The notes under the pieces are model-generated. The model did not search any database and was not told the DNA's origin. It saw only the letters and a program-made list of their open reading frames with translations. A DNA stretch of 29,936 bases from a virus. The DNA is taken from positions 1 through 29,936 of IMG/VR virus record IMGVR_UViG_3300025767_001998; one strand, written 5' to 3'. Positions 1 through 29,936 of this stretch are shown piece by piece (position 1 is the first letter of the stretch; each line of letters starts with the position of its first letter). Made by a program: the position numbers and the translations under genes.

Positions 1-1614
1 CAGGCAGGTGTATCTACAACTACCGCAGCGTATATTGCAGTTAAAACTGCGTTTGGTGACCCTGATAACCCACATAAAGTTCTTATACTCGCCAATAAAC
101 AGACATTAGCACAAGAATTCTTAAAAAAAGTAAAAGACTTTTTAGATCAAATACCTTATTGGGTTTGGGGATTAGACGAATCAACAGATTACTTAGAGAT
201 AAATTCAAAAGGACATCTTAAATTAAAATCTAATGGGTGTGAGATTAGAGCACTCGCAACATCTAAAGATGCATTAAGGGGTTTTACACCGACATTCTTA
301 GTTATGGATGAGGCGGCGTTCATCGACAATGGGGATGAAGTTTTTGGTGCCGCATTAGCGTCATTAGGTACTGGTGGTAAAATTGCGTTAATATCTACAC
401 CCAATGGAATGGATCCATTATATTATAAAACATATGATAAGTCTAAAACAGGGGATAACAACTTCAATGTTGTTGAGATGAAGTGGTATCAAGACATTAG
501 ATATAATAGAGGTTTGTATTGGGTTAGGGGTGACGAAAAAGAAGAAGAGATTAAATGTGATACTTTAGGTAGAACTAAACTTAGGTGGGAATATATGGAT
601 AACATATATGAAACTGATGAATCAACCATAGATTATTATGAAGTAATGATTAAAGATGGGTGGAAACCATTATCTCCTTGGTATGAAGAAATGGCGGCAG
701 ATATGGGTGACCCTAAGAAAATCGCACAAGAACTTGATGTATCATTCATCGGATCAGGTGGTAATGTAGTAGATGACGAATATATTACGTATCACGAAGA
801 GAATTTTGTTTCTGATCCAAACTTCTCCGCAGAGGTGGAGAAAACTATGTGGATATGGAAAAAACCCGAAGTTGGTCACAAATATGTTATGGGGGTTGAT
901 GTGAGTAGAGGTGACGGTAAAGATAGTTCTACTATTGTTATATTAGACTTTGAAAACTTAGAACAAGTTGCAGAATTTAAACATAAGTTACCTCCTGATA
1001 TGTTGGCAGAAATTGTTTATAAGTATGGTAATATGTATAATGCATATACAATTGTGGACATTACTGGAGGTATGGGTGTTGCAACAGTCTTAAAACTGTT
1101 GGAGATGGAATATAAACATCTCCATTATGACGACCCTAAAAGTAGAAAGTTATCTGAGAAATATGCAAAGACTGCATATAAACAAGGTGATAAAGTACCG
1201 GGATTTAATGTCGGTAACACACGTCTACAAATGGTATCTGAATTAGAAGAACATATTAGAGAGAATAAAACTATTATACGTTCACAAAGAATGATATCAG
1301 AACTTAAAACATTTGTTTATAAAAATGGTAGACCCGATCATATGGAAGGTTATCATGATGATATTATTATGGCTTACGCTATGGCGATATTCATCGTACA
1401 AACATCGTTTAAAAAATTAGAACATGTGGAGAAACAGACTAAGGCAATGTTAGAGAGTTGGGTTAATGTATCAAATAAAGAGACAAAATCGATGTTTAGT
1501 GATCAACAACACGTTAATCCTTTCTATACCAATACACCAACGTATAACCCAAAACAACCAAATAATGGCAATAATGATAATGGTGAGTACAATTGGTTAT
1601 TCGGAATTAAATAG
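1..1614 (+). CDS. 17: Terminase large subunit (T4 gp17-like), 5' end outside window
   Basis: ATPase-nuclease that packages DNA into the prohead. The frame is open from base 1 (537 residues visible), so the ATG at 304 is internal. The first visible residues, QAGVSTTT, are the tail of a Walker A loop of the deviant kind, with valine where gp17 has the P-loop lysine. Walker B follows as FLVMDEAAF (visible residues 99-107), then the coupling motif STPNG (about 132-136). The C-terminal RNase H-like nuclease is complete: VMGVDVSRGDG with the first Asp at about 300, IVDITGG with Asp at about 353, and HDDIIMAYA with Asps at about 453-454. The Asn/Gly/Pro-rich tail looks disordered. The portal gene follows directly, whereas in T4 the tail sheath and tube genes lie between them. 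Identification is firm; only the N-terminus is missing. Confidence 0.95.
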   Translation, partial: QAGVSTTTAAYIAVKTAFGDPDNPHKVLILANKQTLAQEFLKKVKDFLDQIPYWVWGLDESTDYLEINSKGHLKLKSNGCEIRALATSKDALRGFTPTFLVMDEAAFIDNGDEVFGAALASLGTGGKIALISTPNGMDPLYYKTYDKSKTGDNNFNVVEMKWYQDIRYNRGLYWVRGDEKEEEIKCDTLGRTKLRWEYMDNIYETDESTIDYYEVMIKDGWKPLSPWYEEMAADMGDPKKIAQELDVSFIGSGGNVVDDEYITYHEENFVSDPNFSAEVEKTMWIWKKPEVGHKYVMGVDVSRGDGKDSSTIVILDFENLEQVAEFKHKLPPDMLAEIVYKYGNMYNAYTIVDITGGMGVATVLKLLEMEYKHLHYDDPKSRKLSEKYAKTAYKQGDKVPGFNVGNTRLQMVSELEEHIRENKTIIRSQRMISELKTFVYKNGRPDHMEGYHDDIIMAYAMAIFIVQTSFKKLEHVEKQTKAMLESWVNVSNKETKSMFSDQQHVNPFYTNTPTYNPKQPNNGNNDNGEYNWLFGIK

Positions 1615-1630
1615 TATTTAGAATTTCGAT

Positions 1631-1640
1631 ATATTTATTA
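1631..1640 (+). promoter_or_regulatory. Candidate late-promoter element ahead of portal gene
   Basis: ATATTTATTA lies 29 nt before the portal ATG, in the short gap after the terminase gene. It is one of seven similar elements found just upstream of structural or candidate structural genes in this window. The role is inferred from position and recurrence; the sequence is AT-rich, so chance matches occur. Confidence 0.4.
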
Positions 1641-1669
1641 TAATAGTAATAAAGTATATTTAAGAAAAA

Positions 1670-3589
1670 ATGGCAAGAAAAACAGTATTTCAACAATTAA
1701 ATGATTTATTTGGACCAGAAGTTAAAAAACAACAAAATAAATCAAGATATTCTATTAACGATAAAGAACTTCTTAAAACTAAATCTAAAGAAGAGTATGA
1801 TTTTGAGAAGTTAAAAAGACAACAAGACGCATATCTTTCTAATATGTGGCAAAAGGTGGATAATGAAATCTACCAACATTCCATTTATTATGAGACAACT
1901 AGATTGGCATCTTACGCAGATTTTGAGGGTATGGAGTTTTTCCCTGAAATCGCAGCAGCTTTAGATATTATGATGGAAGAATCTACTACATTAAATGCAG
2001 ATAACAAAGTTATTAACATATTTTCTGAAAGTAGAAGAGTTAGGAGAATACTAGATGACTTATTTTTTAATAGATTAGATATACATACATCATTACCTAT
2101 GTGGACAAGAAATGTTTGTAAATATGGTGATGACTTTTTATTTCTTAATATCGACAGTGAAGAAGGGATTACAGGTGTTAAACAATTACCTAACATCGAA
2201 ATTAGTAGAAAAGAAAATGAAGGATTCGGTGAAAACTCAATGAATGCAGAAACAGATAAATTTAACCCTGTTAAGTTTATATGGGGACAAAGAGATGTCG
2301 AATTTAATGCTTGGCAAATTGCACACTTTAGATTATTGGGTGATGATAGAAGATTACCTTATGGGACTTCTATGTTGGAGAAGGCGAGAAGGATATGGAA
2401 ACAATTATTACTTTCTGAAGATGCGATGTTGATATATAGAGTAACAAGAGCACCTGAGAGAAGGATATTTAAAATATTTGTCGGTAACATTGATGAGAAA
2501 GATGTACCCGCATATGTTAACAACATTGCAAATAACTTCAAAAGAAGTCCAGTTATCGATCAGAACACAGGACAGATAGATACTAGATATAACCAAATGG
2601 CGCAGGATCAAGATTACTTTATTCCTGTAAGAGATGCAAACGCACCTTCCCCAATAGATACTTTACCAGGTGCAACTAACCTATCTGAGATTGCTGACAT
2701 TCAATACCTACAGAAAAAATTGTTTACTGCACTTAGAGTCCCTAAACCATTCTTAGGTTTTGAGGAGGCTAACGGTGAGGGTAAAAATTTGGCGTTACAA
2801 GATATTAGATTTGCTAGAACAATTAATAGAATCCAACAAGCAATGTTGCAAGAATTAAATAAGATTGCAATTATTCACTTATATATTTTAGGGTTGGAGG
2901 ATGAGTTAGAAAACTTTACTTTAACGTTGAATAACCCATCTACACAAGCGGAGATGTTGAAGGTTGAACAAACTCAGTTAAAGGTAACACTTTACAAAGA
3001 CGCAGTAACAGATGCTGGTAATGGATTCGGTTCAATGTCAATGACTAGAGCTAAGAAAGAGATCTTAGGAATGTCTGAAGAAGAAATTAGAACAGATTTA
3101 GAACAACAGAGATTAGAAAAAGCTGCCGCAGCAGAAATGGAACAAACTGCAACCATCATTAAGAAAACAGGAATATTTGATAGGGTTGATAAATTATATG
3201 GTGATTTCTCTACATTAACTGGTGGTGCATCCGCAGAGGGTGGTGAAGAAGGTGGAGATACAGGTGGTGAAGACTTAGGTGGATTCGGTGGAGACACTGG
3301 AGGAGACTTAGGTGGATTCGGTGCAGACACTGGAGGTGAAGAAACTGCAGCAGAACCTGCACCTACTGAAGAATCAGTAAAGAAAAAAGATAATCTTTTA
3401 TTAGAACAAGATAGAAGAAGATACGAAGAGAAAGTTAAGAAATATCAGGGAATTTACTTAAATAGACTTATGGAAAGTTTAGATAAGGATGAAAGGGTTT
3501 TTAACTTAGATGAGGTAGAAAAAGATACTGAAACACTAAATTCCAAAATTAGTGATATGACAAAAGAAATCGATAATTTAATAAAATAG
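1670..3589 (+). CDS. 20: Portal protein (T4 gp20-like) with Gly/Asp-rich C-terminal insert
   Basis: Forms the dodecameric ring at the capsid vertex through which the terminase packages DNA and to which the neck attaches. The protein has 639 residues, against 524 for T4 gp20. The central region carries gp20-type sequence: PYGTSMLEKARRIWKQLL (from residue 230) followed by VTRAPERRIFKIFVGNI. Residues of about 515-570 form a low-complexity Gly/Asp/Glu/Ala-rich linker with a tandem 11-residue repeat (DLGGFGGDTGG then DLGGFGADTGG), followed by a charged, probably helical C-terminus. The start follows an A-rich leader (AAGAAAAAATGG) typical of this genome. It sits between terminase and prohead genes, as expected for a portal. 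The extra length lies mainly in the C-terminal part, and its role is unknown. Confidence 0.93.
   Translation: MARKTVFQQLNDLFGPEVKKQQNKSRYSINDKELLKTKSKEEYDFEKLKRQQDAYLSNMWQKVDNEIYQHSIYYETTRLASYADFEGMEFFPEIAAALDIMMEESTTLNADNKVINIFSESRRVRRILDDLFFNRLDIHTSLPMWTRNVCKYGDDFLFLNIDSEEGITGVKQLPNIEISRKENEGFGENSMNAETDKFNPVKFIWGQRDVEFNAWQIAHFRLLGDDRRLPYGTSMLEKARRIWKQLLLSEDAMLIYRVTRAPERRIFKIFVGNIDEKDVPAYVNNIANNFKRSPVIDQNTGQIDTRYNQMAQDQDYFIPVRDANAPSPIDTLPGATNLSEIADIQYLQKKLFTALRVPKPFLGFEEANGEGKNLALQDIRFARTINRIQQAMLQELNKIAIIHLYILGLEDELENFTLTLNNPSTQAEMLKVEQTQLKVTLYKDAVTDAGNGFGSMSMTRAKKEILGMSEEEIRTDLEQQRLEKAAAAEMEQTATIIKKTGIFDRVDKLYGDFSTLTGGASAEGGEEGGDTGGEDLGGFGGDTGGDLGGFGADTGGEETAAEPAPTEESVKKKDNLLLEQDRRRYEEKVKKYQGIYLNRLMESLDKDERVFNLDEVEKDTETLNSKISDMTKEIDNLIK
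3272..3337 (+). repeat. Tandem 33-nt repeat inside portal gene
   Basis: Two head-to-tail 33-nt units (3272-3304 and 3305-3337) encode DLGGFGGDTGG and DLGGFGADTGG. A related partial unit (GGDTGGED) precedes them. The repeat is in frame, so copy-number change would only lengthen or shorten the flexible linker. Confidence 0.85.
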
Positions 3590-3609
3590 AACTTTTTTAT
3601 AAATTCAGA

Positions 3610-3619
3610 ATATTTATTT
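3610..3619 (+). promoter_or_regulatory. Candidate late-promoter element
   Basis: ATATTTATTT, followed by ATAAAAAAG, lies 12 nt before the ATG at 3632. The surrounding sequence closely matches the element before the minus-strand gene starting at 11339 (both read ATATTTATTTATAAAAA), which argues against chance. The promoter role is inferred. Confidence 0.4.
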
Positions 3620-3631
3620 ATAAAAAAGAAC

Positions 3632-4396
3632 ATGGAGAATTTTGGTAATATTAAAGATACCTTTAAAAATTTAGTTGTTGAGTCTGTAATTAAAAAAGAC
3701 GAAAAAGGAAAAAAGTTATTTTCTAAATTTTTAAAAACAATCAAAGAGAATAAAACATTAAAAGATCAATACTTAATTTATAGTAATTTACAGAATAGTA
3801 AATTTGATGATGTTGTTGAGGCGAAAGAATTTGTTAAGGAGAATATTGAACTTCTTAAAGGTTTAAATGAAGGACATATCGTAAAAGGTAATGAGTTTTT
3901 CCTTAAACTACTTAAAGGTAATCAGATCGTAAAAGAAAATCAAGAATTTTACAATAAAGTATCTTATTTAGTTAACACTGAAAAAACACCTTCTAACATT
4001 AAAAAGATTAATGAAACAATTAACTATATTGTTAAACCTATGTTAGAAAAAGAAGAGGTAGGAGAAGTTGTTACAGAGAGTATAGATTTACCACCTAGTG
4101 TATTAACAAAATTGGCAGTAAACAAATTTAATTCTAGATATTCTAACATTACAGAATCTGAAAAAGAAATTATCAAAACAGTACTTAATGGTACGAATGA
4201 AGATAAAGAAAATATCTATAATAAAATAAAAAGAGAATGTATTGATGGAATTGATTCAAAATTAAATGAATCATCTGATTTAGAACTTAAAGATAAACTT
4301 CTTAAAGTTAAAGATAAGTTATTAAACTCAGGATTCAATTTAGATACTTTCAGTACTGACATTTCTAAATTTTATGATTTAAAAGAATCTATTTAA
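3632..4396 (+). CDS. Candidate prohead core protein (position of T4 gp67/gp68)
   Basis: The 254-residue protein is Lys/Glu/Asn/Leu-rich and predicted mostly helical, with no domain I recognise. It lies between portal and prohead protease, where T4 carries the small core genes 67 and 68. Two features fit a core role: high charge and helical content, and the tetrapeptide LNES (Glu at residue 213), which also occurs near the scaffold C-terminus and at the expected capsid processing point. No clear sequence similarity to gp67 or gp68 can be claimed by eye. A candidate late element lies 12 nt upstream, and a hairpin region with a terminator follows the stop, so this gene appears to end a transcript. 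The function is inferred from context only. Confidence 0.5.
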   Translation: MENFGNIKDTFKNLVVESVIKKDEKGKKLFSKFLKTIKENKTLKDQYLIYSNLQNSKFDDVVEAKEFVKENIELLKGLNEGHIVKGNEFFLKLLKGNQIVKENQEFYNKVSYLVNTEKTPSNIKKINETINYIVKPMLEKEEVGEVVTESIDLPPSVLTKLAVNKFNSRYSNITESEKEIIKTVLNGTNEDKENIYNKIKRECIDGIDSKLNESSDLELKDKLLKVKDKLLNSGFNLDTFSTDISKFYDLKESI

Positions 4397-4400
4397 AAAA

Positions 4401-4473
4401 AACGGATTAGGACCGTTATTGTCTACGGACAAATATTACCCACTAAAGTTCGCTACTATAGTGGGTTTTTTTA
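4401..4473 (+). ncRNA. Triple-hairpin intergenic RNA element (possible small RNA or structured 3' end)
   Basis: Three hairpins lie in tandem directly after the stop at 4396. The first pairs AACGG (4401-4405) with CCGTT (4413-4417). The second pairs TTGTC (4419-4423) with GACAA (4428-4432) around TACG, giving a C(UACG)G loop of the very stable UNCG class. The third pairs ACCCACTA (4438-4445) with TAGTGGGT (4459-4466) and runs into a T-tract. Ordinary phage terminators have one hairpin, so the two extra ones may belong to a small RNA or protect the upstream mRNA. It does not fold as a standard tRNA. The structure is seen; the function is unknown. Confidence 0.45.
4438..4473 (+). terminator. Rho-independent terminator after the core-protein candidate
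   Basis: An 8-bp stem, ACCCACTA with TAGTGGGT, closes a 13-nt loop and is followed by seven T residues with one stem T included. It separates the portal/core transcript from the next gene. Confidence 0.75.
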
Positions 4474-4484
4474 TTATGTCCAAA

Positions 4485-4516
4485 TTTGACATTTCACGAA
4501 TATTTTTGTATTATTA
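4485..4516 (+). promoter_or_regulatory. Possible Bacteroidota-type promoter for the gene at 4558
   Basis: TTTG (4485-4488) is followed after 20 nt by TATTATTA (4509-4516), with TTTTTG just before the -7 box exactly as in the two strong promoters near the window end. The -7 box matches TAnnTTTG less well than those do (two mismatches), so it would be weaker. No ATATTTATTA element with late-promoter spacing is seen here. Confidence 0.35.
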
Positions 4517-4557
4517 TGTACAAACTTTAAAATAACAATTTATGAAAGAAATGAGAA

Positions 4558-4995
4558 ATGAAATTAGGAAAAGAAATCAAATTAGATTTATTAGACAACT
4601 ATAAAACTAAGATTGGTACAGTTAACAACAAAGAATCAAAAAGTCTATATATTAATCTATGTGCGTGGGGAGAATTAGAAGAATTAGACGATACTTTAAA
4701 TTATGAATATTTTTTAAGTAATTTAAGAAAAAAAATAAAACAAAAATTAAACAACAATCTCGATCAAGATTTATACTACAATAACAAATACATTGTAGAT
4801 TTAGATATGAGAACTTCAGGACTATCAGTAGAAAAAAGAAGTTTTATGTCCTGTGAAATAACACTCTATCAAAAAAGACAATATCCATTAAACAAACCAA
4901 AAATTATAGATAGTACTAAAAGTATTATTTATGATGTCGTGAATAATTGTTTGGAAAACAATAGCGTTTTTACTTTCCATAAGAGAAAAAAGTAA
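4558..4995 (+). CDS. Unknown 145-residue protein between core and protease genes
   Basis: I do not recognise this protein. It is basic and Lys/Asn/Leu-rich with a mixed helix/strand pattern, contains KYIVDLDMRTSGLSVEKRS in the middle, and ends in a basic tail (HKRKK). The length is close to T4 gp68 (141 residues) and the location matches, but no similarity can be claimed. Its transcription looks separate from its neighbours: a terminator lies 85 nt upstream, a possible host-type promoter lies in between, and the protease gene downstream has its own late-type element. That arrangement resembles a moron-like insertion in a late operon. An upstream ATG at 4542 opens a 20-codon overlapping frame; the ATG at 4558 is taken because it opens the long frame. 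Confidence 0.7.
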   Translation: MKLGKEIKLDLLDNYKTKIGTVNNKESKSLYINLCAWGELEELDDTLNYEYFLSNLRKKIKQKLNNNLDQDLYYNNKYIVDLDMRTSGLSVEKRSFMSCEITLYQKRQYPLNKPKIIDSTKSIIYDVVNNCLENNSVFTFHKRKK

Positions 4996-5013
4996 TTTTT
5001 TTAACATAGTGAT

Positions 5014-5023
5014 ATATTTATAA
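5014..5023 (+). promoter_or_regulatory. Candidate late-promoter element ahead of protease gene
   Basis: ATATTTATAA lies 18 nt before the protease ATG at 5042, in the 46-nt gap after the previous gene. It belongs to the recurrent set of similar elements before structural genes. Confidence 0.4.
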
Positions 5024-5041
5024 TTAAAGTATATCATTATT

Positions 5042-5731
5042 ATGGAAATATTAAAAAAGAATGAGATAAAGAAGAAAGGTATTCTTATTGAATATGACGC
5101 AGGATACATTTCTCCAAAAGATAATCGACACTTTATTAGTGAAATGACTAAACTATCAAAAGGGGAACCTATTATAGAGGAACCTTTGTTAGTTTATGCG
5201 GTTATGCAAAAATATGGGGTAGAAAACAGAAATGAAAGAGTATACCCTGAAGCGATACTTAGAAGAGAGGCAGAAAACTACCTTAAACTTATTAAAGAAA
5301 AAAGAGCGTTAGGTGAGGCAGATCACCCAGAATCATCTATTGTCGCAGTAAGTAGAATTTCTCATAATGTGGTAGACCTTTGGTGGGAAGGTAATGTACT
5401 TATGGGTAAGTTAGAAATCATTATGTCACCAGGATTCGTAAATCAAGGAATCATATCTTGTGAAGGTGACAGAGTAGCGAATTATTTAAGAAAAGGTTTA
5501 AAGATTGGTGTATCATCGAGAGGTGTAGGTTCTTTGGAAAAAGAAGGTGGTAAGAATATGGTACAAGATGACTTTGAGTTAATTTGTTGGGATATTGTTA
5601 CCTCACCATCTACACCGGGATCTTGGATTTATAGTGAGGAACCATCTAGAGAACAACAGATGTCTGAGTCTAATACTAAAAAAGAAGATTCTATCCTTAA
5701 AGATAATTTAAATAATTTTTTACTCGATTAG
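5042..5731 (+). CDS. 21: Prohead core protease (T4 gp21-like)
   Basis: Serine protease of the T4 gp21 prohead-protease family. It is assembled inside the prohead, degrades the core and trims the capsid protein before packaging. The protein has 229 residues. The signature blocks are present: GEADHPES with the probable catalytic His at residue 95, and KIGVSSRGVGSLE with the probable nucleophile at Ser158 or Ser159. CWDIVTSPSTPG (Asp184) follows, a conserved-looking block that could supply the third residue. The downstream scaffold and capsid genes are its expected substrates, and both contain LNE-S sites that fit the known (Leu/Ile)-x-Glu cleavage preference of T4 gp21. The ATG at 5042 follows a late-type element. 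Confidence 0.9.
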   Translation: MEILKKNEIKKKGILIEYDAGYISPKDNRHFISEMTKLSKGEPIIEEPLLVYAVMQKYGVENRNERVYPEAILRREAENYLKLIKEKRALGEADHPESSIVAVSRISHNVVDLWWEGNVLMGKLEIIMSPGFVNQGIISCEGDRVANYLRKGLKIGVSSRGVGSLEKEGGKNMVQDDFELICWDIVTSPSTPGSWIYSEEPSREQQMSESNTKKEDSILKDNLNNFLLD

Positions 5732-5762
5732 TAAAATAATTAACACTTTTCGAAAATATAAC

Positions 5763-5772
5763 ATATTTATTA
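5763..5772 (+). promoter_or_regulatory. Candidate late-promoter element ahead of scaffold gene
   Basis: ATATTTATTA lies 62 nt before the scaffold ATG, farther than the other elements. The leader in between contains the imperfect palindrome TGCGCTATATAGTGCA (5778-5793) and then an A-rich, almost G-free stretch up to the start codon. Scaffold and capsid genes are probably transcribed together from here. Confidence 0.4.
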
Positions 5773-5834
5773 AGAAATGCGCTATATAGTGCACAAATAA
5801 TAATTAATAACAATTAAAAAAAACAAAAAGTAAA

Positions 5835-7223
5835 ATGGCTGAAAAAAAGAAATCAATCATCGAAGAGGCTTTACTAGAAGCAAAGTCTTTAGAGGATGCC
5901 TTAAAAGCCAATACGAAAGAAATGCTTGCGGCACATATGTCCAAGGAATTTGAAAGTATCGTTGAGTCATCTTTGAAAGAGGAAGATGAAGAAGAAAAAG
6001 AAGAAGAAGTCTCTGAAGTAGAAGAGATGGATTTAGAAATGGACGATGCAGAAGTTGAAGGGTCCGATGATGAAGAAGAAGACGTTTTAGATCTTGAAGA
6101 TGAAGAATCTGATGAGGTGGAAGACATCGAATTAGATTTAGATTATGAAGTATCTGATGAAGAGTCTGATGATGTTGAACTTGACTTAGACACTGATCTA
6201 GACTTAGACGCTGGTGAAGGTGAAGAAGGAGTGGAAATGGAATTAGATTTAGAATTACCTTCTATGGATATGGGAGGAGAAGAAGTAATGGACTTAACAG
6301 GTGCGTCTGATGACGAAGTTGTTAAAGTTTTCAAAAAACTCTCTGACGATGATGAAGTAGAAGTTGTAAAAGATGCGGATGGTATCCATCTAACAGACAA
6401 CGAAACGGGAGCAGAGTATTACATTAAGGAATCTATGGATGAAATGAAAGATTCTATGAACGAAAAAGAGTATTGTTCTGAATGTGGTTCTGGTTCTATG
6501 TACGAAGAAGAAGATCCTGAAAATATGGATGAAGTAATGTACGAGATAGAATTAGACGAAGATTCTGACATGATGGAAATGTTTAAAGAAATGGATGACA
6601 TGAAAGAAGGTCACTATGAAGAAGGTTACCACATGAAAGAAGAAGACGTAGAAGAAGGTGCTTACATCGATGAGGAAGAAGAGAAACTAGAAGAAGACAA
6701 ACTACAAAGACACAGAAAGTTCGCTGGTAAACAAAGATACAGTGGGGCTAAAGTGGGTAGAAGAGACGAATCTATAAAACTTCGTAAACCTTTAGTGAAT
6801 AGAAAACCAAAATCATCTACAGTTTCTGAAACTAAGATAATGAAAGAATACAATGAGTTGAAGTCTAAAAACGAAGAGTATAAGAAAGCACTTAATGTAT
6901 TCAAAGACAAACTTAATGAGGTGGCTTTGTTCAACACTAACTTAGCGTATGTGAATAGAATCTTCACTGAGCATTCGACAACGAAAAAAGAAAAAATGGA
7001 TATCCTTAAAAGGTTTGACAATGCTGAGTCGATCAAAGAGTCTAAGAACATATACAAAACAATTAAGACTGAGTTGGATAATAAGAAACCAATTAACGAG
7101 TCTGTACAAAAGAAAGTTAATAAGACTATAGAGTCTTCAAAGTCGCAAAATCTAAATGAGTCTACTGCATATGTAGATCCACAGATATCAGCGATTAAAG
7201 ATTTAATGAGAAGAATCTCATAA
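5835..7223 (+). CDS. 22: Prohead scaffold / core protein (T4 gp22-like), hyperacidic
   Basis: Major internal scaffold around which the capsid assembles, later degraded by the protease. It has 462 residues, against 269 in T4 gp22. The N-terminus is a short charged helix. Residues of about 48-290 are dominated by Glu and Asp with runs such as LDLDTDLDLD, and hold a lone CSEC pair. From about 295 the character changes sharply to basic and helical, including LNEVALFNTNLAYVNRIF, which resembles the C-terminal part of gp22-type scaffolds. NLNES (Glu442) lies 20 residues before the C-terminus and is a candidate cleavage site. Position between protease and capsid genes matches T4. The call rests on order, the acidic/helical architecture and the C-terminal block. 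Confidence 0.82.
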   Translation: MAEKKKSIIEEALLEAKSLEDALKANTKEMLAAHMSKEFESIVESSLKEEDEEEKEEEVSEVEEMDLEMDDAEVEGSDDEEEDVLDLEDEESDEVEDIELDLDYEVSDEESDDVELDLDTDLDLDAGEGEEGVEMELDLELPSMDMGGEEVMDLTGASDDEVVKVFKKLSDDDEVEVVKDADGIHLTDNETGAEYYIKESMDEMKDSMNEKEYCSECGSGSMYEEEDPENMDEVMYEIELDEDSDMMEMFKEMDDMKEGHYEEGYHMKEEDVEEGAYIDEEEEKLEEDKLQRHRKFAGKQRYSGAKVGRRDESIKLRKPLVNRKPKSSTVSETKIMKEYNELKSKNEEYKKALNVFKDKLNEVALFNTNLAYVNRIFTEHSTTKKEKMDILKRFDNAESIKESKNIYKTIKTELDNKKPINESVQKKVNKTIESSKSQNLNESTAYVDPQISAIKDLMRRIS

Positions 7224-7261
7224 TAATAATAAAATAACAAAAATTAAAAAATAACAAAAAA

Positions 7262-9007
7262 ATGGGACATTTGTTAAATTCAGGTGAAGTCGGAAACATC
7301 GGACTAGAGCACCTAAAGCAAATCAGATCTAAAACTATTTCTAAGTGGAACCAATTAGGTTTCCTTGAAGGGTTAAAAGGTCACGTAAAAGAGAACATCG
7401 CACAATTGTACGAAAACCAAGCGTCTTCTTTACTTAATGAGTCAACTTCGGCTGATTCATCAGGTTCATTCGAGACAGTGGTATTCCCAATTGTACGAAG
7501 AGTATTCTCTAAATTATTGGCTAACGATATCGTATCGGTACAAGCGATGAACATGCCAATCGGAAAATTATTCTTCTTTGTACCTAAAACATCTGACGGA
7601 CAATTCGCACTTAATGGTAAAAATGAAACTACTAATGGTTCACTTCCAGAATGTGTTATTTCAGGATGTGGAACAACAGTAACTGACTATAGAGCAAAAA
7701 ATCTTTACGATTTATTCTATAATGATGGATTGTATGACGCATCTAAAGGTAAAGCTACTATTAGTAATGGTGGTTTAGTAGGTAAAACATTAAACAGTAA
7801 TGGTGAAACTGTAGATACTGCATTCGCTAGCCAACCATTGGCGGCGGATGGTTCATTTAGAAGCCTTAAAGCTTGTGTTACTGGATTCACATCACTAGGT
7901 GCTGGTAAACTTACTGGTCCTGATGGAAACGAAATGGATACAGAAGAATTTTTAGCTTCTTTGACAGTTACTTCAGATGATGCAATTGTAGATGCAGATG
8001 ATAATGAAATTATCGCTGCAGGTGGTGCAGTACCATTCAGATTAGTATCACAAAAATACGGAAGACAAATCGCTTCTTATGATGATATCTGTGACGCTAA
8101 TGGTTGTGTCTTAGTTGAGTTAGACTTAACACATCCAGCATGTATCGATTGTTCTTCTGCAAACTTTGATGGGTATGTAGGTGCTTCTTCAGCATCAACA
8201 TTTACAGGACTTTCAGTTTCTTGGATGACATATGCATCATTAGAATTCGCAACTGAAATGGGAGAAGTATCTTTCGAACTAGATGAGGTTGTTGTTTCTG
8301 TTACAGAAAGAAAACTAAGAGCTACTTGGTCACCAGAATTAGCGCAAGACGTTAGTGCGTTCCATAACATTGATGCAGAAGCAGAACTTACGGCATTATT
8401 GTCTGAGCAAGTTGCAGCGGAAATCGATAGAGAGATCCTAAGAGACTTGAGAAAAGGTTCAGCTTGGCAATTGAGATGGGATTACAACGGATGGAAGAGA
8501 GCTAACAATGGTGGTGGTTTCAACGCTTACACTCAAAAAGAGTGGAATCAAACGTTGATTACTAAAATCAATCAAATCTCTGCACAAATCCATAAATCTA
8601 CTCTAAGAGGTGGTGCTAACTTCATCGTTGTTTCGTCTGAAGTTTCTGCTATCTTTGATGACTTAGAATACTTCCACGTATCTAACGCATCTCCAGAGCA
8701 AGATCAATACAATATGGGTATTGAGAAAATTGGTTCATTAGGTGGACGTTATACTGTATATCGTGATCCATATGCACCAGCTAACTCAATCATCATTGGA
8801 CACAAAGGAAAATCATTGTTGGATACTGGGTACATTTACGCACCTTACGTACCTCTACAATTGACACCTACGTTACAAAACCCATTCAACTTCGCACCAA
8901 CGAAGGGTATCATGACTAGATACGCTAAGAAAATGGTTAACAACCGTTTCTATGGTGTGGTTACAGTTGACGGAGTTCAAACATTCGATGTAAACGAATT
9001 GAGATAA
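7262..9007 (+). CDS. 23: Major capsid protein precursor (T4 gp23-like)
   Basis: Forms the hexamers of the head (HK97 fold). It has 581 residues, against 521 in T4 gp23. Typical gp23 sequence occurs at about residues 355-395 (SPELAQDVSAFHNIDAEAEL, followed by EIDREILRDLRKG) and later in NFIVVSSEVSAIFDDLEYF. The N-terminal 60 residues are a charged helical propeptide ending LLNE-STSADSSG, so cleavage after Glu60 is predicted, close to the Glu65 site in T4. An insertion around residues 125-310 is rich in Gly, Ser and Asp and contains several Cys residues (ECVISGC, DICDANGC, ACIDC). No promoter element is seen in the 38-nt gap before it, only an A-rich leader without G, so it is probably co-transcribed with the scaffold. 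Confidence 0.95.
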   Translation: MGHLLNSGEVGNIGLEHLKQIRSKTISKWNQLGFLEGLKGHVKENIAQLYENQASSLLNESTSADSSGSFETVVFPIVRRVFSKLLANDIVSVQAMNMPIGKLFFFVPKTSDGQFALNGKNETTNGSLPECVISGCGTTVTDYRAKNLYDLFYNDGLYDASKGKATISNGGLVGKTLNSNGETVDTAFASQPLAADGSFRSLKACVTGFTSLGAGKLTGPDGNEMDTEEFLASLTVTSDDAIVDADDNEIIAAGGAVPFRLVSQKYGRQIASYDDICDANGCVLVELDLTHPACIDCSSANFDGYVGASSASTFTGLSVSWMTYASLEFATEMGEVSFELDEVVVSVTERKLRATWSPELAQDVSAFHNIDAEAELTALLSEQVAAEIDREILRDLRKGSAWQLRWDYNGWKRANNGGGFNAYTQKEWNQTLITKINQISAQIHKSTLRGGANFIVVSSEVSAIFDDLEYFHVSNASPEQDQYNMGIEKIGSLGGRYTVYRDPYAPANSIIIGHKGKSLLDTGYIYAPYVPLQLTPTLQNPFNFAPTKGIMTRYAKKMVNNRFYGVVTVDGVQTFDVNELR

Positions 9008-9027
9008 TCAATTTAAAGATTGAATAT

Positions 9028-9057
9028 AAAAAGGGTAGATTTTTCTACCCTTTTTTT
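9028..9057 (+). terminator. Rho-independent terminator after capsid gene
   Basis: GGGTAGA (9033-9039) pairs with TCTACCC (9044-9050) around TTTT, flanked by five A before and seven T after. It lies 20 nt past the capsid stop and would end the head transcript. The A-tract also gives some terminator character in the opposite direction. Confidence 0.88.
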
Positions 9058-9067
9058 GTTTTATGAC

Positions 9068-9077
9068 ATATTTATTA
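9068..9077 (+). promoter_or_regulatory. Candidate late-promoter element
   Basis: ATATTTATTA, preceded by GAC, lies 17 nt before the ATG at 9095 and just past the capsid terminator, so a new transcript is expected to begin here. Confidence 0.42.
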
Positions 9078-9094
9078 TTATATTAGCAACGAAT

Positions 9095-9958
9095 ATGAGA
9101 ATCAAAAAGAAACACGTATTATTAGAGTCTTTATTAATAGATGTCACAACAGAATTTGATGCAACTGAAAAAAGAATATTTAAGATGTTGTATAATCATT
9201 ATGGTGACCCAATGAAAAATGATGAGGAAGGTAAGAAACCATTCAATCAATGGGGTGTGGCGGCATGGTTAATAGAGAGTTTAGAAATTCCATATGATAT
9301 GGCATATGAATTAACAAAAACCTATTTTTGGAATTATAATAAACTTTTTAGTGAAGTCAGTTCTCTTAGGAAGAGGATACCTTCTGCAGAATTATTTAAT
9401 GAACATAGTAGAAAATTAACTAGTTTATTTAAAGATAATTTAACTAATGGTTCATATGGTGAAATAAAAATTAATTTTGATAGAGATACTGGTATAGAAG
9501 ATAAAAGAAATATCGCATTTTGGGATTCGTATTATGGTTTTTCACTATATTTACCTTTTAGTGTTAGAGATAATAATGGTAGATATGTGTATGGTGACGA
9601 TAGAGATGAAAGACAATTATTCATAGATGCGAAGTTTCATACATTAGATAAGGAAGGTAATATTGTTGATGGTTATATTAAGGATGAAGACTATAGTGAA
9701 AAAGTTGATAACGAAAAATTTAGAGTTGTCGTAAAATATACGTTAGGTGATATGAGGGATAGGAAAGGAAGTGATAGAGAAGTTAAACTAATGGAGTTTG
9801 ATGTACCATATCCTAAACCATTGTCTTTAAAAACATATACAGAGATGATAAACCTGATTTTAGGTGATGTCATTAAAAAGGTGGAATCTATTACATTCAA
9901 ACTACCTTCAGATTTAAAGGGGTTTGGTGAATCTAGTGGAGATTCTCAACTTGATTAA
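9095..9958 (+). CDS. Unknown protein downstream of capsid gene
   Basis: I do not recognise this 287-residue protein. The N-terminal half is helical and charged with several aromatic residues (NQWGVAAWLIESLEIPYDMAY). The second half looks strand-rich (AFWDSYYGFSLYLPFSVRD) and ends with SSGDSQLD. The frame can be read from a TTG at 9020, but that would run through the terminator; the ATG at 9095 behind a late-type element is preferred. T4 carries the vertex protein gene 24 after gene 23, but this product does not resemble gp24. Its last 26 bases overlap the 3' end of the convergent minus-strand gene. A late structural or assembly role is only a guess from location. Confidence 0.75.
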   Translation: MRIKKKHVLLESLLIDVTTEFDATEKRIFKMLYNHYGDPMKNDEEGKKPFNQWGVAAWLIESLEIPYDMAYELTKTYFWNYNKLFSEVSSLRKRIPSAELFNEHSRKLTSLFKDNLTNGSYGEIKINFDRDTGIEDKRNIAFWDSYYGFSLYLPFSVRDNNGRYVYGDDRDERQLFIDAKFHTLDKEGNIVDGYIKDEDYSEKVDNEKFRVVVKYTLGDMRDRKGSDREVKLMEFDVPYPKPLSLKTYTEMINLILGDVIKKVESITFKLPSDLKGFGESSGDSQLD

Positions 9959-11339
9959 CAATATTAAACTTTAATGTGTTTGTATACGTCTTAACTAACT
10001 GGTTAGACGTTAATTTAATATCTATATAATATTCATTAGGTATCATCCAAGAAGTATCTAATATGAAATAGTTTTTAAGGAATGATCTATTTACATCAGT
10101 CCAATCAATAACATTAACTTCAGTATTACCTTCTCTAATCCATAATCTATATTGTAATCCATCAATTACAGATGTTTCATTTACAGAATAAGGTATTCTG
10201 GCGTTAACAAACACTTTTCTTTGATCACCTCTCTTTATTTTTTCATCTCTTCTAATACCACTTAAATTAACTGTGTATTCTATAGGTAAAGATTCTGAAT
10301 CACCAAAGTTATAATATTCTGTATCATCTTTAATTTCAAATTGTAGAGTAACATCTGGACGATTAATTCCGTTTATTACAATATCTGACCAAGTATCTGT
10401 AAATATTGTACAATCTGAAGATGTGATAGGCACAAATAATTCTATATAATATACACCTTTAGTTTGTTGTACTACATCATTACTAGTAAATGAGGAGAAT
10501 ATTACACCATTACCATCATTAACCACTACAGATGGTTTAGAATCTAAATTAGTGGGTTCTCCACCTAGATTAGTGTATAAGTATAGTCTATTAGTCTTTC
10601 CTCTGTAAAAGTTCTTCCTGTCGTCTCTAATAGGGTTATTATAAGATGTTTCTACAAATGGTTCATAGTATGTTTGTGTATGTCTCGTAAAGAACCCAAC
10701 ATATTGTGATGGTACAACTTCTTTGGTTTCCAAATCTCTTTCAAACGCAATACCATAACCATAGTTTGTTGTCCCTCCAGTAATTAAACTATTTACTTCA
10801 TCAGTAATATCCATTTCGATATTTTCATTACCTTTATCAAAATGTTGTGTTGTTACTGTAATACCTGAAGGTGATCCCGAATAAACACCTGATTCATCCC
10901 AAAAATCGGTGGTAGTTGCATTAATCCAATTACTCGCAGATTCTACAAATGTAATATCATCACTAGGGTGTATTCCTGTGAATTGTTGATAATCGTATCC
11001 ACAACCTTCATCCCATAATTTATTAACTCTAAATAAAACTAAATCAAAAGAAGAGGTTCTTTGTTTACCATCTAATAATTTTTGTGCCTGTAAATCTCTA
11101 TCGAAGAATGAACTATTTGTCATTCTTAAAGTATGTGTAACATTAGATAAATCACCTAATTCACCATGATTATATTTTTCTTGTAAATCTGAAACGTCAA
11201 AGTATAAAAGATGTCTTGTATAATCTTCTTGATTTTCTTTTCCACCATAATATAATTCTGCGATAGGGTTTCTACCTGTATTTATTAGGGTTCCGAATAT
11301 AATTGTATTATTTTTATCTATATAAGTTCTAGTTACCAT
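9933..11339 (-). CDS. Putative virion surface protein with DNRLRE-like N-terminal domain
   Basis: 468 residues, predicted mostly beta-strand. Residues 1-215 resemble DNRLRE-type beta-sandwich modules found in extracellular and adhesive proteins: HLLYFDVSDLQEKY, then KLWDEGCGYDY, SASNWINATT and MDITDEVNSLITGGTTNYG, in the expected order. The rest is strand-rich without recognised motifs; it could hold one or two further Ig-like modules ending LKFNIVNQ. No signal peptide is visible, fitting a virion component rather than a secreted protein. It is the last gene of the minus-strand structural block, next to the baseplate OB-fold gene, so a baseplate-attached or tail-fibre-like role is plausible. 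The domain match is by eye and moderate; the function is inferred. Confidence 0.6.
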   Translation of the reverse strand: MVTRTYIDKNNTIIFGTLINTGRNPIAELYYGGKENQEDYTRHLLYFDVSDLQEKYNHGELGDLSNVTHTLRMTNSSFFDRDLQAQKLLDGKQRTSSFDLVLFRVNKLWDEGCGYDYQQFTGIHPSDDITFVESASNWINATTTDFWDESGVYSGSPSGITVTTQHFDKGNENIEMDITDEVNSLITGGTTNYGYGIAFERDLETKEVVPSQYVGFFTRHTQTYYEPFVETSYNNPIRDDRKNFYRGKTNRLYLYTNLGGEPTNLDSKPSVVVNDGNGVIFSSFTSNDVVQQTKGVYYIELFVPITSSDCTIFTDTWSDIVINGINRPDVTLQFEIKDDTEYYNFGDSESLPIEYTVNLSGIRRDEKIKRGDQRKVFVNARIPYSVNETSVIDGLQYRLWIREGNTEVNVIDWTDVNRSFLKNYFILDTSWMIPNEYYIDIKLTSNQLVKTYTNTLKFNIVNQVENLH

Positions 11340-11349
11340 ACCTTTTTAT

Positions 11350-11359
11350 AAATAAATAT
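11350..11359 (-). promoter_or_regulatory. Candidate late-promoter element
   Basis: On the minus strand this reads ATATTTATTT followed by ATAAAAAGG, 10 nt before the ATG at 11339, almost identical to the element at 3610-3619 before the core-protein candidate. Confidence 0.42.
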
Positions 11360-11360
11360 C

Positions 11361-12668
11361 TTAATTACTATTAATGTTCTTATTTAATATCCTATTTAAG
11401 TCAAATCTTATGACATCAGTTGTTGTCGTACTCGGATCCGCAGGTAACCCATGATATGGGTGAACGTGTGAGATAACATATTTTTTAACTAATTCTAAAA
11501 ATTCTACTAATGTATCGCCATATACTAATGGATGTGCTTCTTTATTGATTTTCTCTTGTTCTTCATCAGTTATCAACCCTTTAGGGTCAGTTAAGTTAAA
11601 TGTGTGTTCACCATCATGACTAATTAAGTTTATTTTATTGGCAACAACATTAACCACACTACTTTTACTACCAGTATTTTTTTCTAACCTAACAGTCTTA
11701 ATTGTCTTTTTTGGTCCTGGAATAGGTGTACTGGTAAAAACAGATATGTTACCACTTACATTAGGTAAGGTATTTAGATAATCCTTTGCGGTAGATTTTA
11801 TTTTCCACTTTGTACCCTTATTTGCATCAACGAATGTTTTTACCGCAGTTAATGCTAAATCCCTAGATTGTGAACCCACAAAAGAACTCTCATCTTCAAA
11901 AGAAGTTTTAAGTGTGTTAGATTTAATATCGTAAACCCTAATAAATACTTCAGTTCTATTAATATCACTTTCTCTATATCTACTCTCTTCTAAATCACCC
12001 GATAAAATCGTACCACTATTAGTTATAGTATTTATTTCCACAATTAATAGCGTATCAGGTATTGGTATTATATTAGTTTGTACAACTTTATCTTCAATAA
12101 CTCTTTTTAATTTTTCGTTACCATATTTTAGTTGGATATACCCTAAATTTTTATCGTTATATTTCCTAGGATCACTTTCTAAGGTTTTACCAACCCTTAA
12201 CCACATTTCTCTATCTTTTTGTATGATATCAGTATTATATCTACCTTGTAATATAATATCTTCATCATCACCATAAGTTCCCGGTTCTACTTTAGGGTCA
12301 CTTAATTTTACATAACCATCAGGTAATATAGATAAGGCAGAATTATATTGTTCCCCATTTAAATTTGTTGGTTGTGTAATTAGTGGCCCAATCCAAAACC
12401 TAGTGTTTTTGAATGACGATGTTGGTGAGGAATCATTATATTCGTATTGAAACACAAATACACATTCACCTACTTTTGGTAACGTCACTAAGTACTTCGG
12501 TAATAGTGGTACGCAATCAATAAGATCTGAATCACCTTCAGTATCGATACCAGTAATCCTCACTTTTATTCTACCCGATTTAGTGTTATCAATAATCGAT
12601 CTTACCTCACCGACTTTAATTATTGGTATGGTATTGATATTAGTACTATCATTATAATAATTACCCAT
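11361..12668 (-). CDS. Baseplate hub/spike protein with gp5-type OB-fold, no lysozyme domain
   Basis: 435 residues. The N-terminus (about 17-78) has the pattern of the gp5/VgrG OB-fold: VGEVRSIIDNTKSGRIKVRI, then VPLLPKYLVTLPKVGECVFV, a barrel that seats the central spike in the baseplate hub. The middle is strand-rich and lacks the lysozyme domain present in T4 gp5. The C-terminal block around residues 381-411 (VYGDTLVEFLELVKKYVISH then VHPYHG) is a familiar ending in phage baseplate spike proteins. It starts with a TAATG overlap with the stop of the upstream small gene, so the two are translationally linked. A central-spike role is likely; a separate peptidoglycan hydrolase would have to come from elsewhere. 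Confidence 0.72.
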   Translation of the reverse strand: MGNYYNDSTNINTIPIIKVGEVRSIIDNTKSGRIKVRITGIDTEGDSDLIDCVPLLPKYLVTLPKVGECVFVFQYEYNDSSPTSSFKNTRFWIGPLITQPTNLNGEQYNSALSILPDGYVKLSDPKVEPGTYGDDEDIILQGRYNTDIIQKDREMWLRVGKTLESDPRKYNDKNLGYIQLKYGNEKLKRVIEDKVVQTNIIPIPDTLLIVEINTITNSGTILSGDLEESRYRESDINRTEVFIRVYDIKSNTLKTSFEDESSFVGSQSRDLALTAVKTFVDANKGTKWKIKSTAKDYLNTLPNVSGNISVFTSTPIPGPKKTIKTVRLEKNTGSKSSVVNVVANKINLISHDGEHTFNLTDPKGLITDEEQEKINKEAHPLVYGDTLVEFLELVKKYVISHVHPYHGLPADPSTTTTDVIRFDLNRILNKNINSN

Positions 12669-12859
12669 TATTCTTCTCCTTTATATCTTTTAGTTAAAAT
12701 AGTATTACCCAACAAATATTCGTTTTCAATCAACTCTAATTTTTCAGATAATGATATTATTTTTTCCTTAATACTTTTTTGTTGATATAATAATTCTTCT
12801 AATTGCATTTTTATTGATGCATTACTCATATTTTCCCAATCTATTGCATTATTTTTCAT
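12668..12859 (-). CDS. Small coiled-coil protein in baseplate block
   Basis: 63 residues starting at the ATG whose first base is 12859; the frame extends upstream only to a TTG that would overlap the preceding gene. The product is charged and likely one helix or coiled coil (heptad-like LEELLYQQKSIKEKIISLSE). Its stop overlaps the start of the baseplate OB-fold gene by one base (TAATG), and it begins 7 nt after the preceding gene ends, so it is part of a tight operon. Possibly a small assembly chaperone or baseplate component; the sequence alone does not say. Confidence 0.65.
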   Translation of the reverse strand: MKNNAIDWENMSNASIKMQLEELLYQQKSIKEKIISLSEKLELIENEYLLGNTILTKRYKGEE

Positions 12860-12866
12860 ACAAAAT

Positions 12867-13313
12867 CTATCTAGCAATACCAACTATTTTTGCGGAGTTA
12901 GTAGTTAAACCTTGAACTACTATTGGACCACCAGCATTACCACCTGTTGCAGTAACAGGTACACCTGGTGCCATAGCACCCTCGATCTTCATCTTAGTTA
13001 AAATCGCATTTGTTATTTCTTCAACACGGATCACTTCCATTTGTAACTCTATATTTCTAGCACCACTTGGAAGAGGCCCAATGTCAATACCTATTTCTTT
13101 TTTTCTTTCTATTATTTTAGAAGCAATATCGATTGCACTTAAACCTTCTCTAAATTGAGCACCTAATAATATTTCTTCTTTACTTATAGGTGTTAATCTA
13201 GAAGGGGTTTTAAATACCCTTTTTAGGATTCCTGCAATAATTGATAGACTACCTGCAATTCCTAAACCTTTTAATAAATCATTATTACTTCCTCCACATC
13301 CTTCAGACGACAT
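12867..13313 (-). CDS. Unknown small structural candidate, Gly/Ala-rich
   Basis: 148 residues, not recognised. The N-terminus is Gly/Ser-rich with a Cys (MSSEGCGGSN), followed by a hydrophobic stretch (GLGIAGSLSIIAGIL, about residues 16-30) next to basic residues, which might be a membrane-active or buried segment. The C-terminal third is Gly/Ala/Val-rich (GAMAPGVPVTATGGNAGGP). It lies in the same tight minus-strand operon as the baseplate OB-fold gene and is probably a virion or assembly protein; this is inferred from location only. Confidence 0.7.
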   Translation of the reverse strand: MSSEGCGGSNNDLLKGLGIAGSLSIIAGILKRVFKTPSRLTPISKEEILLGAQFREGLSAIDIASKIIERKKEIGIDIGPLPSGARNIELQMEVIRVEEITNAILTKMKIEGAMAPGVPVTATGGNAGGPIVVQGLTTNSAKIVGIAR

Positions 13314-13336
13314 AATTTTAATTTTATATATTGTTA

Positions 13337-15052
13337 TTAATCACAAAACCTATTTTTTCGATTAAACTGTAAATTAATATTGTTTAAAGCATCTAAGTTA
13401 ATTTTATCTGTAAATCCTCTAGCCGCATCAACCGCACCTTCGGTCTTACCTAATAATTCATTAACTCTTTCTAAATTTTCATTAATAAATCCCGGCAATA
13501 AACTTAATTTACTTTTAAAATAATTAATATTTTGTTCTTTTATTTTTTTTGTTATCGCACAAAGTGCTAAATCTCTAACCGCCTTCAATATCATAGGTAA
13601 TAAAAATTCATATATTAATTTCCTTAAAATACCAGCAATTAAACATCTGAGCACACATTCGTATTCTCTTAATATTCCTTTAATACTTACTTCAGTAACT
13701 GGTTTACCATTTACTAAATAATAAAATAAGTTTAACATAAGTAAATTTTTTGGTGATAACACTATTTTAGTTAATGATATTTGTAATGATTTTATAAAAT
13801 TAGCTAAAAATTCCCCTGAAGCACTGTCTTTATCTAAATTTTTAATATTCTGAACAGATTCTTCTATTAAAGTATCCACTGATTTAGTATAACTATTAAT
13901 TTTCTCTTGTAATGTAGAAGAATTTTCTAATAAATTATTTAAATTATTTAAAGTATCAAAAGATATCGTACTAGTTTCTTTATTGCAACATTTTTTAAAT
14001 TGTTTTACACCTGATTTTTTTTCTTTTACTTTTTGTTTTATATTTGCTTTTTGTTTTGTGTTAAAAGTGTAGAAACTTTCATCTAAAACTATTTCAGGAT
14101 TATCTATACCATTATCTAAATAATCGTCTATAGATTGTTCTAACTCAACTACTTTATTTAGACATTCATCGGGTAACTTAATCTTATTTGTTAGTGTCCC
14201 ATATAGTAAATCTACTACGTTTGGGATTACTTTTTTTACATCGAATAATGGTTGCTGACTATTAAAATAATCTGTTAATAACGTAATTAATGATTTATTA
14301 ACATAAGTATTGTTAACAACCCTAATATTAAAAACTCTAGGTTTTGGTTCTATATTCTGATATGGTACAGTGCCGTCATTTTGTGTAAATGCAATAGGAC
14401 TATTTTCATAATATCTAACCTCAAAAATCTCTCTACCATTGACAGGGTCTGACCATATTAATGGGTTTCCGTTTGCTTGTATAACTTCCCACAAAAATGC
14501 GTTAATATCATTAGATGATGTCCCATCATAAAATAACTTACCTACCTCAGTATTTGGGTCTGCCGCAAATAAACAACTTAAGTCTATTTTACTAAGTTCG
14601 ATATTAATACCCAACCCATCTACTCCAGTCCCAGGTATGGGTTGCCCATTTTGATCAAATGTAAAAGACGATGGTTGTATTTGAAACAACCACTCAGGTA
14701 TCTTAGGTTCTATTTTACAAGCATAACAATTTTTTATTGCGGAAACAAAATTTAAGGACAAGTCTTCAGATAATGGTTCTAATTCTTCGACCAACCATCG
14801 TATTAATTGCATTCGCATTTCATCGAAGTTAATTCCCGATACTAAAGCTAAAAGATCGGTTAAGATATCTATTACTTTTTGACTTAAATTTAAGTCAGGT
14901 ACTTCAGGAATTAAATTAGGCACACTTAAATCAGGTAAATTATTACATGTCGTAGTATTTAAAGATATTAACTCAAAAAGTTGGCGTTTAATATCAATAA
15001 TGATATCCTTTGGTTCGCATACAACATTTTTAAATTTTAAATTATCTCCCAT
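13337..15052 (-). CDS. Large unknown structural candidate in baseplate block
   Basis: 571 residues without a motif I recognise. The protein is helical, Leu/Ile/Asn-rich and contains many scattered Cys residues (for example CYAC, KKCC, CVLRC). A hydrophobic region at about 440-500 (LMLNLFYYLV, IAGILRKLIYEFLLPMIL) could be a buried helical core or membrane-interacting part. The C-terminus is amphipathic with Asn-rich sequence. It ends 24 nt before the Gly/Ala-rich protein gene and starts 6 nt after the gene upstream, so it belongs to the same operon. Length and neighbours suggest a baseplate or tail component. I cannot assign it to any T4 gene. Confidence 0.72.
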   Translation of the reverse strand: MGDNLKFKNVVCEPKDIIIDIKRQLFELISLNTTTCNNLPDLSVPNLIPEVPDLNLSQKVIDILTDLLALVSGINFDEMRMQLIRWLVEELEPLSEDLSLNFVSAIKNCYACKIEPKIPEWLFQIQPSSFTFDQNGQPIPGTGVDGLGINIELSKIDLSCLFAADPNTEVGKLFYDGTSSNDINAFLWEVIQANGNPLIWSDPVNGREIFEVRYYENSPIAFTQNDGTVPYQNIEPKPRVFNIRVVNNTYVNKSLITLLTDYFNSQQPLFDVKKVIPNVVDLLYGTLTNKIKLPDECLNKVVELEQSIDDYLDNGIDNPEIVLDESFYTFNTKQKANIKQKVKEKKSGVKQFKKCCNKETSTISFDTLNNLNNLLENSSTLQEKINSYTKSVDTLIEESVQNIKNLDKDSASGEFLANFIKSLQISLTKIVLSPKNLLMLNLFYYLVNGKPVTEVSIKGILREYECVLRCLIAGILRKLIYEFLLPMILKAVRDLALCAITKKIKEQNINYFKSKLSLLPGFINENLERVNELLGKTEGAVDAARGFTDKINLDALNNINLQFNRKNRFCD

Positions 15053-15058
15053 ATCTTT

Positions 15059-15439
15059 TTAATCTATGTCGTACTCAGTATTCTTATTGTTCGCCTTTTC
15101 TTTAAATAATTCTCTAAGTATATTTTTATCTTCTTCTGTTATACTATTATCAGTATTACTTTGTGTATCATCTGATTTAGTGCCTAATATTTGAGTCTGT
15201 AATTTTGCTAAGGCAATTTTTTTATCTACAGTACTTTCTAAAATTTTAATAGTTTCATTGTTGACTTTACCTATTTGGTATTCATCGTTGGTATCCTCTA
15301 TCTCCGCCCTCGTTTTTCTTTCATTTAATTCCTTACGAGCATTATTCATAATGTTATTACAATCATTATAAATTTCTTGCATTAATTCTTGAAGACTATT
15401 TTTATCTAAATTTATTTTAGTTTTTTTAGGTCTAGCCAT
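15059..15439 (-). CDS. Unknown 126-residue charged protein
   Basis: The N-terminus is basic (MARPKKTKINLDKN), followed by charged helix of coiled-coil character and a Ser/Asp/Asn-rich acidic C-terminal part. The basic head followed by a helical body would suit nucleic-acid or chaperone-type binding, but nothing specific is recognisable. It is the first gene of the minus-strand baseplate block after the sigma factor gene: a late-type element lies 13 nt before its ATG, and only 6 nt separate it from the next gene. Confidence 0.7.
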   Translation of the reverse strand: MARPKKTKINLDKNSLQELMQEIYNDCNNIMNNARKELNERKTRAEIEDTNDEYQIGKVNNETIKILESTVDKKIALAKLQTQILGTKSDDTQSNTDNSITEEDKNILRELFKEKANNKNTEYDID

Positions 15440-15452
15440 AACATGTGTTTTA

Positions 15453-15462
15453 TTATAAATAT
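15453..15462 (-). promoter_or_regulatory. Candidate late-promoter element for baseplate operon
   Basis: On the minus strand, ATATTTATAA preceded by G lies 13 nt before the ATG at 15439, in the only sizeable gap (38 nt) between the sigma factor gene and the five-gene baseplate run. Confidence 0.42.
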
Positions 15463-15477
15463 CTTTTCTTTATTTTT

Positions 15478-16212
15478 TTATAATAAATCGTTATCTATTT
15501 TATCATTTTTAATTAACACATACATCTTTTTAAATCTCCTCATTCCAACTCTAATATCTTTAGTAGTTAAATCGGTTATTTCTCGTATGTAAGATAAAAT
15601 TAAATTCTTGTTATATTTGTTACCACTACCTACTTGTTCAAAAATAGTTTCCCAATTATCTAAAATCTTAGTTAATGCATCACCAACCTTAAGTTCAGTT
15701 TCTGATAACTTACTATGTTGTAATTCTGCCTTAATACTTGCAGATATCTCCTCAATGAAATTATCTAATTGTATCTTCTGATCATCTATATTATATATTT
15801 GATCATCCATAGTTTCTACAGTTCTATAGACATCTTCAAATGAAACATCAGATTTCATCTTCTTATCATCTTTGATCAGTTGACCTAAAAGATAATGTTT
15901 ACAAATTGTACCAAAATAAGAATACGCTTTTTTATTCTTATCTGGTTTAAAGTTATGCATTTTAGTAATTAGGAATGATAACGTATCCGCATGTACATCT
16001 TCATATTCGTATTCTTTTCTGTATAACTTATACCTTCTTATGATGGACTCAACCATCTTATTTATCGGGTCTTTTAGAAATTCATTATAAATTTTATTTC
16101 TTTCACTATATGACTCACTTGTTAAAAACTTAACTACTGCTTCCTCTTGGTCTGGACCAAAATATAAATTTGTTGTTCTCTTTCGACCCCTTTTTTTGGG
16201 TTCTTCAGACAT
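15478..16212 (-). CDS. 55: Late transcription sigma factor (T4 gp55-like)
   Basis: Divergent sigma-70-family subunit that directs host RNA polymerase to late promoters, in T4 together with gp33 and the sliding clamp. It has 244 residues (T4 gp55 has 185). The diagnostic region is residues of about 50-115: VESIIRRYKLYRKEYEYEDV, then FLITKMHNFKPDKNKKAYSY and FGTICKHYLLGQLIKDDKKM, matching the sigma region-2 pattern of gp55 with a helix rich in aromatic and basic residues. The N-terminus is basic (PKKRGRKRTTN). The C-terminal part is helical and may contain the clamp-binding tail, though no clear hydrophobic box is seen. Its gene lies directly upstream of the baseplate operon, and the recurrent AT-rich elements here are candidate targets. 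Confidence 0.78.
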   Translation of the reverse strand: MSEEPKKRGRKRTTNLYFGPDQEEAVVKFLTSESYSERNKIYNEFLKDPINKMVESIIRRYKLYRKEYEYEDVHADTLSFLITKMHNFKPDKNKKAYSYFGTICKHYLLGQLIKDDKKMKSDVSFEDVYRTVETMDDQIYNIDDQKIQLDNFIEEISASIKAELQHSKLSETELKVGDALTKILDNWETIFEQVGSGNKYNKNLILSYIREITDLTTKDIRVGMRRFKKMYVLIKNDKIDNDLL

Positions 16213-16222
16213 TACAATTTAA

Positions 16223-16999
16223 TTATACTTCATATGTTATTTCTCTATCTTCAGTGAAAAAATATTCTTTCTTTGCTTTGTTTACCCAAAACTTACTTTC
16301 TAAAACATCAATTGTTGACTTATATTCTACGAATAAAGAACCTTCTCTATTGTTAGTATGTTTATAACCCAATTTAGGTATAACCATAATAGGGATAGAT
16401 AAATAAGACATTCTTAATAAGAATTCATAAGTAAATGTAAGTTTCATATGTGATTTTAAACCACCATTCTCTAAGAAAGTATCTCTTTTTACGATCATAC
16501 CATCAAAGTTAAAGTTTTGAACTCTTAGTAATGTATTATTATCTAATCTACCAATTTCTTCTGAGAAATCTTTAGCCCATACACTTTCATTAGTAAATGA
16601 AATAAATTTACCATTCTCATCAGTTTCATAAACAATAGGTAAGAATATTCCCACTTCTGGATATGCGTTAATATATTCTACACCATTTTTAATCCATATT
16701 GGGGATACCTCATCATCGTACTCAACAAAAGTGAAATAATCACCATTACTTTTTTCTACCCCATAATTAATTTGTGATTGGAAATCATATTTTCCTGTTT
16801 CGTTTTCAATAACTTTAGTAACGTCTTTAATGTCACCAAAATCGTAACTATTTAAATAGTTTTTTACGTCCTCATCATTAGATGTTACAAAAATAACCTC
16901 ATAAGGTTTAGTTTTTTGTGATTTAATACTTTCAATACAACCAACTAAATAATTCTCTTCTAGTTTGTGTACTGGTACTATTACTGTAATATTTGACAT
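16223..16999 (-). CDS. Family 2-type glycosyltransferase (GT-A fold)
   Basis: 258 residues, starting with the classic GT2 opening MSNITVIVPVHKLEENYLVG, a nucleotide-sugar-binding strand-helix. YDDE at residues 94-97 lies where the metal-binding DxD-type motif belongs (GDYFTFVEYDDE). A later hydrophobic/aromatic region around NFNFDGMIVKRDTFLENGG fits the acceptor side of the fold. No transmembrane segments, so it is cytoplasmic. It ends 10 nt before the sigma factor gene start and begins 23 nt after the small basic gene, in the same transcription unit as a second glycosyltransferase. Donor and acceptor cannot be read from the sequence. Confidence 0.85.
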   Translation of the reverse strand: MSNITVIVPVHKLEENYLVGCIESIKSQKTKPYEVIFVTSNDEDVKNYLNSYDFGDIKDVTKVIENETGKYDFQSQINYGVEKSNGDYFTFVEYDDEVSPIWIKNGVEYINAYPEVGIFLPIVYETDENGKFISFTNESVWAKDFSEEIGRLDNNTLLRVQNFNFDGMIVKRDTFLENGGLKSHMKLTFTYEFLLRMSYLSIPIMVIPKLGYKHTNNREGSLFVEYKSTIDVLESKFWVNKAKKEYFFTEDREITYEV

Positions 17000-17022
17000 A
17001 TTTATTTTTTTATTTTTAATTG

Positions 17023-17157
17023 TTATCTACCTTGTCCTTTATATTTTTTCTTATAAAGTTTACTAGTTTTTGTTTTACTAGTTTTTGTTTTAGCGTGCAC
17101 ACCTTTTCTCTTTTTTCTCGGATTCGGTGTGTAATAGTTATCTCCTATTCTAGCCAT
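17023..17157 (-). CDS. Small basic protein, 44 residues
   Basis: A short gene opening MARIGDNYYTPNPRKKRKGV and ending KKKYKGQGR. About 40 percent of residues are Lys or Arg. The ATG overlaps the stop of the upstream glycosyltransferase by 8 nt (ATGGCTAG), and the next gene starts 23 nt after the TAA, so it sits inside an operon. The middle is a duplicated KTKTS unit made by a 15-nt tandem repeat. Two points support a real gene: the tight start-stop overlap and a non-random, almost ribosomal-protein-like composition. It may bind nucleic acid or pack with DNA; no function is known to me. It is not a shadow frame of a neighbour, as no other gene covers this stretch. Confidence 0.72.
   Translation of the reverse strand: MARIGDNYYTPNPRKKRKGVHAKTKTSKTKTSKLYKKKYKGQGR
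17062..17091 (-). repeat. Perfect 15-nt tandem duplication inside the small basic gene
   Basis: ACTAGTTTTTGTTTT occurs twice head to tail on the plus strand (17062-17076 and 17077-17091). In frame it encodes a doubled Lys-Thr-Lys-Thr-Ser-type unit in the 44-residue protein. Confidence 0.9.
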
Positions 17158-18289
17158 TTGTTTCGGTATTTTCTGTTGTTACTTGTTCTTTTTCTTGAAG
17201 TTGGTTGTAAGTTGTTTCTAACTCAACAATTCTTCTTTTAAAGATACCATCATATACCTCAGATAAAACTTTATTAGATTCTTCTTCAGTATATTTATTT
17301 TCCCATTCTGTCATACCTTCCATAACGTTTTGTGGTAATGCGTCTTCTAAGTAAAGTCCTACCATAGTCGCAATGATATCAGGAATCGCATTCATATTAG
17401 GTGTCCATATACCATTATCATTAAGGTTAAGATTACCATTTTGATCAACAGTACCCATCCATTCTGGTACCATCCTAGGAATTTTACCAATAACAGGTGT
17501 GTTAGATTTCATACACTCTAATGGGAATGTACCGAAACTTGATAGTTCATCTACCCATACACCTAAGAAAGATTGTCCTAATTCTTTTGCGAAAGTTTCT
17601 CTAGGTAATCCCGCCATATCTCTGAATGTTACAAATCTATAGTGTGGGTATTTTTGGTAAAATACTTTTACTATTTTCAATAATTCTCTCTTATCTCTCG
17701 CAACCATTGCAACTGTAGGTACTTTAGGTTTATCACTATTCTTAAAATAAGATGGGATACCCACAGGTACTTCATCAGTTCTAATACCTCTAAATACTGA
17801 ATTTGCGTAATCAGAAAGATTCTTATTAGTAGTAATTACATCTCTAATTCCGAATTGTTCCCATCCCTCACCTATTTCTAACATCTCAAAGATATATTCG
17901 TATGATTGTAGGAAAACAATTCTTTTACAAGGGAAGTTCGCAGTTTGTTTAATAATACTTGCGAACGCTTCAGGAATAATAACAAAATCTGAAGGCCCAA
18001 CTTGTAGTTGTTGTGATTCTATAGAGACGTGTGGTATATTTGCGTATTCCTCACCTAACCACTCTGCGATACCCATACCTTCTTCATCTTCTCTGAGTTT
18101 GTAATCATTTTTGTCGTGAAGAATTTGAGCGTTGTATCCCAGTTCTCTAAGTTGTTTTACGTGTTCGTAAATTGTTGCAACACCTGCGGTTGGATTACCT
18201 TTGGTGTCAATAGTGAAAAAATAGATACCGAAATCTTTGTTGTTAATTTTTTCGATACCATTTTTAATTCTGTCTAATTGTTCACTCAT
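17150..18289 (-). CDS. GT-B glycosyltransferase
   Basis: 379 residues. The N-terminal Rossmann-like half begins at about residue 20 (FGIYFFTIDTKGNPTAGVAT). The C-terminal half has a GT4-type donor site: DELSSFGTFPLECMKSNTPV at about residues 248-267, where Glu and the FPLE-C-PV pattern correspond to the EFG-x-PLE-A-G-PV motif of retaining GT-B enzymes. The last 40 residues are charged and helical. The gene overlaps the small basic gene by 8 nt and starts 22 nt after the gene upstream. Cytoplasmic, no membrane anchor seen. Sugar specificity unknown. Confidence 0.78.
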   Translation of the reverse strand: MSEQLDRIKNGIEKINNKDFGIYFFTIDTKGNPTAGVATIYEHVKQLRELGYNAQILHDKNDYKLREDEEGMGIAEWLGEEYANIPHVSIESQQLQVGPSDFVIIPEAFASIIKQTANFPCKRIVFLQSYEYIFEMLEIGEGWEQFGIRDVITTNKNLSDYANSVFRGIRTDEVPVGIPSYFKNSDKPKVPTVAMVARDKRELLKIVKVFYQKYPHYRFVTFRDMAGLPRETFAKELGQSFLGVWVDELSSFGTFPLECMKSNTPVIGKIPRMVPEWMGTVDQNGNLNLNDNGIWTPNMNAIPDIIATMVGLYLEDALPQNVMEGMTEWENKYTEEESNKVLSEVYDGIFKRRIVELETTYNQLQEKEQVTTENTETNG

Positions 18290-18310
18290 AACATTTATTT
18301 GTTTTTATTA

Positions 18311-18643
18311 TTATAATTCTTTAAGAATACCTTTCATCAATAAAGTGTTAAAGGCAATCTTAAAAGGTATTGTTGTACTGTTGAGTGCAACTATACCCAT
18401 TTTATTATCTACTTCTTCGTTATACATCATAAGTGCACCGATCATTTCACGATACATTTCATATTTTGTAACATCAATATGTAATCCACCTGTGTCAGGT
18501 AGAGGTTCTTCTATCTCAACATCACCTTGTCCTTCATTAACAGTTAATGGTAATGGTTCTTGTTCGATTCGAACTATTTCTGACAATCTATCGATGTCAA
18601 GGTATAATTCTTTACCTCCGATCTCTAACAATAAGTTATCCAT
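18311..18643 (-). CDS. Unknown 110-residue acidic protein
   Basis: Not recognised. The N-terminal half is acidic with many Glu and Pro (EQEPLPLTVNEGQGDVEIEE), probably an extended linker. The C-terminal half is compact and hydrophobic (KYEMYREMIGALMMYNEEVD, then IPFKIAFNTLLMKGIL), suggesting a small helical domain. It lies between the HAD-like gene and a glycosyltransferase gene with gaps of about 20 to 45 nt, so it is probably co-transcribed with them. Confidence 0.68.
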   Translation of the reverse strand: MDNLLLEIGGKELYLDIDRLSEIVRIEQEPLPLTVNEGQGDVEIEEPLPDTGGLHIDVTKYEMYREMIGALMMYNEEVDNKMGIVALNSTTIPFKIAFNTLLMKGILKEL

Positions 18644-18688
18644 ATGATTTTTTTATTAAATTTATGTAAAATTCTAAATTAGTAAATA

Positions 18689-19306
18689 TTAAATGTCTTC
18701 AAACTCTATAGTTTGTGTTCCTAATATTTTTTCTAATATTTTTTTGTCATCTAAAATTTCTTTTAGATCTAAAATTGTATAATCTGCGTCACAATCCTTA
18801 TTATAGTGATTTATAACTTTAATTGATACCTTTTCTTTTGGTTTTGTTTCTAATGTTGTGGGGTTTGCGGTAATAAGAATATCCACATGATCCCATTTTT
18901 TATCATAATCTCTAACAAAAACAATATTATTTACCTTTGCGGAAAGTTTAGATAAAAAGAATAATGTTGCGGGTTTACTATTGTTTAGTTCTTTACTGAT
19001 CACAATAGGGGTATGTCCCATATCTTCTATTAGATTATGTAGTTGGTTTAGGTGTTCTACAGAATTAAGTTTTGTCTCACCTGCGTGTCCAAATATTTCT
19101 AATGATGAATCAATATAAAGAAATTTATTAAGTTCTTCAGTACCACCAGTAAATTTAAAATGTTCTAAAAGATTTAAGGTGTTAATATCTCTCTTAGGTA
19201 ATTCTTCACCCTCTTCTAATTCTACAGGATAATACTTATCATATACTGATTCGAACTTAGTTATAAAGTCTCTAACTACACCGTCAATTGTTATTCCAAT
19301 TCTCAT
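18689..19306 (-). CDS. HAD-superfamily-like protein with altered catalytic motif
   Basis: 205 residues. The opening MRIGITIDGVVRDF matches HAD motif I (DxDG-V-x-RD) at every key position except the first: Thr5 stands where the nucleophilic Asp normally is, while the acid/base Asp7 remains. Later candidate motifs are IVISKE (motif II Ser), SKPATLFFLSK (motif III Lys) and DHVDILITANP (acidic motif IV). Phage HAD proteins of this layout are usually related to 5'-nucleotidases or polynucleotide-kinase-type phosphatases. With the nucleophile replaced, ordinary phosphatase chemistry is unlikely, so a binding or structural role is possible. Clustered with unknown and PhoH genes on the minus strand. 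Confidence 0.6.
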   Translation of the reverse strand: MRIGITIDGVVRDFITKFESVYDKYYPVELEEGEELPKRDINTLNLLEHFKFTGGTEELNKFLYIDSSLEIFGHAGETKLNSVEHLNQLHNLIEDMGHTPIVISKELNNSKPATLFFLSKLSAKVNNIVFVRDYDKKWDHVDILITANPTTLETKPKEKVSIKVINHYNKDCDADYTILDLKEILDDKKILEKILGTQTIEFEDI

Positions 19307-19352
19307 ATTTTAATTTTTATTAATAGTAGTAATATATAGTAATTAGTAAACT

Positions 19353-20108
19353 TTATTTACTGCTTTCTAAATCATCGAAGGTTGATTCGATGACCTTGAT
19401 GATTGGGTTTCTAACTACATCATCAGGATCTCTCAATGTAACAGTACCAAATCCTTCAACACCTTCAAATTTTTCAATAATGACTTCTAAAGAACTGTCA
19501 GTTCTTTTCTTAATATCTTTTTGTTTAACATCACCTAAAATAACCATCTTTGAGTTGTCACCAATTCGAGTCATTAAGGTTCTCATATTACTTACGGATA
19601 TGTTTTGTGCCTCATCAACAATAATAATTGTGTTATCAATACTACGACCTCTAACAAAGGCTAATGGTTGGATATTAATAATACTCAACTCCCTTAATTT
19701 TCTAGTTAAACTCTCACCAATAATCTTTTCAAAATTATCTATAAAAGATATCATATAAGGATCTAATTTTTCTGATAAATCTCCAGGTAAAAAACCTAAT
19801 TCTTCTCCGGGTAACTGTATTACAGATTTAACCAAAAGTATTTTTTTATATTTTTCTCTTGTTTTGATTAATTTTAGGGCTTCTGCACATGCAATATATG
19901 TTTTTCCACTACCGGCCAATCCTGACGCAATAGTTATCTCATTTTCTTTTATCGATTGTACTAATTTTTTTTGGTTTTCTGTTTTACATTTAACATTAAC
20001 AAACATAGATGATAAAAATTTATCTTCTTCCATGTTTTTACTATATACGAAGGATTCGACTTCTCTAAGTTCTTCCTCTGTTAGTTTTTTATTTCTTCTT
20101 CTACTCAT
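19353..20108 (-). CDS. phoH: PhoH-like ATPase
   Basis: 251 residues of the PhoH family, a P-loop ATPase common in T4-like phages and thought to act in RNA or nucleic-acid metabolism. Walker A is GLAGSGKT (residues 63-70) and Walker B is IIIVDEAQNIS (161-171), with QPLAFVRGRSIDNT in front as usual in the family. SNMRTLMTRIGDNSKMVILG (sensor-type region) follows. Only the PhoH core is present; no KH or PIN domain. It stands between the HAD-like gene and the FkbM methyltransferase gene. A TATAAATA octamer lies just upstream. Confidence 0.92.
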   Translation of the reverse strand: MSRRRNKKLTEEELREVESFVYSKNMEEDKFLSSMFVNVKCKTENQKKLVQSIKENEITIASGLAGSGKTYIACAEALKLIKTREKYKKILLVKSVIQLPGEELGFLPGDLSEKLDPYMISFIDNFEKIIGESLTRKLRELSIINIQPLAFVRGRSIDNTIIIVDEAQNISVSNMRTLMTRIGDNSKMVILGDVKQKDIKKRTDSSLEVIIEKFEGVEGFGTVTLRDPDDVVRNPIIKVIESTFDDLESSK

Positions 20109-20125
20109 TCGTTAAATTTATTATA

Positions 20126-20133
20126 TATTTATA
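20126..20133 (-). promoter_or_regulatory. T4-late-like octamer before PhoH gene
   Basis: On the minus strand the sequence reads TATAAATA, the exact T4 late -10 octamer, 17 nt before the PhoH ATG. It overlaps the end of the methyltransferase gene by a few bases. Only suggestive in so AT-rich a genome. Confidence 0.3.
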
Positions 20134-20809
20134 TTATTTTTTTAAACAAATAATCTTTATGTCCTTTTATTATCGTACCACTTATATTTTTAATGTTATA
20201 TTTTTCTAAAATTTCAACAACTTCATGTCCAGTACAATGACCTTCATCCGCCCTATCATATCTTAATTCTAAATTAAGCCCAACTATTCTACCTTCTTCT
20301 AATGATTTAGTTGCACCTTTAATCATGTCTAATTCGGCACCCTCAATATCTGCCCAAATGAAAATATTTTTCACGTATGGGTATTTTTCTAATATTTTAT
20401 CTATGGTGGTTAATTGAATGGTTGATTTCTTATAGTGACCCTCTTCTATTAATTTTTCAGAACCATGTAACCAGAAATCACTCTTTCCACCTTCGTAACC
20501 CATAAACCCCTCAACCTCAGTTTCGGTTTCACCAACACCTAATTTATATAAGTCACCAACATAGTGACCTTTAACCATTTCATATCTTTCGTTGTGTGGT
20601 TCAAAACCAATGATAGTACATTCAGGTTTTAAATCCTTAACAGACCAAGCTTCGGTACCCACATACCCAACACCACAATCAATAAAACAATCAAAATCAT
20701 ATTGGTTTATAATATTTTGTATTTGTGAATGATGTGATCTACTATTAACAGATGCGTTGTTGATTTGTGTCCATTGATGCTTAAATGCAGCTCTCTCTCT
20801 ATTATTCAT
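20129..20809 (-). CDS. FkbM-family methyltransferase
   Basis: 226 residues. SAM-binding motif I is FIDCGVGYVGTEA (about 43-54), and the acidic post-I motif is GFEPHNERY (68-76), the signature of FkbM enzymes. TTIDKIL (134-140) and IWADIEGAELDMIKGA (151-166) are the other FkbM landmarks. Members methylate hydroxyl groups of sugars or small metabolites, often in polysaccharide loci. The start overlaps the stop of the second methyltransferase gene by 8 nt, so the two are made together. In this locus a sugar O-methylation role is the natural reading, though the target is not known. Confidence 0.85.
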   Translation of the reverse strand: MNNRERAAFKHQWTQINNASVNSRSHHSQIQNIINQYDFDCFIDCGVGYVGTEAWSVKDLKPECTIIGFEPHNERYEMVKGHYVGDLYKLGVGETETEVEGFMGYEGGKSDFWLHGSEKLIEEGHYKKSTIQLTTIDKILEKYPYVKNIFIWADIEGAELDMIKGATKSLEEGRIVGLNLELRYDRADEGHCTGHEVVEILEKYNIKNISGTIIKGHKDYLFKKII

Positions 20810-21374
20810 TTTTATCGATTATAATTAAATAGGAAAATTGATTCATTTGGACATCTCTATCTTTAGTTCTAATTTTCTCAAATGTTATTTCATGTGGAGC
20901 AACAAGACCTTCAAATTCATGTATATTTTTATAATTACCAGAACCAGTGTCGTCCCACCAATTACAATGACCTTCCGGAGAAGGTCTTGAGTCGTTAAAT
21001 GAATGTCTCCAAGGAACTGTAATTATAAGTCTTTTAACAGTTAATTCTAATAAATTATTTAACGCTTCTTTATAATTGGGTAAGTGTTCTAATACTTCAC
21101 AACACATGACAGTTTCACACTTTTTAACTGGGAACGACTCTAAATCAAATATATTTGCTAAACTATATTCTAATTTATTAAAATATTCTGACATATTTTT
21201 ATCAAACCACGGGGCTCTTTGATAGTCAGTTGAGTAGACTTTAAAACCATCCTTTATTAAGTGATAATCTTTTTTGCAATCACCGGCACCAACTACCAAT
21301 ACTTCTTTTTTCTCAGAAATTGATTTTATTTCTTTAATAATGCGTTCATGTCTAATATCTAATTTTGGTTCCAT
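20802..21374 (-). CDS. Class I SAM-dependent methyltransferase
   Basis: 190 residues. VLVVGAGDCKKD (about 25-36) is the SAM-binding loop, with VYSTD (46-50) holding the acidic ribose-binding residue. MCCEVLEHLPNYKEALNNLL (90-109) is the motif typical of Methyltransf_11/23-type enzymes, followed by LIITVPW. The C-terminal half contains Trp- and His-rich sequence (HCNWWDDTGSGNYKNIHEFE) that probably shapes the substrate pocket. The start shares a TAATG with the stop of the upstream glycosyltransferase gene, and the end overlaps the FkbM gene. Likely acts on a sugar or nucleotide sugar; unproven. Confidence 0.83.
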   Translation of the reverse strand: MEPKLDIRHERIIKEIKSISEKKEVLVVGAGDCKKDYHLIKDGFKVYSTDYQRAPWFDKNMSEYFNKLEYSLANIFDLESFPVKKCETVMCCEVLEHLPNYKEALNNLLELTVKRLIITVPWRHSFNDSRPSPEGHCNWWDDTGSGNYKNIHEFEGLVAPHEITFEKIRTKDRDVQMNQFSYLIIIDKNE

Positions 21375-22312
21375 TATATATTATTTTTTATCGCTTCGTC
21401 CCATCTATTAGCAAATTTTTCTGGGGTGAAATCCCTTATTATTGGTTGACAGTCTTCGACTATCTTATTTTGTAACACTTCATCATTTATTATAGTTTCA
21501 AGTTTTTCTTTCATATCTTCAGGATTATTCCGTTCATGATAGATAACGTTATCACCATAAACTTCTTTAAACACTGGTAAATCACTAAGTAATACTGGTA
21601 TACCACAATATAACGCTTCAATAGGTGTAATACCCCACCCTTCAAAAACTGAAGGTGAAACGATTAAAGTAGATTGTTTAATAGTTTTAATCAATTCTTC
21701 TCTAGGGGCACCGTCATGAATGTTTATATTTTGATTAAACTGTCTCATAGTGGATTTAATTTCTTTACCATAATTTCCTGAAATACCAGTACCAAAAAAA
21801 TGAACATCATATCCAATATCTCTAGTCGCAATAACAGTTTGATGGAATTTTTTATTATAGAAAAACCTACTAATTTGTGTTATTTTTTTCATCTTTTCTT
21901 GATTTGGAATAGAGTCTAATCCTTTGGTATCTATGTAAGAATACATTTGTATACTATCTATACCGTACTTTTCCTTAATACCATTTTGAACCCATTTACT
22001 AGCAGTTATAACTAAATCACATTGTTTTAATTCATTCACCCTTTGTTGGTTAATATTATCTCTGTGTACATTATCCCTATTACCTTGTTCTGACATACCC
22101 CATTCTCTCCAATTGTAAGGTATGTCCCAACACCAACAAACTAAAGGTTTATTATGTTTTTTCTTAGCCTCAAGTGATTGTGGTAATCTAGAAATACTTG
22201 AAGCGTATATTATATCACATGAGTCATCACATGTATTAAACATAAAATCATGTTCACTATATTCACAAAATAATTTATCCCTTTCACTAGGGTAAAACAT
22301 CGATATTTTCAT
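21374..22312 (-). CDS. GT4-type glycosyltransferase (GT-B)
   Basis: 312 residues. The donor-binding motif is clear: SPSVFEGWGITPIEALYCGI (219-238) followed by PVLLSDLPVFKEVYGDN, the standard E-x7-E region of retaining GT4 enzymes. KITQISRFFYNKKFH (143-157) marks the start of the C-terminal Rossmann domain. The N-terminal domain is shorter than in typical 370-residue enzymes, with WCWDIPYNWREWG as an aromatic patch. Its start lies inside the 3' end of the epimerase gene (26-nt overlap), so translation of the two is coupled. Confidence 0.88.
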   Translation of the reverse strand: MKISMFYPSERDKLFCEYSEHDFMFNTCDDSCDIIYASSISRLPQSLEAKKKHNKPLVCWCWDIPYNWREWGMSEQGNRDNVHRDNINQQRVNELKQCDLVITASKWVQNGIKEKYGIDSIQMYSYIDTKGLDSIPNQEKMKKITQISRFFYNKKFHQTVIATRDIGYDVHFFGTGISGNYGKEIKSTMRQFNQNINIHDGAPREELIKTIKQSTLIVSPSVFEGWGITPIEALYCGIPVLLSDLPVFKEVYGDNVIYHERNNPEDMKEKLETIINDEVLQNKIVEDCQPIIRDFTPEKFANRWDEAIKNNI

Positions 22313-23309
22313 TATTTTTAGTTTTCAAATACTCAATTAATTTATCAACACCTTTAGTAACATTATATTTAGGTTCCCACCCTAAACTCATGGCTTTAAT
22401 GTTATTAGAAACAAACATTTTTTGATCTCCGTCTCTTTCTATATTGTAACTTATTTCAACATTACTATTCGGTATTTTATCTTTGATGATATCAACTATT
22501 TCTAAAATAGAGACGGTGTTATTTGTTCCGCCACCCATGTTGAAAATATCACCCGGTTTTGATTTTTTAACGACTAATTCATAAAAATCAATAAGGTCAT
22601 CAATGAAGAGTATATCTCGAACCTGTTTACCATCCCCAAAAATGGTTATCGAACCATTCTCCAAAAATCTTTTAACAAACCATGCAACCCATCCTTGGTC
22701 TTCTGTACCATTTTGGTATGTCCCATAAATACAACTTTGCCTAATCACAACAGTATCTAAACCGTATATCCTAGAATAATCTCTAACGTACTGGTCCGCA
22801 GTCCCTTTACTACAACCATACGGTGAGTAAAAATCTAAAATTTCATCTTCTCCAATACCGTCAATATCTTCAGCAAATACATATCTGGTTTCTAGTTCAT
22901 TTAATACCCTATCATTTAAATCACCATAAACTTTATTAGTTGATGAAAATAGTAATTTACCATCTTTAGCGTATTTTCTCATACACTCTAAAACATTAAA
23001 TGTTCCAATTGCATTAGTTTCAAAATCCATAGTTGGGTTATCTAATGATGTAGTAACGGCTGTTTGTGCACCTAAGTGGAAAATCAAATCAAACTTATTT
23101 GATTTGAAAACCCTTTCGACATCATTAAGACTTCTTAAGTCACCTTTTTCAAATTTAACTATCGGATTATTTTCAACCAATTTAAGATTGTCTAACGAAC
23201 CTAATTTATTTAGATTGTCAAACAAAATTATATTGTCTGCTTTATTAATATAACGTAAAGCGGTATTAATTCCTATAAAACCTAATCCACCTGTAATTAA
23301 AATGTTCAT
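22287..23309 (-). CDS. NAD-dependent sugar epimerase/dehydratase, CDP-paratose 2-epimerase-like
   Basis: 340 residues, extended short-chain dehydrogenase. The NAD-binding motif is TGGLGFIG (6-13). The catalytic pair is Tyr164 and Lys168 in YSPYGCSKGTADQYV, with Ser/Thr122-124 in LLFSSTNKVYGD. VVIRQSCIYGTYQNGTEDQG and the following WVAWFVKRF resemble CDP-paratose (CDP-tyvelose) 2-epimerases more than UDP-glucose 4-epimerases. The product would be a nucleotide-activated hexose or deoxyhexose used by the neighbouring glycosyltransferases. No upstream CDP-sugar synthesis genes are visible here, so the substrate would come from the host or from elsewhere in the genome. SDR identity is firm; subfamily is moderate. 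Confidence 0.85.
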   Translation of the reverse strand: MNILITGGLGFIGINTALRYINKADNIILFDNLNKLGSLDNLKLVENNPIVKFEKGDLRSLNDVERVFKSNKFDLIFHLGAQTAVTTSLDNPTMDFETNAIGTFNVLECMRKYAKDGKLLFSSTNKVYGDLNDRVLNELETRYVFAEDIDGIGEDEILDFYSPYGCSKGTADQYVRDYSRIYGLDTVVIRQSCIYGTYQNGTEDQGWVAWFVKRFLENGSITIFGDGKQVRDILFIDDLIDFYELVVKKSKPGDIFNMGGGTNNTVSILEIVDIIKDKIPNSNVEISYNIERDGDQKMFVSNNIKAMSLGWEPKYNVTKGVDKLIEYLKTKNNENIDVLP

Positions 23310-23313
23310 TTTT

Positions 23314-24207
23314 TTATAATTTACAAAACTCTATTATTCTTTTACCCCATTGTTTAGGTAAAAATTCTTGAACTTTGTTGTAAGAATTTAACCTTATTCT
23401 ATTACGTTCCTCTTCATTTTCAAGGTAAAATTTAGCCTTTTCTATAAGTTCTTCTTTAGTTTCAAAAGTAACAATATTTTCATTAGAAGTAAATGTTTCT
23501 TCTAAACCTTTCCACGGTGTTGTCATTAAAAAACCACCAGATGCTAAAATTTTATAAATTCTAACAGATACACCTGTAGCGTCGGTTGGTGAAAAATTTA
23601 AATTGATTTTACTTTCATTAACTATTTTATTGTGTTCTAAACCGAAAATACCGGTATAATGTTTAAACCCAGAGAATTCGTTATTAAGCGTATTAACATA
23701 CATTTGACGATCACCATGTATCTTACTTGAATCAACGGAACCTATAAAAGTTATATCATCTTTATAATTAATATCGTCTAACATAAAATTCATTGCGTCA
23801 TCTGGGCATTGGTGAACAAATAAGGTATTGTTACAAAATTTTTTAGCGTATGGGGTAACACCCTCAACTCCTGAAATGAAGTAATTTACTCTCTTAGATT
23901 TTTCAACCAATTCATTATCAAAATTATGCATAGCATCCATATACCACATACAAGTTTTAGAAACTTTATTTATGTCGTCAACAACTCTATAATGCATTTG
24001 ATTACATTTACTAAAAATGACTAAATCAGGTTTTAATGAATGTGTTAAATTTATTAACTCATCGTCCCTTCTTTTTATATTCTTTAATGAAGATAGTCTA
24101 GTCCTATAATCATATTCATAGACTTCACTACCATTTTCTTTAAAACCTCTAGATTGGGATACATTGGTTGAATTTTTATTAAATACACCCACAAATAAAA
24201 TTTTCAT
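23314..24207 (-). CDS. GT-B glycosyltransferase, CgeB-like
   Basis: 297 residues. The C-terminal part has the pattern of CgeB-type (Glyco_trans_1_2) proteins: INLNFSPTDATGVSVRIYKI (201-220), then LASGGFLMTTPW. This lies where the donor sugar binds. The last 60 residues are a charged helix (YLENEEERNRIRLNSYNKVQ), also usual in this group. The N-terminus MKILFVGVFNKNSTNVSQSR starts a Rossmann-like strand-loop. It overlaps the upstream GT9-like gene by 4 nt and ends 4 nt before the epimerase gene start. Confidence 0.8.
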   Translation of the reverse strand: MKILFVGVFNKNSTNVSQSRGFKENGSEVYEYDYRTRLSSLKNIKRRDDELINLTHSLKPDLVIFSKCNQMHYRVVDDINKVSKTCMWYMDAMHNFDNELVEKSKRVNYFISGVEGVTPYAKKFCNNTLFVHQCPDDAMNFMLDDINYKDDITFIGSVDSSKIHGDRQMYVNTLNNEFSGFKHYTGIFGLEHNKIVNESKINLNFSPTDATGVSVRIYKILASGGFLMTTPWKGLEETFTSNENIVTFETKEELIEKAKFYLENEEERNRIRLNSYNKVQEFLPKQWGKRIIEFCKL

Positions 24208-25007
24208 CGTATATTTTTTAAAATAATTTCTTTTATATCATATGGATTAGGATCCCATCCACCATCCGCATAAAATATAACTTCAGTGTTGAAAGGGTTC
24301 CAGTCTTTTTCATACCTAATTCTATTATATTCTGTACTCCATACTAAATGTTTCATACCACATAATGAAGACAAATGCATTGGACCACTACTAGGTCCAA
24401 CAATAATTTTACTACTATTTAAAATACCTACTAATTCCTTCAATTCGATACCTCTTAAATTTTCGGTACCTTCAATATAAAAAGACTCCTCATTACCGAT
24501 ACATGCAATTTTTAAATTTTTAGGTAATAAATCATATAATTTTTCCCATTCAGATTTACCCCAATTTCTTTCTGACCCTGTTGATTTATTTCTACAATGA
24601 AATATAACATCGAAACCATTTTCAGTTTTATAATCATATTTATAAAACTCTTGTTCAGTAAAAAAAAGTTTTTTAGTATCTACTACACCATTATGAGTGT
24701 ATCTCATACCGATATCAAAGTTACCTGATAAAAATACAGTGTGGGATATATTTTTGATTACATCTTTAGGGTCTTTACAATCATAACATTTCCACGCATC
24801 AGTTTTATAACTTTCAGGATTAAATTCTACATATTCGTCACAAAAATCTTCATATATATATTCATTCCCAGGTCTACCGATAATTATTGTTTTATCAAAT
24901 AACTTAGACATTTTTCTAACGTAACCCTGCCAACAAAATAATTCCCAACCGAATTCACCAACCCAAGGACCAGCCAATAATATTTTATCATTCTTCGTTA
25001 TAGACAT
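24204..25007 (-). CDS. GT9-like glycosyltransferase (heptosyltransferase fold)
   Basis: 267 residues. Residues from 130 show the ADP-heptose-transferase-like C-terminal domain: FDVIFHCRNKSTGSERNWGK, with a W-x2-L-x2-LP stretch, then LVGILNSSKIIVGPSSGPMH (192-211), the usual donor-binding segment. The N-terminus PWVGEFGWELFCWQGYVRKM resembles the substrate-side start of the family. It overlaps the large fusion glycosyltransferase by 20 nt and the CgeB-like gene by 4 nt. Whether it transfers heptose cannot be told. Two Cys in KCYDC (about 73-77) are notable but unexplained. Confidence 0.75.
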   Translation of the reverse strand: MSITKNDKILLAGPWVGEFGWELFCWQGYVRKMSKLFDKTIIIGRPGNEYIYEDFCDEYVEFNPESYKTDAWKCYDCKDPKDVIKNISHTVFLSGNFDIGMRYTHNGVVDTKKLFFTEQEFYKYDYKTENGFDVIFHCRNKSTGSERNWGKSEWEKLYDLLPKNLKIACIGNEESFYIEGTENLRGIELKELVGILNSSKIIVGPSSGPMHLSSLCGMKHLVWSTEYNRIRYEKDWNPFNTEVIFYADGGWDPNPYDIKEIILKNIR

Positions 25008-26649
25008 TAATAAATAATTCTTTATATTTTTTAATTATTTGTTCGTTATCAAAAATAGACATATCTTTAGGGACTTCCTGATAACTCTTATCTATCATAT
25101 TTCCATTTTTATCGACAATATAAACCCATCCAGGCTTATTACATAGAAACCCTTCTATAGTAGTTCTACCTAAAAATATTCCCGCAGTTTCGTCACATTT
25201 ATTAACAAACTCTTCTATTTTATCTGTGGGAGGAAAGTATTTTACATAATCATATTTATTAGAAAATTCTTGTGCATAACCCATAGTATCCTTACCCACT
25301 AACCACAGTTCTTCTGTGTTATTAATTAAATCTTCAATAGACTCTCTTCTAAGATAATCCATCGTACCAACGAATAGGGTAACTTTTTTATTTGTACCTT
25401 TATCTAATTTTTTCGGTATAAACCTACTTTTATCAAATAAATTATAAATAATTTCTATCTTAGAATCTTCGATATTATAATTATTTTTTATATATTCTTT
25501 AATTGAAGGTCTTATTGCTATATATTTTTTAATTCTGTTGTCAATGATAGGGTTTTCTAAATCAATAACTTCAGATCTAACTATATTAATAAAATTATTA
25601 TTAGGGTATAATTGTAAAAGTCTATTCGTTATCGGTGTGTGGTTTGTTAAAATGACATCGAATTTCATGTCCTTAACCATATATAATGTATTTGGTTTAC
25701 TATTAATCACTCCGTTTGGGGTATTCAACACCCACTTACCATCACCCATTTTATATCCTGGGGGTTCTTGTATAGGATATACTTTTATTGAATGTTTTTC
25801 CGCCTCTCTTTTAAAATTATTACCTATCTGAGAGGTAATATATACATCACAACCGTTTTTAACTAAACCTTTCGCTAACTCCATAGTAGACAACTCTGAC
25901 CCCGTTAAACCTTGAAAATTTAAACAACCAATTAATACTTTTAATTTTCTATTCCTAAATTTATCATCAACTTTAACTGGTAAAGTTTCACCATACTTTT
26001 CTACAAAAAGTTGTCTGTTTCGTTCCCATTCATCATTTGTTTCACCAATAGACATGTGGTTAATTCGTATATCAGTGATAACACCAACAGACACACCTGA
26101 AACAAAGTTTTTATAACAAAAATCTACATCATAAAAATGAAAACCTTTAACTCTTTCATCAAAAGGGGTATAGTCACCATCAATAACAATTCTTTCTTTA
26201 TGAACGGCAAAGAATAAACCATCAACATTAACAACATCTTCAACCCCTTTACCTAAATCAGAACTATATTCGGATAACCAACTTTTACCATTATGTGTGT
26301 GTTTTACTCTCCCATACATCCATTTAGGTTTTTCCCACCATTTACCTGTGTTCGGTAAATATTTACTACCTGCAACACCTATAATGCCATATTTTTCTTC
26401 TTTATCAAAATGATTTTTAAGTTTTTTACCCCATTGTTTAGTTTCTATTAATATATCATCATGTACATACGTTATAATGTCAAATTTGGCCCGTTTTAGT
26501 ATTTCATTATAACAATTTGTTAATGACCTGTCACCATTGTTAATTATTTGTATAACCTCCACTTTACCTTTGGGTAAACCACTTGTTTTAATTAAATACT
26601 CAATATGTTTTGGGTTATCCTCTCTAGTAGAAAAACCAATCGTTACCAT
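24988..26649 (-). CDS. Two-domain glycosyltransferase fusion (GT2-like plus GT-B)
   Basis: 553 residues with two enzyme-like halves. Residues 1-230 form a GT-A domain of the Glyco_tranf_2_5 type: MVTIGFSTREDNPKHIEYLI at the start, ITYVHDDILIE with HDD at 63-65 as the metal site, and FHFYDVDFCYKNF near the end. Residues 240-553 form a GT-B domain: KLKVLIGCLNFQGLTGSELS with a Gly-rich loop, KVTLFVGTMDYLRRESIEDL starting the second Rossmann half, and GIFLGRTTIEGFLCNKPGWV as the donor-binding region. The two could add two sugars in succession. It is the last glycosyltransferase before dUTPase and starts a run of overlapping genes; a TATAAATA octamer lies 23 nt upstream. Confidence 0.85.
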   Translation of the reverse strand: MVTIGFSTREDNPKHIEYLIKTSGLPKGKVEVIQIINNGDRSLTNCYNEILKRAKFDIITYVHDDILIETKQWGKKLKNHFDKEEKYGIIGVAGSKYLPNTGKWWEKPKWMYGRVKHTHNGKSWLSEYSSDLGKGVEDVVNVDGLFFAVHKERIVIDGDYTPFDERVKGFHFYDVDFCYKNFVSGVSVGVITDIRINHMSIGETNDEWERNRQLFVEKYGETLPVKVDDKFRNRKLKVLIGCLNFQGLTGSELSTMELAKGLVKNGCDVYITSQIGNNFKREAEKHSIKVYPIQEPPGYKMGDGKWVLNTPNGVINSKPNTLYMVKDMKFDVILTNHTPITNRLLQLYPNNNFINIVRSEVIDLENPIIDNRIKKYIAIRPSIKEYIKNNYNIEDSKIEIIYNLFDKSRFIPKKLDKGTNKKVTLFVGTMDYLRRESIEDLINNTEELWLVGKDTMGYAQEFSNKYDYVKYFPPTDKIEEFVNKCDETAGIFLGRTTIEGFLCNKPGWVYIVDKNGNMIDKSYQEVPKDMSIFDNEQIIKKYKELFINVYNEE

Positions 26650-26672
26650 CTTTTTAAATTTTTAAATTAAAT

Positions 26673-26680
26673 TATTTATA
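26673..26680 (-). promoter_or_regulatory. T4-late-like octamer before the glycan operon
   Basis: The minus strand reads TATAAATA, 23 nt before the ATG at 26649, in the 47-nt gap after the dUTPase gene. This is the only gap in front of the six overlapping or near-adjacent genes from 26649 down to 20802, so a promoter here would drive the glycan operon. The role is inferred. Confidence 0.35.
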
Positions 26681-26696
26681 AAAATATATGAATTTT

Positions 26697-27263
26697 TCAT
26701 TCTTTTCCTGTCGACCCAAATCCCAACTCACCTCTTTCGGTTTCAGATAGATTATTTGTTTTAACTAATTCACTTATACTTTGTCCCACAACATTCATAA
26801 TCACACCTTGTGCGATTCTTTCGCCTGATTGTATTGAATAATCTTCATTACTTAGATTTACCACAATAACACCAACATCACCTCTATATCCTTCATCCAC
26901 AGTTCCTGGTGTATTTAAAACAGAGATACCATACTTTAACGCCATACCACTTCTAGGTCTAACTTGTAATTCTGTATTTGGTGATAATTCGAACTTAAGA
27001 CCCGTAGGTATTAATTTTCTTTCTAAAGGTTTTAGAGTAATTGGTTCAGAGATAAACGCTCTTAAATCAAATCCACTGTCCCCAACCTTTGCGTACTCAG
27101 GATCAGGATTATTAGAACTATTAGTGAATTTAGTTTTTATTTTGAAATTATCCCAGTCACCCTCATTAAAACCATTCATTTCGGTTTGGTTAAATGATTC
27201 TATTTGTTCCATTAAACTCTTTAGTTCATTTAATTCATTAAGTTCTCTTTCAAAACCTTCCAT
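26697..27263 (-). CDS. dut: dUTPase
   Basis: Hydrolyses dUTP to dUMP and pyrophosphate, keeping uracil out of phage DNA and supplying dUMP for dTMP synthesis. 188 residues of the trimeric all-beta family with all five motifs: KVGDSGFDLRA (59-69), RPRSGMALK (102-110), NTPGTVDEGYRGDVGVIVVN (117-136, catalytic Asp123), GERIAQGVI (147-155) and RGELGFGSTG (177-186). About 40 N-terminal residues before the core are an extra charged Asn/Glu-rich segment (ELNELNELKSLMEQIESFNQ) of predicted helix. The ATG directly abuts the stop of the HD-like gene, so they form one transcript. Confidence 0.95.
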   Translation of the reverse strand: MEGFERELNELNELKSLMEQIESFNQTEMNGFNEGDWDNFKIKTKFTNSSNNPDPEYAKVGDSGFDLRAFISEPITLKPLERKLIPTGLKFELSPNTELQVRPRSGMALKYGISVLNTPGTVDEGYRGDVGVIVVNLSNEDYSIQSGERIAQGVIMNVVGQSISELVKTNNLSETERGELGFGSTGKE

Positions 27264-27824
27264 TTATTTCTTTTTACATTCAATTATTGCGAGTTCATTC
27301 GCCAATCTTAATATGGTAGATAATGTACTCCCATACCATTTAGATTGTTTATCATCGTCAGTCTTATCATAATTAAGTATTGACTGATATTCTTCATCAG
27401 ATAATTCAACACCATATCTTAATGAATAGTATGCGGATCTTTCTCCCACTCTCATAGAAACTAAATCCTCATTAAAGTCATACATTTTACCTTGATTCTT
27501 TCTATGCCACTCAGATTCACAGAATTTATAGAGTTTTACTTTTCCTAACTGATGTAGGAAACAAACTCTTATAATAGATTTTTTATCAACCCTTTGTGAT
27601 TCAGGTAAAATATCATTTAGATTAATTCCGTATTTAGTGACAGTTAGAATATAATCTATTAACCCACCAGGAAATGCATTATACATACTTTCCATATTAG
27701 ATGCGGGTGCACTATATAAATCTTCACCTAAAAACTCTAATAAATTTTCAGATAGGATGTTATAGGTTTCATTAGTTTTATTAAACTTTTCTTTATTTTT
27801 TAATATTTTCTCTTTCAAATCCAT
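27264..27824 (-). CDS. HD-domain-like protein with lost metal ligands
   Basis: 186 residues with the layout of phage HD-type phosphohydrolases: AFPGGLIDYILTV (50-62), then CFLHQLGKVKLY (88-99), the motif normally reading HDLGK, then SEWHRKNQGKMYDFNEDLVS, and LRLANELAIIE near the C-terminus, normally LADxxA. Known family ligands are H, HD and D; here the first His is Tyr58, the Asp of HD is Gln92, and the last Asp is Asn176. NYDK at 151-154 also seems to replace a His-containing motif. The fold appears intact, but two-metal chemistry should be lost, so a regulatory or binding role is likely. It abuts the dUTPase gene. Confidence 0.68.
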   Translation of the reverse strand: MDLKEKILKNKEKFNKTNETYNILSENLLEFLGEDLYSAPASNMESMYNAFPGGLIDYILTVTKYGINLNDILPESQRVDKKSIIRVCFLHQLGKVKLYKFCESEWHRKNQGKMYDFNEDLVSMRVGERSAYYSLRYGVELSDEEYQSILNYDKTDDDKQSKWYGSTLSTILRLANELAIIECKKK

Positions 27825-27856
27825 GATTTTACAAGTTTATTATAATAATAAAGAAA

Positions 27857-29113
27857 TTATTTCACTAAGTCAACTTCCACTCCTTTTTTTTCTTCTACTA
27901 ATTTAACATATAAGTCTCTTCTTTTCTCACAAACAGATTTCATATCATACGTTCCATTCACTGTATTATATAAATTCTCACCTAATTTTGTAATTAGATC
28001 TGGATTAAGAATTAATTTTTTAAGATGTGAATACCATAACTTATGATTTTTAATCGTAGGTACTAAGAAACCATTACCTTCTTCATTTATATCACCACCT
28101 TTCAGATAGGCGTTTTCAATGTCTATTTGATAAGGTCCGAAATCTTGTGCAATTATCGCCTTCTTATGGAATCCCGCCTCAATAACCTTAAGTTGTGATT
28201 TAACCTTATTAAATGTACTTTCTTTAAGTGGTGCAAGTGATATATCGAATAAATTATAATTAGACGCATATGAAGTAATAGGTTTAGTCCATACTCTTCT
28301 ATATGGTTCATTATGTACATTCTCATATTCTTTATTTTCAAAAGACAATAAGAATTTTTTATAATCTTCACTCACTAAATTATAATCATCAGTAAATATT
28401 CTTTCATATTGATACCATACAGATTCTTTTGGTTTAATAGGTCTTTGTTTTTGTTCACCTGTTTTCTGATCAATCATAGTCATAGTACCTCTTAAATCAA
28501 AACCACATAAAACAAATTGTACTTTATCTAATAAACCATCTGATTTAAGTTTAGTCATTAAACCTCTTAGTATTTCCAAATCTTTCATATGTGAAGAACC
28601 ACCTAACCATCCGATTCTAATTCTATCACTTTTCTCAGGATTACTCTGATATTGTTTCTCGTCTGGATTAATTGCGTTTGGTAAGACAAAGACATTCTTA
28701 TTTAATTTAGAAATCTCATCCGCAAATACTGAAGTAGTGGTTGTAACATTTCTAGATATTTTAAGATTATTCGCAATCTTCTTATCTAAATTATTTTGTT
28801 TGATGATTTGCCACGCAGGATGATCAGGGCCAGGTGACCAATGATCATCAATATCCATAATTGTTGCAATACCCAATTCATCACATCTTTCCAATAGTTT
28901 AGGTAGATTATCATAATCTCCCAATGTCCTATGATAATGAATTAAATCGTATTGTTTAAGATAGTTATCATCATTTAATTGTGGTTCGTAATCAATATCC
29001 ACATGAAACTCTTTTGGGAAGTATTCCTCTAACTTAATATGTGGTATTGTAGATCTGAAATAACTCACACCAGTACGGTCGCTGGGTACTACTAAAATTT
29101 TTATCTTACTCAT
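27857..29113 (-). CDS. GT-B glycosyltransferase (GT4-like), first gene of the minus-strand locus
   Basis: 418 residues. The N-terminal Rossmann domain opens SKIKILVVPSDRTGVSYFRS; TIMDIDDHWSPGPDHPAWQ (84-102) is a block familiar from phage-encoded GT4-like proteins. RIRIGWLGGSSHMKDLEILR begins the second domain, and KVIEAGFHKKAIIAQDFGPY is the donor-binding region with the usual Glu. The middle contains a charged insertion (about 220-300). It is the most upstream gene of the minus-strand block and lies back to back with the early genes on the other strand. No convincing promoter was seen in the 122-nt divergent gap on its side. Confidence 0.82.
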   Translation of the reverse strand: MSKIKILVVPSDRTGVSYFRSTIPHIKLEEYFPKEFHVDIDYEPQLNDDNYLKQYDLIHYHRTLGDYDNLPKLLERCDELGIATIMDIDDHWSPGPDHPAWQIIKQNNLDKKIANNLKISRNVTTTTSVFADEISKLNKNVFVLPNAINPDEKQYQSNPEKSDRIRIGWLGGSSHMKDLEILRGLMTKLKSDGLLDKVQFVLCGFDLRGTMTMIDQKTGEQKQRPIKPKESVWYQYERIFTDDYNLVSEDYKKFLLSFENKEYENVHNEPYRRVWTKPITSYASNYNLFDISLAPLKESTFNKVKSQLKVIEAGFHKKAIIAQDFGPYQIDIENAYLKGGDINEEGNGFLVPTIKNHKLWYSHLKKLILNPDLITKLGENLYNTVNGTYDMKSVCEKRRDLYVKLVEEKKGVEVDLVK

Positions 29114-29183
29114 ATTATAAACGTTTGTATAATAATAAGTATTGTGGTTTAATTTCTAAATGGTAAAAAAAAATTAATAAAAA

Positions 29184-29231
29184 GTTTGGTAGTTTAAAAA
29201 TTTTTTGTATCTTTACAATATCAAAATCAAA
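29184..29231 (+). repeat. 48-bp promoter-leader repeat, copy 1
   Basis: This 48-bp block recurs at 29793-29840 with one substitution. It covers the whole promoter (both boxes and spacer) and the first bases of the predicted transcript (ending ATCAAAATCAAA), so both boxes and leader are conserved. A second, almost identical copy makes homologous recombination between the two possible. Confidence 0.9.
29185..29216 (+). promoter_or_regulatory. Early promoter, Bacteroidota -33/-7 type
   Basis: TTTG (29185-29188), a 19-nt spacer, then TATCTTTAC (29208-29216) match the known Bacteroidota primary-sigma consensus TTTG and TAnnTTTG except for the last base of the -7 octamer. Transcription would start about 20 nt before the ATG at 29236. 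The gene behind it and the next gene have the same arrangement. Confidence 0.85.
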
Positions 29232-29235
29232 CAAT

Positions 29236-29751
29236 ATGAATAATTTAAATGCAATCAGAGTAAACAACGAAACGAACAACAATCCAGTTGACAAAAAATT
29301 CTATTACGGAAGAGTCTTCCAAAAAGACAACACAGGGAAACTATTTGACTTTATGGTAACCAACCATATGGAAGAGGATAAAAAATACAAATTCCGTTAT
29401 ATTACAAAATGTAAGGCAGGGTTCCAAATCATTTCTGAAACTAATTACGAACAAACCCCAAAGGAATTTATTGGTAGTACTTATGGGTTCTTAGAAAACG
29501 TACAAGTGTGGGTAGAGTATGATAACCCAACAGAAACTAACAAGGGTATCTGGTTGAACGTTCTAACGACAAAAGGTAAGAAGTTCCACAGTATCGATAA
29601 AAATTTCCTTCTGAATCTTAAGGTTGGTAATGTCCACAACGCTTGGAAGAAGATGGTAGATTTCGATCTTTGGAAGAGAATGGGTACTAAGACACACGCA
29701 GATTACGCATACAAAATGAACAATGTCGCTACCGAAGAGGTGGCGGCATAA
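29236..29751 (+). CDS. Unknown, probably early, 171-residue protein
   Basis: Not recognised. The protein is Asn/Lys-rich with alternating hydrophobic and charged residues (KFYYGRVFQKDNTGKLFDFM), suggesting a mostly beta N-terminal domain, followed by a Trp-rich region (VQVWVEYDNPTETNKGIWLN) and an aromatic helix (NAWKKMVDFDLWKRMGTK). No signal peptide, Cys cluster or enzyme motif. Codon use is similar to its neighbours. It has its own host-type promoter, consistent with expression right after infection, when small host-takeover proteins are made. The start codon follows the conserved leader ATCAAAATCAAA by about 5 nt. Confidence 0.78.
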   Translation: MNNLNAIRVNNETNNNPVDKKFYYGRVFQKDNTGKLFDFMVTNHMEEDKKYKFRYITKCKAGFQIISETNYEQTPKEFIGSTYGFLENVQVWVEYDNPTETNKGIWLNVLTTKGKKFHSIDKNFLLNLKVGNVHNAWKKMVDFDLWKRMGTKTHADYAYKMNNVATEEVAA

Positions 29752-29792
29752 TATAGATAAACTATAAATATTTTTAAAAAAATCACTAATCC

Positions 29793-29840
29793 GTTTGGTA
29801 GTTTAAATATTTTTTGTATCTTTACAATATCAAAATCAAA
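29793..29840 (+). repeat. 48-bp promoter-leader repeat, copy 2
   Basis: Second copy of the block at 29184-29231 with one A-to-T change in the spacer. It lies 609 bp downstream and precedes the next small gene in the same way. Confidence 0.9.
29794..29825 (+). promoter_or_regulatory. Early promoter, second copy
   Basis: TTTG (29794-29797), a 19-nt spacer and TATCTTTAC (29817-29825) repeat the architecture of the promoter at 29185. No GC-rich terminator is seen between the upstream gene and this promoter, so readthrough is likely as well. Confidence 0.85.
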
Positions 29841-29845
29841 TAACT

Positions 29846-29936
29846 ATGGAAAATTCAGTAATTTTAACAAAAGTAAGAGAGTACAAAGGGAACAATGGTT
29901 TTATCCTTTCACTTAAAGGTGGACTAACTAAGTATG
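29846..29936 (+). CDS. Unknown early gene, 3' end outside window
   Basis: An ATG five nt past the conserved leader opens a frame that stays open to the window end (30 codons visible), beginning MENSVILTKVREYKGNNGF and continuing with LSLKGGLTKY. Too short to assign. The same promoter-leader as the preceding gene suggests a set of co-regulated early genes continuing beyond the window. Confidence 0.65.
   Translation, partial: MENSVILTKVREYKGNNGFILSLKGGLTKY

Follow-up and report, generated by a model that had tools for sequence, protein, structure and literature searches.

The stretch of DNA analyzed here, called the window, is a 29,936-base fragment of a large uncultured water phage (IMG/VR record IMGVR_UViG_3300025767_001998), in which T4-type capsid genes are supported. 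As the record is only a fragment, a gene missing from it says little alone. The window was compared with 36 IMG/VR relatives, giving 37 records, 34 of which were mapped.

Gene content and layout of the locus

Positions 16223-29113 hold a consistent, non-overlapping set of 15 ORFs with a minimum length of 60 aa, and one further ORF of 44 aa (Table 1). The ORFs of the initial annotation exist in the frames and at the coordinates it gave, but its total of seventeen genes did not hold. It described six genes with overlaps or gaps of at most 4 nt; we find seven closely spaced genes, from the FkbM gene to GTfus, with distances of -26 to +4 nt at the six junctions.

Table 1. Coordinates of the features discussed and the matches or counts attached to them
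Feature	Coordinates	Strand	Evidence or remark
GTB418, conserved left-edge glycosyltransferase by PHROG name (putative)	27857..29113	-	phrog_7162 (glycosyltransferase) 5.9e-40
Conserved 186-aa protein	27264..27824	-	15 relatives
dUTPase, interleaved among conserved glycosyltransferases	26697..27263	-	PF00692 1.6e-24; 17 relatives
GTfus, GT2-type and GT-B halves	24988..26649	-	PF13712 8.4e-33, residues 25-219; PF13439 4.3e-9, residues 250-408
GT9-like protein, weak assignment, cassette	24204..25007	-	PF01075 E 0.076, below curated cut-off
GT12, GT-B type glycosyltransferase, cassette	23314..24207	-	PF13524 2.2e-21
NDP-sugar epimerase (SDR), CDP-tyvelose/paratose 2-epimerase type, cassette	22287..23309	-	PDB search
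GT4 glycosyltransferase, cassette	21374..22312	-	PF00534 2.1e-22; E-x7-E at residues 224-232
SAM-dependent methyltransferase, cassette	20802..21374	-	PF08241 3e-4, 21.8 bits vs cut-off 21.2
FkbM-family methyltransferase, right end of cassette	20129..20809	-	PF05050 3.1e-11
PhoH-like ATPase, right junction of cassette	19353..20108	-	PF02562 2.2e-62
Conserved 205-aa protein	18689..19306	-	30/34 mapped records
110-aa protein	18311..18643	-	Recognized in most relatives, not all
GTcore, conserved GT-B glycosyltransferase related to A. minor AmGGT	17150..18289	-	Profile and AlphaFold model
44-aa basic ORF, between GTcore and GT2a	17023..17157	-	9/36 loci
GT2a, conserved GT2 glycosyltransferase	16223..16999	-	PF00535 8.1e-18
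Sigma-55-like late sigma factor, after GT2a	15478..16212	-	phrog_234 6.4e-5
Major capsid protein, hypervariable insert at residues 121-330	7262..9007	+	phrog_138 1e-66; candidate acceptor

Across the relatives compared, the left edge of the locus is constant (GTB418, the 186-aa protein, dUTPase and GTfus), as is the right edge (PhoH, two small proteins, GTcore, GT2a and sigma-55). What lies between them in the IMG/VR relatives is hypervariable, a cassette of 5-23 genes. The left boundary runs through GTfus, whose N-terminal GT2-type half (about 25960-26649) belongs to the constant edge and whose C-terminal GT-B half is part of the variable region; 0.4-0.5 of the protein, no more, can be aligned in 8 of 14 distinct relatives. 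The presence of dUTPase and PhoH among the constant genes indicates that the run is not purely glycan-directed, and searches with the 186-aa protein against Pfam, PHROG and PADLOC gave nothing within the limits applied.

Profile or fold evidence supports six of the seven glycosyltransferases claimed for the run. The seventh, the GT9-like protein, was not established: it had no PHROG or NCBIfam match, and its best PDB hit (E 0.33) bears an unrelated name. This protein and GT12 each exceed 60 bits in only one of the 34 mapped records (G013 in both cases), with GT12 matching weakly (49 bits) in G020-G022. The assignment of the SDR as CDP-paratose-epimerase-like was confirmed, the best solved chain being the CDP-tyvelose 2-epimerase 9rl0 (1.8e-93) and the second 1orr (5.6e-84). 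Its relatives (44-53% identity, best 80 of 566) are scattered across many phyla, so no host was inferred from them. Both methyltransferases also stood, the FkbM-family one with a TIGR01444 match (1e-8) slightly under its cut-off and the other by a narrow margin. The window's cassette has no Gmd and no GT10/GT11.

The sigma-55 assignment held at the PHROG level, with PF04542 (sigma region 2, 7e-4) below that family's cut-off. That the locus shares a strand with sigma-55 and baseplate genes had been offered as an argument for virion or surface glycosylation. This argument is weak, because PhoH and dUTPase are interleaved in the run, because T4 gp55 is itself made before late genes, and because a scan of upstream regions for the T4-type late promoter (TATAAATA) was uninformative: no enrichment was found, not even before the capsid gene, so that the timing of expression cannot be told. 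Two PADLOC matches to baseplate-region proteins were set aside as weak.

The constant glycosyltransferases

Searches with GTcore itself gave nothing in Pfam up to E 1 or in PHROG up to E 0.01. When a profile of 26 sequences was used, the sole PDB sequence matched up to E 10 was 8xsg, an Actinobacillus minor glucosyltransferase (7.5e-12), which was also the best structural match of the AlphaFold model (pLDDT 85.6; Z 28.7, 317 aligned, 3.4 A). Sequence homology and the GT-B fold are thus common to GTcore and the AmGGT/Agt enzymes, but the pair of catalytic glutamates is not: in the 26 sequences the first Glu is replaced by Ser or Ala, while the second is invariant. This substitution makes the donor, and even the activity, of GTcore uncertain. 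Agt members of the AmGGT group add sugars onto peptide-borne sugars, although AmGGT itself does not.

GTB418, a putative glycosyltransferase by its PHROG name, had no counterpart in NCBIfam or, up to E 1, in the PDB, and no Pfam family scored above cut-off; its relatives lie in a wider phage group that includes E. coli phages. No tblastn relatives of GTcore or GTfus were found in the phage collection at 1e-5.

GTcore was found at 36 loci (identity 51-94%), followed by GT2a in all 36, and GTB418 was present in 15 of the 15 relatives whose sequence extends that far. Strong constraint acts on the conserved glycosyltransferases even across divergent relatives, with dN/dS of 0.01-0.09 for GTcore, GT2a and GTB418 (up to three pairs; 0.05-0.08 for GTB418, two pairs).

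Cassette exchange and sugar pathways in relatives

The main feature of the locus emerges from the relatives and is invisible in the window alone: close relatives keep the same edges but have exchanged nearly all of what lies between them. A search of related phages for the same gene set recovered the edges, but the window's cassette genes were almost unshared, none of the six being common with 17 of the 18 complete relatives and two with the remaining one. The close relatives G007 and G008 are 96.0% identical over 7.05 kb to the left and 96.1% over 13.4 kb to the right, whereas no blastn match of at least 100 bp was found between these flanks across 2,851 bases (four genes); similarity restarts 23 bases upstream of the PhoH start codon. 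The same two records also differ in eight other comparable segments (300 bp or longer), which shows that exchange is not confined to this locus.

Gmd was present in 18 of the 37 records, none above the model cut-off (best 413.1 of 415 bits). The best solved chains were 5uzh for Gmd (1.8e-99), 4bkp for GDP-fucose synthase (5e-89) and 2gms for a ColD-like protein (2.6e-57). By homology, cassettes of relatives encode the synthesis of GDP-L-fucose and probably that of GDP-L-colitose; they also encode fucosyltransferase-family enzymes and acetyl-, sulfo- and methyltransferases, and several cassette proteins have no Pfam match. Among the distinct complete cassettes, GT10/GT11 genes accompanied Gmd in 7 of 8 and were found in 0 of the 7 that lack it (Fisher p 0.0014, shared ancestry ignored; the seven include G028, whose GT11 match contains two stop codons). 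This co-occurrence of sugar-activation genes with matching transferases gives good support to the earlier proposal that the enzyme set builds an oligosaccharide. Gmd relatives at E up to 1e-60 were found in 83 of 50,697 phage records.

Bacterial O-antigen and capsule loci likewise have constant edges and an exchangeable middle of sugar-synthesis and transferase genes. The resemblance suggests that these phages may alter their own sugar coat. We know of no exchangeable many-gene glycosylation cassette in mycobacteriophages.

The window phage probably belongs to the clade of the moraphages, large T4-related phages with genomes above 200 kb and a Bacteroidota host, known mostly from freshwater metagenomes (Perez-Hernandez et al. 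2025, PMC12619734). According to the available text of that report, the common genes include, as here, dUTPase, PhoH, a sigma factor, the major capsid protein, the portal and the protease, and the core genome contains four orthogroups named putative glycosyltransferases, which may correspond to the four conserved here. Variable islands are remarked on there and deferred to future work; the same text describes neither glycan-island content nor its exchange (PMC12619734). Among cultured phages, the isolates nearest by capsid include Flavobacterium immuto, Microcystis Mel-JY01 and Rhodothermus RM378. No annotated glycosyltransferase was found in 41.5 kb of each of the first two (RM378 was left out); the segment of Mel-JY01 does hold a large protein with an FkbM name.

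Phage glycan clusters, variable glycosyltransferase islands and the four moraphage core glycosyltransferases have already been published. A lineage-wide exchange of cassettes between constant glycosyltransferases seems new; among the papers listed in our literature searches none was recognized as describing it in a phage, an absence that is not proof. In the portions of the sources at hand, the host recognition cluster of pelagimyophages is likewise a hypervariable island that holds several glycosyltransferases and tail fibers in a T4-like aquatic phage, but it lies between VrlC and gp14, and the pair compared by its authors seems to diverge gradually rather than by full replacement (PMC7029224). 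Cyanophage S-SCSM1 (MK867354.2) clusters Gmd, GDP-fucose synthase, fucosyltransferases, several glycosyltransferases and methyltransferases; its Gmd is only about 52% identical, and the text seen does not show the cluster as an exchangeable cassette between constant glycosyltransferases (PMC9602691). A gut-phage paper considered as a parallel (PMC8008677) concerns, in the part available, a single glycosyltransferase and was not retained as close.

A further parallel in the compared literature, as far as the accessible text goes, is chlorovirus PBCV-1, which encodes a GDP-fucose pathway and glycosyltransferases and bears a branched glycan on its major capsid protein (PMC4691112). Chlorovirus capsid glycans have a conserved five-sugar core, with some transferases common to most strains and others found in few (PMC4691112, PMC7826918). 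At the gene level, constant enzymes with strain-specific additions are found here as well, and a nucleotide-sugar pathway is present by homology in relatives, the window itself having the tyvelose-epimerase-type SDR instead. PBCV-1 is, however, a eukaryotic virus, its genes are not presented there as one exchangeable cassette, and its product is chemically known, whereas here product and acceptor are predicted from genes.

Candidate acceptors of the glycan

Tentatively, we favor a model in which the window carries one allele of a lineage-wide locus whose enzymes would assemble, in the cytosol, a glycan with a constant base and an exchangeable outer part, most likely borne by a virion protein. 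GTB418, the GT2 half of GTfus, GTcore and GT2a would build the base; the cassette, from GTfus to PhoH, would add outer sugars and methyl, acetyl or sulfate groups. Stepwise cytosolic synthesis, with nucleotide sugars as donors and an acceptor provided by the phage, is proposed because nearly all the enzymes lack predicted membrane parts: in a simple scan (uncalibrated on a known flippase) of the 268 cassette proteins that reach 80 aa, 259 had no hydrophobic segment, eight had one, and one, a partial ORF at a contig end on the opposite strand, had three. The base enzymes may have been kept across divergent relatives because the acceptor is phage-owned.

The acceptor would most likely be a capsid or fiber protein. 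The insert of the major capsid protein outpaces the core (dN/dS 0.20-0.43 against 0.03-0.10, seven pairs), a rapid evolution that has other possible causes. The AlphaFold model of this protein is poor (pLDDT 41.9, partly approaching 80 at residues about 165-325 and nowhere else), and structure comparison with it gave nothing above Z 4.4. Fibre-like genes of relatives lie near the locus and encode proteins with 17-26% Ser+Thr, a richness not accepted as acceptor evidence since it is composition alone. Glycans are carried by the capsid and tail tube of mycobacteriophages (Freeman et al. 2023, via PMC12619734). In the favored model, the cassette is swapped through recombination in the constant edges, which would alter the outer structure in a single step, comparable to a serotype change. 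With rather less confidence, these phages may possess a true serotype system of their own, in which near-identical phages would switch the coat carried on a constant root by whole-cassette replacement, alongside rapid change of the capsid protein's exposed part.

The main rival, which we consider unlikely, is that the locus alters the glycan of the infected host, for example lipid-linked O-units still awaiting export by the host flippase, which would keep other phages or released progeny from binding. GDP-fucose, GDP-colitose and acetyl, methyl and sulfate groups are typical of bacterial surface polysaccharides, and the cassettes would make them, GDP-colitose only probably; fibre-like genes are close to the locus in relatives. 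The authors of the pelagimyophage work so interpret their glycosyltransferase island, proposing O-chain modification (PMC7029224, text available in part). Against this, Wzx/Wzy loci carry a flippase, a polymerase and an initiating sugar-phosphate transferase, but no flippase- or polymerase-like or polytopic protein was seen among the 268 cassette proteins (locus only), and the initiating transferase PF02397 was found in 0 of 37 records, compared with 9 of 14 control genomes. The membrane flippase and polytopic glucosyltransferase that accompany the transferase gene in Gtr serotype conversion by temperate phages were likewise not seen within the locus, where the partial ORF with three segments is the one exception, and four constrained base enzymes would be easier to reconcile with a constant acceptor than with host glycans that change.

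It is improbable that the cassettes are a loosely selected hot spot where bacterial sugar genes come and go without making a shared product, the conserved glycosyltransferases being all that matters. The eight other differing segments of G007 and G008 would fit such a hot spot, as would the interrupted GT11 match of G028 and the Gmd of G021, broken into two frames but intact in the near-identical G020 and G022. However, cassette genes are mostly open and tightly packed, and the Gmd of G020 is 72-84% identical to relatives in other lineages and co-occurs with matching transferases. One Gmd even holds an in-frame insert matching LAGLIDADG; inteins sit inside maintained genes.

Phage DNA glycosylation is well known, with glucose in T4 and longer sugars in other phages. 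A glycan on the DNA would block host nucleases, and the cassette would vary as hosts evolve enzymes against modified DNA; dUTPase is among the constant genes, and an arms race with modification-dependent enzymes would fit with hypervariability. The initial annotation saw no dCMP hydroxymethylase, and indeed the window, though only a fragment, has no thymidylate-synthase-family gene. Such genes occur in 8 of the 37 records (fragments), and the six inspected all carry LGLPFN, which we take to mark dUMP enzymes; none has the dCMP-hydroxymethylase form, though a dUMP hydroxymethylase may occur. The missing gene in the longest relative (253,879 bases) was dropped as evidence against DNA modification, because this 254-kb assembly apparently lacks some 27.6 kb, the gene-bearing part, present in its close relative; the gene of G007 sits in the portion missing from G008. 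Tet/JBP was found in none of the 37 records in a search that had no positive control and proves nothing. Moreover, E. coli phages of the wider group that holds GTB418 relatives are reported to be exceptionally restriction-sensitive, although one branch has a glycosylation gene set, and overall the DNA is the least likely acceptor considered. The earlier preference for virion or surface over DNA thus gains support, short of proof, from the six thymidylate-synthase-family genes; nor was membrane export machinery seen in the cassettes.

If a virion protein is indeed the acceptor, phages would be shown to switch coat type, as is known for bacterial surfaces and has a parallel in algal giant viruses, raising the question of what recognizes phage sugars in water or on hosts. 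The cassettes would then offer a natural collection of transferases for fucose, sulfate and acetyl groups and possibly for colitose, and the four core glycosyltransferases and unexplained islands of moraphages would gain a testable model.

The glycan locus of the window

The window, a linear virus record of 29,936 bases with 30% G+C, comes from a T4-related phage (Table). A consistent set of 15 ORFs, each 60 aa or longer, makes up its glycan locus together with a 44-aa ORF, which is very basic, escapes the usual length cut-off and is recognisable in 9 of 36 relatives. The initial annotation had described a glycan assembly locus with seven glycosyltransferases; as an observation this was largely right, while its interpretation is partly supported. 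Six of the seven were recovered by profile or fold (GT2a, GT4, GT12, GTfus, GTcore and GTB418, the last by PHROG alone and with no match in a PDB sequence search), but the family match of the GT9-like protein fell under threshold. The SDR first likened to CDP-paratose epimerase has CDP-tyvelose 2-epimerase as its best match (9rl0, 1.8e-93), and the FkbM methyltransferase and a second methyltransferase were confirmed by profile, the second only just. Oligosaccharide assembly by the locus is very likely.

Table. Features of the window and of two related records
Feature	Record	Position	Strand
Large terminase, portal, prohead protease	window		+
Major capsid protein	window	7262-9007	+
Several proteins without family matches, then sigma-55-like factor	window		-
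Glycan locus	window	16223-29113	-
44-aa ORF between GTcore and GT2a	window	17023-17157	-
PhoH	window	19353-20108	
Interrupted Gmd	G028 (stretch L029)	4942-7107	
One-gene swap outside the locus	G007	103834-105671	

Constant edges and an exchanged cassette

A scan with GTcore, a GT-B enzyme of the right edge, found one locus on each of 36 IMG/VR records, whose contigs measure 4.9 to 254 kb (best segments 51-94% identical). In every locus GTcore, GT2a and the sigma factor are neighbours in this order, separated by no more than a short ORF called on the opposite strand. After further sequence was added for 19 records, 34 were mapped and two short ones left out. Where sequence extends, the order was GTB418, a 186-aa protein, dUTPase, GTfus, the exchangeable cassette, PhoH, 205-aa and 110-aa proteins, GTcore, GT2a and the sigma factor, with small unassigned ORFs between some of these genes. 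GTB418 was found in all 15 records extending to it and GTfus in 18; among the mapped loci, three that are nearly identical (G020-G022) showed no PhoH, and the 110-aa protein went unrecognised in some. PhoH of the window is 99% identical to that of G002 and 62% to that of G004 despite GTcore identities of 93% and 90%, suggesting that PhoH may sometimes travel with the cassette. In the closest 30 pairs with distinct cassettes, the mean identity of GTcore, GT2a and the sigma factor was 79-99%.

The middle of the locus is exchanged. Complete cassettes were present in 18 relatives; they span 3.4 to 19 kb and contain 5 to 23 ORFs. With thresholds of 50% identity and 70% coverage (shorter protein), 17 of the 18 share none of the six window cassette genes and G013 shares two (GT9-like and GT12). 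Among 15 distinct cassettes, near-identical records being kept once, the mean shared gene fraction was 0.08, and 71 of the 105 pairs had no gene in common even at 40% identity.

The clearest swap separates G007 from G008, which are 96.0% identical in nucleotides over 7,051 bases to the left and 96.1% over 13,433 to the right; between these flanks (2,851 versus 2,758 bases) there is no blastn match of at least 100 bp. On the left, similarity ends where the first cassette gene does, at its stop codon; on the right, the break precedes the PhoH start of G007 by 23 bases. In G007 the replaced part codes, among others, for a PglD-like acetyltransferase and an enzyme of GT92/GT2 type; in G008 it codes for a methyltransferase and a GT2-like protein that scores just under cut-off. 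The scan covered eight of the pair's ten cassette genes; of the seven replaced ones in it, three gave no family match over cut-off. Eight further comparable segments, each 300 bp or longer, also distinguish the two records (HSPs of 80% identity, 400 bp), so exchange in this pair is not confined to the glycan locus. Just outside the locus (also in L043 and L044), a one-gene swap involves 642-aa and 597-aa proteins with a common leader, and the adjoining conserved 685-aa protein has a similar one. Close to the locus, on the opposite strand, L043, L044, L048 and L050 encode fibre-like proteins that are rich in Ser, Thr and Gly and very long (read as 1,714-2,046 aa, though some run to the end of the stretch); those of G007 and G008 contain internal repeats.

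Sugar pathways predicted for the cassettes

When 150 representatives of protein clusters, drawn from complete as well as partial cassettes, were searched with Pfam (E up to 0.01, with overlap between families), the first 25 of 129 families included GT2 (12), RmlD (9), GT11, GT10 and Gmd-type SDR (8 each), FkbM and hexapeptide acetyltransferases (6 each), and DegT-type aminotransferase, TylF and sulfotransferase (3 each). Gmd, the GDP-mannose 4,6-dehydratase, occurs in 18 of 37 records, its best score of 413.1 bits lying strictly below the cut-off of 415. For the one searched in the PDB, the best solved relative was of this type (5uzh, 1.8e-99), followed by named enzymes, and its neighbour matches GDP-L-fucose synthase (5e-89). 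The fucosyltransferase families GT11 and GT10 were found in 9 and 10 of 37 records, and all 11 records carrying either one have Gmd. Either family is present in seven of eight distinct complete cassettes with Gmd versus none of seven lacking it (Fisher p 0.0014, shared ancestry uncorrected), counting G028, whose GT11 match holds two stop codons. Within Gmd of G028 itself sits an in-frame insertion of about 375 residues that has a LAGLIDADG match and is probably an intein. In G004, G010 and G011 (L005, L011), Gmd and another SDR flank a DegT-type protein; the one searched matched ColD-type dehydrases best (2gms, 2.6e-57), which, with Gmd and the adjoining SDR, suggests GDP-L-colitose synthesis in these phages.

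The component parts are already known elsewhere. In moraphages, which are probably the present clade or a close one, four orthogroups of the core genome are named glycosyltransferases, their possible targets being given as DNA, the serotype of the host or the virion, and variable islands are deferred to later study (PMC12619734); pelagimyophages have a hypervariable island with glycosyltransferases (PMC7029224); cyanophage S-SCSM1 encodes Gmd, GDP-fucose synthase and fucosyltransferases (PMC9602691; annotation MK867354.2); and chloroviruses make their own GDP-fucose, glycosylate their capsid protein (PMC4691112) and build on a conserved five-sugar core (PMC7826918). Relatives of Gmd were found in 83 phage records, mostly cyanophages. 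Among the papers listed, none was found to describe phages in which constant glycosyltransferases enclose a cassette that is exchangeable across the whole lineage.

Candidate acceptors

Strong constraint on GTcore, GT2a and GTB418 (dN/dS 0.01-0.09) was counted in favor of a phage-owned acceptor. GTcore is also homologous to the Actinobacillus minor glucosyltransferase AmGGT (8xsg), which itself requires free oligosaccharides but has Agt relatives that lengthen sugars on peptides; at the position of the first catalytic Glu of the AmGGT pair, however, GTcore has Ser or Ala. In 30 sequences of the capsid protein, an insert (residues 121-330) is 57-73% identical to the window per 30-residue block, versus 82-100% outside it. 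Between G007 and G008, 17 of 19 differing alignment columns fall inside the insert, and over seven pairs its dN/dS is 0.20-0.43 versus 0.03-0.10 for the rest. This pattern would fit an exposed surface under pressure, and is proof of neither exposure nor glycosylation.

Alternatively, the glycan could be placed on DNA. Thymidylate-synthase-family genes are present in 8 of 37 records; all six that were read carry LGLPFN, the form of dUMP enzymes, and this argues against modification of the T4 type, though a route through a dUMP hydroxymethylase is compatible with it. One such gene had thymidylate synthases as 59 of the 60 PDB matches listed, the other being a designed protein. The absence of a gene of this family from the 254-kb record is no evidence, as that assembly is without the part holding the gene in G007. 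Distant relatives of GTB418 occur in 135 phage records (about 24-36% identity among the matches listed), including Phapecoctavirus, where the relative lies within a run of four annotated glycosyltransferases. The BASEL paper treats Phapecoctavirus among the Vequintavirinae and relatives, a group that it reports to be exceptionally restriction-sensitive, which argues against DNA modification of the T4 type. Lipid-linked export is opposed by the absence of PF02397 from all 37 records (versus 9 of 14 controls with it) and of hydrophobic segments from 259 of 268 cassette proteins (one segment in eight, three in one partial ORF), by a Kyte-Doolittle scan that was uncalibrated on a known flippase but did flag four wider-region proteins with four segments.

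The virion is the best of several options as acceptor, at somewhat under an even chance. An acceptor that stays the same, as a phage-owned one would, presumably needs just such a glycan, with a fixed base and variable ends.

Follow-up and report, generated by a model that had tools for sequence, protein, structure and literature searches.

An HD-fold phage protein encoded beside dUTPase is almost certainly catalytically dead and maintained by selection

For HD proteins, the fold alone usually decides the annotation as phosphohydrolase, and the locus described here raises the question of why phages would keep such a fold once its metal site is gone. The window, the whole stretch of DNA that was analyzed (29,936 nucleotides, from IMG/VR virus record IMGVR_UViG_3300025767_001998), encodes a small HD-fold protein between the following neighbors:

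27857..29113, minus strand: glycosyltransferase gene, upstream of the HD gene and conserved in nearly all relatives (PHROG 7162, 5.9e-40; synteny)
27264..27824, minus strand: gene for the HD-fold protein, almost certainly catalytically dead, 186 amino acids, ATG start (open reading frame, homologues, model)
26697..27263, minus strand: dUTPase gene (dut), the second slot of the module described below; its start abuts the HD stop, its core motifs are intact and it has an N-terminal extension of about 50 residues (Pfam PF00692, 1.6e-24; PHROG 135, 4.3e-51; alignment)

The surrounding minus-strand interval 16223-29113 is dense in glycosyltransferase, methyltransferase-like and sugar-epimerase-like open reading frames, with a PhoH-like frame and dut interleaved; these identities come from reading the sequence, except for two glycosyltransferases that were tested.

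Searched against Pfam, PHROGs and PADLOC, the window protein falls in no family, and NCBIfam gives a weak match below threshold, so its identity has been drawn from relatives and structure. Through an intermediate homologue, the relative L026, it is linked to the PHROG 28876 'metal-dependent phosphohydrolase' (1.5e-10), and this match together with matches to many HD structures identifies the HD helical fold. The window protein also matches a YhaM profile (E 0.0069). An AlphaFold prediction built on an alignment of 51 relatives has a mean pLDDT of 95.4, and the YhaM exoribonuclease is its top solved structure (Foldseek E 4.9e-5; Z 16.6, rmsd 3.0 over 166 residues, 14% identity, the next entry having Z 9.7). 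YhaM is again the top match (Z 17.1) for the model of L091, a relative with intact metal ligands. The confident model, the YhaM match and its agreement with L091 lead us to assign the window protein to the YhaM-type HD fold; since its full length aligns to YhaM residues 103-284, no residues are left for an OB domain, and as modeled the protein is a YhaM-type HD fold without one. Weak HMM matches point to HD families acting on nucleic acids (MobH/TraI_2) over the first half of the domain. Among phage records, tblastn finds a 'phosphohydrolase' of Flavobacterium phage immuto (28% identity, 2e-8) and Streptococcus phage Dp-1 (4e-3), and a scan of genome contigs gives distant relatives only, mostly in Firmicutes. 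Capsid similarity to Rhodothermus phage RM378 and to immuto points to T4-like phages, for which a Bacteroidota host is probable.

The HD superfamily is defined by an H...HD...D metal-binding quartet (PMC8177086). When the window protein is aligned with ligand-intact relatives, the quartet falls at residues 58, 91, 92 and 176, which in the window read Y58-H91-Q92-N176, so that H58Y, D92Q and D176N are replacements and H91 alone is kept. The relevant positions are as follows:

27651..27653, minus strand: codon 58, the former first ligand (His of GGLxxH), now Tyr; alignment, His in 62 of 69 relatives
27549..27554, minus strand: codons 91-92, the former His-Asp pair, now His-Gln; alignment, D92 kept in 2 of 69
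27540..27545, minus strand: codons 94-95, the Gly-Lys pair of HDxGK; all 69 have K95
27471..27515, minus strand: codons 104-118, SEWHRKNQGKMYDFN, a conserved insertion following HQLGK that the model folds as strand-helix-strand; W106 does not vary
27306..27308, minus strand: codon 173, where ligand-intact relatives have the HxxD His; 68 of the 69 carry Lys or Arg
27297..27299, minus strand: codon 176, the former last Asp ligand, now Asn; alignment, Asp in none of 69

Among 69 distinct relatives whose genes are linked to dut or MazG, not one has a full quartet. H91 is kept in 55 of them, two (L264 and L285) have lost all four residues, and L073 is an intermediate in which the HD pair is kept and the last Asp is lost; the former ligand positions vary among Q, G, S, E and N, I, F, S. 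The quartet is intact in the distant relatives from immuto, Dp-1 and the marine contigs L078-L094, comparators that comprise few distinct sequences, and the HxxD His at 173 is present in all four ligand-intact rows. Because these outgroups keep all four ligands, quartet loss is the derived state, on the assumption that they root the tree (midpoint rooting, with a long outgroup branch). The H58Y change occurs only in the window, L003/L004 (the same as L015/L016) and a few other members. It is a late extra step, common to the window and its 97% relative, while the losses of D92 and D176 are general to the family.

These results largely agree with the initial annotation, which had proposed an HD fold with most metal ligands replaced next to dut and had named alignment with ligand-intact phage HD proteins as a check. 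That alignment locates the four ligands and finds three of them replaced, and the HD gene ends in a TAA directly followed by the dut ATG. The proposed changes of HD to HQ and of the final Asp to Asn are present in the window, and loss of these two Asp residues, to varying substitutes, is general to the family. The change of GGLxxH to GGLIDY is true of the window protein and does not extend to the family, most of which keeps the His. The suggestion that NYDK replaces a further His ligand fails: immuto and Dp-1 have His at residue 152 and the quartet-intact marine relatives have Thr, which disqualifies the site as a defining ligand. A change that the annotation does not mention is the replacement of the HxxD His at 173.

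With its metal site gone, the protein cannot carry out the standard HD reaction. A protein that is still an enzyme would have to use other conserved residues (H107, D153, D158, E128, E145) or no metal at all, and H107, D153 and E145 are indeed nearly invariant in the family. They are, however, equally conserved in most ligand-intact relatives and thus are not replacement ligands; the drift at the former ligand positions also argues against continued catalysis, which we regard as decidedly improbable. We also considered an HD paralogue elsewhere as carrier of the activity and rejected it: the family profile finds a single copy per contig, and other HD proteins occur in a few large contigs, not generally.

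The family is large, its members being IMG/VR metagenomic contigs, and its 69 distinct sequences have open frames and invariant residues down to about 40% identity to the window protein. K95, W106 and E145 are kept in all 69 and G94 is also fixed, while H107, N110, G112, Y115, F117, N118 and D153 and the stretch SEWHRKNQGKMYDFNE are near-fixed. Comparing the nearest relatives pair by pair gives dN/dS values of about 0.03-0.33, with 0.06 between the window and L015, that is, after the loss of H58. That a useless gene is neutrally decaying, or is carried along in a conserved block, would fit with the equally conserved upstream gene order and with the fact that the HD gene can be lost, but strong purifying selection, so many open frames and the near-fixation of G94-K95, W106, E145 and SEWHRKNQGKMYDFNE make it very unlikely, to the point of being barely credible. 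The preference of the initial annotation for a selected non-catalytic state over random decay is thus upheld by an intact fold, low dN/dS and a loss common to all 69 sequences. We conclude that, almost certainly, the window protein has lost HD hydrolase activity and is preserved by selection.

The genomic context of the family is a two-slot module that follows the glycosyltransferase gene. The first slot holds a dead HD gene, a DEDD 3'-5' exonuclease gene or nothing, and the second holds dUTPase or MazG. HD genes linked to dut lie in a conserved order, glycosyltransferase - HD - dut, and the distance from HD stop to dut start is mostly -20 to +20 nucleotides, often an overlap. In a scan based on dut, the HD gene was found at 35 of 80 loci and none was seen at the other 45, some of which are ended by contig edges. 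Comparison of L231:2800-2900 with L232:2301-2870 reveals flanks that are 94-96% identical, with the HD gene cleanly absent from L231 and present in L232; this pair and the 45 loci indicate that dut functions without HD. In at least 14 dut loci that lack HD, a PF10108 3'-5' exonuclease takes its place and ends at or near the dut start. Most of these first-slot proteins keep the DEDD residues (e.g., L230 and L266). In two of them, directly upstream of dut (L236:2113-2844 and L253:2286-2972), the catalytic residues are lost (motif I D to H/N; F-D to F-T/F-H; C-E-K-D to CEKN/SEDY), making a second pseudo-nuclease. Three contigs that lack HD have a stand-alone PF10108 gene; among the HD-bearing contigs searched there was none, and the hits there fall in long frames that are presumably DNA polymerases.

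The downstream neighbor, wherever readable, is a dNTP pyrophosphohydrolase, either dUTPase or the unrelated MazG, which strengthens the link to nucleotide metabolism that had been drawn from the abutment with dut. A second dUTPase subfamily fills the slot in L049/L052 and L075. MazG stands in the stead of dut in L062-L064, L067 and L074: it follows HD directly in L062, lies beyond an HNH insertion in L067, and in L074 sits about 0.7 kb downstream; dut and MazG are mutually exclusive on the contigs searched, the MazG contigs being fragments of 22-100 kb. Loci that depart from the tight spacing have open reading frames inserted between HD and its partner, such as GIY-YIG (L026:6594-7526, by Pfam; L043:6602-7714, by sequence likeness) and HNH (L067:6638-7252) frames, which are likely homing elements. 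The frame directly after dut is an IMP dehydrogenase/GMP reductase in L068:7155-8222 (Pfam), and that in L043:8820-9614 is alike by sequence.

Could the HD protein be a dedicated regulatory subunit that docks on dUTPase, perhaps via the N-terminal extension? The overlap of HD stop and dut start would suit such a pair, as would the comparison of the window with L015 (L015:6562-7140), where identity is about 95% across HD and the opening ~26 codons of dut and about 60% beyond. This drop some 80 nucleotides inside dut marks a recombination breakpoint at which the dUTPase core was exchanged, the N-terminal extension having stayed with HD, so that the two traveled together. On the other hand, the extension varies, since L075 and L076 lack it and dut genes with no HD neighbor can have it, and the partner is swapped for the other dUTPase subfamily (L049, L075) and for MazG of unrelated fold. 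Partner swapping weakens docking specific to dut, and we consider this explanation quite unlikely.

We tentatively favor, at slightly less than an even chance, a dead exonuclease fold of the YhaM type that is retained to assist dNTP sanitation by binding nucleotides or single strands. This reading draws on the kept GK and SEWH...Y.FN residues, on the Lys/Arg that has replaced a nearby His, and on the dNTP-sanitizing partner. From the alignment and topology, the conserved residues would line the old pocket. The window protein may bind without cleaving, its ligand being most probably a single-stranded nucleic-acid end, or else a nucleotide; the retained GK/W-H/Y-x-F-N stretch and the Lys/Arg at 173 would hold this ligand. 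The likely ligand shifts towards nucleic acid because YhaM is by far the closest structure, whereas the model resembles dGTPase/SAMHD1 structures only as far as HD folds in general do (Z about 8). In the dNTP-sanitizing step of the phage the HD protein would act as an accessory that binds, protects or senses, probably beneficial and dispensable. A precedent is the D193A mutant of Staphylococcus aureus YhaM, at the residue that is Gln in the window, which is catalytically crippled and still binds RNA (PMC11347170). The YhaM HD mutants are also poor at oligomerizing (PMC11347170), which makes the analogy imperfect. Taken together, the data suggest retention for binding, not cutting, across many environmental T4-like phages.

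The same neighborhood could instead house an anti-defense decoy or inhibitor, close to the host-enzyme inhibitor that the initial annotation had proposed alongside a nucleotide regulator or sensor. Here the dead HD protein would bind and block either another nuclease or a host HD enzyme (a dGTPase/SAMHD1-like dNTPase), or would titrate a nucleotide signal, with the pool protected by dUTPase or MazG. Its appeal lies in the accessory distribution of HD, with clean presence and absence between near-identical phages, in the surrounding dNTP metabolism, and in the known bacterial anti-phage dGTPases, PDB 9p8w being among the structure matches listed. A decoy need not, however, share its slot with a DEDD exonuclease alternative, and the resemblance to dGTPase/SAMHD1 goes no further than the general HD fold. 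PADLOC-DB, a library that omits anti-defense proteins, has no match for the window protein and a weak Cas3-HD match for L073 alone. We judge the decoy unlikely. A DatZ-like dATPase was also considered on account of the adenylosuccinate synthetase gene near the ligand-intact HD gene in the viral contig L080 (L080:1816-2817, with a UvdE (UV-endonuclease) gene at 3146-4039) and was rejected: there is no DatZ among the structure matches listed, and no adenylosuccinate synthetase was seen at the dut-linked loci examined.

Returning to the binding accessory, part of the shared gene order simply reflects common descent, the glycosyltransferase being as conserved as dut; the stronger argument from context is that unrelated enzymes substitute for each other in both slots. 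This interchange ties the dead nuclease fold to phage dUTP/dNTP sanitation. It is possible, though doubtful, that the locus is a phage DNA-precursor quality module, whose first gene supplies a nuclease fold (a dead YhaM-type HD or a DEDD exonuclease, sometimes dead) and whose second supplies any dUTP/dNTP pyrophosphohydrolase, the first protein recognizing nucleotides or DNA/RNA 3' ends non-catalytically. In the literature on phage HD pseudoenzymes, degenerate HD domains and inactive HD proteins with dGTPase we found no description of a dead-HD family linked to dut or MazG, nor did we find one of non-catalytic recognition of nucleotides or 3' ends by pseudo-nucleases. The family is a large natural set of HD proteins without a metal site on a well-kept fold, and this loss, the close presence/absence pairs and the ligand-intact controls make a non-catalytic HD role directly testable.

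Among known systems, the dGTPase/SAMHD1 dNTP triphosphohydrolases share with the window protein the general HD fold and a nucleotide context; their structural match is far weaker, and the window protein is much smaller and lacks the quartet. The MobH/TraI_2 HD relaxases give a weak HMM match far below curated cut-offs, and the window has no relaxase context. Dp-1 gp21 and the immuto 'phosphohydrolase' (PHROG 28876 / 5889) are sequence homologues with the same conserved stretches, but they have an intact H-H-D-D, a longer C-terminus and no adjoining dut. The YhaM/Cbf1 3'-5' exoribonucleases differ from the window protein in having an N-terminal OB domain, a YhaM feature (PMC11347170), and an invariant His-Asp that is His-Gln in the window, where the last D and the first H are replaced too. 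They share with it the HD fold over its whole length and the P-A-x-x...H/N-x-F-x-x-G-L-x-x-H and H-x-x-G-K blocks.
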